Shown here one piece after another: positions 1 through 39,373 of a stretch of 39,373 nt of DNA. The DNA is from Candidatus Fimenecus excrementavium (GTDB lineage Bacteria > Bacillota > Clostridia > Oscillospirales > Acutalibacteraceae). The position numbers were made by a program, and so were the translations under genes. The stretch spans positions 1 to 39,373 of the forward strand of contig DVGI01000036.1 in NCBI GenBank assembly GCA_018712805.1, read 5' to 3'. The first letter of the stretch is position 1. Every line of letters begins with the position of its first letter. Below the pieces are notes generated by a model. That model searched no databases and had not been told where the DNA came from. It was given only the letters and a program-made list of their open reading frames with translations.

Positions 1-829
1 TATTAAAATTACGGACCATTCCGGCAAGAACATGCTTAATATGCATATTGCAGAGAATTTCACGCGCTTCCCCGGAAAACAAATTTTCTTTCTCGAACAA
101 ATCCCGCATTAAAACATATCGCTTGCTGATAATTTCAAAATAATCCGGCAAGAACTTCTGCGTCAGTGCGTCTTTCGACAACTTAATATAATGATAATAC
201 GTTCCGTCTAACACGGAAAGTTTTTGGATTTGGTCCCAAATTTTGCAGTTGAACATATAGTCCTCTATCAAGGTCTGTTGTTCAAACACAACGCCGGTTG
301 ACCGATAAAAATCCGTTCGATATAACTTGTTACAAGTAAAAGCAAAAAGTCGACTGCAATCGAGTTTCGCAGCCCACAAAATAATATCTTTCCGATCGGA
401 AACGACTGCATTTTCCCCGGTTTGGTCCAGCGTTTGCACAACCAAATTGCCGTCATCGTCTAAAGAATCATGAAAAAAGCCACTGACAACTACATCGGCC
501 TTCGCAGACGCTTGATACATTTTCTCAAACATATCCGGTTCACACCAATCGTCGGAATCCACGAACCCGATATATGCACCCTGCGCTTGCGCGGCACCAG
601 TATTGCGAGCGGCACTTAACCCTTCATTTATATCTTTCGGCAAAAGTCGAACACGACTGTCTTTTTGAACATATTGGGAAATGACCTGACGGGTGGCATC
701 TTTGCTGCCATCGTCCACAACCAAAATTTCAATGTTTTTCAACGTCTGCCCAAGCAGGCTGTCAAGCGTTTTGCCAACCGTTTTTTCCGCATTGTAAGCC
801 GGAACAATAACACTAACAGCAATTGACAT
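1..829 (-). CDS. Glycosyltransferase family 2 (partial, C-terminus beyond window)
   Basis: This is a GT-A fold glycosyltransferase that transfers a sugar from a nucleotide-sugar donor, probably to a cell-surface polysaccharide or teichoic acid-like polymer. The 276 codons visible run off the left edge with no stop. The N-terminus reads SVIVPAYNAEKT, the family's opening strand, followed by VVDDGSKD and the metal/donor-binding FVDSDDW, so the catalytic domain is intact at its start. The start codon at 829 has a strong GGAGGAG about seven bases upstream. A near-perfect sigma-A promoter lies about 100 bases upstream. Donor and acceptor cannot be told from sequence. The family call is secure, the substrate is unknown. 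Confidence 0.9.
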   Translation of the reverse strand, partial: MSIAVSVIVPAYNAEKTVGKTLDSLLGQTLKNIEILVVDDGSKDATRQVISQYVQKDSRVRLLPKDINEGLSAARNTGAAQAQGAYIGFVDSDDWCEPDMFEKMYQASAKADVVVSGFFHDSLDDDGNLVVQTLDQTGENAVVSDRKDIILWAAKLDCSRLFAFTCNKLYRTDFYRSTGVVFEQQTLIEDYMFNCKIWDQIQKLSVLDGTYYHYIKLSKDALTQKFLPDYFEIISKRYVLMRDLFEKENLFSGEAREILCNMHIKHVLAGMVRNFN

Positions 830-932
830 AGAAGCTCCTCCAAAATTTTACACCGGAACCGACACAAGGAAAGCATGTCCCCTTCTTCGCCCGGGTTGCA
901 ACATGGCGTAATCATCGCATTATATTAGGGTA

Positions 933-961
933 ATCATAACACAACGGCCCCAATATGTCAA
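933..961 (-). promoter_or_regulatory. Sigma-A promoter for the glycosyltransferase
   Basis: On the minus strand the -35 box TTGACA (956-961) and the -10 box TATGAT (933-938) are separated by exactly 17 bases. The leader to the start codon at 829 is about 95 bases. Confidence 0.8.
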
Positions 962-1093
962 ATTTTCAGGAGCGAAAAACGAGTCATAGAAAGCGGCGCA
1001 AAATCGTTGAATTTGCCCGGTTTATAAAGGGTTGAGGTTTCAAATTGCGTAAATTTTTCAGAATTTGCCGTTTTAAGAAATTTTCTATACATA

Positions 1094-1127
1094 AAAAGAG
1101 AGAAAAGCAATTGCTTTTCTCTCTTTT
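1094..1127 (-). terminator. Rho-independent terminator, 34-base perfect palindrome
   Basis: Seventeen bases on each side of the AATT centre (1110/1111) are perfectly complementary, with A/T-rich ends that supply a U-tract in either direction. It lies 25 bases past the stop of the YczE-type gene and before the glycosyltransferase promoter, so it insulates the two units. Confidence 0.8.
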
Positions 1128-1151
1128 CGTTGCACTTATATCTTTGCCTTT

Positions 1152-1883
1152 TTATTTAGATTGCAGGGAAAGGTTGTTGTTGGCCGGAGATAATTTCGCG
1201 GCACTCGACCTGTTTGCATCTGTTTTCTTTTTTGCGGACTTTTTGGTCAGTTTATTAAAAATCAAGTTGTAAAGCTTAATAATATTGCCGACGACGACCG
1301 CGGCGATGATACTGCCTTCGCGGACGCCTTGCAGTTTGCCGGTTGTAATAAAGCTGATGACTGCCGCTGCGACGATATAAAGTACATCAAACAGGATTTT
1401 AATATTTTCATACCGTTTGCCGGAAACTTCGCTTATGGCGCGGTTCATTGCTTCGCCCGGGAGCATGGCAACGCCGCCTTTGAACTGAATCCAAATTCCG
1501 AGTGCCAAAACGAAGCAACCCAAAGCCATCCAAAAGAACTGGGCAAGATACGTGTTCGGCTGAATGCCGTCAATCAGCTTGCAGGAGAAGTCGGTCATAT
1601 AACCGTAGACAAGCGCCAGAACTGCTTGAATGATAATTTCGACCGGTTTGCATTTCTTGCGAAGCAAAATCACCTGTACAGCAACCTGGAGCAAACTCCA
1701 AATATTCAGCCACCAGCCAAAAGTTAAAGCGTGGTTGACAATCGACACCGAGTAAGGCACCGCCGCAACCGGTGAAGTGCCGAGTCCCGCTTTTGTGGAC
1801 AGCGCCACACCCATAGAGGCGATAAACAGCCCCACCAAAAATAACGCGTAATTCTTAATTGTTTGTTGCATTGTTTGCTTCAT
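1152..1883 (-). CDS. YczE/YyaS/YitT-type integral membrane protein
   Basis: The 243-residue protein has about five hydrophobic spans. The N-terminal segment (residues 12-45, with GLFIASMGVALSTKAGLGTS) resembles the YczE/YyaS/YitT family, where a small glycine/serine loop follows the first membrane helix. A basic, Lys/Ser-rich tail follows the last span near residue 205. The family is widespread in Firmicutes and its transport function is undefined; YczE in Bacillus affects surfactin/bacillaene production. The start is supported only by an AGGAAGG about 12 bases upstream. A second Met four codons in has no better ribosome site. The gene is monocistronic and ends at the palindromic terminator 1094-1127. 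Confidence 0.8.
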   Translation of the reverse strand: MKQTMQQTIKNYALFLVGLFIASMGVALSTKAGLGTSPVAAVPYSVSIVNHALTFGWWLNIWSLLQVAVQVILLRKKCKPVEIIIQAVLALVYGYMTDFSCKLIDGIQPNTYLAQFFWMALGCFVLALGIWIQFKGGVAMLPGEAMNRAISEVSGKRYENIKILFDVLYIVAAAVISFITTGKLQGVREGSIIAAVVVGNIIKLYNLIFNKLTKKSAKKKTDANRSSAAKLSPANNNLSLQSK

Positions 1884-1980
1884 ATTTTCTATTCGCCTTC
1901 CTACATAAAATTTACCAAATTACATTTTTTCAGTATTTAAAGACCTCTTTTGTTGGGAAAGTACTTTTTCACACAAAAAG

Positions 1981-2009
1981 AAAACACCGTTGCAAAACAA
2001 CAGTGTTTT
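1981..2009 (-). terminator. Hairpin terminator
   Basis: A 12-base stem (1981-1992 with 1998-2009, one G-U pair) has a five-base loop and is followed on the minus strand by CTTTTT. No intact gene lies directly upstream on that strand, only the putative gene remnant at 2169-2279. Confidence 0.55.
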
Positions 2010-2168
2010 CGTTACATTGCACCATTTAAAATTGAATGCGGTTCACGTAATGAAACAGAGAAAAAGGATTGGCGGAGAAACTTAAAAGTTCCCCACGCAA
2101 AATACTGAGATTGCTTATTATTTCACGCTGTTTTATGCACAATGTCAGGGGGATATGTCTATAAAAGC

Positions 2169-2279
2169 TCAACCCGTGTAGGCATCTTCCGCGCAGTTTC
2201 GGAAGTTCTGTTTAGAAAGCCATTCCTCTTCTTGTGCATTTTCGGGGATGTCGATGCGTTCGATTATAATAATTGCCGG
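2169..2279 (-). pseudogene. Possible C-terminal gene remnant (36 codons, no start)
   Basis: On the minus strand a frame bounded by TAA on the upstream side and TGA at 2169-2171 encodes an acidic, protein-like stretch including IERIDIPENAQEEEWLSK. There is no start codon with a ribosome site. The composition looks like real coding sequence, but 36 codons is too short to identify a family. It could equally be chance. Confidence 0.25.
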
Positions 2280-2289
2280 TTAAAACAAC

Positions 2290-2315
2290 AAGGGCAAGCC
2301 CACAGGCTTGCCCTT
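2290..2315 (-). terminator. Hairpin terminator downstream of the HD-domain gene
   Basis: A perfect 11-base stem (2290-2300 with 2305-2315) has a CACA loop and is followed on the minus strand by GTTGTTTT. It lies about 125 bases past the stop of the HD gene and is the first terminator on that strand. Confidence 0.7.
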
Positions 2316-2439
2316 TAAATCATGTTATTTATCTTTCGTCTTTACGGCAAGGAACATGTGCATAGTTTGTATACTGCAAGCCTAAAAACATACGCATAAC
2401 TTGACTTTAACAAAACCCAAATGATGTCGCTCTTCTTCG

Positions 2440-2997
2440 TCAGTGAAACGTCTTTTCGACTAAATCAACATATTCTTTATAGGCCGGATAATCTTTTAGT
2501 TCCGAAAGGCATTCGGCAATACTTTTGTAGTACCAATACTGCTGATTTTTATCTTTTTGATTAAATCTTTGCCATAGTTCATCGCCGATTGCATTGTAAT
2601 CACGATAAATAGCGCGCATATTGGAGAGTTTATCACCGAGTGTAATCATCTTTACGTCAATCGGCGCGGTTTGAAGATGATCAAGGGTTTCCTGTTTACG
2701 AATTTTCCATGTGGATTCTGCGGGTTTGCCTTCACGTTTATTTTCGCTTTCAGAAGCCACCAACGCTGCAACACGCGCACCAAACAAGTCTTCAATCTGA
2801 TCAACGGTGGTGTCAGTATCTTCTACAACATCGTGGAGCACCGCACCCGCAATAATTTCATCGTCAGTCGTTATAGTCCCGACAATAGCTGCCGCTTCCA
2901 AGGGGTGCAAGATATAGGGATTTTCTGTACCTTTACGACATTGTGATTTGTGAGCTTTTGTTGCAAATATAATTGCTTTATCCAAAACAGCTCCCAT
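2440..2997 (-). CDS. HD-domain protein, small (p)ppGpp hydrolase-like (SpoT/MESH1-type)
   Basis: The 185-residue protein consists mainly of the HD metal-dependent phosphohydrolase domain found at the N-terminus of RelA/SpoT enzymes. Visible signature residues are His16 (ATKAH), His31 (HPLEAA), the HDVVED motif with His55, Asp56, Glu59 and Asp60, and Asp122 in LGDKLSN. This set is typical of Mn2+-dependent (p)ppGpp 3'-pyrophosphohydrolases. There is no synthetase, TGS or ACT domain, so it would act as a stand-alone alarmone hydrolase in the cytoplasm; related HD proteins may use other nucleotides. The start at 2997 has GGGAGGT four bases upstream. It is a single gene, unlinked to lysS downstream. 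Confidence 0.8.
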   Translation of the reverse strand: MGAVLDKAIIFATKAHKSQCRKGTENPYILHPLEAAAIVGTITTDDEIIAGAVLHDVVEDTDTTVDQIEDLFGARVAALVASESENKREGKPAESTWKIRKQETLDHLQTAPIDVKMITLGDKLSNMRAIYRDYNAIGDELWQRFNQKDKNQQYWYYKSIAECLSELKDYPAYKEYVDLVEKTFH

Positions 2998-3150
2998 ATT
3001 TACCTCCCATTGCTCGCGAAACTTAACTTATAAAACAAGGATCAAATCCAAAGACCGATTGCAGCATCAATTACACTTTCAGCAGTGAAAAATAAATATG
3101 CCGGGCCTTCAATTTGCGTTTTAGCACTAAAAAAGCAAATTATTTAGCGA

Positions 3151-4656
3151 TCAGTCTCGCTGCGTTTTCATAGTGGGGAACAGCAAGACGTCGCGGATAG
3201 CGAGCGAATCGGTTAAGAGCATGACCATACGGTCAATGCCGAAACCGATGCCGCCGGTCGGGGGCATACCGAGTTCCAGAGCATAGAGGAAATCTTCGTC
3301 GGTATGGTTCGCTTCCTCGTCGCCCTGGGCAAACAATTCTTCCTGCGCGGCAAAGCGGGCACGCTGGTCAATGGGATCATTCAGCTCAGAATATGCATTC
3401 GCCATTTCCCAGCCGTTCATAAAGAATTCAAAACGCTCGACGTAGTCGGGATTTTCCGGCTTTTTCTTGGTCAGCGGGGAAATTTCAATCGGGTGGTCCA
3501 TGACGAACGTCGGCTGCACCAAATGCTCTTCAACAAACTCTTCAAAGAACAGGTTTAAAATATCGCCTTTTTTGTGGCGCGCTTCATATTCCACATGGTG
3601 CGCATCTGCCGCGGCACGCGCCTCTTCGAGCGTGTGGATTTCGTTAAAGTCCACACCGGCATACTGCTTGACCGCGTCAAGCATGGTAATTCTGGCAAAC
3701 GGCTTGCCGAGGTCGATTTCCACGCCGTTATAGGTAATCACGGTTGTGCCGAGCACTTCTTGCGCGATGTGGCGATAAAGGTTTTCGGTCAAATCCATCA
3801 TGCCGTGATAATCGGTATAAGCTTGATAGAGTTCCATCAGCGTAAATTCCGGGCTATGGCGGGTGTCAAGACCCTCGTTGCGGAACACGCGGCCGATTTC
3901 ATAGACGCGCTCGAGACCGCCTACAATCAAACGTTTGAGGTAAAGTTCCAACGAAATACGCAGTTTGAAATCTTCGTCAAGCGCATTGAAATGGGTCACG
4001 AACGGACGCGCCGCCGCACCGCCGGCATTGGCTACGAGCATCGGGGTTTCAACCTCCATAAAGCCCTGGCCGTCCAAATAGGTGCGAATGGCACGAATGA
4101 TTTTGGAACGCTTGATAAAGGTATCGCGCGAATCCTGGTTCATAATCAAATCGACATAGCGCTGACGATAGCGCATATCGGTATTAGTAAGGCCGTGGAA
4201 TTTTTCCGGAAGCACTTGCAGGCTTTTGGACAACAGCGTAACTTCGGAGGCGTGAATGGAGATTTCACCGGTTTTGGTTTTGAAAACTTCACCTTTGATG
4301 CCGATAATATCGCCGATATCGAGTTTCTTAAACGCTTTATACGGTTCTTCACCGATGCTGTCGCGCGCAACATAAGACTGGATATTGCCTTTTAAATCCA
4401 GAATGTTGCAGAAAGACGCTTTGCCCATAACGCGTTTGGACATCATACGCCCGGCGACCGAAACGGTTTTGCCTTCGAGCGTCTCAAAATTTTCTTTCAC
4501 GTCGGTGCTGTGGTGGGTCACGTCATATTTGGTGATTTTAAACGGGTCATGTCCCGCTTCCTGCATCGCCTGTAATTTTTCCAGACGGATTTTATGCTGT
4601 TCACTGACATCCTGCTGCGGCTGCTGTGCAGGATTGTTCCGAGTTTCCTCTGCCAT
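3151..4656 (-). CDS. lysS: Lysyl-tRNA synthetase, class II
   Basis: This class IIb enzyme charges tRNA-Lys. The protein is about 501 residues, normal for the family. After a short Gln-rich leader come the OB-fold anticodon-binding domain (GKTVSVAGRMMSKR) and the catalytic domain, with motif 2 (FRNEGLDTRHSPEFTLMELY) and motif 3 (GIGFGIDRMVMLLT) intact. I start it at 4656, where AGGAAG lies seven to eight bases upstream of the ATG. The upstream in-frame start at 4698 would add 14 poorly conserved residues and has no better site. It lies 51 bases behind greA, a common Firmicute pairing, and shares that promoter. I see no T-box leader. Confidence 0.97.
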   Translation of the reverse strand: MAEETRNNPAQQPQQDVSEQHKIRLEKLQAMQEAGHDPFKITKYDVTHHSTDVKENFETLEGKTVSVAGRMMSKRVMGKASFCNILDLKGNIQSYVARDSIGEEPYKAFKKLDIGDIIGIKGEVFKTKTGEISIHASEVTLLSKSLQVLPEKFHGLTNTDMRYRQRYVDLIMNQDSRDTFIKRSKIIRAIRTYLDGQGFMEVETPMLVANAGGAAARPFVTHFNALDEDFKLRISLELYLKRLIVGGLERVYEIGRVFRNEGLDTRHSPEFTLMELYQAYTDYHGMMDLTENLYRHIAQEVLGTTVITYNGVEIDLGKPFARITMLDAVKQYAGVDFNEIHTLEEARAAADAHHVEYEARHKKGDILNLFFEEFVEEHLVQPTFVMDHPIEISPLTKKKPENPDYVERFEFFMNGWEMANAYSELNDPIDQRARFAAQEELFAQGDEEANHTDEDFLYALELGMPPTGGIGFGIDRMVMLLTDSLAIRDVLLFPTMKTQRD

Positions 4657-4707
4657 GTTTTCACTTCCTAAAAACCGGGCGCAAACGAGCCCGGTCAAAA
4701 TTCTTGT

Positions 4708-5178
4708 TTATTTATCGATTGCTACAATCTTAAATTCCAACGCGCCGATGGGGGCTTCGACGACGACCTTCTCCCCTACCTTGTGGCCGAGCAGCGCTTT
4801 GCCGACCGGGGATTCATCAGAGATTTTGCCCTCGTCGGGGTTTGCCTGGGCGAAGCCGACAATCTTATATTCAAATTTCTGTTTTTTGCTGTTGGTAATG
4901 GTTACTTTAGAACCGATGTGCACAACTTCGGTGCCGAGGGCATCTTCATCGAAAACCTTGGCGTTTTTTATCATGGTTTCGATTTCGTTGATGCGCGCTT
5001 CCAGTTTTGCCTGGTCGCTCATCGCCTCATCGTATTCCGCATTTTCGGACAAGTCGCCGAAGCTTCTTGCAACCTTAATTTTTTCGGCGGCTTCTTTTCT
5101 GCCGACGGTTTTTAAGGTTTCCAATTCCTGTTCTAATTCCTTCAGACCTTCAGCGGTCAACAGGGTTTCCTGTAACAT
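4708..5178 (-). CDS. greA: Transcription elongation factor GreA
   Basis: GreA enters the RNA polymerase secondary channel and stimulates cleavage of backtracked RNA. The protein is 156 residues, the usual size. The N-terminal coiled-coil (residues 1-75) carries the acidic tip in GDLSENAEYD (Asp42 and Glu45), and the C-terminal FKBP-like domain ends with the conserved stretch SPVGKALLGHKVGE. The ATG at 5178 has AAAGGAG about 11 bases upstream. It heads a two-gene unit with lysS and has its own strong promoter overlapping the end of the preceding gene. Confidence 0.97.
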   Translation of the reverse strand: MLQETLLTAEGLKELEQELETLKTVGRKEAAEKIKVARSFGDLSENAEYDEAMSDQAKLEARINEIETMIKNAKVFDEDALGTEVVHIGSKVTITNSKKQKFEYKIVGFAQANPDEGKISDESPVGKALLGHKVGEKVVVEAPIGALEFKIVAIDK

Positions 5179-5223
5179 ATTTGCATATGCTCCTTTCGGT
5201 AATTTACATTTACACGGATAAAT

Positions 5224-5252
5224 ATTATAAAATAATCCGGCGGTTCTGTCAA
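5224..5252 (-). promoter_or_regulatory. Consensus sigma-A promoter of greA-lysS
   Basis: On the minus strand TTGACA (5247-5252) and TATAAT (5224-5229) are both perfect and lie 17 bases apart. The -35 box overlaps the last codons and stop of the upstream unknown gene. The expected leader is about 40 bases. Confidence 0.9.
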
Positions 5253-6016
5253 TAGATTGCGTCGGTTTTTATCGGTAAAAATCGGTCATAAGTCAGGGTC
5301 TCGATTTCCTTAACATTGCAAAGCTCATAAAGCGCGGCGGCAAACAAAAGCGGGTCTGTGCCCGCCGGACGGCGCATCTCGATTTCGGGCGGCAAAAGCA
5401 CGGTGTTGCTGGCAAGGATTGCGTTGCCCCCCTGCCGCATGCGCACGGTACCTTGCCGCTCGCCCTCGATATTTTGAAACGGTGCAAATACATAGTCGCA
5501 AGATTGCATTGCCGTGGGATTATTCGAAACAACCGGCGCCACGCCCCAGGCTTTTACAAGCATTTCGCACGCCGCGTCATATTTTTCCGGCATTTCTGTA
5601 AACACGCGAATGGTTTTTGCATAGGGAATGAAGTGCTCAACACCATGCTGTAAGCGCGCCTTTGGGTCGACGATGCCGATAGTCCGTGTTCGCGGGTCAT
5701 CTTCGGCACGCTTTAAAAGTCCTATCGATGAATTTAAAAACACGGTCAGCGGAAAAACAGACGGTCTATAAAGCTTTACGGGGCACCTTTCGGGGAGTTC
5801 CGTCCCCTCGACGGGAATCACCCGGCGCAGACACATTTCGGGCACAGCGGAAAAATCGACTTCACCGTGTTTTTCCGCGTAAAGCGTCAATGTATAAAAA
5901 AATGCGCCGCCGCGCACGGCGACACGGGAAAGCAGCGGCATTTCCTTTTTTCGTCGCCGGAAACAGAAAAATCGTCTATTTTCCGCCTGTCTCACGATAT
6001 TTAAAACGGTAAACAT
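5249..6016 (-). CDS. Unrecognised conserved-looking cytoplasmic protein
   Basis: I do not recognise this 255-residue protein. It has no signal peptide, membrane span or nucleotide-binding motif. The N-terminal 30 residues are basic (RRFFCFRRRKKE). The rest is mixed alpha/beta, with TIGIVDPKARLQHG and a later segment VVSNNPTAMQSCDYVFAP that suggest an alpha/beta fold with surface loops. The start is placed at 6016, the Met directly after the U-tract of the upstream terminator; the Met at 6031 lies inside the hairpin. No good ribosome site precedes 6016 apart from GGGGTG in the stem. A Met at residue 26 has an AAGGA that is too close. The gene sits between the ftsEX operon and greA. Confidence 0.6.
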   Translation of the reverse strand: MFTVLNIVRQAENRRFFCFRRRKKEMPLLSRVAVRGGAFFYTLTLYAEKHGEVDFSAVPEMCLRRVIPVEGTELPERCPVKLYRPSVFPLTVFLNSSIGLLKRAEDDPRTRTIGIVDPKARLQHGVEHFIPYAKTIRVFTEMPEKYDAACEMLVKAWGVAPVVSNNPTAMQSCDYVFAPFQNIEGERQGTVRMRQGGNAILASNTVLLPPEIEMRRPAGTDPLLFAAALYELCNVKEIETLTYDRFLPIKTDAIY

Positions 6017-6052
6017 AAAAACACCCCACATACCTCATAAGTATGTGGGGTG
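6017..6052 (-). terminator. Rho-independent terminator of the ftsEX-M23-S41 operon
   Basis: A perfect 12-base stem (6022-6033 with 6041-6052) has a seven-base loop and is followed by five U residues (6017-6021). It begins 17 bases after the S41 gene stop. The next gene's ATG (6014-6016) follows the U-tract immediately. Confidence 0.9.
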
Positions 6053-6069
6053 ACAAGCTAAAAATGCCT

Positions 6070-7284
6070 TTATTCTTCGCCGGTTTCACCGGTCAGCATG
6101 GTGTAGGCTTTTTGGAACTGGTCATCTTCCGCCTGACTTAAAAGCGGCAAAATCGTCTGCTTTTCGTCGGAAAGCGCCACTTCCACATCCGGCGTCAGGC
6201 CAACTTGGTTATAGCTTTCGCTGACATATGGTTTGATGACCGCCATGGTTAAGACAATTGCGCCGCCGTCGCTTAACGGGAACGCCTGCTGCATAGTGCC
6301 GTTGCCGGCAGTTTTCTGACCGACCAACTGCGCCTTGCCGTAGTCACGCAAGTCACAGGCAAAAAGTTCCGCAGGGCCTGCGGTTTCGCCGTTGACAAGC
6401 ACAAGCATCGGCATAGAAACACTGTCCGCATCGGCGGTAAAAGTCTGTTTTTCGGTGCCGTCTTTCGCAAGCGCGGTTGCAAGTGCACCGCTGCCCTCAT
6501 TGGCAACGGGGACAAGCACATCAAGCGTTGTTGCGGCATATTCAATCGTGCCTGCAGAAGTACCGCGGACGTCAAACACCAAACTGGTTGCGCCTTGGTT
6601 GGAAAGATTTTCGACCGCTTTTTTGAGTTGGTCCGCTGTTGTGGCGTAAAACTCGGTAATTTTGATATAGCCGACAGTTCCGTTCAAATTGGAATACACC
6701 GACTGTGCCGTATAGCCTTTTACAACGCTGACGGTTTTGCTTGCACCGTCACGCTCAAAGGTGATTGTAACGGTTGAAAGCTGGTCGCCGGTCAGTTGTT
6801 CGAGCAAATCGGAATAATTATAAGCGGTAACTTTTTCTTCATTGATAACCGTGATTTTATCACCTTTTTGCAAGCCGCTCAACGCCGCCGGAGAATTTTC
6901 GGAAATCTCCGCCACGTAAATCGCCATATCCTGCGGATTAAAGAACGGAATGATACCGATACCGACCTTTTTGCCGTTCAGTTCGTCCTGATAAACGGCA
7001 TATTCGGAAGCGGTCATGTAGTAGCTGTACGGGTCGCCCAAGCCGTCGGCATAGCCCGCGGAAAGGTCCGCGTTTAAAAGGCTGTCGTTGATTTCGCCGT
7101 AATAGTTATTGCGGACAATGTCGTCAAGCTCCGACACCGAGGAATAGAGCTTGGAACGGCTCGGTAAATCTTTAATGATGGAATTATACATACGCATGGC
7201 GACCGCCATGGTCACGGCAACCGTAGCCGCAATGGAAACGAAAATCAGCGCGAGCGTTAAGCCCAGTGAAATTTTCTTATTCAT
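6070..7284 (-). CDS. S41-family (CtpA/CtpB-like) protein, predicted inactive pseudoprotease
   Basis: The 404-residue protein has the architecture of carboxy-terminal processing proteases: an N-terminal membrane anchor (residues 7-30), a PDZ domain (about 100-190, with ENSPAALSGLQKGDKI) and an S41 core (200-390). The catalytic Ser-Lys dyad is gone. Where family members read SASASE or TASAAE, this protein reads TAGPAE, putting Gly303 at the nucleophile. Where they read FGKGT it reads AGNGT, putting Asn328 at the general base. The 25-residue spacing of the pair is kept. The DLRxNxGG loop is also degenerate (DVRGTSAGT). It is the last gene of the ftsE-ftsX-M23 operon, 40 bases downstream of the M23 gene, and probably acts outside the membrane as a binding or scaffold protein. 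A GAAAGGCG precedes the start. Confidence 0.88.
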   Translation of the reverse strand: MNKKISLGLTLALIFVSIAATVAVTMAVAMRMYNSIIKDLPSRSKLYSSVSELDDIVRNNYYGEINDSLLNADLSAGYADGLGDPYSYYMTASEYAVYQDELNGKKVGIGIIPFFNPQDMAIYVAEISENSPAALSGLQKGDKITVINEEKVTAYNYSDLLEQLTGDQLSTVTITFERDGASKTVSVVKGYTAQSVYSNLNGTVGYIKITEFYATTADQLKKAVENLSNQGATSLVFDVRGTSAGTIEYAATTLDVLVPVANEGSGALATALAKDGTEKQTFTADADSVSMPMLVLVNGETAGPAELFACDLRDYGKAQLVGQKTAGNGTMQQAFPLSDGGAIVLTMAVIKPYVSESYNQVGLTPDVEVALSDEKQTILPLLSQAEDDQFQKAYTMLTGETGEE

Positions 7285-7324
7285 TGTGAACGCCTTTCTG
7301 TTTCAGTTTCAGTGGAATTTCAAA

Positions 7325-8599
7325 TCAGGGCAGCCACGGCGAGGGATTGACACGCGTGCCGTTGACCCAAACTTCAAAGTGCAAATGCGCGCCCGCGTGG
7401 GGGTTGGAAGCCGTCGGTTTCGGGGAAACGTTCCCTGTGTTACCGACATAAGCAATGACTTGACCTTGTTGAACCTTGTCCCCTTCAGAAACAATCATCC
7501 GACTGCAATGTGCATAGCGCGTATAAACACCGTTGCCGTGGTTGATATAGACGTTGTTGCCCCAGCTGTAATGATATTCTGCCGAATAGACAACGCCGTC
7601 TGCCGCCGCGCGGATTTCTTTGCCGTATGTATTGCCGGTCGCGCCGCGCGTAATAAAGTCTATCCCCTTATGGTTCGCGTAGCCGTACCAACCGGCGGAA
7701 ATTGTGACATTGGAATATTGCAGCGGGCAAATCATGCCTTTGGAGGAAACCGGATAGTTGCCGATGGAGGAACTGCCGCCGCTGCTGCCGCCGGAAATGG
7801 AGCCGCTGCCGCTGACCATCTCTTTAGCCTTTTCCCTATCATATTCTTCTTTGGCATCATTCAGCATTTGCTCAAGCTTATCGCTGTATGCCGCTTGATT
7901 CAGTTTTTTCTGTTCCGCTTCATTTTCTTTGCTGGTCTGCAGATTGCGTGCTTTTTGCACCTCGTTGCGGTCGGCTGCAATTGCGTCGCGCTCCGTTTTC
8001 ACTGTATTCTGCTTTTCTTCAACTGCCGCTTTATCCGCGTCGAGTTTTTCTTTGGTTTGGTTCAGTTCATCGATGTCTTCTTGCAAACCGGAGACCAAAG
8101 ATGCATCATGTTCGGAAATTTGCTTAACAAGCTCCAAGCGCGTCAAAAAGTCTTCAAAATCCCCGGCACCGAGCAAAATTTCTAAAACAGAGGTTTCTCC
8201 TGCCATATAATTGGCACACAGCCGTTCACTCAAAAGCTCGTATGTACCGCTGATTTCTTCTTCCAACTCTTTTTGTCTGTTTTCAGCATCGTCAATTTGA
8301 GTTTGAAGCGTATTGATTTCTTCCTGATATTGGTTGATGATTTTGTTCTTATCCGCAATTTGCTGATTTAGTTTTGCAATCTCTTTATTAATGACATCCA
8401 AATCCGCCTGAATTTCAGCCAACTGCGCAGCATACTCGTCTTCCGTGCTTTGACTGTCCTCAAGCTGACCGGAGTATTTATCAATATCGTCTTGAATATC
8501 GTCAAGGCTTCTTGCAAAAGCAGAGAAAGAGGTTGCGGAAAGCAACAGCGCGCACACGGTGCAGACGCAGACAATTCGGTTAAAAAGCTGTTTACTCAT
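7325..8599 (-). CDS. EnvC/PcsB-type murein hydrolase with M23 (LytM) domain
   Basis: This secreted protein of 424 residues has a signal peptide (residues 1-29, cleavage near AFA-RS), a long coiled coil (about 31-255), a Gly/Ser linker (263-280) and a C-terminal LytM/M23 peptidase domain (288-424). The zinc and catalytic residues are complete: His310 and Asp314 in HKGID, His364 in YAHCS, and His405/His407 in HLH. It should therefore cut peptidoglycan peptide bridges itself, unlike E. coli EnvC. The coiled coil is the part that docks on FtsX in relatives. Its ATG overlaps the ftsX stop by eight bases (ATGAGTAA), so translation is coupled. It fits an FtsEX-gated hydrolase for septum splitting or elongation. 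Confidence 0.93.
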   Translation of the reverse strand: MSKQLFNRIVCVCTVCALLLSATSFSAFARSLDDIQDDIDKYSGQLEDSQSTEDEYAAQLAEIQADLDVINKEIAKLNQQIADKNKIINQYQEEINTLQTQIDDAENRQKELEEEISGTYELLSERLCANYMAGETSVLEILLGAGDFEDFLTRLELVKQISEHDASLVSGLQEDIDELNQTKEKLDADKAAVEEKQNTVKTERDAIAADRNEVQKARNLQTSKENEAEQKKLNQAAYSDKLEQMLNDAKEEYDREKAKEMVSGSGSISGGSSGGSSSIGNYPVSSKGMICPLQYSNVTISAGWYGYANHKGIDFITRGATGNTYGKEIRAAADGVVYSAEYHYSWGNNVYINHGNGVYTRYAHCSRMIVSEGDKVQQGQVIAYVGNTGNVSPKPTASNPHAGAHLHFEVWVNGTRVNPSPWLP

Positions 8600-9506
8600 T
8601 GCTGACCACGCTCCCTTGTTCTTTCAGATATTTGCTCATGGAAATCATACTGCCGAAGCCGCCGGTGAACACGCCAATGCCGGCAAACACGCCGAAGATT
8701 TGCAGCGCATAAGAACGGAACGGCACAAGTGCAAAGCCGAGCGCATCGAGCACGTCTTTAAACGAAACCGCCGCGAGCTCGTAAAGCCCCCACAGCGCCA
8801 AAAGCGAAATCACGCTTGAAATAATGCCGATCAGCACGCCTTCGATTAAGAACGGCCAGCGGATAAACCAGTTGGTAGCACCGACCGCTTTCATAATATT
8901 GATTTCCAACTTGCGGCTGAACATCGTAATTCGAATGGTGTTGGCGATGATAAACAATGCGACCAGGAACAGCATAACAACCAGACCGACGCTGACAATC
9001 GTGACTGCGTGGCGCACCGACATCAGCTTACTTGCCAAGTCGCTGTTTTCACGGACGGAATCGACATTGGCAATGCCTTTAATTTGGGAAACGGTCTGAG
9101 AAAACTGGCTTAAATCTTTTAAGGTGACGCGGTAAGCGTCGGGCAGCGGGTTTTCGGTTAAGCCCTCAAAAATGGCGCTGTCGCCGCCGAGTTCTTCAAT
9201 TTGCTCTTTGAGTGCATCTTCTTTCGGAATAAACTCACAGGTCTCAATGTTACTGAGCTTTTGCAGTTCTAAGCCGACAGTGGATGTTGTAAGGTCGTCG
9301 GAGCCTTTCGTGACATAAACCATAACGACGTTTTGCGCTTCGACTTTGTCGAGCAACGCGTTAATGTTAAAATACGCCATCGCGCCGACGCCGATAATCA
9401 CAAGACAGGCAAGCAAAACCGTAACGGACGCGAGCGACATCAGTCGATTGACCCAAATGTTACGGAAGCCCTCATGGGTCAGGTATTTTAAACTTGAACC
9501 TTTCAT
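8592..9506 (-). CDS. ftsX: Cell division protein FtsX
   Basis: FtsX is the membrane partner of FtsE and transmits ATP-driven movement to an extracellular hydrolase. The 304-residue protein has an N-terminal cytoplasmic stretch, a first membrane span (about 22-47), an extracellular domain (about 55-170) and three further spans (about 172-197, 225-250, 270-295), matching the four-span MacB/FtsX topology. KLEINIMKAVGATNWFIRWPFLIEG is the coupling region facing FtsE. The start overlaps the ftsE stop by ATGA, and the end overlaps the M23 gene start by eight bases. Confidence 0.95.
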   Translation of the reverse strand: MKGSSLKYLTHEGFRNIWVNRLMSLASVTVLLACLVIIGVGAMAYFNINALLDKVEAQNVVMVYVTKGSDDLTTSTVGLELQKLSNIETCEFIPKEDALKEQIEELGGDSAIFEGLTENPLPDAYRVTLKDLSQFSQTVSQIKGIANVDSVRENSDLASKLMSVRHAVTIVSVGLVVMLFLVALFIIANTIRITMFSRKLEINIMKAVGATNWFIRWPFLIEGVLIGIISSVISLLALWGLYELAAVSFKDVLDALGFALVPFRSYALQIFGVFAGIGVFTGGFGSMISMSKYLKEQGSVVSNE

Positions 9507-10450
9507 TTTGCGTCACCTCCGTTTGAGGTTTCGTCCGAAGAAAGGTAAGCTGAATAGTCAAGTGTATCTTCGGCGATATCGTCATCGGTAAGGCCGTAAT
9601 TTTGCATAAAGTCCTCTAAATCCTTGTCTTCATTCGGCTGGAAATAGAAAGACGATGTTTTGGATTCCTCCACGGTGGTGTCGGAAAGCACTTCCTCTTT
9701 GGAAGGCGATTCTTCGTCTTTCGCCGGCTCGGTATCCGTCGGGTAATTGGCTTCAATCGAAGCGTAATCATCGGGCAGCTTGTCCGTATCGCTCGTATCG
9801 GAAACGACAGAACCCTCTTCGATTGTAATCACGCGATGATGGAAATGCCGGACCAAATTATGTTCGTGTGTTACCATAACGACGGTTGTGCCGTTGGCGT
9901 TGATATGATTCAGCAAATCCACGATTTCATAGGACATTTCGGGGTCAATGTTGCCGGTGGGCTCGTCCGCGATTAAAATCCCCGCATTGTTGACGAGCGC
10001 GCGGGCAAGCGCAACACGCTGCTGTTCGCCGCCGGAAAGCTGGGTCGGCAACTGCCGCGCTTTCGACGTAAGCCCGACAAGGCTCAAAATATAGGGCACG
10101 CGCTTACGGATTTCTTTTTCTTTCGTACCGATAACCCGCATGGCGAACGCCACGTTGTCAAACACGGTCATCGTCGGAATCAGACGGAAATCCTGGAACA
10201 CAATGCCCATCGTGCGGCGCAGCATCGGGATATCCCGCTTGCGCATAGTATTCAAATTAAAGCCGTTAATCAGAACCGTGCCGCTGTTGGCAACCTGTTC
10301 ACGCATAATAATTTTCAAAAAGGTACTTTTGCCGGCACCGGAAGAGCCGACGACAAAGACAAATTCGCCGTCTTCAATCCGAAGATTTACATTTTTCAGC
10401 GCCTGTGTACCGTTATCATAAGTTTTTGAGACATTTTTAAACTCGATCAC
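9503..10450 (-). CDS. ftsE: Cell division ATP-binding protein FtsE with acidic C-terminal extension
   Basis: This is the ATPase of the FtsEX complex. The ABC core (residues 1-217) has Walker [10 protein letters not shown] (35-43), the Q-loop Gln86, signature LSGGEQQR (138-145), Walker [10 protein letters not shown] (158-166) and the switch His195. FtsE is usually about 225-230 residues. This one is 315, with an added tail of about 95 residues (218-312) rich in Asp, Glu, Ser and Thr and probably disordered, ending in short hydrophobic/aromatic patches ([22 protein letters not shown]). The start is GTG at 10450 with AGAGG nine bases upstream. It heads the operon ftsE-ftsX-M23-S41. Confidence 0.93.
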
Positions 10451-10535
10451 TTGCCAAAACCTCTGCCTTTCTGTCTTTTCCTTGTGAATAAACGGTTCCC
10501 ACTGTTTATATGAACTCTACATTTCTCAAAAAAAC

Positions 10536-10578
10536 AGGTGGTAAACATCTCATCAAAAGACGAAATATTATACCACCT
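10536..10578. repeat. Inverted repeat in the ftsE leader
   Basis: AGGTGGTA (10536-10543) is repeated inverted as TACCACCT (10571-10578), 27 bases apart, just downstream of the predicted ftsE promoter. It could be an operator or a leader hairpin. No regulator can be assigned. Confidence 0.4.
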
Positions 10579-10581
10579 AAT

Positions 10582-10609
10582 AGTATAGCACATTTTCGGT
10601 TTTTTGTAA
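10582..10609 (-). promoter_or_regulatory. Probable promoter of the ftsEX operon
   Basis: On the minus strand an extended -10 (TGC then TATACT, 10582-10587) is preceded after 16 bases by TTACAA (10604-10609). A second TATAAT-like -10 (10567-10572) lies 15 bases further downstream but lacks a clear -35. The leader to the GTG at 10450 would be about 120 bases. Confidence 0.6.
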
Positions 10610-10669
10610 CCGTTTTGTAACTGTTTTTCGGATATTCTGTATGATTCAACAAAATATGCCGTCGCTTCT

Positions 10670-10715
10670 GTGCACTTTCAACATAGAAACTACCATATTT
10701 ATGAACAAAGTGCAC
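10670..10715. repeat. Inverted repeat GTGCACTTT / AAAGTGCAC
   Basis: Nine-base perfect arms (10670-10678 and 10707-10715) are separated by 28 bases and lie immediately after the stop of the CdaR-type gene. There is no U-tract, so it is a poor terminator. It may stabilise the mRNA end or bind a regulator. Confidence 0.4.
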
Positions 10716-10728
10716 GATAACCCTATAT

Positions 10729-11814
10729 TTAGAATTTGACGGGGTTGGAATCGAGGTATTTTTTAACCATCAACGCCACTTTAAACACGATTGCGTCGTC
10801 AAATTCACGAAGGTCAAGGCCGGTCAATTTCTTGATTTTTTCCAAACGATAAACCAACGTATTTCTGTGGACAAACAGTTTACGGGAGGTTTCGGAAACG
10901 TTCAGGTTGTTCTCAAAGAATTTCTGAATGGTGAACAGGGTTTCCTGGTCAAGGGAATCAATCGAGCCGCGCTTAAACACTTCTTTTAAGAACATTTCGC
11001 AAAGCGTGGTCGGCAGCTGATAAATCAGACGCGCAATACCGAGGTTGTCATAGCTGACAATCGTTTTTTCCGTATCAAACACCTTGCCGACTTCCAAAGC
11101 GACCTGCGCCTCGCGGAACGAACGTGCCAAGTCTTTAATCCCCTCGACGGTCGTTCCGATACCGACAAGCACATGCGAATAGAATTCCGAGCCGAGGCTG
11201 TCTGCAATCGAACGCGCCAGTTTTTCCAAATCTTTCGGGTCGGTGCTGGGTTTCACTTCTTTAATCAGCGCGATGTCGGTTTCGTTGAGGTTGATAACAA
11301 AGTCTTTGTTCTTATCCGGGAACAGGTTCTGGATAATGTCAAAAACAGAAACGTCCACATGTTCGGTGATACGAATTAAAATCACAACACGGGAAACGTC
11401 GTTATTAAAACGAAGCTCGCGGGCTTTCAGATAAATGTCGCCGGGCAGGATGTTGTCCAAAATGACATTTTTGATAAAGTTGCCGCGGTCATATTTTTCG
11501 TCATAATACTGCTTGATGCTGGAAAGGGTGACCGCCATAACCGCCGTGTATTTTTCGGCAAGCTCATCGTCTCCCTCGACAAATACGGCATATTCGGGGT
11601 GCATATGCGTTCCGAACGCTTTATAAGCATAGCCGTTGACAACCGCCGGCTCGCTGTTTTGGAACACCGCCGTCACTTCCGGAGAAAGCACTTCCCCGAT
11701 TCTTCCGAGTTCACTGCAGGAAATCACTGTACCCGACTCATCAATCACGCCGATTGTCCGGTCAATGGCATCGGTCATTTGATGCACTATGGCCTGAAAA
11801 AGTCTGTTTGACAT
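10729..11814 (-). CDS. CdaR/PucR-family transcriptional regulator
   Basis: The 361-residue protein has an N-terminal ligand-binding region (residues 1-130, including IDESGTVISCS), a central GGDEF-like/PucR middle domain and the C-terminal PucR-type helix-turn-helix (about 295-355, with NNLNVSETSRKLFVHRNTLVYRLEKIKKLTG), the hallmark of CdaR/PucR activators that respond to small metabolites. I start it at 11814, where GGAGGG lies nine bases before the ATG. The longer frame to 11898 would add 28 unlikely residues. It is monocistronic. Its target and ligand are not evident, and it lies 280 bases upstream of ftsE in the same direction. Confidence 0.85.
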   Translation of the reverse strand: MSNRLFQAIVHQMTDAIDRTIGVIDESGTVISCSELGRIGEVLSPEVTAVFQNSEPAVVNGYAYKAFGTHMHPEYAVFVEGDDELAEKYTAVMAVTLSSIKQYYDEKYDRGNFIKNVILDNILPGDIYLKARELRFNNDVSRVVILIRITEHVDVSVFDIIQNLFPDKNKDFVINLNETDIALIKEVKPSTDPKDLEKLARSIADSLGSEFYSHVLVGIGTTVEGIKDLARSFREAQVALEVGKVFDTEKTIVSYDNLGIARLIYQLPTTLCEMFLKEVFKRGSIDSLDQETLFTIQKFFENNLNVSETSRKLFVHRNTLVYRLEKIKKLTGLDLREFDDAIVFKVALMVKKYLDSNPVKF

Positions 11815-11869
11815 GGATTTATCCCTCCATATGTGTGTATTATACATTCTGACAATTCGTTTACTATGT

Positions 11870-11898
11870 ATTTTACACAATGTTTGACCATTTTGCAA
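11870..11898 (-). promoter_or_regulatory. Candidate promoter of the CdaR-type gene
   Basis: On the minus strand TTGCAA (11893-11898) and TAAAAT (11870-11875) are 17 bases apart, about 55 bases before the start codon. A TATAAT (11840-11845 region) closer to the gene lacks a matching -35. Confidence 0.5.
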
Positions 11899-12039
11899 GC
11901 CATTTTTTGATATTTGCGAAATTTCGTTTGCATTTTGCCTAAAAAAAGCTGTTTTTTTTGGTAATTCGGTAGATTCAGCGCTCTTTTTTCGTCATTTTTC
12001 AGCAGGCAAAAATTGGTCAAAATGACCATATAGCAATGC

Positions 12040-12477
12040 TTATCCCCCGCCGCAAACCGAACAGACCTCATACCCTTCTGAAAGCAGCTCGTCCAAATCG
12101 GCGTTTTCCACGACCTTTTTGTTTTCCTCTTTCATCGAAGTCGCATAGCGGCAGTCCGGCGAATGAATTTTCTTGGAACTGGTATTTAAAACATAGGTTT
12201 TTCCGGTAATTTGCAAAGCGGGCGACGTTTCTATGGACTGTAAAGCGGCGGTGGTGTCCGGAGTGCTTGCTACGGTCGTAGCCGCGGTGGTCTCCTCTTC
12301 ATACCAGTGAATGGTCGGCAGTGTAGTGTACGCTGTTTTTACCGTATCCAACTGTTTTTGCAAACGAAACTGATTGACAAGCAGCCCGGCGCTTGCAAGC
12401 AGCAAAACTGCGCAGCCGACTGCAATCGCCGCATCGGCCTTATCTTGATATTTTTCCAAAAACTCTGCCAACTTCAT
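12040..12477 (-). CDS. Membrane-anchored protein with C-terminal Cys/His motif (second of tandem pair)
   Basis: I do not recognise a named family. The 145-residue protein has a short cytoplasmic N-terminus, one membrane span (about residues 15-36), a Thr/Ala-rich linker and a C-terminal segment KKIHSPDCRY followed about 30 residues later by GYEVCSVCGG. The HxxxC...CxxC arrangement resembles small metal-binding or disulfide domains found at the end of secreted clostridial nuclease-like and Ada-like proteins. Orientation suggests this domain is outside the membrane. The start is set at 12477, with GGAGGG eight bases upstream and an ATGA overlap with the paralogous gene before it, so the pair is translationally coupled. 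Confidence 0.65.
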   Translation of the reverse strand: MKLAEFLEKYQDKADAAIAVGCAVLLLASAGLLVNQFRLQKQLDTVKTAYTTLPTIHWYEEETTAATTVASTPDTTAALQSIETSPALQITGKTYVLNTSSKKIHSPDCRYATSMKEENKKVVENADLDELLSEGYEVCSVCGGG

Positions 12478-13037
12478 TCCGCATACCCTCCGCACCGCTT
12501 ACAAAGCGTATAGCCGCTTTCTAAATAGGATTGCAATTCGTCGTCTGTAATTTGTGTTGTATTGGCAGGGTCGGTGTTTTGCAGATAAGAACAGTGCGGG
12601 CTGTGAATTTTTTTCGTGTTCAGATTCACCACCAAAACCGGGCTGATTTCCGTGGACCGCTCGGTTGTCGTTTCGGGTTTGGTCGTCGTTGTCCTTTTTT
12701 GCGTCGTTTGCTGTGCTTTCGTAGTCAAATCGGTTTTGCCGGAAACACGATTTTGCGATTGGTTCGCGGAAGACTCTTCTTTTCCCACCTGTGCCGCGGC
12801 AGGTGTCAGCGGCGCAGTTTCGCTTTGGTCGGCAAGCGGAGAAGTCGTGTACCCTTGCATTGCGTTTTCCGTTTGCGTTTCGGACAAAACTGCAGGTGTG
12901 GTTGTGTTGACCGTCTCGGACAAATCACTTACAGTTTTCTGCATACGGATTTGTATGACAAAAGTCACGGCAATACACAAAAAGGATACAAAAAGGGTGA
13001 CGGCTGAAAAAAGGCGCACTTTTCCCGTCTTTTCCAT
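12474..13037 (-). CDS. Membrane-anchored protein with C-terminal Cys/His motif (first of tandem pair)
   Basis: The 187-residue protein has one membrane span near the N-terminus (about 10-30), a long Ser/Thr/Gln-rich linker (about 40-130, including TTTKPETTTERST) typical of an exposed wall-spanning stalk, and a C-terminal segment KKIHSPHCSYL followed by GYTLCKRCGG. The same HSPxC and CxxCGG motif is present in the next gene, so the two are tandem paralogues with divergent stalks. A GGGGTG lies six bases before the start and the gene has its own promoter at 13094-13122. The function is unknown. Metal binding or disulfide formation by the three Cys and one His is an inference. Confidence 0.65.
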   Translation of the reverse strand: MEKTGKVRLFSAVTLFVSFLCIAVTFVIQIRMQKTVSDLSETVNTTTPAVLSETQTENAMQGYTTSPLADQSETAPLTPAAAQVGKEESSANQSQNRVSGKTDLTTKAQQTTQKRTTTTKPETTTERSTEISPVLVVNLNTKKIHSPHCSYLQNTDPANTTQITDDELQSYLESGYTLCKRCGGYAE

Positions 13038-13093
13038 GCCATCACCCCTTTAAGCTTACGTGCCCCTTCCGCGCGCAAGCCGATAATGGTTTT

Positions 13094-13122
13094 ATTATAT
13101 TACAAGCTTTCTCCTTTGTCAC
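13094..13122 (-). promoter_or_regulatory. Probable promoter of the tandem membrane-protein pair
   Basis: On the minus strand GTGACA (13117-13122) and TATAAT (13094-13099) are 17 bases apart. The -35 box lies inside an 11-base palindrome TTTGTCACAAA (13115-13125), and TGTCACA recurs at about 13138, which could be an operator. Confidence 0.65.
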
Positions 13123-13138
13123 AAAGTGTTGGAAATTG

Positions 13139-13717
13139 TCACATTTTAATCGGCATTCCGTTTACGGACAGAACTTCGGCACCGAGTGCTTCCACCTCAC
13201 GTTCGTCATGTGTGATGAAGAGCACCGGGCGCGTTTCCCCTTCCGCTTTGATGAGATTTAACATCTGTGCGCGCAGCTCTTCATCAAGCCCTTTTAAGGG
13301 TTCGTCCAGCAAAAGGATTTCGCTTTTATGCGCCAACGCACGCGCAATGGCAACACGTCGACACATGCCGCCGCTCAAATTTCCGGGGAAATTGTGCATA
13401 TCATTTGAAAGCCCAACTTTATTTAAGCACGCCTTGGCGGTCTCTGTGTCGGAAACCAGCGCAACATTGGTCAGCGCGTCCACCCAAGGCAGGAGTCTGT
13501 CTTCCTGAAACAAAACGGTAAATGTTTTCGGAATACCTAAAACCGCACCGCTGTCGGGCTTTTGAAGCCCGCAAAGCAGTCGGAAAAAGGTCGTTTTGCC
13601 GCTGCCGGAGGGGCCCATAAGCGCAGTGATGCCGGAAAAGGTAAAGGTTTTTGTAAAATGGGAAAACAGCACCTTTTCGCCGAACGCCAAAGAAACATCT
13701 TGAAAGCTTACTTCCAT
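13139..13717 (-). CDS. ABC transporter ATP-binding protein, SsuB/TauB-like
   Basis: This is a short ATPase of 192 residues belonging to the nitrate/sulfonate/taurine/thiamine-precursor class of importers. It shows Walker A GPSGSGKTT (35-43), Q-loop LFQEDRLLPW, signature LSGGMCRRVAIARAL, Walker B ILLLDEPLKGLD and switch His in ITHDEREVE. Family members are usually about 240-260 residues. This one lacks the C-terminal regulatory part and is compact throughout, but all catalytic motifs are present. The start overlaps the permease stop by ten bases, so it is co-translated. It powers uptake through the permease and lipoprotein encoded just upstream. Confidence 0.92.
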   Translation of the reverse strand: MEVSFQDVSLAFGEKVLFSHFTKTFTFSGITALMGPSGSGKTTFFRLLCGLQKPDSGAVLGIPKTFTVLFQEDRLLPWVDALTNVALVSDTETAKACLNKVGLSNDMHNFPGNLSGGMCRRVAIARALAHKSEILLLDEPLKGLDEELRAQMLNLIKAEGETRPVLFITHDEREVEALGAEVLSVNGMPIKM

Positions 13718-14499
13718 ACGGCGTGCCTCCTTTCCGCTGCGTCGGCAATACGTCGCACCGCCAGCACAATCAGTTTTTCAAACAACATGCTGATAGCAAT
13801 TACGACCACCGTCCACGCAAACAAATCAACGGTTTCAAGGTACACCTTGGAATTGTAAAGCTGGGCGCCGATTGAATTGCGCGGTGTGCTGATAACCTCA
13901 GCGGCAATGCCCGCTTTCCAGGCAAAACCGATTGCCGTTGTCAGCGCGGACAACAGCGACGGCAACACACTCGGGAAATAGACATACCGCAGGGTTTTGC
14001 GCGCACCGAAGCGATAGACGCGCGCCATTTCCAACAGATTTTTATCGGTGGCGCGAATACCGGCGGTCAAGTTTGCCCAAACAATCGGCAAAACCATCAA
14101 AAATGAGATAAACACGGGAACACCGGTTTTGGACATCCACACAAGTGCCAAAATGATAAAGGACACCACGGGCGTCGATTTAATTACGGTCAGCATTGGT
14201 TTAAAAATAGCATACAGCCAGTCAGAAAGCGAGGTCAAGACCGCGAGCAAAACGCCTGCCGCCACGCCGAGCAGATAGCCCTCGGTAATTCCTAAAAGCG
14301 ACGAGCCGGTTTTCAGCCAAAAGCCGACGGTTCTGACCAGTTCAAACAACCGCTGAAACACAGACAAGGGGGATGCAAAAAGCACCTCCCTGCCGATGAT
14401 ACTGTATACGATTTGCCAAACGAGAAGCCAAACGGCTGCCGCAAGCAGCAGCCGTAGACTTTTCTTGACAATCGGTTTGTTTTTCGGATTAGACGCCAT
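13708..14499 (-). CDS. ABC transporter permease, SsuC/TauC-like
   Basis: The approximately 263-residue inner-membrane protein has about six hydrophobic spans and the EAA-type loop that contacts the ATPase (MARVYRFGARKTLRYVYFPSVLPSLLSAL). It belongs to the BPD_transp_1 permease class used by sulfonate, nitrate, taurine and thiamine-precursor importers. Its 5' end overlaps the tail of the binding-protein gene. Candidate starts are ATG at 14499 and ATG/GTG at 14511/14514. All have weak ribosome sites, so coupling to upstream translation is likely. I use 14499. Confidence 0.92.
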   Translation of the reverse strand: MASNPKNKPIVKKSLRLLLAAAVWLLVWQIVYSIIGREVLFASPLSVFQRLFELVRTVGFWLKTGSSLLGITEGYLLGVAAGVLLAVLTSLSDWLYAIFKPMLTVIKSTPVVSFIILALVWMSKTGVPVFISFLMVLPIVWANLTAGIRATDKNLLEMARVYRFGARKTLRYVYFPSVLPSLLSALTTAIGFAWKAGIAAEVISTPRNSIGAQLYNSKVYLETVDLFAWTVVVIAISMLFEKLIVLAVRRIADAAERRHAVWK

Positions 14500-15472
14500 A
14501 CCAGAAATCATCACCCGGCAGTTTGCCGCCCACGGACTGTGCGGACGCCGCCAAAAGCACGTTCAAGTTTTCGGTCGCAACGGTTTTCATTTCGCTGCCG
14601 GTTACGAACGCGATGCTGCAGCGCGGAATTGCCTGTTTTGCGACAGCGGCTTTCGGAATAATGCCGTAAGTTTCGCAAAGGGTTGCCGTATCATCCAAAT
14701 TGGTGGAAGTGTATTCCACGGACTTCTGATATTCCGCCAAGAAAGCGTCGATTGCCGCTTTGTTCTGCTGTACGAAATCTTTTTTCGCAACGATGCAGCC
14801 CATTGCAAGAGAAACGCCGGAAGCGGTTTCAAAAGCTTTAGACAGGTCAAGCACGTTTTTCAGCGCGCTGTTCTGCAAAAGCGCGGAAGTTACGTTGGGT
14901 TCGGGCAGCAGATAGAACGTATCATCGTCAGCGGTAGCAGCGGCGGCAAGCGTCGCGACTTCTGCGTGCTCAGACTTATATTCCACGGTCACTTTGTCGG
15001 TAAGGCCGTTCTTTTCCAACAGGTAGTTAAGCACGTATTCGGGTGTTGCGCCCTGGCCGGCGGAAATGATGGTCTTGCCGGCAAGTTCGGAAATATCCGT
15101 CAATTCCTGTGTGGAAAGCAGATACATCGTGCCGAGGGTGTTAATCGCGAGCATCTGAATATTGCCGTTGGTCTTGTTGTAAAGCACGGAAGCCATATTC
15201 AGCGGGCAGGCGGCGACATCATAAGTGCCGGCAACAATACCCGAAACGACTTCGGTCGGGTCGGTGCAAAGGGTTACCGTGTACTGGTTCGCAGCGGTTC
15301 CCGCATCATTATCTGCCATCAGTTTTGCAGTACCGATTCCGGTCGGGCCTTTGAGCGTCGCCATGCGAATCGCGGTTTTCTGCGCAGGGGTTTGTTCTTC
15401 TTCATTGCCGGTGCAGGCCGCAAGCGACAGCACCATTAAAAGGGCAAGGAAAACAGAAACTACTTTTTTCAT
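14489..15472 (-). CDS. ABC transporter substrate-binding lipoprotein (SsuA/NMT1-like)
   Basis: This is the solute receptor of the importer, about 327 residues. It has a lipoprotein signal with lipobox LSLAAC (Cys at about residue 20) and a two-lobed binding fold of the NMT1/SsuA type, with GTYDVAACPLNMASVLYNKT near the hinge and LAGKTIISAGQGATPEYVLNYLLEKNG typical of the family. The substrate cannot be told: candidates are sulfonates, nitrate-like anions or pyrimidine precursors of thiamine. No TPP riboswitch is seen. The start at 15472 has AGGAAG seven bases upstream. The TTG two codons earlier is less likely. It follows the Crp/Fnr-type gene by 13 bases. Confidence 0.92.
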   Translation of the reverse strand: MKKVVSVFLALLMVLSLAACTGNEEEQTPAQKTAIRMATLKGPTGIGTAKLMADNDAGTAANQYTVTLCTDPTEVVSGIVAGTYDVAACPLNMASVLYNKTNGNIQMLAINTLGTMYLLSTQELTDISELAGKTIISAGQGATPEYVLNYLLEKNGLTDKVTVEYKSEHAEVATLAAAATADDDTFYLLPEPNVTSALLQNSALKNVLDLSKAFETASGVSLAMGCIVAKKDFVQQNKAAIDAFLAEYQKSVEYTSTNLDDTATLCETYGIIPKAAVAKQAIPRCSIAFVTGSEMKTVATENLNVLLAASAQSVGGKLPGDDFWYGV

Positions 15473-15485
15473 AATCAATCTTCCT

Positions 15486-16121
15486 TTACAATAAAATTAT
15501 TTTTTTGCCGTCGTGCCGGAGTTTGCCGCTCGCGGATAAAGTATCCAGCGCCCGGTAAAGGCTGGCACGACTGACATTGATTTGCCTGGAAAGTTCGGTG
15601 ATGGAAATGCCGGAGACAACGCCGTTTGCGTCGCACACACTTTTGAGATAATGCAAGAGCTTGGATTCTGCATTCGGCGCGGTGTAAGCTTCGATTTTCT
15701 CGTTGAGAAAATAAATTCGTTTGGAAAGATAAGAGATGTAAGCGACGGCGAAACGGCGGTTGTGCGCCAAAAGCCGGTCGACCCCTTCTTTTTTCACGAA
15801 CAGCACCTTACAGTCGGTTTTCGCGAGAATCGTGTTTACAAAATAGTCGGTTTTGTGGTAAAGCACCACCGTTCCAAACTGCTGACCGGGGTGCAGAACA
15901 CTCATCGTCACATAGTCTTTTGTGACTCTTGCCTCCCCTTTTATAAGCACGCCGATACATTTCTCGGGATTTTGCGGCGAATAGATGATTTCGTCTTTTT
16001 TGAAGCTGCGAAGCTCTGAAAAATCAAGCAAAACCGAAGCTAACTCCATCTCGCCGGCCGCCGAAAAAATGTCCGCTTTTAAAAGGACAGCCAAACATTC
16101 TTTTTGTTGTGCGTCTGTCAT
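15486..16121 (-). CDS. Crp/Fnr-family transcriptional regulator
   Basis: The 211-residue regulator has an N-terminal cyclic-nucleotide-binding-type beta-roll (about 15-125, with GVLIKGEARVTK and LHPGQQFGTVVLY), a dimer helix and a C-terminal winged helix (about 155-205, with SITELSRQINVSRASLYRALDTLSASG). It lacks an N-terminal Cys cluster, so it is not an oxygen-sensing Fnr. The start is put at 16121, where GGTGAT precedes the ATG; the frame to 16190 runs into the promoter. It heads an operon with the ABC importer, so it probably controls that uptake system and itself. Confidence 0.87.
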   Translation of the reverse strand: MTDAQQKECLAVLLKADIFSAAGEMELASVLLDFSELRSFKKDEIIYSPQNPEKCIGVLIKGEARVTKDYVTMSVLHPGQQFGTVVLYHKTDYFVNTILAKTDCKVLFVKKEGVDRLLAHNRRFAVAYISYLSKRIYFLNEKIEAYTAPNAESKLLHYLKSVCDANGVVSGISITELSRQINVSRASLYRALDTLSASGKLRHDGKKIILL

Positions 16122-16147
16122 AAATATCACCAAAAACTGTCTTATTT

Positions 16148-16158
16148 GATACAGTATC
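16148..16158. promoter_or_regulatory. Palindrome GATACAGTATC, candidate operator
   Basis: An 11-base perfect palindrome lies four to fourteen bases downstream of the -10 box of the regulator promoter, at or near the transcription start. This position suits auto-repression by the Crp/Fnr-type protein. Confidence 0.4.
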
Positions 16159-16161
16159 GTT

Positions 16162-16190
16162 ATTATAGCACAAGCAAATTTTACCGTCAA
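16162..16190 (-). promoter_or_regulatory. Promoter of the regulator-ABC operon
   Basis: On the minus strand TTGACG (16185-16190) and TATAAT (16162-16167) are 17 bases apart, with an extended -10 TGC. The leader to the start at 16121 is about 35 bases. Confidence 0.85.
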
Positions 16191-16224
16191 CGGTTTTTTG
16201 CACGTTGAAATCTATTTGAACAAA

Positions 16225-16242
16225 TTGTTATATTCCCAACAA
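16225..16242. promoter_or_regulatory. Candidate Rex operator upstream of fucO
   Basis: TTGTTATATTCCCAACAA fits the Rex pattern TTGTTAA-N4-TTAACAA at 11 of 14 defined positions with the outer five bases on each side intact. It lies about 20 bases upstream of the fucO -35 box. It is weaker than the two sites at rex itself. Confidence 0.4.
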
Positions 16243-16261
16243 AAAGTTTACAAATGGATAC

Positions 16262-16290
16262 TTGTTTTCTGTTGGATATTTTGATATGAT
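16262..16290 (+). promoter_or_regulatory. Candidate promoter of the iron alcohol dehydrogenase
   Basis: TTGTTT (16262-16267) and TATGAT (16285-16290) are 17 bases apart, giving a leader of about 60 bases before the start at 16357. It diverges from the regulator promoter. Confidence 0.6.
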
Positions 16291-16356
16291 AATTTTGTAA
16301 CAATCAAGGTTTTCTTTGCCACGAAAGCCTTGAAAATATCAAAAGGAGCGATGAAT

Positions 16357-17505
16357 ATGGCAAACAGATTTGTATTGAACGAAACTTCCTATCATGGCAA
16401 GGGCGCAATCGCAAACATTGCTGACGAAGCGATTGGCCGCGGTTTTCAGAAAGCATTTGTCTGCTCTGACCCGGACCTTTTGAAATTCGGTGTGACCAAA
16501 AAGGTTACGGACATTCTCGACAGCAAAGGGCTGGCTTATGAAATTTATTCCGATATTAAAGCCAACCCCACCATTGAAAACTGCCAGCACGGCGTGGACG
16601 CTTTCAAAGCCTCCGGCGCGGATTATTTGATTGCGATCGGCGGCGGCAGCTCGATGGACACCGCTAAGGCGATCGGTATTGTCGCGGCGAACCCGGAATT
16701 TTATGATATCCGCAGCCTTGAGGGTGTTGCGCCGACCAAGAACAAAGCGAAACCGATTTTTGCCGTGCCGACAACCGCCGGTACCGCTGCGGAAGTCACC
16801 ATTAACTATGTTATTACCGACGCGGAAAAGAACCGCAAAATGGTTTGCGTAGACGTGCACGACATTCCCGTTGTCGCGTTTGTCGACCCCGATATGATGG
16901 CGAGCATGCCCAAAGGGCTGACCGCCGCCACCGGTATGGACGCGCTGACGCACGCAATTGAAGGCTATATCACCAAAGCCGCTTGGGAACTTTCCGATAT
17001 GTTCCACTTAAAAGCGATTGAAATCATTTCCAAGAATCTGCGCGGCGCGGTTGCAAACACGCCGGAAGGCAGAGAAGGCATGGCGCTCGGTCAGTATATC
17101 GCCGGCATGGGCTTCTCGAACGTCGGTCTTGGCATCGTGCACTCTATGGCGCACCCGCTCGGCGCGCTGTATGACACCCCGCACGGTGTGGCGAACGCGA
17201 TTATCCTCCCGACCGTTATGGAATACAACGCGCCCGCAACCGGCGAAAAATACAGAGACATCGCCAAAGCTATGGGCGTTACCGGTGTGGACGACATGTC
17301 GCTGGAAGACGCGCGCAAAGCCGCTGTGGACGCGGTTCGCAAGCTCTCGCAGGACGTCGGCATTCCCGCCGATTTGAGCGAAATCGTCAAACGCGAGGAT
17401 TTGGATTTCTTGGCACAGTCCGCTTATGATGACGCTTGCCGCCCGGGCAACCCGCGCGACACGAGCGTTGCAGAAATCAAAGCGCTTTACGAATCTCTCC
17501 TGTAA
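16357..17505 (+). CDS. fucO: Iron-dependent alcohol dehydrogenase, lactaldehyde reductase (FucO)-like
   Basis: The 382-residue group III alcohol dehydrogenase uses NAD(H) and Fe2+ to interconvert aldehydes and alcohols; the closest remembered relative is L-1,2-propanediol oxidoreductase FucO. The N-terminal Rossmann half has GGGSSMDTAKAIG (95-107). The metal ligands match E. coli FucO one residue out of register: Asp195 and His199 (GMDALTHAIEGY), His262 and His276 (VHSMAHPLGALYDTPHG). The start is put at 16357, with AAAGGAG eight bases upstream. There are no fucose or propanediol genes nearby, so it may serve general aldehyde disposal. It diverges from the Crp/Fnr-ABC operon and ends at a strong terminator. 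Confidence 0.93.
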   Translation: MANRFVLNETSYHGKGAIANIADEAIGRGFQKAFVCSDPDLLKFGVTKKVTDILDSKGLAYEIYSDIKANPTIENCQHGVDAFKASGADYLIAIGGGSSMDTAKAIGIVAANPEFYDIRSLEGVAPTKNKAKPIFAVPTTAGTAAEVTINYVITDAEKNRKMVCVDVHDIPVVAFVDPDMMASMPKGLTAATGMDALTHAIEGYITKAAWELSDMFHLKAIEIISKNLRGAVANTPEGREGMALGQYIAGMGFSNVGLGIVHSMAHPLGALYDTPHGVANAIILPTVMEYNAPATGEKYRDIAKAMGVTGVDDMSLEDARKAAVDAVRKLSQDVGIPADLSEIVKREDLDFLAQSAYDDACRPGNPRDTSVAEIKALYESLL

Positions 17506-17516
17506 TTATAAGGCAC

Positions 17517-17556
17517 ATAAAAACCCCGGCGCCGTAAAAAGCGTCGGGGTTTTCTT
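17517..17556 (+). terminator. Bidirectional terminator between fucO and the DegV gene
   Basis: A GC-rich stem (AACCCCG... with ...CGGGGTT, one G-U pair) is flanked by A-run and T-run. It separates two convergent genes whose stops lie 68 bases apart. Confidence 0.85.
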
Positions 17557-17573
17557 TTGCTTTTATTTTCTGT

Positions 17574-18461
17574 TTATTCGCCGCGTTTGTCGCCGAAGAA
17601 GAACAGCGCAACGGTGCCGGGGCCCGTGTGGGCGCCGATGACCGTGCCGATGCTGTTAATCATCACTTTACCGTTGAGTTTCGGAAACGCCGCTTCGACG
17701 CGGTCCGCAACGATACGCGCATCGTCGAAGCACGCCGACTGGGAAATAAAGCATTTGCCGGAATAGTCCGCGCCGCCGTCCGCGTGCTGGAGCATTTTGG
17801 CGACAATTTCATCAATGGCTTTTGCCTTACCGCGGCATTTTAAGCGCGGAATCAACTTGCCCTCGTTGTTCATATTGAGCAGCGGGCAGATTTTCAGCAT
17901 TGTGCCGAAGAAGCCGGCAACCGGTTTGACACGTCCGCCGCGAATGTAGCTTGTTAAATCGGTCGAGAAAAACCAGTGGTGTAAATTCAGCTTGTTTTCC
18001 TCGACAAACGCGTAAACCTCGTCAATGCTTTTGCCGCTGTCGCGCAAATCCGCCGCCGCATCCACCAAAAGGCCGTAGCCCGAAGAAGCGCCGAGCGTAT
18101 CGACAATATAAAGTTTCGCATCCGGATAGGTTTCCAAAAGCGTTTCGCGCGCGATGCAAGCTGAGTTGTAAGAGCCGGAAAGTCCGCTGGAAAAAGCCAA
18201 GTGCAAAACGTCTTTTCCCTCTTTTAAAAACGGCTCAAAATAGTCCAAATACTGTTGGACGTTGACCTGAGAGGTCGTGGGCTGCGCACCGTCGGCAATG
18301 CGGCGGTAAAACTCGTCAAACGGCATCGATTTGCCGAGGTCGTCGGGGTATTCCTTTCCGTCCATATTGTAGTGGAAGCAGGTGTACGCCACATTCCGTT
18401 CTGCGAAATACTCCGCCGGCAAATCCGCCGTGGAGCAGCAGGATAAAACATAGTCTGCCAT
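17574..18461 (-). CDS. DegV-family fatty-acid-binding protein (FakB-type)
   Basis: This 295-residue cytoplasmic protein is of the DegV family, which binds a fatty acid and presents it to the kinase FakA to make acyl phosphate for phospholipid synthesis. Family marks are the N-terminal strand with SCCSTADLP, the TTSQVNVQQYLDYFEPFL segment, LHLAFSSGLSGSYNSA in the central region and the C-terminal IGTVIGAHTGPGTVALFFFG, where the lipid head-group is held. A strong TGGAGG lies six to seven bases before the ATG. It follows the GH20 gene by 50 bases in the same direction and may be co-transcribed. No full-length FakA lies in the window, although a lone FakA-like domain is at 31850-32101. Confidence 0.92.
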   Translation of the reverse strand: MADYVLSCCSTADLPAEYFAERNVAYTCFHYNMDGKEYPDDLGKSMPFDEFYRRIADGAQPTTSQVNVQQYLDYFEPFLKEGKDVLHLAFSSGLSGSYNSACIARETLLETYPDAKLYIVDTLGASSGYGLLVDAAADLRDSGKSIDEVYAFVEENKLNLHHWFFSTDLTSYIRGGRVKPVAGFFGTMLKICPLLNMNNEGKLIPRLKCRGKAKAIDEIVAKMLQHADGGADYSGKCFISQSACFDDARIVADRVEAAFPKLNGKVMINSIGTVIGAHTGPGTVALFFFGDKRGE

Positions 18462-18511
18462 AAAATTCCTCCAAAAGTTGATTTATTTTAAAAAGCGATA
18501 TGCCGCGGCGT

Positions 18512-20080
18512 TCAGAATGATTCTTTCGCCTTAAGCTCTTCGCTTTTTTTATACTCTTTCCCGTCCGCGCCGAAGTGGTAAGGAATGACCTGTCTTGTCG
18601 CTGCCCTTCCCTTTTCCAAGCGCGAATAGTTAATACCGATTTTATTAAGATAAGTTTTATACCAGGCAAGGCGCTTGTAGAAATCGCGATAGCGGCGGTT
18701 TGCAAGCTTTGTCCAGCCGACCTCCGCAACTGCAAACAGGCGCGGGAACATCGCGAATTGCAGCGCGGAATCCGTATCAATCCACTCACTCCAGTGCTCG
18801 CACTCAATGCCGCGAATATGCTGACCGACGCCTGCAAAACCGACCTTAACTTCGTTAAATTTATAAACCTTTTTGAGCGAAACACGGGCGTATTTCTCAT
18901 CAAAATAGAAATAGTTTTCCGGCGACAAAATGAAGTCGCGGTGCGAAGCCTGTTTGCGCACGGCGGCAAGGTTGTTCGGAAACCAATACTGACAGATAAT
19001 GCTGCTGTCGAAATTGTCGTTGATACAATCGTTCCACGCAATACAGGTCTTGCCGTATTTTTTCAGCATGGCATTGACGCGGGTCATAAAATAGCCTTGC
19101 AGTTCTTTCGGGCTTTTAAGTCCCTGCGCCTGCATGACAGAAGTGCACTTCGGGCATTTTTCCCAAAGCTTGTGGCCTTTTATTGCTTCGTCGCCGCCGA
19201 TATGAAAATACGGCCCGTCAAACAGCGAACAAAGTTCCTGAAACAATTTTTCTAAGAATGTATAAACTTCTTCGTTGCCGGCACAAAGAATGTCTTCCAA
19301 AATGCCGTTTTCACATGCCGGTTCTATTTTTTTACCGGTGCACGAAAGCTCCGGATAAGCCGCGAGCATAGCCAGCGTGTGTCCGGGCACGTCAATTTCG
19401 GGAATGACGGTGATATGCAGTTTTTTCGCGTAAGCGACGATTTCGCGGATTTCTTCTTGTTTATAATAGTGCGAATATTCCCCGCCGCGGTGTTTAAACC
19501 CGAAGCCCTGAAGCCCTGCATATTTGCGGGTGGAACCAACCGAATTTAAAAGCGGGAACACTTTGCTTTCAATCCGGTAGCCCTGGTCGTCGGACAAATG
19601 CCAGTGAAATGTGTTTAATTTGAGCATTGCCATCATATCGAGCACTTGTTTGACGGTTTTCACGCCGAAAAAGTGGCGGCTTTCGTCCATTTGCACACCG
19701 CGGTAGCTATACTGCGGGGCATCTTGAATCAAAAGCCCGTTGACGACCGCTTTGCCTTCTTTTTTGGTTGCCTGCATCAAAATTGTTTTCAGCGTGACCG
19801 CGCCGTAAAATGCGCCGCGCGCGTCGGAGGCTTCCACAAAAATACCCTTGGGAGAAACTTTCAGTTTATAAGACTCGGGTTCCATGCCGCCGACTTTTTT
19901 AAATTTGATTGCGCCCTCGGTCGACACGGGGCTGGTTTTTAAATAAGCCGTCAAATAATTGCCGGCAGTCAAAAATTCCTCAGCGCAAAGCACCTTTGTG
20001 CCGGAAGAAACTGTGTAAGTGCCGTCAAGCGTTTTGTAAAAGTTCGGTTTTGGAATCAAGTTGTATTTTAACATTGCCAT
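18512..20080 (-). CDS. Beta-N-acetylhexosaminidase, GH20
   Basis: This is an exo-acting enzyme of about 522 residues that removes terminal GlcNAc or GalNAc by substrate-assisted catalysis. The N-terminal GH20b domain (about 5-120) is followed by a TIM barrel with YRGVQMDESRHF, LNTFHWHLSDDQGYR, IPEIDVPGHTLAML and the catalytic Asp297-Glu298 pair in HIGGDEA. There is no signal peptide, so it probably works inside the cell on imported glycans or on recycled cell-wall sugars. The start is put at 20080 (MAMLKY), with GGAACGGAG nine bases upstream; the 26 upstream residues in frame do not look like protein. Confidence 0.93.
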   Translation of the reverse strand: MAMLKYNLIPKPNFYKTLDGTYTVSSGTKVLCAEEFLTAGNYLTAYLKTSPVSTEGAIKFKKVGGMEPESYKLKVSPKGIFVEASDARGAFYGAVTLKTILMQATKKEGKAVVNGLLIQDAPQYSYRGVQMDESRHFFGVKTVKQVLDMMAMLKLNTFHWHLSDDQGYRIESKVFPLLNSVGSTRKYAGLQGFGFKHRGGEYSHYYKQEEIREIVAYAKKLHITVIPEIDVPGHTLAMLAAYPELSCTGKKIEPACENGILEDILCAGNEEVYTFLEKLFQELCSLFDGPYFHIGGDEAIKGHKLWEKCPKCTSVMQAQGLKSPKELQGYFMTRVNAMLKKYGKTCIAWNDCINDNFDSSIICQYWFPNNLAAVRKQASHRDFILSPENYFYFDEKYARVSLKKVYKFNEVKVGFAGVGQHIRGIECEHWSEWIDTDSALQFAMFPRLFAVAEVGWTKLANRRYRDFYKRLAWYKTYLNKIGINYSRLEKGRAATRQVIPYHFGADGKEYKKSEELKAKESF

Positions 20081-20110
20081 TGCCGCACACTCCGTTCCTA
20101 AGCGCAGAAG

Positions 20111-20166
20111 AAAACGCCGCGCTGATATCGTAAACAAGGTCATTATATCAAAATTCACGGCGTTTT
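20111..20166 (-). terminator. Long-stem terminator after spoIIR
   Basis: Outer arms AAAACGCCG (20111-20119) and CGGCGTTTT (20158-20166) enclose inner arms TGATAT/ATATCA (20123-20128, 20145-20150). On the minus strand the stem is followed by TTTTCTTCT. A TATAAT-like -10 for the GH20 gene (20142-20147) lies in the loop, so it may combine both roles. Confidence 0.5.
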
Positions 20167-20173
20167 GAAAGTC

Positions 20174-20806
20174 TTATTTTATTTTTCGGTAAAAGTTTTC
20201 AAAAAGTTCAACGATTTTAAATCGCGCTTCATATTTCGGGTTGCTTTTAACGACATCTTCTTCGTTTTTCGTAAGAACGTCGGAAATTTCGGTATCCGCT
20301 TCGGCGGCGGGCAGGCACATCGGCGGGAACATCACGCACCACCAGTTTTGCCCTTTCCCCTCACCCAAAATCACGCGGACGGCCTCATATTCCCCCGCCG
20401 GGAGCGTGACTTCGCCATCGTAAGTTCGGGTGTTGAAATAATCTTTCCCGATTTCCACGCGCACGCCGTAGTCAAAACCGTTTTCGGTCAATACGGTCTG
20501 CGCCGCGTTTTGCAAACGCTCAATATCGCTGTCGAGCATCTGTTCGGCGCCCTCGGCGGTCAGCGTGCCGTCAAACAAATCCTCACCGGCTTCTAAAACC
20601 GCGTCGCGGACTTTGAGTTTCACCGCCTGGTCCTCGACGGAATCGGAATTGGCAATGACGTGCATGCGCAAAACGTCCTGCCGGATTTCGCCGCAGGAAG
20701 CGCCGAAAGAAATGATGCTTAACAAAATGCTGATGACAAGGCCGCAAAAAAGGGATATTTCCAGTTTCCGGGCAACTTCCCGGTTCCGTTTGATTTTTGT
20801 TTTCAT
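20174..20806 (-). CDS. spoIIR: Stage II sporulation protein R
   Basis: SpoIIR is made in the forespore, exported, and triggers SpoIIGA to cleave pro-sigma-E in the mother cell. The 210-residue protein has a membrane/signal segment (about residues 17-36), then the conserved RMHVIANSDSVEDQAVKLKVRDAVL and, further on, the signature GQNWWCVMFPPMCLP. I start it at 20806, with AAAGGA nine bases upstream; the frame to 20848 has no site. The ribosome site sits in the stem of a perfect hairpin (20813-20837). This gene is a good marker of an endospore-forming lineage. In Bacillus it is sigma-F controlled; I could not place a sigma-F promoter with confidence here. Confidence 0.93.
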   Translation of the reverse strand: MKTKIKRNREVARKLEISLFCGLVISILLSIISFGASCGEIRQDVLRMHVIANSDSVEDQAVKLKVRDAVLEAGEDLFDGTLTAEGAEQMLDSDIERLQNAAQTVLTENGFDYGVRVEIGKDYFNTRTYDGEVTLPAGEYEAVRVILGEGKGQNWWCVMFPPMCLPAAEADTEISDVLTKNEEDVVKSNPKYEARFKIVELFENFYRKIK

Positions 20807-20812
20807 ATGTTT

Positions 20813-20837
20813 CAATCCTTTCGTAACCAAAGGATTG
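20813..20837 (-). promoter_or_regulatory. Hairpin sequestering the spoIIR ribosome binding site
   Basis: Perfect nine-base arms CAATCCTTT and AAAGGATTG with a seven-base loop lie directly before spoIIR. The downstream arm in the mRNA contains the AAAGGA ribosome site, so folding would hide it. Confidence 0.55.
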
Positions 20838-20867
20838 ACAGGAAACATGCGGTTTATTCAAAAAAAT

Positions 20868-20893
20868 ATCCCGGCAGGAATTTCCGCCGGGAT
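20868..20893 (-). terminator. Terminator of the hydrogenase block
   Basis: Eight-base stem ATCCCGGC (20868-20875) with GCCGGGAT (20886-20893) and a ten-base loop, followed on the minus strand by a seven-U tract. It lies 15 bases after the stop of the last hydrogenase gene and before spoIIR. Confidence 0.9.
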
Positions 20894-20908
20894 AATAGAG
20901 CGTTAAGA

Positions 20909-22360
20909 TTATTTCAGCATGCTGATTGCATCGGTAATGGTTTTTTCCATTGCCTCGCGACCGTACTTGTCCACTTCGTTTTTGTCGCGTGCTTCGTGAG
21001 TAAGGCAGCCTGCGCCGCCGATACAGCCGCCGACGCACGCCATACCCTCGATAAAGTTATTCGGCAAAACACCTTTGGAGGCTTTTAAAAGCGCCAAGCG
21101 GCATTCCTCAATGCCGTCGCAGGCAATCGGCTTGTAATCGAAGTCTAAATTCTGTTCTTTCAAGGACTGCTCAACAGCGTCGCGCAAACCGCCGCTGCGC
21201 GCGAAAATACGGCCGAAATAAGAGGCGTTGTCGAGGACGTCCTCCGGGAACGAGGACATATCAAAGTCGCGGCTGTCAAACAGCGCCTGCAATTCCTCAA
21301 AGGTCAAAACGGAATCGATGATTTTAGCGACGCGCTCTTGTTTGATTTCCATTTTCTTTGCCGTGCACGGCCCGATAAAGACAATCTTTGCCGTTTCGTC
21401 GTGCTTTTTAATGTATTCGGCAATAGACGCCATCGGCGAAAGGTTGTGGGAAATGTGCTCTACCAATTTCGGGAACGATTTGTGGATATAGTCCACAAAC
21501 GCCGGGCAGCAGGAGCTTGTTAAGAAGCCTTTTTCGGCGAGTTCCTGCGCTTCGGAATAAGAAACCATATCCGCGCCGAGCGCCGCTTCAACAACGCTGT
21601 GGAAGCCGAGTTCTTTAATCGCGTAGATCACCTGGCCGAGTTTCGCGTATGTAAACTGGCTGGAAATCGACGGCGCAACAATCGCGTAGGTTTTATATTT
21701 TGTATTGTTTTCGCTCTTTTTCAAAATGTCGATAACATCGAGAATATAGGATTTATCGGCAATCGCACCGAACGGGCACATATATTCGCACGCGCCGCAG
21801 GAAATGCACTTGTCGTTGTTGATATGTGCCGCGCCAATCTCGTCATTGGTCATGGAAATCGCCTTGACCTTGCAGGCTTTTTCACAGGGACGCTTATAGT
21901 TGGAAATGGCGGAATAGGGGCACACTTTTGCGCAGGCGCCGCAGTTGACGCACTTGGTTTTGTCGATATGTGCTTTCTGATTTTCGTCAAAGGTGATTGC
22001 GTCTTTCGGGCAGACATCTTCGCAGCGGTGCGCAATACAGCCGCGGCAGTCATGTGAAACCTGATAGCCGCTGGCGGGGCACTCGTCGCAGGCAATGTCG
22101 ATAACCTCAATGACGTTGGGGTTATTTTTATTGCCGCCGCAAGCCATTTTGATGCGTTCGGCGATAATCGCGCGCTCTTTGTAAATGCAGCAGCGCATTG
22201 TCGCTTTGGGGCCGGGCACGATGACCTTGGCGATATCGTTAAAGCTGTTGGCAAGTTCAAAACCGGAATCACTGTTATAAGCGATTCTTGCGACTTCGCG
22301 CAACACCTTGTATTTCAGATATTGAATTTTGGTGTCAAATTTTCTTCCTTCTTTTCCCAT
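20909..22360 (-). CDS. [FeFe]-hydrogenase-like protein, group B type (ferredoxin domains plus H-cluster domain)
   Basis: The 483-residue protein carries an N-terminal Cys-rich region (C91, C94, C105, C108, C113, C117), ferredoxin-type motifs (CVNCGACAKVCP at 137-148, CISCGACEYMCP at 185-196) and a C-terminal H-cluster domain. The H-cluster motifs are L1 TSSCCPAF (281-288), L2 FIGPCTAKK (328-336) and L3 GMACVGGCIGGAGC (439-452). All four cluster cysteines appear present. This pattern is like the poorly characterised group B [FeFe] hydrogenases. The gene is last in the block, 13 bases after the phosphatase gene, with AAGAGGAG before the start. The order small [2Fe-2S] protein, PAS hydrogenase, SpoIIE-like phosphatase, hydrogenase matches, from memory, the hfsABCD operon of Thermoanaerobacterium. 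It may make or consume H2; activity is not proven. Confidence 0.88.
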   Translation of the reverse strand: MGKEGRKFDTKIQYLKYKVLREVARIAYNSDSGFELANSFNDIAKVIVPGPKATMRCCIYKERAIIAERIKMACGGNKNNPNVIEVIDIACDECPASGYQVSHDCRGCIAHRCEDVCPKDAITFDENQKAHIDKTKCVNCGACAKVCPYSAISNYKRPCEKACKVKAISMTNDEIGAAHINNDKCISCGACEYMCPFGAIADKSYILDVIDILKKSENNTKYKTYAIVAPSISSQFTYAKLGQVIYAIKELGFHSVVEAALGADMVSYSEAQELAEKGFLTSSCCPAFVDYIHKSFPKLVEHISHNLSPMASIAEYIKKHDETAKIVFIGPCTAKKMEIKQERVAKIIDSVLTFEELQALFDSRDFDMSSFPEDVLDNASYFGRIFARSGGLRDAVEQSLKEQNLDFDYKPIACDGIEECRLALLKASKGVLPNNFIEGMACVGGCIGGAGCLTHEARDKNEVDKYGREAMEKTITDAISMLK

Positions 22361-22373
22361 TCCGGATCTCCTC

Positions 22374-23546
22374 TTAAAAATAACTTACTTTTACGCGTTT
22401 TCCCATTTGACGAAGCAGCTCGGAAAGTTCTTCAACCAAATGCATTTTGATGTTAAAGGTAATCGGCAAGTCCGGGTTTTGATGCGCCGGATTGATTGCC
22501 CGCCCGACAAAGAAATTGATGTCGGTCGCTTCTTCAAACAGCATTCGCGAAATTAAAGACGCACCGTCTTCTTTGACATTCCAGTCGGCATAAATATCGT
22601 CTTCCTGCTGGTAGCTTTTCGCCTGTTCCAAAACGCGGCTGAGGGTTATGACGCCCTCGGTGACAAGGTCGACACCTTCAATTTTGGCAATCGGCGGAAT
22701 TTCGGGGTCGACATAATCCAAAAGCGTGGTGACGGGCTTGCCCAAAAACTCACCCGCCAAAGTGGAAGTCGTGCCGCCGCAGACGATGTGTTTCCCCTCT
22801 TTTGCGAAGAACAGAGACATCATTTTGTTGACGTCTTTCGGGTCGCGCGGGGGTCCGAGCATTAAGTTGACGGACTTACGCTGGCGAATTTTCACAGTAC
22901 ATACCGTGGTGTCGTCGCCGGGTTTGCCGCCGTAGAGCTTACAGCACTCGTCTAAAAGCAACGCGGAAACGGTTTTCGCCGTAAATTCGGGGTGCACCAT
23001 TTTTTCTAAAAACTCTACAATCTGTTCGCGCTGCCAGCCGAAATTCATGGTTGTGCCGACGCCCGCCCAAATGGCACCGTCGCTTGTGAACACTAAGAAA
23101 TCATTTTCGTGCAATTCGATTTTGGTTTTATAAATCATCTTGCCGCCGATTTCCATTGCGTTTTTCGGATAATCGAAATTTTTGCCGTCCCGAAGGATTA
23201 TCAACATCGGGTTATCATATTGTATAATTTCTGCTTCCCGGTTGTCAATAGTCCGAACGATGGTAAATGTAGAATATGCCACTTTTCTGACTTCGCAAAT
23301 CGGAAGCGTTGCGGCAATGGTCTCGACGCAGTTTTCAAGGCTCATGCCGTTTGCCATCATCGTGGAAATAATTTTTGACGTGAGCGTGGAAAGAATATTG
23401 GCTTTTACGCCGCTTCCCAAGCCGTCCGCCAAGACGATAACGTGATTTTCTTCGCCCTGGTCAATCACTTCCACCCGGTCGCCGCAAAGCTGTTCGCCGA
23501 ATTTATTGACGCTTTGATACGCAATGTCGGTGCACAAATTATTCAT
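22374..23546 (-). CDS. SpoIIE/PP2C-type serine phosphatase linked to sensory hydrogenase
   Basis: The 390-residue cytoplasmic protein has a PP2C-like (SpoIIE-type) phosphatase domain in residues 1-222, with metal-ligand motifs CGDRVEV (Asp23), LADGLGSG (Asp41), TSDGAIWAG (Asp156) and GKPGDDTTV (Asp211, Asp212). A second domain of about 165 residues (226-390) follows and I do not recognise it. Unlike SpoIIE itself there are no membrane spans. The start overlaps the hydrogenase-PAS gene by eight bases (ATGAATAA), so the two are made together. It probably dephosphorylates a Ser/Thr-phosphorylated partner in response to the sensor. The target is unknown. Confidence 0.88.
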   Translation of the reverse strand: MNNLCTDIAYQSVNKFGEQLCGDRVEVIDQGEENHVIVLADGLGSGVKANILSTLTSKIISTMMANGMSLENCVETIAATLPICEVRKVAYSTFTIVRTIDNREAEIIQYDNPMLIILRDGKNFDYPKNAMEIGGKMIYKTKIELHENDFLVFTSDGAIWAGVGTTMNFGWQREQIVEFLEKMVHPEFTAKTVSALLLDECCKLYGGKPGDDTTVCTVKIRQRKSVNLMLGPPRDPKDVNKMMSLFFAKEGKHIVCGGTTSTLAGEFLGKPVTTLLDYVDPEIPPIAKIEGVDLVTEGVITLSRVLEQAKSYQQEDDIYADWNVKEDGASLISRMLFEEATDINFFVGRAINPAHQNPDLPITFNIKMHLVEELSELLRQMGKRVKVSYF

Positions 23547-25227
23547 CTTTGAGCGACTCCTTTAAGTTGGTCAGCGCAATTTTGGTTTCCGCGGTGGTCT
23601 CGCCCAAAAGAGAAGCGATTTCCTGCACGATTCGCATTTGCTTTTCAATCACCTTGTCGGTGACTTCAATTGTGTGGCGGCTCATTTCCTCTTTCTTGGC
23701 CTTTTCCTCTTCTTCCGCGGTAATATCGCGCATGATGCACATCAAAATATGATAATTGCGGTCGTAAATGATAGTTTCTTCTATGTATTTCTGATATTCC
23801 GCAAGGTAGACGCGCTTGTCGTGAATATTGATGCCGCTCGAAAGCACTTCAATGAAATCAAACGGCTCCATAATCCGAACGACCGGCTCGCCGAGCACAT
23901 CGCTTTGGTTACGGATATTCAGAATGTCCCGCGCCGCGGCATTGATTTGCTGGACTTCCATTTCTTCGTTCAAAATCAAAATACCGTTGGGCGTGTTGTG
24001 AATGATATTGTCGGAGAAAGACTCGGCTTTATCCTTTAAAAACGGCAGGCACATGGAAAGGTCCGCCTTGCCGTCGAGCACCGCCTGCGCTTTTTCGCGG
24101 CAGGTGTTGTAGCCGCAGGAGCCGCAGTTAAGCTCATCTTCGGGGCGGGTCTTACCCATTTTGCGCAGGATTTCTTCAATCGCGCGCGAGCCCGCTTTCG
24201 GATGGTCTTTCTTCAGATAAATCAGATTTTTTTCGATGGTTTCAGGCGCCGGCTGTTTGACCGGGAAATCTTCGCCGTTCGCCTGTTTTGCGAATTTTTC
24301 CACGGCAATCTGCCCGCGGACGGGCGCGCGGTGGGCACGGTCCATCGCCGGACCGCCGACACAGCTACCCGGGCACGCCGACATTTCAATAAAGCAGTGG
24401 TGAATGTTGCCGGCGATTACGTCGCGAATCGCGCTGATACAAGACGACATGCCGTCGACGGTCATATAGGTATAGTCGTCGTTGTCGCAAAGCATGGATT
24501 TTAAAATGCCGCCCGAAGTCGGGAAAAACCGCGCTTTGCCGCGGCGTTCGTCCAATTCCTGCGACGGTTCAAAAGTCACGTTTTCTTCTGCCATCCAGGC
24601 GTTGAGTTCTTCAAAGGTCAGCACGCAATCGACGATGCCTTCGTATTCTTCCGCCTCGGCTTTTTTCGAAATGCAAGGCCCGATGAACACGGTTTTTGCG
24701 TCCGGGTGTTCGCGCTTAATCGAAGCGCAATGCACCTGCATCGGCGACTGGACGCGCGCAAGACACGGGAGCGCTTCGGTAAAATGCTTTTGAATCAGCA
24801 AATTGACCGTATGGCAGCAAGTGGAAATAATCACGTCCTGTTTGCCGGTAGACGCAAGCCGGTCATATTCCTTTTTTACGACGGTTGCGCCCTCGGCGGT
24901 CTCCGCGGCGTCTGTAAACCCGAGCTGCTTCAGCGCTTTTCGCATAGACGCCATATTGACGTTTTCGTAGTTTGCGACAAACGAAGGCGCGACGCTCGCG
25001 TACACCGGCGCACCGCTTTTCAAAAGCGCTTTACAGCTTTGCACATCGTCGCGAATCTCTTTGGCGTTTTGCGGGCAGGCCACAAAGCACATCCCGCAGA
25101 GAATGCACTCGTCTTCCACAATCTGCGCCTGCGTCCCCGAAAAGCTAATGGATTTGACCGGGCAGTTTCGGATACACTTATAGCAGTTTTTGCAGTTCGA
25201 TTTTTTCAGTTTAATATAATTACCCAT
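23539..25227 (-). CDS. Sensory-type [FeFe] hydrogenase with PAS domain (HydS/HfsB-like, group C)
   Basis: The 562-residue protein has two ferredoxin-type clusters (C12, C15, C18, C22 and C41, C44, C47, C51), an H-cluster domain (about 70-310; L1 STCCHT with C137, L2 FIGPCISKK with C185, L3 SACPGSC with C285 and C289), a four-Cys iron-sulfur domain (CGSCGYNTC at 368-376 plus C393), a PAS domain (about 405-505) and a C-terminal coiled-coil-like helix. The usual Pro of L1 is His here. There is no kinase or GGDEF output. This architecture is that of proposed H2-sensing hydrogenases. The output is probably the overlapping phosphatase gene. The start at 25227 has GGAGG seven bases upstream; the frame to 25278 runs into a terminator. 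Confidence 0.9.
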   Translation of the reverse strand: MGNYIKLKKSNCKNCYKCIRNCPVKSISFSGTQAQIVEDECILCGMCFVACPQNAKEIRDDVQSCKALLKSGAPVYASVAPSFVANYENVNMASMRKALKQLGFTDAAETAEGATVVKKEYDRLASTGKQDVIISTCCHTVNLLIQKHFTEALPCLARVQSPMQVHCASIKREHPDAKTVFIGPCISKKAEAEEYEGIVDCVLTFEELNAWMAEENVTFEPSQELDERRGKARFFPTSGGILKSMLCDNDDYTYMTVDGMSSCISAIRDVIAGNIHHCFIEMSACPGSCVGGPAMDRAHRAPVRGQIAVEKFAKQANGEDFPVKQPAPETIEKNLIYLKKDHPKAGSRAIEEILRKMGKTRPEDELNCGSCGYNTCREKAQAVLDGKADLSMCLPFLKDKAESFSDNIIHNTPNGILILNEEMEVQQINAAARDILNIRNQSDVLGEPVVRIMEPFDFIEVLSSGINIHDKRVYLAEYQKYIEETIIYDRNYHILMCIMRDITAEEEEKAKKEEMSRHTIEVTDKVIEKQMRIVQEIASLLGETTAETKIALTNLKESLKDE

Positions 25228-25257
25228 TCCGTTTCCTCCGAATAAGGCTGTTGACGG

Positions 25258-25297
25258 AAAAAAGGCAGTGCGGACCAAAGTCCGTTCCGCACTGCCT
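25258..25297 (-). terminator. Strong intra-block terminator/attenuator before the sensory hydrogenase
   Basis: A perfect 12-base stem (25263-25274 with 25286-25297) with an 11-base loop is followed on the minus strand by a run of six T (25258-25263). It lies six bases after the stop of the small [2Fe-2S] gene and 30 bases before the sensory hydrogenase start. No promoter fits in the remaining gap. An alternative inner stem CGGAC/GTCCG could form in the loop. Confidence 0.85.
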
Positions 25298-25302
25298 GAA
25301 GA

Positions 25303-25542
25303 TTATATTTTAGAAAGAATTTGCGTTTTGAAAAAGTCATCTACCGTTTCGGGAGAAACAGAGAACAGCTCGTCGTTTACCGTCACACTGACGCCGTGCT
25401 GGCAGTTGCCCATGCAGAATTTACCGCTGAGCTCCACTTTGTCTTTTAAGTTGTTTTCGGCAATCAGCGCCTGCAGTCTTTCTACGACCTGGCGCGACCC
25501 TTTCAAATGGCAAGAGCTTCCGATGCAAACTGTTACTTTCAT
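25303..25542 (-). CDS. Small thioredoxin-fold [2Fe-2S] ferredoxin (NuoE C-domain-like)
   Basis: This 79-residue protein corresponds to the C-terminal half of NuoE/HydC-type subunits. It keeps the four cluster cysteines in the usual pattern: Cys6 and Cys11 (VCIGSSC), Cys43 and Cys47 (CMGNC). It probably passes electrons to or from the neighbouring hydrogenases, as the small subunit does in NADH-linked hydrogenase complexes. AAGGAG lies eight bases before the ATG. It follows the APH-fold gene by 33 bases and is followed at once by a strong hairpin terminator. Confidence 0.9.
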   Translation of the reverse strand: MKVTVCIGSSCHLKGSRQVVERLQALIAENNLKDKVELSGKFCMGNCQHGVSVTVNDELFSVSPETVDDFFKTQILSKI

Positions 25543-25575
25543 TGCAGATTCTCCTTATTTATTATCGCTTGCGGC

Positions 25576-26325
25576 TTATTCGTAATCGACAACGTCAAGC
25601 CAGCGGGTAAGCAGCTCTTTTTCTTCCGGGTTGCGCTTGACACTTTGGGAAGCGGCAACAATCGGGAGCCATTTCTGGACGTACTGCTTGGCGGTGTCGC
25701 TCTTTTGGCAGAAGAGGTCCAGGTATTTCTCGGCCAGTTCTTCTTCGCCCTTCAAATAGAACACAAGGTACGTTCTTGCCGCGTCGGCGGAAGCGTTGCC
25801 CTGGGTAGCGTGCGCCCAGTCGATGATATAGTTGACGCCGTCTTCGCCGACGATGACGTTGCTCGGACGGAAATCGCCGTGGCAGACCTTGTTGTGCTTG
25901 GGCATACCCTCTAAGCGGGTGTGCAGCTCATAACGCGTGGTCGCGTCAAGGTCGGTTTCGGAGATTTTCCGGTTCATTTTATCTTTCAGCTTATTAAGCA
26001 GGGGTGCTTTGCGGGAATGAATATCAAGCTGAATATCGACAAACAGATTCATGTATTCGTCGATTTTGTCGGGGTTTTCATCCATCAAACGGGCAAGTGT
26101 TTTACCCTTGATGAATTCCGAAACGATTGCCCATTTGCCGTCAACCACGCCGACTTCCAAAAGCTTCGGAATCGGCAGGCCGGTTTCTTCAACTCTCGCC
26201 TGATTGAGCGCCTCGTTGAGGATATCGGATTTTTTGTAATCCGCATCGAAAACTTTGATGGCACAGTCGCCGTCTTTGTAGACGGTTTTGGATGTTCTTA
26301 CCGCAATAACTTTATCGAGCTTCAT
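25576..26325 (-). CDS. APH/ChoK-fold phosphotransferase-like protein
   Basis: The 249-residue protein has the aminoglycoside/choline-kinase fold. The N-lobe has VSEFIKGKTLARLM, the hinge region of the family. The C-lobe has the catalytic loop CHGDFRPSN (Brenner motif, catalytic Asp in HGD) and YIIDWAHATQG, the metal-binding DxD-type segment. Family members phosphorylate small molecules or, in some cases, proteins. Nothing points to antibiotic resistance here. It lies 14 bases after adhE, with AGGAGG before its start, inside the rex-adhE-hydrogenase block, which suggests a role in that pathway. The substrate is unknown. Confidence 0.8.
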   Translation of the reverse strand: MKLDKVIAVRTSKTVYKDGDCAIKVFDADYKKSDILNEALNQARVEETGLPIPKLLEVGVVDGKWAIVSEFIKGKTLARLMDENPDKIDEYMNLFVDIQLDIHSRKAPLLNKLKDKMNRKISETDLDATTRYELHTRLEGMPKHNKVCHGDFRPSNVIVGEDGVNYIIDWAHATQGNASADAARTYLVFYLKGEEELAEKYLDLFCQKSDTAKQYVQKWLPIVAASQSVKRNPEEKELLTRWLDVVDYE

Positions 26326-26339
26326 TCTGATTCCTCCTG

Positions 26340-28949
26340 TTATTCACCGTAATATGCCTTGAGATACATCTCTTTGATTTCGCTCATCAGCGGATATCTC
26401 GGGTTCGCGCCCGTGCACTGGTCGTTGAACGCCTGCTCAACCATTTCATCCAGCGTATCCAAGAAGTATTTTTCATCTACGCCGTAATCGCGGATGGTCT
26501 TTTTGATGCCGATGTGCTCTTTGAGTTCATCGAGCTTTGCAATCAGGTTTTCAAGCTTCTCTTCGTTGGTCTTGCCGGTTACGCCGAGCGCGTCTGCGAC
26601 TTCGCAGTATCTTTCCAAGGTGTGCGGGTGGTCATACTGGGAGAAAGTACCCATCTTGGTGGGAACTTCCGCTGCGTTAAAGCGCAGAACATGGTCAATC
26701 AGCAGTGCGTTTGCAATACCGTGCGGCAGGTGGTGGAACGCGCCGAGTTTGTGCGCCATGGAGTGGCAAACACCGAGGAACGCGTTGGCAAACGCCATAC
26801 CGGCCATAGTTGCCGCGTTGCCCATTTTTTCACGGGCAACCGGGTCGGTCTGACCGTTGTCATAGGCTCTGGGCAGGTACTGGAAAATCATTTGCAAAGC
26901 GCGAATGGCAAGACCGTCGGTATAGTCGGTTGCCATAATCGAAGCGTAAGCTTCGAGCGCGTGGGTAACAGCGTCGATACCGGAAGCAGAGGTAAGGCCT
27001 TTCGGTGCGCTCATCATCATATCCGCATCAACGATTGCCATATTCGGCAGAAGCTGATAGTCGGCAAGCGGCCATTTCACGCCGGTGTCTGCATCGGTGA
27101 TGATTGCAAACGGGGTAACTTCAGAGCCGGTACCCGCGGAGGTCGGAATCGCGATGAAGTAAGCTTTTTCGCCCATCTTCGGGAAGGTGTAGATTCTCTT
27201 GCGGATGTCCATGAAGTCCATAGCCATGTCGGAGAAGTCCACGTCGGGGTGTTCATACATCACCCACATGATTTTTGCAGCGTCCATTGCGGAACCGCCG
27301 CCGATGGCGATGATGGTATCCGGCTGGAACTGGGTCATCTGGTCAGTACCCTTTCTCGCGCACTGGAGCGTCGGGTCGGGAGCAACTTCATAGAAGCAAG
27401 TGTGCTGAATGCCCATTTCGTCGAGCTTCTCTTCAATCGGCTTGGTGTAGCCGTTATTGTAAAGGAACGAGTCGGTAACAATAAACGCCTTTTTCTTGCC
27501 CATGACCGTTTTCAGTTCGTCAAGCGCAACAGGCAGGCAGCCTTTTTTGAAATACACCTTTTCGGGTGCGCGGAACCACAGCATATTTTCCCTTCTTTCG
27601 GCAACGGTTTTGATATTCAACAGATGTTTGACACCGACGTTTTCGGAAACCGAGTTGCCGCCCCAGGAGCCGCAGCCGAGTGTCAGAGAGGGTGCCAGTT
27701 TGAAGTTGTAAAGGTCGCCGATACCGCCTTGAGAAGAAGGTGTGTTGACAAGAATACGGCAGGTCTTCATCCGCTCGCCGAACTCCGCAAGCTTTGCCTG
27801 TTCGGTGATGGGGTTTAAGTACACGGAAGAGGTGTGACCGTAACCGCCGTCAGCAATGAGGTGTTCCGCCTTATCGAGCGCGTCGGAGAAATCCTTTGCC
27901 TTATACATAGCAAGAACAGGAGACAGCTTTTCGTGTGCGAATTCTTCGGAAATATCTACGCTTTCGACTTCACCGATTAAAACCTTGGTGGTTTCGGGTA
28001 CGGTAACGCCGGCGAGCTGTGCAATCTTGTAAGCGGGCTGACCGACGATTTTCGCGTTCAGCGCGCCGTTGATGATAATGGTCTTTCTGACTTTATCAAT
28101 TTCGCCTTTTTTCAGGAAATAGCAGCCGCGCGCTAAGAATTCGTCTTTGACTTTCTTATAGACTTTGTCAAGCACGATAACGGACTGCTCGGAAGCGCAA
28201 ATCATACCGTTATCGAACGTTTTGGAGTGGATAATCGAGTTGACGGCCAAAAGAATGTCCGCGGTGTCGTCGATAATCGCCGGGGTATTGCCCGCGCCGA
28301 CGCCGAGCGCCGGTTTACCGGAAGAATACGCCGACTTGACCATGCCGGGGCCGCCGGTTGCAAGGATGATGTCCGCTTCTTTCATCAAAAGCGTGGTCAT
28401 TTCCAAAGACGGAATGTCAATCCAGCCGATGATGCCCTCGGGTGCGCCGGCTTCGACCGCCGCTTCCAACACAACTTTCGCCGCGGCGATGGTGGATTTT
28501 TTCGCACGCGGGTGGGGGCTGATGATGATACCGTTTCTGGTTTTCAGGGAGATAAGCGTTTTAAAAATCGCCGTTGAGGTGGGGTTGGTGGTCGGGATAA
28601 CCGCCGCAACAACACCGATGGGCTCAGCAATCTTTTTGATGCCGTAAGCCTTATCCTCTTCGACTACACCGCAGGTCTTGGTGTTTTTGTAAGCGTTGTA
28701 AATATATTCCGCCGCATAGTGGTTTTTGATAACCTTATCTTCGACCACGCCCATGCCGGTCTCTTCGACCGCCATTTTGGCAAGCGGGATACGCTGTTTG
28801 TTTGCGGCAATCGCGGCAGCGCGGAAGATCTTATCGACCTGCTCCTGCGAATATGTCGCGAAGACTGCCTGCGCCTCGCGGACCCGTTTCAATGTTTTTT
28901 CAAGCATTTCAACAGAATCGACGATTTCGTAAGTCTTTGCATTTTCCAT
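26340..28949 (-). CDS. adhE: Bifunctional acetaldehyde-CoA/alcohol dehydrogenase
   Basis: AdhE reduces acetyl-CoA to acetaldehyde and then ethanol, oxidising two NADH, and forms spirosomes. The 869-residue protein has an N-terminal aldehyde dehydrogenase domain (catalytic Cys in NGMICASEQS) and a C-terminal iron alcohol dehydrogenase (GGGSAMDAAK, SGIDAVTHALEAY, CHSMAHKLGAFHHLPHG). Both halves look complete. I start it at 28949, where AAAGGAG lies ten bases upstream; the TTG three codons earlier is too close to that site. The ribosome site lies within the last codons of rex and the start is only five bases after the rex stop, so the genes form one operon under Rex control. Confidence 0.97.
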   Translation of the reverse strand: MENAKTYEIVDSVEMLEKTLKRVREAQAVFATYSQEQVDKIFRAAAIAANKQRIPLAKMAVEETGMGVVEDKVIKNHYAAEYIYNAYKNTKTCGVVEEDKAYGIKKIAEPIGVVAAVIPTTNPTSTAIFKTLISLKTRNGIIISPHPRAKKSTIAAAKVVLEAAVEAGAPEGIIGWIDIPSLEMTTLLMKEADIILATGGPGMVKSAYSSGKPALGVGAGNTPAIIDDTADILLAVNSIIHSKTFDNGMICASEQSVIVLDKVYKKVKDEFLARGCYFLKKGEIDKVRKTIIINGALNAKIVGQPAYKIAQLAGVTVPETTKVLIGEVESVDISEEFAHEKLSPVLAMYKAKDFSDALDKAEHLIADGGYGHTSSVYLNPITEQAKLAEFGERMKTCRILVNTPSSQGGIGDLYNFKLAPSLTLGCGSWGGNSVSENVGVKHLLNIKTVAERRENMLWFRAPEKVYFKKGCLPVALDELKTVMGKKKAFIVTDSFLYNNGYTKPIEEKLDEMGIQHTCFYEVAPDPTLQCARKGTDQMTQFQPDTIIAIGGGSAMDAAKIMWVMYEHPDVDFSDMAMDFMDIRKRIYTFPKMGEKAYFIAIPTSAGTGSEVTPFAIITDADTGVKWPLADYQLLPNMAIVDADMMMSAPKGLTSASGIDAVTHALEAYASIMATDYTDGLAIRALQMIFQYLPRAYDNGQTDPVAREKMGNAATMAGMAFANAFLGVCHSMAHKLGAFHHLPHGIANALLIDHVLRFNAAEVPTKMGTFSQYDHPHTLERYCEVADALGVTGKTNEEKLENLIAKLDELKEHIGIKKTIRDYGVDEKYFLDTLDEMVEQAFNDQCTGANPRYPLMSEIKEMYLKAYYGE

Positions 28950-28954
28950 TGTAC

Positions 28955-29638
28955 TCAATCTCCTTTGCTCCTGGTTTCAGGATTGTTTGTCATGGTTTTT
29001 TTCAGATGGGCGGACAACACCGCAAGCGACGACGCTATGTTTTCATTTTGCAGCAAGATGCCTTGCGGCACGGTAATATGCGTCGGTGCAAAATTGAGAA
29101 TTGCCCGGATTCCGCAGGCGACCAGCTTGTCACAAACCGCTTGCGCGCTTTCGGCGGGGACGGTCACAATGCCGATGTGAATCCGCATTCGTTCGCAGAG
29201 GTCTTCGAGTTTTTCCATTGGGAAAATCCGTTGTTCTGTGCCGAATGTCTGCGCGGTAAGGGTTTCGTCGGTGTCGAACGCGGCGACGATATGCACGCCG
29301 TATTCCGCAAAGCCTTTGTAGTTCAAAAGCGCTCTTCCGAGCTGCCCGGCGCCGACCAAAACCGCTTCGTTGACATTGTCATAGCCCAAGAAAGACTCTA
29401 AGTCCCGCACGAGCTGCGTTGTGTCAAACCCCGTTTTCGGTTTGCCTGCACACGAACTGACAAAAGCGATATCCTTTCTCACCTGAACCTCGTTTTGCCC
29501 CAAGGCGGCGGCAATCTTCGGCGCAGAGACCGTTTGAACGCCTTCGCTTTGCAGTTTTTTAAGGTAATTCAGATAATTGGGCAACCTCAAAAGCGCCTGC
29601 CTGGATATGCCCTGCACAGTGTTTTTCGAGTTGCGCAT
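28955..29638 (-). CDS. rex: Redox-sensing transcriptional repressor Rex
   Basis: Rex binds DNA when NADH/NAD+ is low and lets go when NADH rises, switching on fermentative genes. The 227-residue protein has the N-terminal winged helix (about 1-80, with ISRQALLRLPNYLNYLKKL and VQVRKDIAFVS) and a Rossmann NAD(H)-binding domain (VLVGAGQLGRALLNY, then FDTDE). The C-terminal swapped helix is present. AGGAG lies 11 bases before the ATG. It is the first gene of the block and two Rex-type operators overlap or flank its promoter, so it represses itself and adhE. Confidence 0.95.
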   Translation of the reverse strand: MRNSKNTVQGISRQALLRLPNYLNYLKKLQSEGVQTVSAPKIAAALGQNEVQVRKDIAFVSSCAGKPKTGFDTTQLVRDLESFLGYDNVNEAVLVGAGQLGRALLNYKGFAEYGVHIVAAFDTDETLTAQTFGTEQRIFPMEKLEDLCERMRIHIGIVTVPAESAQAVCDKLVACGIRAILNFAPTHITVPQGILLQNENIASSLAVLSAHLKKTMTNNPETRSKGD

Positions 29639-29677
29639 TTGGCATTTCGCTCCTATCAGTATTTTCGTATTGATTTA

Positions 29678-29706
29678 ATCATAGTCCATTGTTAAATAAT
29701 TGTCAA
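29678..29706 (-). promoter_or_regulatory. Promoter of the rex-adhE operon
   Basis: On the minus strand a perfect TTGACA (29701-29706) is 17 bases from TATGAT (29678-29683). The first Rex operator covers the -35 box and most of the spacer. Confidence 0.9.
29689..29706. promoter_or_regulatory. Rex operator 1 (overlapping the rex -35 box)
   Basis: TTGTTAAATAATTGTCAA matches TTGTTAA-N4-TTAACAA at 12 of 14 defined positions and overlaps the promoter, as expected for repression. Confidence 0.75.
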
Positions 29707-29713
29707 TGGTAAT

Positions 29714-29731
29714 TTGTTAATCTTTTAACAT
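29714..29731. promoter_or_regulatory. Rex operator 2 (upstream of the rex promoter)
   Basis: TTGTTAATCTTTTAACAT matches the Rex consensus at 13 of 14 defined positions. Its centre lies 25 bases from that of operator 1. Confidence 0.8.
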
Positions 29732-29918
29732 CTGTTTCCATGAACAAAAAGAGTGGTTTGGTGCGTATGGTTTTGTGCAAAATTACAGTATTACAGAATG
29801 GCCGTTCCTCCCCTTTTAAAATATGTCTTACAAAAATATTTTATCGCAAACCGGCGGCGTTGTCTATGGGCGGTTTGTGCAGTTTTTTAAAGTGGTTTTT
29901 GTGCATATGCGCAGATAT

Positions 29919-29948
29919 GAAAAAAGCCCGGCAAAAGCCGGACTTTTT
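29919..29948 (-). terminator. Terminator of mgtE
   Basis: Stem AAAAAGCCCGGC / GCCGGACTTTTT (29921-29946, one G-U pair) with an AAAA loop, U-rich on the minus-strand exit side. It starts 20 bases after the mgtE stop. Confidence 0.85.
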
Positions 29949-29966
29949 AAAAATATATTTTGGTTT

Positions 29967-31301
29967 TTATATACCGAGAATCATAGACGCGACGCGGAAA
30001 TAGATAAGGAGGGAAAGCGCGTCGACAATCGTTGTGATAAACGGACTTGCCATAACGGCGGGGTCAAAGTGGAGACGTTTTGCCAAAATCGGCAGCGTGC
30101 AGCCGATGAACTTCGCCAAAATAATGGTTAAGACCATGGTGACGCAAACAACGGCGGCGACCATAACACCGACACGGTCGATTAACAGCATTTTGCCGAA
30201 GTTGACAAGCGCCAGCGTAACACCGCAAAGGAACGCCACGCGAAATTCTTTCCAAATGACGTGGAATGTGTCGCGGAACGTGATGTCACCCAAAGAAAGG
30301 CCGCGGATAATTGTAACTGAGGACTGCCCGCCGCAGTTGCCGCCGGTGTCCATCAGCATCGGGATAAACGCGGTCAAAACGACGTAAGACTGCAAGGCAT
30401 CTTCAAAGTGGGTGATGATTTTGCCGGTAAAGGTGGCGGAAACCATCAACAATAAAAGCCACGGGAAGCGCTTTTTCCACGTTTCAAAAACGGACATTTT
30501 CAGATACGGCTTGTCCGTAGGCGTGATAGCCGCCATCTTTTCAATGTCTTCGGTGTTCTCGTCCTGCAAGACGTCCATCGCATCGTCGATGGTGACAATA
30601 CCGACCAAGCGGTTTTCCTGGTCAACGACCGGCAGCGCCAAAAGGTCATATTTGCGGAATTTTTCCGCGACGATTTCTTTATCTTCCAGCGTGTTGGCGG
30701 AAATGATATTGGTATCCATGATTTCAAAGATTTTTGCGTTTTTTTCAGAGAGCAGCAAATCTTTGACGGTCACTATCCCCAACAGCTTACGGTTTTCGTC
30801 GGTGACGTAACAAATATAAATCGTTTCTTTGTCGACGCCGGTGCGGCGGATGCGGGTAAAAGCATCTTCCACGGTCATGTATTTTTTTAAGTCGACATAT
30901 TCAATCGTCATAATGCTGCCGGCGGAATCCTCCGGGTATTGGAGAATTTCATTGATGCTTTTGCGCACCTCTGGGTCTGTGTGCATCAAAATGCGTTTGA
31001 CAACCGTTGCCGGCATTTCTTCAATGATGTCGACCGCGTCGTCGACATATAATTCGTCTAAAACTTCGCGCAGCTCGTTATCGCTGAAAGCGCGGATTAA
31101 AAACTCCTGCGCGTCGGAATCCATATTGACGAACACTTCCGCCGCAAGTTCTTTTGGCAAAATACGGTATAACAGCGGCAGTTTTTCCTGCGGCAGTTCT
31201 TTGAGCACCGCCGCAATATCCGCTTCGTTCATTTCGGAAAGCAGATTTTTAAGCTCAGAATATTTCTTTTCGTCTAACAATGCAAGGATTTGATCGTACA
31301 C
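29967..31301 (-). CDS. mgtE: Magnesium transporter MgtE
   Basis: MgtE is a Mg2+-gated channel-like importer. The 444-residue protein has an N-terminal helical superhelix domain (1-125), tandem CBS domains (about 130-250, with EDSAGSIMTIEYV and LPVVDQENRLVGIVTIDDAMDV), a connecting helix and five membrane spans (about 280-444). The pore region has PMLMDTGGNCGGQSSV. The start is GTG at 31301 with AGGAGGG eight bases upstream. The long leader carries an M-box riboswitch, a terminator hairpin and a small ORF, so expression should rise when Mg2+ is low. Confidence 0.96.
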   Translation of the reverse strand: MYDQILALLDEKKYSELKNLLSEMNEADIAAVLKELPQEKLPLLYRILPKELAAEVFVNMDSDAQEFLIRAFSDNELREVLDELYVDDAVDIIEEMPATVVKRILMHTDPEVRKSINEILQYPEDSAGSIMTIEYVDLKKYMTVEDAFTRIRRTGVDKETIYICYVTDENRKLLGIVTVKDLLLSEKNAKIFEIMDTNIISANTLEDKEIVAEKFRKYDLLALPVVDQENRLVGIVTIDDAMDVLQDENTEDIEKMAAITPTDKPYLKMSVFETWKKRFPWLLLLMVSATFTGKIITHFEDALQSYVVLTAFIPMLMDTGGNCGGQSSVTIIRGLSLGDITFRDTFHVIWKEFRVAFLCGVTLALVNFGKMLLIDRVGVMVAAVVCVTMVLTIILAKFIGCTLPILAKRLHFDPAVMASPFITTIVDALSLLIYFRVASMILGI

Positions 31302-31364
31302 CTTGTTTCCCTCCTGTCTTTATAGTATGCTCTTAAAAAGCACCGCGGAAACAAAGCGCAAAGC

Positions 31365-31454
31365 TCAACCGAAAATAACGGCACAAAAAGCCGTCAAGTC
31401 CGTCTCCCTAGATCGGGGGTTGGGTTCTGCACTTTTCGCGCTTGTTGTGTCCAT
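31365..31454 (-). CDS. Candidate 29-residue leader peptide between M-box and mgtE
   Basis: An ATG at 31454 is preceded six bases upstream by GAGGTG, and the frame runs 29 codons to TGA at 31365. The middle contains AEPNPRSRETDL, and the end is hydrophobic (AFCAVIFG). It lies after the riboswitch terminator and 63 bases before the mgtE start. A small stem (ACGGC/GCCGT) followed by TATTTT overlaps the last codons. This could be a second, translation-dependent control step. It could also be chance. Confidence 0.4.
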   Translation of the reverse strand: MDTTSAKSAEPNPRSRETDLTAFCAVIFG

Positions 31455-31484
31455 TATTTTCACCTCACAATAAAAAAAATCTGT

Positions 31485-31521
31485 AAAAAGCGCACACCGC
31501 CGAACGAAAAGCGGTATGCGC
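31485..31521 (-). terminator. Regulatory terminator of the M-box
   Basis: An 11-base stem (31490-31500 with 31511-31521, one G-U pair) and a ten-base loop are followed on the minus strand by TTTTT (31485-31489). It lies about 20 bases after the riboswitch core, the usual place for the expression platform. Confidence 0.85.
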
Positions 31522-31540
31522 ATTTTTTCGCATTATGGTT

Positions 31541-31702
31541 TCGTTCAAGCTTTAGCTTCAGAGGGCATGTAACTGCGTTAAAACACACCTTGTTTTTTCG
31601 ATGTGCCCTGTTGACCTGCTGACGGTGTCTCCACCGTTTCGCGGCAGCAGCCCGTATCCCTGTGGGAGCCTTACCTACCGATATTTTTTAGGCTTGTCTA
31701 TT
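31541..31702 (-). promoter_or_regulatory. M-box (ykoK-type) Mg2+ riboswitch
   Basis: On the minus strand the conserved M-box blocks appear in order: GGTAGGTAAGGCTCCCACAG (31660-31679), then GATACGGGCTGCTGCC, GAGACACCGTCAGCAGGTCAAC, CGCAGTTACATGCCC and the closing GAAGCTAAAGCTTGAACG. These match the known ykoK leader consensus as I remember it. Mg2+ binding should favour the downstream terminator and turn mgtE off. The exact ends are approximate. Confidence 0.92.
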
Positions 31703-31728
31703 ATGAACCAAAAGACGCAGGATGTCAA
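31700..31728 (-). promoter_or_regulatory. Promoter of the M-box-mgtE transcript
   Basis: On the minus strand a perfect TTGACA (31723-31728) and CATAAT (31700-31705) are 17 bases apart, directly upstream of the riboswitch. Confidence 0.85.
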
Positions 31729-31760
31729 TAACCGATGCAGAAAAAAATCGGTTAAACTTG

Positions 31761-31826
31761 CTATTTTTCTACACAATCCGTAATCGTGTTTAAAAAGGAG
31801 GTCTCGCCGAAAACATTTTTCGCCAT
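31761..31826 (-). CDS. Candidate 21-residue small protein with very strong ribosome site
   Basis: AAAAGGAGG lies seven bases before the ATG at 31826, and the frame runs 21 codons to TAG at 31761. The peptide begins MAKNVFGETSFLNTITDC. It begins 23 bases after the stop of the FakA-domain gene, so it is probably in the same transcript. Either it is a real small protein or it is the surviving start of a longer gene whose rest has been lost, since the mgtE promoter begins soon after. Confidence 0.45.
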   Translation of the reverse strand: MAKNVFGETSFLNTITDCVEK

Positions 31827-31849
31827 GGAAAATCCTCCTTTTAATGCGT

Positions 31850-32101
31850 TCAGCCCTTTAAGCCGCGCTCCTGCCGGTCCATATCTTCGATTACGATGTC
31901 AAAAATTTCGCCGAGCGTCGAGCAGTATTCCAGCACCTTCCACGGCTCGTTGGTATGGAAATGGATTTTGATTAAATCTTCGTCGCCGACTGCAAGCAGG
32001 CAGTCGCCTTTGAAGTGCTCGATAAAATAATCGTGAATGGCGTCTTCGTCCAAATCCTCGCCTTCAATTAAAAGTTGGGTATCATATCTGTATTCCAGCA
32101 T
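31850..32101 (-). CDS. Stand-alone FakA/YloV C-terminal-like domain protein
   Basis: The 83-residue protein resembles the end of FakA (YloV), the kinase that phosphorylates fatty acids held by DegV/FakB proteins. It begins YRYDTQLLIEGEDLDED and continues with GDEDLIKIHFHTNEPWKVLEY and GEIFDIVIEDMDRQ, the segment where FakA reads close to KVHVHTNxPGxVLE...GELxxIKIENM. The kinase (Dak2-like) domain is missing, so it cannot be a kinase alone. It may bind DegV proteins or another partner. AAAGGA lies ten bases before the ATG. It follows the GH26 gene by 84 bases. Confidence 0.75.
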   Translation of the reverse strand: MLEYRYDTQLLIEGEDLDEDAIHDYFIEHFKGDCLLAVGDEDLIKIHFHTNEPWKVLEYCSTLGEIFDIVIEDMDRQERGLKG

Positions 32102-32185
32102 AATCAGAATATCCTTTCTTTTGCTTTTTATAAGCGTATGATAACAAATTTTCCTTATGTTTGCAAGTTTCAGAAAGCAAAGGGA

Positions 32186-33178
32186 TTATGCAAACGACGG
32201 CAGTTCGTCCAGCGTGATGACATATTCGCTGTTGTAAAGCTGAGACAACTGCTCTTTTGTGTTTGTGTCCATCAAGTATTCGGTGTGCCACGTCATAAAC
32301 GAGCCCCACAGGGTCTTTTTAAGCTGTTCTTCGGTCGGAATCAAGCCGCATTCGTGCAGCCACAAGGGCTTGGTTTTGTGTGTGACGCGGCGTGTCTTGC
32401 GGTAAAGCGATTTTTCCGCGCCGTTTTCCGCGACTTCATAGCTGTCCGCACCGGAAATGTCGCAATATTCGTCGCCCGGGTACCAGTCACCGACGTCTTC
32501 GCCGTTGTGGGAATAGCCAAGCACCCAAATTAAGTTATTTAACCCCAAATCGTTGGTGAAATGGTCATACATCAAAATCCAAAGCTTTTTGAAGTTTTCG
32601 GGACCGCCTTTTCCCCACCAGAACCACTGGCCGTCAAATTCATGGAACGGACGCCAAAGCACGGTGACGCCGGCTTCCTGCAATTCCAAAAGCGCCTGAC
32701 CCGCGTGGTCCATGTTCTCAATAAACGCTTCGTTTTCCGGCGTGCCTTTGGTCAAAACCGCGTCCCAGTTTGTAATTTCATCATTTTTGCTGTCATCATA
32801 ATTGCCGGTAAAATCCGAGCCGCAGTGCCAGCAAATGGTCACAAGGCCGCCTTTTGCCCACCAATCTTTGGCGCGCTCGACCACGCCTTCGAAGTCGTCG
32901 TCCATGAAGTCAAGGCCGCGCATGGCGGGCAGTTTGCCTGTGGCGTCGAAAAGATACTGCATTTCATAATCCGGGCCGTCGACCCAAGTGGATTCCTGTT
33001 GCCCGGAAATGATATGGTTTTCATACATTTCGCAAATATAAGCATAGACCTTTTTCGTGGTCTCGTTTGCGTTCGGATTGCTCAAATGCATGACGGATTT
33101 GTCGGTTTCAAACACGGAGCAGGAGGTCAGCAGCGCCGCACAAAGAAGCGGGCAAAGCACGGTCATCCACTTTTTCAT
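32186..33178 (-). CDS. GH26 beta-mannanase-like lipoprotein
   Basis: This surface lipoprotein of 330 residues has a lipobox LLTSC (Cys20). The family 26 TIM barrel spans about 40-320. The acid/base is Glu180 in WRPFHEFDGQWFWW and the nucleophile Glu276 in LHECG, both in the expected contexts; ICWHCGSDF is another conserved strand. GH26 enzymes cut beta-1,4-mannan or related mixed glucans. The start overlaps the stop of the upstream oxidoreductase by ATGA, so the two are translated together. Anchoring outside the cell suggests it trims plant mannan before uptake. Confidence 0.92.
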   Translation of the reverse strand: MKKWMTVLCPLLCAALLTSCSVFETDKSVMHLSNPNANETTKKVYAYICEMYENHIISGQQESTWVDGPDYEMQYLFDATGKLPAMRGLDFMDDDFEGVVERAKDWWAKGGLVTICWHCGSDFTGNYDDSKNDEITNWDAVLTKGTPENEAFIENMDHAGQALLELQEAGVTVLWRPFHEFDGQWFWWGKGGPENFKKLWILMYDHFTNDLGLNNLIWVLGYSHNGEDVGDWYPGDEYCDISGADSYEVAENGAEKSLYRKTRRVTHKTKPLWLHECGLIPTEEQLKKTLWGSFMTWHTEYLMDTNTKEQLSQLYNSEYVITLDELPSFA

Positions 33179-34152
33179 GCGTTCTCCCCTTTCTCCGTTT
33201 CAAACGGATAGACAAGATGCATTTGCCGTCTGCACTCGTCCATGATTTTCATGCACGCGCGCGTAGCGGCGAACGGGATATATTGTGACTGGGTTTTGCC
33301 GGCGCGAATCTCCTCGGCAGCGCGAGTAAACTCGGTCAAATAGTCCGTTTTGCCGCGGAACACCTGTTTGCCGTTGTCATTATAAAGAATCGCTTTGGAA
33401 GCCATATGGAAAAAGGACGGCAGGGATATTTTCCCCTTTGTGCCGACGATCATGCAGCTTTCTTTTAAGCTGCAAAGAGACATATGCAGTTTACAGGAAA
33501 AGCCCTTATAATCGAGCGTAACCAGTTCTTTAATGTCAATCCCGTTTTTCAGCGTGCCGCGGCAGTGGAGAGCTTCCGGAACGCCGAACAGGTTGTAGCA
33601 ATAGGTAATCGGGTAAATGCCGATGTCCAAAAGCGCGCCGCCCGCGGTTTCGGGGGTGAGCACGCGCGAATTTTTGGACATGAGAATCCCGGGAAATGCA
33701 TAGTGGATTTCGACGTGCTGCACATCGCCGATTTCGCCGCTTTGCACCCATTTTTTCACGGTCAGCGCGACGTCGGAAAACCAAGTCCACATCGCTTCGC
33801 AGAAATACACCTGCTGTTTTTGGGCGGCGGCAATCAGCGTGTCAACATCTTTTAGGGAAACGCCGACCGGCTTTTCGCAAAGCACAGGCTTACCGAGTTC
33901 CATCGCGCGGACGGCATAGTCCACGTGGGACGTGTGGGGCGTGGCGATATAAACGCCGTCGACCTCGTCTGAATTAACGGCGCTGTCAAAATCGGAAAAC
34001 GCCTTAGCGCCGTACTGATAGGCAAGCGCTTTTGCCTTTTCGAGATTGCGGCTGAACACCGAAACAATTTTATGATTTCCTTTTGAAATATTCGCGGCAG
34101 TCGTGCGCGCAATGTTGCCGCTGCCGATATAAGCCCATTTAAACGGTTCCAC
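33175..34152 (-). CDS. Gfo/Idh/MocA-family oxidoreductase
   Basis: The 325-residue NAD(P)-dependent enzyme has an N-terminal Rossmann fold (YIGSGNIART at 8-17), the family motif CEKPVGVS (Lys binding the substrate), a following AMWTWF and a C-terminal alpha/beta domain starting near AGGALLDIGIYPI. It belongs with sugar or sugar-like dehydrogenases; the EAMWTRF-like motif is typical of trans-1,2-dihydrobenzene-1,2-diol/xylose dehydrogenase-like members. The start is GTG at 34152 with GGAGGTG five to six bases upstream. It is coupled to the GH26 gene by an ATGA overlap. A TATAAT lies about 30 bases upstream, but its -35 box is weak. Confidence 0.92.
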   Translation of the reverse strand: MEPFKWAYIGSGNIARTTAANISKGNHKIVSVFSRNLEKAKALAYQYGAKAFSDFDSAVNSDEVDGVYIATPHTSHVDYAVRAMELGKPVLCEKPVGVSLKDVDTLIAAAQKQQVYFCEAMWTWFSDVALTVKKWVQSGEIGDVQHVEIHYAFPGILMSKNSRVLTPETAGGALLDIGIYPITYCYNLFGVPEALHCRGTLKNGIDIKELVTLDYKGFSCKLHMSLCSLKESCMIVGTKGKISLPSFFHMASKAILYNDNGKQVFRGKTDYLTEFTRAAEEIRAGKTQSQYIPFAATRACMKIMDECRRQMHLVYPFETEKGENA

Positions 34153-34254
34153 AAAAACACCTCCGGGTTTTGTATTTTTATATTATACAATAAAGAACTT
34201 CTCAACACAATGCCAAAAAGCGAGTGAAAAAATCGTTAGAAAAATAAAAATTCA

Positions 34255-34283
34255 TTGACAACGCGGGGGGATTTTACTATAAT
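34255..34283 (+). promoter_or_regulatory. Perfect consensus promoter of tRNA-Leu
   Basis: TTGACA (34255-34260) and TATAAT (34278-34283) are separated by 17 bases. The tRNA begins 17 bases after the -10 box. Confidence 0.95.
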
Positions 34284-34300
34284 AGATTCGCATCTTTTAT

Positions 34301-34387
34301 GCCGCTGTGGCGAAATCGGCAGACGCAAGGGACTTAAAATCCCTCGGTGGCAACACCGTACCGGTTCAAGTCCGGTCAGCGGCACCA
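34301..34387 (+). tRNA. tRNA-Leu (anticodon UAA)
   Basis: The acceptor stem GCCGCTG pairs with CAGCGGC, followed by discriminator A and encoded CCA (34385-34387). The anticodon stem AGGGA/TCCCT holds loop CTTAAAA with anticodon TAA at 34335-34337. The long variable arm CGGTGGCAACACCG and the T arm CCGGTTCAAGTCCGG are present, as expected for a class II leucine tRNA. Confidence 0.97.
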
Positions 34388-34426
34388 AAAAATCGACAAA
34401 CCCTTCATGGTGCTTGTCGATTTTTT
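34387..34426 (+). terminator. Terminator of tRNA-Leu
   Basis: A 13-base stem (34387-34399 with 34414-34426) with a 14-base loop and a T-run starts at the last base of the CCA end. Confidence 0.85.
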
Positions 34427-34460
34427 TATTTTCTTCTAAATGCAACGGGGAGGCGGAAAT

Positions 34461-34937
34461 ATGGATATTTCCTTTAAGGCGGGAAACGAAAAGTTCAACT
34501 ACCGCGTGTGCGCCGTTATCCTGCACGCCGGAAAAATTTTAGCGATGCACGATGAACGCTCGCCTTATTTCTATCTGCCCGGCGGACGCGTCAAGCTTGG
34601 TGAAACGGCAGAAGAGGCCGTTCTTCGGGAAGTCCGGGAAGAATTGAGAATTACCGCCAAGATTGACCGCCCGCTTTGGCTTAACCAAGGTTTTTTCAAA
34701 GAAGATGTTGACGGTTTGCAGTACCACGAAATCTGCATTTATTTTTTAATGGATATTGCAGATACCGACCTGCTTTCCAAAGGGGAAAAGTTTTTCCTGC
34801 CGGAAGGAAAACACCGGCACACTTTTGAGTGGCTGCAATGGGAGCGATTAGAAGACGAATATTTTTATCCGGTTTTCATCAAAAAGGAAATTTTTCATTT
34901 GCCGGAAGTTTTTACCATTCGGGCGGAATATGAATAA
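34461..34937 (+). CDS. Nudix hydrolase
   Basis: The 158-residue protein hydrolyses a nucleoside diphosphate linked to another group; the substrate is unknown. The Nudix box is GGRVKLGETAEEAVLREVREEL (written here as GRVKLGE, seven residues, then REVREEL), with the four metal-binding Glu in place. The usual Gly near the end of the motif is replaced by Arg (EELRI). The start is at 34461, with GGGGAGG seven bases upstream. It lies just after the tRNA terminator. A promoter is not clear, so low-level readthrough is possible. Confidence 0.92.
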   Translation: MDISFKAGNEKFNYRVCAVILHAGKILAMHDERSPYFYLPGGRVKLGETAEEAVLREVREELRITAKIDRPLWLNQGFFKEDVDGLQYHEICIYFLMDIADTDLLSKGEKFFLPEGKHRHTFEWLQWERLEDEYFYPVFIKKEIFHLPEVFTIRAEYE

Positions 34938-35045
34938 CCCGTTTTCGTTTTCTCTGCATTTTCAAAAAAGCAGCGCAGTATGTACCAACGGTTTGCTTTT
35001 AAATTATTAATGTTCAGAAAAGGCAGATTGCAAAGAAGGGATATT

Positions 35046-35738
35046 ATGCAAAAGGAAATCCCCATGAAAATTTTGGGGCATATTCACAGCGAGTTCCCGG
35101 AGAAATTCGGGATTCCGCGGCAAAGCGGGATTGTAACCGATTTGAAAGCGACGATTTCGTTTGAACCGGAATTCAGAAATCCCGACGCATTCCGCGGGCT
35201 TGAAGGGTTTTCGCACATTTGGGTGCTTTGGCTTTTCTCGGAAACTATGCGGGACAACTGGTCGCCGACTGTTCGCCCGCCGCGCCTTGGCGGCAACGAA
35301 CATATGGGCGTTTTCGCAACGCGTTCCCCCTATCGCCCGAACCCGATCGGGCTTTCGTGCGTACAGCTTGAAAGTGTAGAATTCACCGAAAAAGACGGTC
35401 CGATTTTGCATATCCTCGGCGGAGATTTTTTAGACGGCACGCCGGTTTTAGATATTAAGCCGTATCTTGCCTATGTTGAGTCGCACCCCAACGCTTTGGG
35501 CGGGTTTGCGTTACAATCCACCGCGCCGGTTTTAGAAGTGGAATGCCCGCCGGAAATTTTAGAAGTTGTGCCGGAAGAAAAGCGGCGGGCGCTCCTTTCC
35601 GTTTTGGCGCAGGACCCGCGCCCCGCGTATCAGGACGACCCCAAGCGCGTTTACGGGCTTTCGTTTGCGGGATTGGAAATTCATTTTACCGTAAGCGGGC
35701 AAACGCTTTTCGTCAACTCCATAGAAAAAAGCAAATAA
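35046..35738 (+). CDS. trmO: tRNA (N6-threonylcarbamoyladenosine37-N6)-methyltransferase TrmO
   Basis: TrmO (YaeB/TsaA family) uses SAM to methylate t6A at position 37 of some tRNAs. The protein is 230 residues, normal for the family. Marks are GFSHIWVLWLF, the signature RSPYRPNPIGLSCVQLE, and LDGTPVLDIKPYL. The C-terminal TsaA-specific extension is present (PRPAYQDDPKRVYGLSFAG). The start is set at 35046 with AAGGGA four bases upstream of the ATG; the longer frame from 34980 has no site. It lies 108 bases downstream of the Nudix gene on the same strand and ends at a bidirectional terminator. Confidence 0.93.
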   Translation: MQKEIPMKILGHIHSEFPEKFGIPRQSGIVTDLKATISFEPEFRNPDAFRGLEGFSHIWVLWLFSETMRDNWSPTVRPPRLGGNEHMGVFATRSPYRPNPIGLSCVQLESVEFTEKDGPILHILGGDFLDGTPVLDIKPYLAYVESHPNALGGFALQSTAPVLEVECPPEILEVVPEEKRRALLSVLAQDPRPAYQDDPKRVYGLSFAGLEIHFTVSGQTLFVNSIEKSK

Positions 35739-35742
35739 AAAC

Positions 35743-35769
35743 AGCCGGTAAGTTTTCTGCTTACCGGCT
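35743..35769 (+). terminator. Bidirectional terminator between trmO and the GH3 gene
   Basis: A perfect ten-base stem (35743-35752 with 35760-35769), with a seven-base loop and A/T-rich flanks on both sides, lies between two convergent stops. Confidence 0.9.
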
Positions 35770-35787
35770 AATTTTATGTAATATATT

Positions 35788-38223
35788 TTATTTTTCTTGG
35801 TTTTGCAAGAAGCGGTCCATTGCCGTAGACTGCATACAGAAGCGCAAAACATTTTTCGCTGTGCGCTGCAATTCGCCGAGGGTGATACCGTCCTTTTTGC
35901 CGTAGGTCTTTAAAAGCGTTTTATCCGGCTTTTGTTTGCCGACGCGCTTGCCGCCGGGCATTAAAACATCAACTTGAGCGCGCACACGATAGGCATTGTC
36001 TTTAAGTTTCGGAAATTCCGGGCTCTTTTGCGAGCGCATCCACCAGTCGGTCATCACGCAGCCGTCGTAATGCCACTCCCCGCGCAAAATCGTGGTGCAA
36101 AGCTCATATTGATAGTGCCCGTGGACACTGTTGATTTTGTTGTAGGACGTCATGATGTTTTGCGGCGTGGCTTCTTTGACGCAGATTTCAAAGCCTTTGA
36201 GGTAAATTTCACGCAAAGCGCGCTCGGACAGTCTCGAATCGTTGGTGCTTCGGCGGAACTCCTGGTTATTGCAGGCAAAATGTTTCGGGCAGGCGGAAAC
36301 GCCGTTGCTTTGCAATCCCCGAACGGCGGCTGCAGCAATTTTACCCGTGACCAGCGGGTCTTCGGAATAATATTCAAAGTTTCTGCCGCAAAGCGGGTTT
36401 CTGTGAATGTTAATCCCGGGGCCTAAAAGCACGTCGGTGCCTTTCTCACGCATTTCCGCGCCGACGGCTTTATACACTTCTTCCACAAGCGCTTCGTCGA
36501 ACGTGCAGGCAAGGAGCGTGCCAATCGGCAAAAGCGAACAGCAACTGTAAAGGCGAATGCCGGAGGGACCGTCGGTTGTGGTGACGGGCGGCACGCCTTT
36601 TGCGCGAAGCGACGGCAGGACACCGCCGTAAACGCCGGCATTGCCCGGCACGCCGAGCGGGCTGTTCATAATATATGCCCCGCGGGAAATGGCTTCGAGT
36701 TCCGTAAGGTCCAACTGCGCGACAAAATCGTCCATCGTTGCTTTGCCGTCGCGGACGTCGCGCAATTTTATACCACGATCGCCTGCCATTTCGACCGCTT
36801 CGGGAAGCGTATCTAATATTCTTTGCTTTAAATCGACTTTAGAAAGGTAAACCGTTTCGCGCGAAAGCACACGCACGCCGTTTTCTTCTTTCGCTTTGCA
36901 GACGGTAAACGCGTTTACGGGCGCCGCCGCCTGTTCGAGCTGTTCAAGCAGTTCGGTTTTTTCAAAGCGGGTTTCCGCCACGCGGACAGCGTCACGGACA
37001 TTTTCGCCGAGATAAAAGCCGTAAGCGCCTGCCTGTAAAACATAAGCACTCCGGTAGCCGGTCTCCCCGCTTTCATCGTAAGACGCAAGGCGCGTTTTCG
37101 GAATGGAGACCGTTAAAGTCTGTGTTTCACCGGGCGCAAGCAATTTGGTTTTCGTAAATCCGCAAAGCACGCGCGCGGGTGTGCCGAGCACGCCGCATGG
37201 GGGTTCAACATAAACCTGCACAACGGTTTTGCCGCTGTGTTTTTCGCCTGTATTGGTAACGCTGCAAGTAAGCACAAAGCCGTCGTTTTCTTCTTTCAAT
37301 GCAGAAAACTGCACGGAAAACTCGGTATAGCTCAAGCCGTAGCCGAACGGATAAAGCACGGTTTTGGGCTTGAATGTCTCAAACCAGCGGTAGCCGACGA
37401 AAATATCTTCGGTATAGTTGTTAAATTCCGCCGCGCCGAAATCGTCGGCGGAGGGATAATCGGAATACTGCCGGGCGATTGTATCAGTCAGTCGCCCGCT
37501 CGGGCAAACCGCGCCGCACAGCAAATCCGCCACGGCGTTGCCGCTTTCCATACCGCCCTGCCACACAAGCAGAACCGCGCCGATTTTATCGCCGAATTCT
37601 TCGAGCCACGACAAATCCATAAGGCTGCCGACGTTTAAAAGCACAACCGTTTTTTCAAACGCTTCGGTGACGGTTTCCAAAAGTTTTCGCTCATCATCGG
37701 TCAGATAAAAGCTGCCTTTTTCCAACGCGTTTTCGCGGTCTTCGCCGGAGGAACGACCGATTGTAACCACCGCGCAGTCGGCGTGTACCGCCGCGTCCGC
37801 CGCAAGTTCTTTCGTCACCGGCATTTCCGGGTAAAAGCGCGGCCAATGGCCCCAAATGCCGTGGTCAATTTGGTTTTTCGCGCTCCAGTCGGTGTAGACT
37901 TTCGCGAGCGGCTCATAAAGCGTAAGCGCAGAGCAATTTCGGACGCCCTCGATTAAATTAACGGCGTAAGGTTTATTGACGTCGCCGCCGGAGCCGTAGC
38001 CGGTATAAAACCACTCGGACTGCACACGGCCAAACAGGGCGAGCGTCTCGTTGTTTTCAAGCGGCAACACGCCGTTATTTTTCAGTAACACAGCGCCCTC
38101 CGCCGCGGCACGGCGCAGAATTTCGGGCATACCGGGTGTTATCGTCTTTTCGGCGGCCGCGCGCGCGGTCTCCTCTTGCGAAAGCCCGGAAAATTTTGAA
38201 ACGATTTTGCTGATTAAAGACAT
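35788..38223 (-). CDS. GH3 beta-glycosidase with permuted domain order
   Basis: The 811-residue enzyme is a family 3 glycoside hydrolase in which the order is reversed. The alpha/beta sandwich domain comes first (about 35-290, with AAEGAVLLKNNGVLPL and LLVWQGGMESGNAVADLLCG), then a fibronectin-III-like domain (about 305-400, with YPFGYGLSYTEF), and last the TIM barrel with the nucleophile Asp726 in CVMTDWW. The barrel also has TTDGPSGIRL and CPKHFACNNQE. This inverted type is known in some Ruminococcus and Butyrivibrio beta-glucosidases. There is no signal peptide, so it acts inside the cell on imported oligosaccharides. The start at 38223 has GGTGGAG six bases upstream. It lies beside a truncated sugar-transporter gene. 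Confidence 0.93.
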   Translation of the reverse strand: MSLISKIVSKFSGLSQEETARAAAEKTITPGMPEILRRAAAEGAVLLKNNGVLPLENNETLALFGRVQSEWFYTGYGSGGDVNKPYAVNLIEGVRNCSALTLYEPLAKVYTDWSAKNQIDHGIWGHWPRFYPEMPVTKELAADAAVHADCAVVTIGRSSGEDRENALEKGSFYLTDDERKLLETVTEAFEKTVVLLNVGSLMDLSWLEEFGDKIGAVLLVWQGGMESGNAVADLLCGAVCPSGRLTDTIARQYSDYPSADDFGAAEFNNYTEDIFVGYRWFETFKPKTVLYPFGYGLSYTEFSVQFSALKEENDGFVLTCSVTNTGEKHSGKTVVQVYVEPPCGVLGTPARVLCGFTKTKLLAPGETQTLTVSIPKTRLASYDESGETGYRSAYVLQAGAYGFYLGENVRDAVRVAETRFEKTELLEQLEQAAAPVNAFTVCKAKEENGVRVLSRETVYLSKVDLKQRILDTLPEAVEMAGDRGIKLRDVRDGKATMDDFVAQLDLTELEAISRGAYIMNSPLGVPGNAGVYGGVLPSLRAKGVPPVTTTDGPSGIRLYSCCSLLPIGTLLACTFDEALVEEVYKAVGAEMREKGTDVLLGPGINIHRNPLCGRNFEYYSEDPLVTGKIAAAAVRGLQSNGVSACPKHFACNNQEFRRSTNDSRLSERALREIYLKGFEICVKEATPQNIMTSYNKINSVHGHYQYELCTTILRGEWHYDGCVMTDWWMRSQKSPEFPKLKDNAYRVRAQVDVLMPGGKRVGKQKPDKTLLKTYGKKDGITLGELQRTAKNVLRFCMQSTAMDRFLQNQEK

Positions 38224-38255
38224 AAATTGCTCCACCTTAACAAAAGATTAGGGAC

Positions 38256-38284
38256 ATTTTAGCATAGTTTTCCAATCTTGAAAA
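38256..38284 (-). promoter_or_regulatory. Candidate promoter of the GH3 gene
   Basis: On the minus strand an extended -10 (TGC then TAAAAT, 38256-38261) lies 17 bases from a weak -35 TTTTCA (38279-38284). The leader is about 25 bases. Confidence 0.45.
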
Positions 38285-38293
38285 GGGCTATAC

Positions 38294-38327
38294 AAAAATG
38301 CGGCGGCAAGGATTTCACCATGCCGCC
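38294..38327 (-). terminator. Terminator after the truncated transporter gene
   Basis: Stem GGCGGCA (38302-38308) with TGCCGCC (38321-38327), a 12-base loop and a five-base T run on the minus strand (38294-38298). It begins eight bases after the transporter stop. Confidence 0.7.
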
Positions 38328-38334
38328 AAACATA

Positions 38335-39234
38335 TTATTCTGTTAAACAAACTTCGTCATCCGTTTGTGACTTGCTTTGCGCTCGCCGCTGCTGCAAATC
38401 GGCCTCCACCTGTTTTTTCAAGCTATCCGGATAATGGATGAATAAAAGCGGAATCACATTTAAAATGCTGCCAATAATCGGGCCGAGGATGAACAACGGC
38501 CATACCCAGCGGTCAAACTCCGGAGAAAGCGGCAGGCCTGCATCATAATCCTCTGCGCTGTAATGTAAAACAATAAACAAAACCGTAGAAATGCCCGTGT
38601 TAATAGCGCCCACAATTTTACTTGCAAAAGTTTGCGCCGCAAAAGTAATTGCCTCAGCGCGCCGCCCAGTTTGCCACTCCATATAATCAATGGAATCCCC
38701 AAACAGCGAAGTCATAGCAATGCCCGTCATACCGGCAGGAATACTTGCCACCGCCATCAGCAGGGTTACAATCAAAATACGGTATCCCTCATAGCCGACA
38801 AAGAAGCAAAGGACACGCATTACAATAGCCGCAAAGCACGAAAGAATCAAAATGTTTTTCATACCGCCGACTTTTTTGGCAAACTGCGGCACAATCAGCA
38901 TTGCAAGTGTTCCGGGAAGCCCGGCAAAAATACCGTAGAAGAATGACGCCGTTGTGCCGTCCATTTCAAATCCAAACAAGTTTAAGGAGACCTTATATTT
39001 AAAGAAGTAAATTTGCGGCACCGTAAGTGAAAGCCCGCTCAAAATGCTTCCAGCCAAAATCAGCATAACCATTTTGTTTTTAAACAGGTCGCTGAGATTT
39101 GTCCAAAGCGAAGCAGAACCTTTTTGCGGCAAGGAACGCACCCGCTCTTTACCAATAGAAGAAGTAATAGATAAAAGCATGCCACCAAGGCCGAGAACCA
39201 CACCGAGAATGGCAAACAGGACACGCTGTGACAT
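38335..39234 (-). pseudogene. C-terminal part of a GPH-family (MelB-like) sugar transporter, 5'-truncated
   Basis: The 299 residues match the second half of a glycoside-pentoside-hexuronide:cation symporter. They include a span ending in SITSSIGKERVR (the usual end of the sixth helix), the long central loop, and six further spans, with the MTSLFGDSIDYMEWQTGRRAEA motif that marks the family. The usual protein is about 450-480 residues with 12 spans, so the first five or so helices are missing. In frame, the reading continues upstream only to a stop near 39325, with no ribosome site and non-transporter sequence. The break lies near 39250-39290, next to hairpin-rich DNA. It may be a broken gene caused by an insertion. 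With the GH3 gene it would have formed a sugar uptake and hydrolysis pair. Confidence 0.65.
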
Positions 39235-39295
39235 ACCGATGGCATTTGCTAATGTGCGATAAAGAAGTAATAGAAGTGTAAAAAATTTTGCCGTT

Positions 39296-39362
39296 CCTAT
39301 CCGGCACTTAGGGCTGTGTCGGATAGGTCAGGCGTTAGGCTTCCGGCAAGTCTATCTTGCCG
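39296..39362. repeat. Hairpin-rich DNA at the window edge, possible transposon end
   Basis: Two perfect or near-perfect stems lie in tandem: CCTATCCG-GCAC with GTGT-CGGATAGG (39296-39307/39316-39327, one G-U pair), and CGGCAAG with CTTGCCG (39344-39350/39356-39362). On the minus strand a frame ending at TAA near 39335 reads SFVGKIDLPEA. Such structured ends next to a coding tail resemble the right end of IS200/IS605-type elements. The element itself, if real, lies beyond the window. Confidence 0.35.
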
Positions 39363-39373
39363 ACAAAGCTGTA

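Follow-up and report, generated by a model that had tools for sequence, protein, structure and literature searches.

Rumen ecologists and biofuel researchers have long asked how the pressure of H2 directs cells towards ethanol or towards acetate plus H2, and a sensor proposed for such H2-steered fermentation is encoded in the HydS-type gene cluster. In Ruminococcus albus 7, according to the available part of PMC6776011, an eight-gene HydA2/AdhE/HydS cluster was down 111-fold when the strain was co-cultured with an H2-consuming partner and was put forward as an H2-sensing control of ethanol versus H2 formation. In Clostridium thermocellum, Cthe_0422-0432 forms a co-regulated region with rex, adhE, an 'aminoglycoside phosphotransferase', an Fe-S protein and SpoIIE (PMC3848806, in its available text); its genes were jointly down-regulated after furfural, and Cthe 0425-0426 rose 9.9- and 11.0-fold on poplar (available parts of PMC3848806, PMC3561251 and PMC3990059). 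In the hfs operon of Thermoanaerobacterium, HfsB is a PAS-hydrogenase, HfsC a serine-phosphatase-like protein and HfsD a ferredoxin-linked hydrogenase (PMC11837493, in excerpt). Deletion of hfsA or hfsB raised ethanol and the adhE transcript, and deletion of hfsB raised hydrogenase activity; the same source, PMC5707799 (in excerpt), reports NADH-ADH activity up with NADH-ALDH unchanged, suggests post-transcriptional control of AdhE, and credits Zheng 2014 with a path from HydS to an adjacent Ser/Thr kinase. HfsB has been tested in C. thermocellum too, where hfs corresponds to Clo1313_1796-1793 (excerpts of PMC5707799 and PMC11837493).

Layout and predicted control of the block

We analysed a related block in Candidatus Fimenecus excrementavium, within a stretch of 39,373 nucleotides (contig DVGI01000036.1, hereafter the window). 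As a preliminary description of this DNA had stated, seven co-directional genes are present, all on the minus strand, and profile searches matched the families it had named. The genes and the predicted control elements are as follows.

29714..29731, no strand assigned, Rex-operator-like site, 1 mismatch to TTGTTAANNNNTTAACAA, the consensus quoted in PMC8457756
29689..29706, no strand assigned, second site of this kind, with 2 mismatches; it overlaps the -35 box of the putative promoter listed next
29678..29706, minus strand, putative sigma-70-like promoter upstream of rex, TTGACA-17-TATGAT, 11/12, a consensus match only
28955..29638, minus strand, rex, NADH/NAD-sensing repressor (NF003994, 267 bits, cut-off 130)
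26340..28958, minus strand, adhE, bifunctional acetaldehyde/alcohol dehydrogenase (NF010378, 1405.8 bits, cut-off 951)
25576..26325, minus strand, APH-fold kinase-like protein, 249 aa (PF01636, 56.9 bits, cut-off 23.2)
25303..25542, minus strand, [2Fe-2S] thioredoxin-like protein, 79 aa (2Fe-2S_thioredx, 33.8 bits, cut-off 24.8)
25258..25296, minus strand, intrinsic terminator or attenuator in the gap between the [2Fe-2S] gene and hydS, 10-bp perfect stem, 13-nt loop, six T
23539..25227, minus strand, hydS, PAS-hydrogenase of group C / M2f type (Fe_hyd_lg_C + 4Fe-4S + PAS)
22374..23546, minus strand, soluble SpoIIE/PP2C phosphatase (SpoIIE, 55 bits, cut-off 25)
20909..22360, minus strand, hydA2, hfsD-like group-B monomeric [FeFe] hydrogenase (TIGR04105, 556.5 bits, cut-off 450)
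20867..20894, minus strand, intrinsic terminator closing the block, 11-pair stem

From rex to hydA2 the genes are separated by a 4-bp overlap, 14 bp, 33 bp, 75 bp (with the terminator inside), an 8-bp overlap and 13 bp; the hydS start is a chosen ATG, the mechanical open reading frame opening further upstream with TTG. Rex is the single match in the genome at E<=0.001. Both operator-like sites, predicted by pattern matching, lie upstream of rex, and together with the repressor gene they mark the block as a candidate Rex-AdhE regulon unit. Of 64 relatives, 31 had Rex sites with <=2 mismatches upstream of adhE, versus 0.5% of shuffles. Across the whole window the frequency of Rex-like sites was not above chance, and the genome-wide count at <=2 mismatches, 20 versus 13 for a control pattern, is too near chance for a list of targets. 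The terminator-like element before hydS was found in 0 of 54 relatives in our own scan; in this genome it probably lowers or separates expression of hydS-PP2C-hydA.

Distribution of the APH-fold gene

The preliminary description had considered the link of rex-adhE to the kinase-like gene to be new. The seven-gene combination is in fact already known, of a kind seen in other gut and cellulose-degrading bacteria: all seven genes stand in window order at 23 of 80 APH loci, these being the closest APH homologues (best 80 of 582 relatives), and a C. thermocellum equivalent is in print (available text of PMC3848806). One further locus, L097, was left out (24 to 23), its hydA match being a cross-match to hydS. 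The order is hence not limited to this genome.

What is new in the present analysis is that the distribution of the APH-fold gene follows that of adhE rather than that of the sensor and phosphatase. Among the same loci (best 80 of 582), adhE adjoins APH in 76 of the 79 with >=300 bp upstream; of the 61 with >=3.5 kb downstream, 41 carry HydS and PP2C downstream of APH and 20 are adhE-APH without HydS. We then counted genes over a class set of 291 genomes, taking AdhE at >=64% identity (weaker matches, of about 46-51%, were left out) and HydS at E<=1e-60; these co-occurrence counts and their Fisher tests ignore shared ancestry. APH and AdhE occurred together in 62 genomes, APH only in 4, AdhE only in 28 and neither in 197. 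For APH and HydS the corresponding figures were 33, 33, 58 and 167. The co-occurrence with the PAS-hydrogenase that the preliminary description had looked to thus holds above chance (odds ratio 2.9) but is far weaker than that with AdhE (odds ratio 109). Within the 66 APH genomes adhE was adjacent in 57 and HydS in 22. A family set of 80 genomes gave 27 with both, 5 with APH only, 2 with AdhE only (>=72%) and 46 with neither, against 15, 17, 11 and 37 for APH and HydS.

Individual genomes add detail. HydS was not found (E<=1e-60) in 32 of the 57 genomes with adhE beside APH, and 20 of these 32 were rated >=97% complete. Two genomes (G024 and G077) keep both APH and AdhE on different contigs, with no HydS match. 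Close AdhE occurred without APH in 28 of 90 class-set genomes, and APH without close AdhE in four (G205, G256, G313 and G339), of which three have HydS beside APH; APH lies <=2.3 kb from the contig start in all but G313. One genome, G003, has rex-APH-hydA with adhE absent. In a survey of APH neighbours covering 16 of 20 regions, no shared neighbour other than adhE, hydA (same strand, L139 and L156) and an ABC-type ATPase occurred in more than 2 of the 16; in the four regions left out (L143, L146, L152 and L155), tblastn placed APH and adhE 0.02 to 1.9 kb apart in every case.

Co-occurrence and adjacency with AdhE far above those with HydS suggest that APH is probably linked to AdhE, as a regulator or as a kinase acting on a metabolite. 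Some link between APH and HydS may exist as well, because HydS stands beside APH in 41 of 61 loci and co-occurs with it above chance in the class set (odds ratio 2.9).

The protein itself carries Lys24, Glu38, His149-Gly-Asp151, Asn156 and Asp169. Its best solved-structure matches, among the best 50 of 1990, were APH enzymes and LicA choline kinase, and against PDB sequences choline kinase was ahead (1.8e-6), with Ser/Thr-kinase matches weak (E 0.005-0.009). Besides APH (56.9 bits), Pfam returned RIO1 at 30.3 bits (cut-off 22), though no single RIO1 stretch passes alone. Twelve NCBIfam families matched, none at its cut-off; an antibiotic-resistance role as an APH(3') was rejected (NF033068, 29.7 bits versus a cut-off of 205). 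In an alignment of 140 rows (the window counted twice, with probable overlaps), the catalytic Asp is replaced by Asn in one clade, which keeps the Lys, Glu, Asn and DW Asp. In 4 of the 8 Asn-clade loci APH immediately precedes adhE, the other 4 having no adhE inside 1.5-kb flanks; adhE lies downstream at ~2 kb in G068 and 6 kb in G007, 51 kb away in G017 and on a separate contig in G077.

It is possible that APH phosphorylates a small molecule (e.g. an alcohol or a damaged cofactor), accompanies adhE because of this metabolic task and has no part in signalling. The leading structure matches and an adhE linkage independent of HydS are consistent with this, as is G048, which lacks AdhE and HydS matches at our thresholds and has APH followed by a pyruvate-formate-lyase-type gene. 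However, an Asn-for-Asp clade would be odd for a needed catalyst, and 0 of the 12 matched NCBIfam families reach their cut-off.

The preliminary description had instead cast APH as the kinase opposing the PP2C phosphatase, the two forming a phospho-switch under HydS. We now regard this as unlikely. Adjacency in the window and in the 41 of 61 loci (best 80 of 582), the above-chance co-occurrence with HydS, the intact active-site residues, the RIO1 match and the path that PMC5707799, in excerpt, credits to Zheng et al. all agree with it, but 32 of 57 genomes with adhE beside APH have no HydS match, 58 of 91 HydS genomes lack APH, G020 and G030 carry APH and the HydS unit on different contigs, and the best sequence and fold matches (the latter among the matches listed) are APH and choline kinases. 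A long-inherited adhE-APH operon without functional tie would also score high, because the association ignores ancestry, but it seems improbable that APH is such a remnant with no role in fermentation control, since it is spread over many families (45 of 181 class-set genera), is kept where unlinked from adhE and occurs in two gene orders with it.

Tentatively, and from sequence comparison, an APH-fold protein dedicated to regulating AdhE, encoded beside adhE and not dependent on the hydrogen sensor, may be present in many ethanol-forming Clostridia; in most of them it would phosphorylate a protein or a metabolite, and in the Asn clade it would be an ATP-binding pseudokinase.

The hydrogenases and the phosphatase

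HydS has two 4Fe-4S motifs, an H-cluster domain (PF02906, 164.9 bits), a C-terminal Cx2Cx4Cx16C cluster, a motif given in PMC8163306, and a PAS domain (23.4 bits, cut-off 22.6). In an alignment of 73 rows (the window included twice, as window and L031, with likely species repeats between collections), both 4Fe-4S motifs, the H-cluster cysteines (Cys138, 185, 285 and 289) and those of the C-terminal cluster (Cys368, 371, 376 and 393) were kept in 73/73. The H-cluster cysteines, C-terminal cluster and PAS domain fit a sensory hydrogenase of group C / M2f. In the second sphere, Ser and Gly occupy the positions of CpI M497 and M353, and a Cys is kept at that of C299. The group C sensory hydrogenase TmHydS shares the PAS domain, Ser and Gly, whereas its proton-transfer Cys is replaced by Ala (PMC10055695, in excerpt). 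This Cys is kept in 60 of 73 HydS rows, the window copy included, compared with only 17% of sensory sequences in the same source. Together with the suggestion in PMC13277313 that HfsABC may be a functional hydrogenase, it could point to HydS as a catalyst, in a composite hydrogenase that also includes the [2Fe-2S] protein and HydA, rather than a sensor; we find this doubtful given the PAS domain, the C-terminal cluster, the TmHydS-like Ser and Gly and the hfs deletion phenotypes cited above. H2 sensing by HydS is plausible and already published as a proposal.

The phosphatase combines a SpoIIE/PP2C domain (residues ~1-220) with a conserved C-terminal domain (~222-390), and its fold as a whole matched PP2C-type entries (best 50 of 1241 listed). 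Asp 23, 41, 156, 211 and 212, which we take to be metal-site residues, were invariant in 30 rows. The C-terminal domain of the window copy alone gave no Pfam match at E<=1; its best PDB sequence match, phosphoheptose isomerase 3trj (E 0.0014), was too weak to assign a fold. HydA2 passed the curated cut-off of the group-B monomeric model. The hfs-type tandem of PAS-hydrogenase, PP2C phosphatase and hydrogenase is thus present, and its order recurs in relatives; the resemblance of the last four genes to hfs, noted in the preliminary description, agrees with the accounts of HfsB, HfsC and HfsD in PMC11837493 (in excerpt).

Proposed mechanism and relation to known systems

On balance we favour a reading in which a redox cluster of the HydS/Hfs type known from clostridia is joined to an ethanol unit under Rex control, the whole working in four steps. 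First, Rex would repress rex-adhE-APH-[2Fe-2S] until NADH/NAD rises, as the two operator-like sites over the promoter suggest. Second, HydS would read H2 or redox state at the H-cluster and pass it through the Cx2Cx4Cx16C cluster to PAS, as domain order and published relatives suggest. Third, PAS output would determine how active the neighbouring PP2C phosphatase is, and the putative target of this enzyme would tune hydrogenase and adhE output; the overlapping, usually paired genes and hfs genetics point this way. Fourth, and this is our main new proposal, the APH-fold protein would belong functionally with AdhE and not mainly be the phosphatase's partner, acting either on AdhE itself, through phosphorylation or as a regulator that binds ATP, or on a metabolite linked to the flux through AdhE; the small-molecule reading above is this last branch alone. 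That ethanol versus H2 is the controlled choice, as first suggested for this DNA, is in line with the available parts of PMC6776011 and PMC5707799. The finding that the kinase-like gene is associated with AdhE more strongly than with the sensor turns attention to an effect on AdhE itself, and an APH-fold AdhE regulator, if real, would mean that a point at which the enzyme is controlled after translation has been overlooked.

With hfsABCD of Thermoanaerobacterium the window shares the PAS-hydrogenase, phosphatase and ferredoxin-linked hydrogenase (PMC5707799 and PMC11837493, in excerpt), and its [2Fe-2S] gene occupies the place of hfsA, a likeness of position alone. In T. saccharolyticum, in contrast, the available text reports tsac_0415, of unassigned function, as a neighbour of adhE and treats hfs as a separate operon. 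C. thermocellum has rex, adhE, the 'aminoglycoside phosphotransferase' (0424), a sensory hydrogenase (0425-0426) and SpoIIE (0427), like the window (available parts of PMC3848806, PMC3561251 and PMC3990059), but its next hydrogenase is trimeric and bifurcating (0428-0430) whereas that of the window is monomeric group B; Acetivibrio straminisolvens (L117) has the same order as the C. thermocellum region. The R. albus 7 cluster, as described in the available part of PMC6776011, likewise contains AdhE, a sensory PAS hydrogenase, a phosphatase and a ferredoxin-only hydrogenase, the last called group A1 where that of the window matches the group-B model. By gene number alone, its eight genes would fit the order common in relatives, rex-adhE-APH-2x[2Fe-2S]-HydS-PP2C-HydA, next to which the one [2Fe-2S] gene and the terminator before hydS are features of the window.

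Gene row, transcription and candidate Rex sites

Seven genes run in a row on the minus strand of the window, from 29638 down to 20909. Pfam and NCBIfam matches identify the first four as Rex, bifunctional AdhE, an APH-family protein (APH) and a thioredoxin-like [2Fe-2S] protein; the fifth as a PAS-bearing [FeFe] hydrogenase (HydS) that carries a C-terminal FeS motif besides two 4Fe-4S motifs; the sixth as a SpoIIE-type PP2C phosphatase; and the seventh as a group-B monomeric [FeFe] hydrogenase (HydA), which scored above the curated cut-off. The short gaps and overlaps between co-directional genes reported in the preliminary description were borne out, with rex and adhE overlapping by 4 bp and hydS and the phosphatase gene by 8 bp. 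A perfect 10-bp stem followed by a T run (25258-25296) lies inside the sole 75-bp gap of the block, and the row may therefore form two transcription units or be subject to attenuated read-through. Our own scan of the matching gap found a terminator-like element in 0 of 54 relatives, so the terminator at 25258-25296 looks local. By a loose count, 38 of 54 HydS-bearing loci (for example, the related loci L063, L074, L077 and L081) have at least two [2Fe-2S] genes; as a rule, one shares ∼70% identity with the only copy in the window and another ∼43%.

Rex-operator-like sites upstream of rex
29714-29731, upstream of rex, one mismatch
29689-29706, upstream of rex and over a promoter-like site, two mismatches

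Across the whole window the number of Rex-like sites was not above chance (five matches at up to three mismatches; shuffle mean 2.8, with 12 of 100 shuffles reaching five), and the case for these sites therefore rests on their position and on the relatives. Sites with at most two mismatches were present within 250 bp upstream of adhE at 31 of 64 loci versus 0.5% of mononucleotide shuffles, and upstream of rex at 8 of 29 loci versus 1.4%. By the same measure, none lay upstream of APH (0/79 loci), hydS (0/54) or hydA (0/55). A search at E≤0.001 found one Rex protein in the genome. A lactaldehyde-reductase-type iron alcohol dehydrogenase is encoded elsewhere in the window (16225-17505, plus strand). 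Two weak Rex-like sites, each with three mismatches, fall in the ∼105 bp upstream of it; such matches do not exceed chance across the window. An M-box magnesium riboswitch (31528-31689, minus strand; 91.5 bits) lies upstream of the magnesium transporter gene mgtE (29967-31301), an ordinary pairing.

Co-occurrence and neighbourhood of the kinase-like gene

The preliminary description had suggested that the link of rex, adhE and the kinase-like gene to the hydrogenase and phosphatase genes might be new. The observation is sound and the cluster is of a known kind; what is added is solely the association of the kinase-like gene with AdhE. In a set of 291 genomes from the class, APH was found in 66, a close AdhE in 90 and HydS in 91. 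APH and AdhE occurred together in 62 genomes, APH only in 4, AdhE only in 28 and neither in 197 (odds ratio 109); the corresponding counts for APH and HydS were 33, 33, 58 and 167 (odds ratio 2.9, p = 0.0004), all statistics that ignore ancestry, from genome and locus sets that may have species in common. Of the 66 APH genomes, 57 have adhE no more than 400 bp from APH, and 22 have HydS at a distance of 2.5 kb or less. No HydS match at E≤1e-60 was found in 32 of the 57 adhE-APH genomes; of these 32, 20 are rated at least 97% complete. In the family set of 80 genomes, APH and AdhE (at least 72%) gave 27 with both, 5 with APH only, 2 with AdhE only and 46 with neither; for APH and HydS these numbers were 15, 17, 11 and 37. 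Some genomes, including G024 and G077 (both without HydS), retain APH and AdhE although the two are unlinked. An exception is genome G313, in which APH adjoins HydS and no close AdhE was found.

Gene order was read from a contig scan with the APH alignment, using the best 80 of 582 relatives, picked by APH similarity alone, with Eubacterium, Butyrivibrio, Ruminococcus, Saccharofermentans and Acetivibrio among the names in their titles. Among these best 80, adhE was the upstream neighbour of APH at 76 of the 79 loci with at least 300 bp upstream, and the full seven-gene order of the window was present at 23, many of the others being ended by contig boundaries. HydS and PP2C were present at 41 and absent at 20 of the 61 loci with at least 3.5 kb downstream. 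Where 4.2 kb upstream was also available, rex stood upstream at 24 of 30 HydS-bearing versus 3 of 18 HydS-less loci, and thus goes with the HydS-bearing form. Locus L139 of genome G003 (8765-11767), an exception to the adhE rule, has a rex-APH-hydA row without adhE or HydS. At L147 of G048 (9359-12436), a pyruvate-formate-lyase-type gene comes after APH, and the genome as a whole gave no AdhE or HydS match at the thresholds used.

Conserved residues of the kinase-like protein, phosphatase and hydrogenases

In the 140-row APH alignment, Lys24 and Glu38 (scored over the 138 rows with letters) and His149, Gly150, Asn156, Asp169 and Trp170 (all 140 rows) do not vary. Position 151 holds Asp in 132 rows and Asn in eight, which form one clade with support 1.0 (loci L021, L023 and L025-L030); here HGN replaces HGD and the other active-site residues are invariant. 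Judged from sequence, this is possibly a pseudokinase clade; the Asn form is presumably catalytically impaired, given what is generally known of the fold. APH precedes a same-strand adhE at four of the eight Asn-form loci, with none within 1.5 kb at the other four, and the order is the opposite at 120 of 131 Asp-form loci. The predicted APH model (mean pLDDT 90.3) best resembles, among the matches listed, APH enzymes and LicA choline kinase.

All 30 aligned PP2C rows share Asp 23, 41, 156, 211 and 212. A profile comparison aligns the window's phosphatase with SpoIIE over positions 12-220, and its predicted model (mean pLDDT 81.5) matched SpoIIE and other PP2C structures over ∼226 alignment columns, among the matches listed. 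The C-terminal 169 residues (∼222-390; 22377-22883, minus strand) form a conserved alpha/beta domain, for which no Pfam match was found. Its GG, D-x-x-T-E-G and N-x-A-H positions do not vary, and it may bind the target or a ligand.

The genome encodes four PF02906 proteins, two of them in the window. The 583-aa protein on contig C22 lies beside a NuoF-like protein and looks like part of a bifurcating HydABC set; the 438-aa protein on contig C23 ends soon after its C-terminal cysteine motif and resembles a group D enzyme lacking PAS. None of the 73 HydS rows, among which the window is counted twice, departs from the two 4Fe-4S motifs, the H-cluster cysteines or Cx2Cx4Cx16C. In the window's HydS, Gly and Ser occupy the positions of CpI M353 and M497, matching the description of TmHydS; the latter position differs in some distant rows. 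The proton-transfer position is Cys in 60 rows, including the window's hydS (23539-25227), Ala in 9 and Ser in 4. This cysteine is absent from most sensory [FeFe] hydrogenases, being present in 17% of those in HydDB according to PMC10055695, yet the window's lineage keeps it.

Relation to known clusters

Literature searches over listings and, for some papers, excerpts, with few subscription journals covered, turned up no paper that links the APH gene with AdhE. An eight-gene cluster of R. albus, for which H2 sensing was proposed, encodes AdhE and the ferredoxin-only hydrogenase together with a phosphatase subunit and a sensory PAS hydrogenase; it was 111-fold lower in co-culture (PMC6776011). 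Deletion of hfsA or hfsB raised adhE transcript and ethanol, hfsC and hfsD were needed, and hfsB deletion in C. thermocellum likewise raised ethanol; the same paper attributes a HydS-PAS-kinase path to Zheng et al. (PMC5707799). Cthe_0422-0432 fall together after furfural, Cthe_0424 being annotated as an aminoglycoside phosphotransferase (PMC3848806), and Cthe_0422 is described as a homologue of the second Rex, Rex_1799 (PMC8457756). With hfs at Clo1313_1796-1793, the numbering would make 1798 adhE and 1797 APH.
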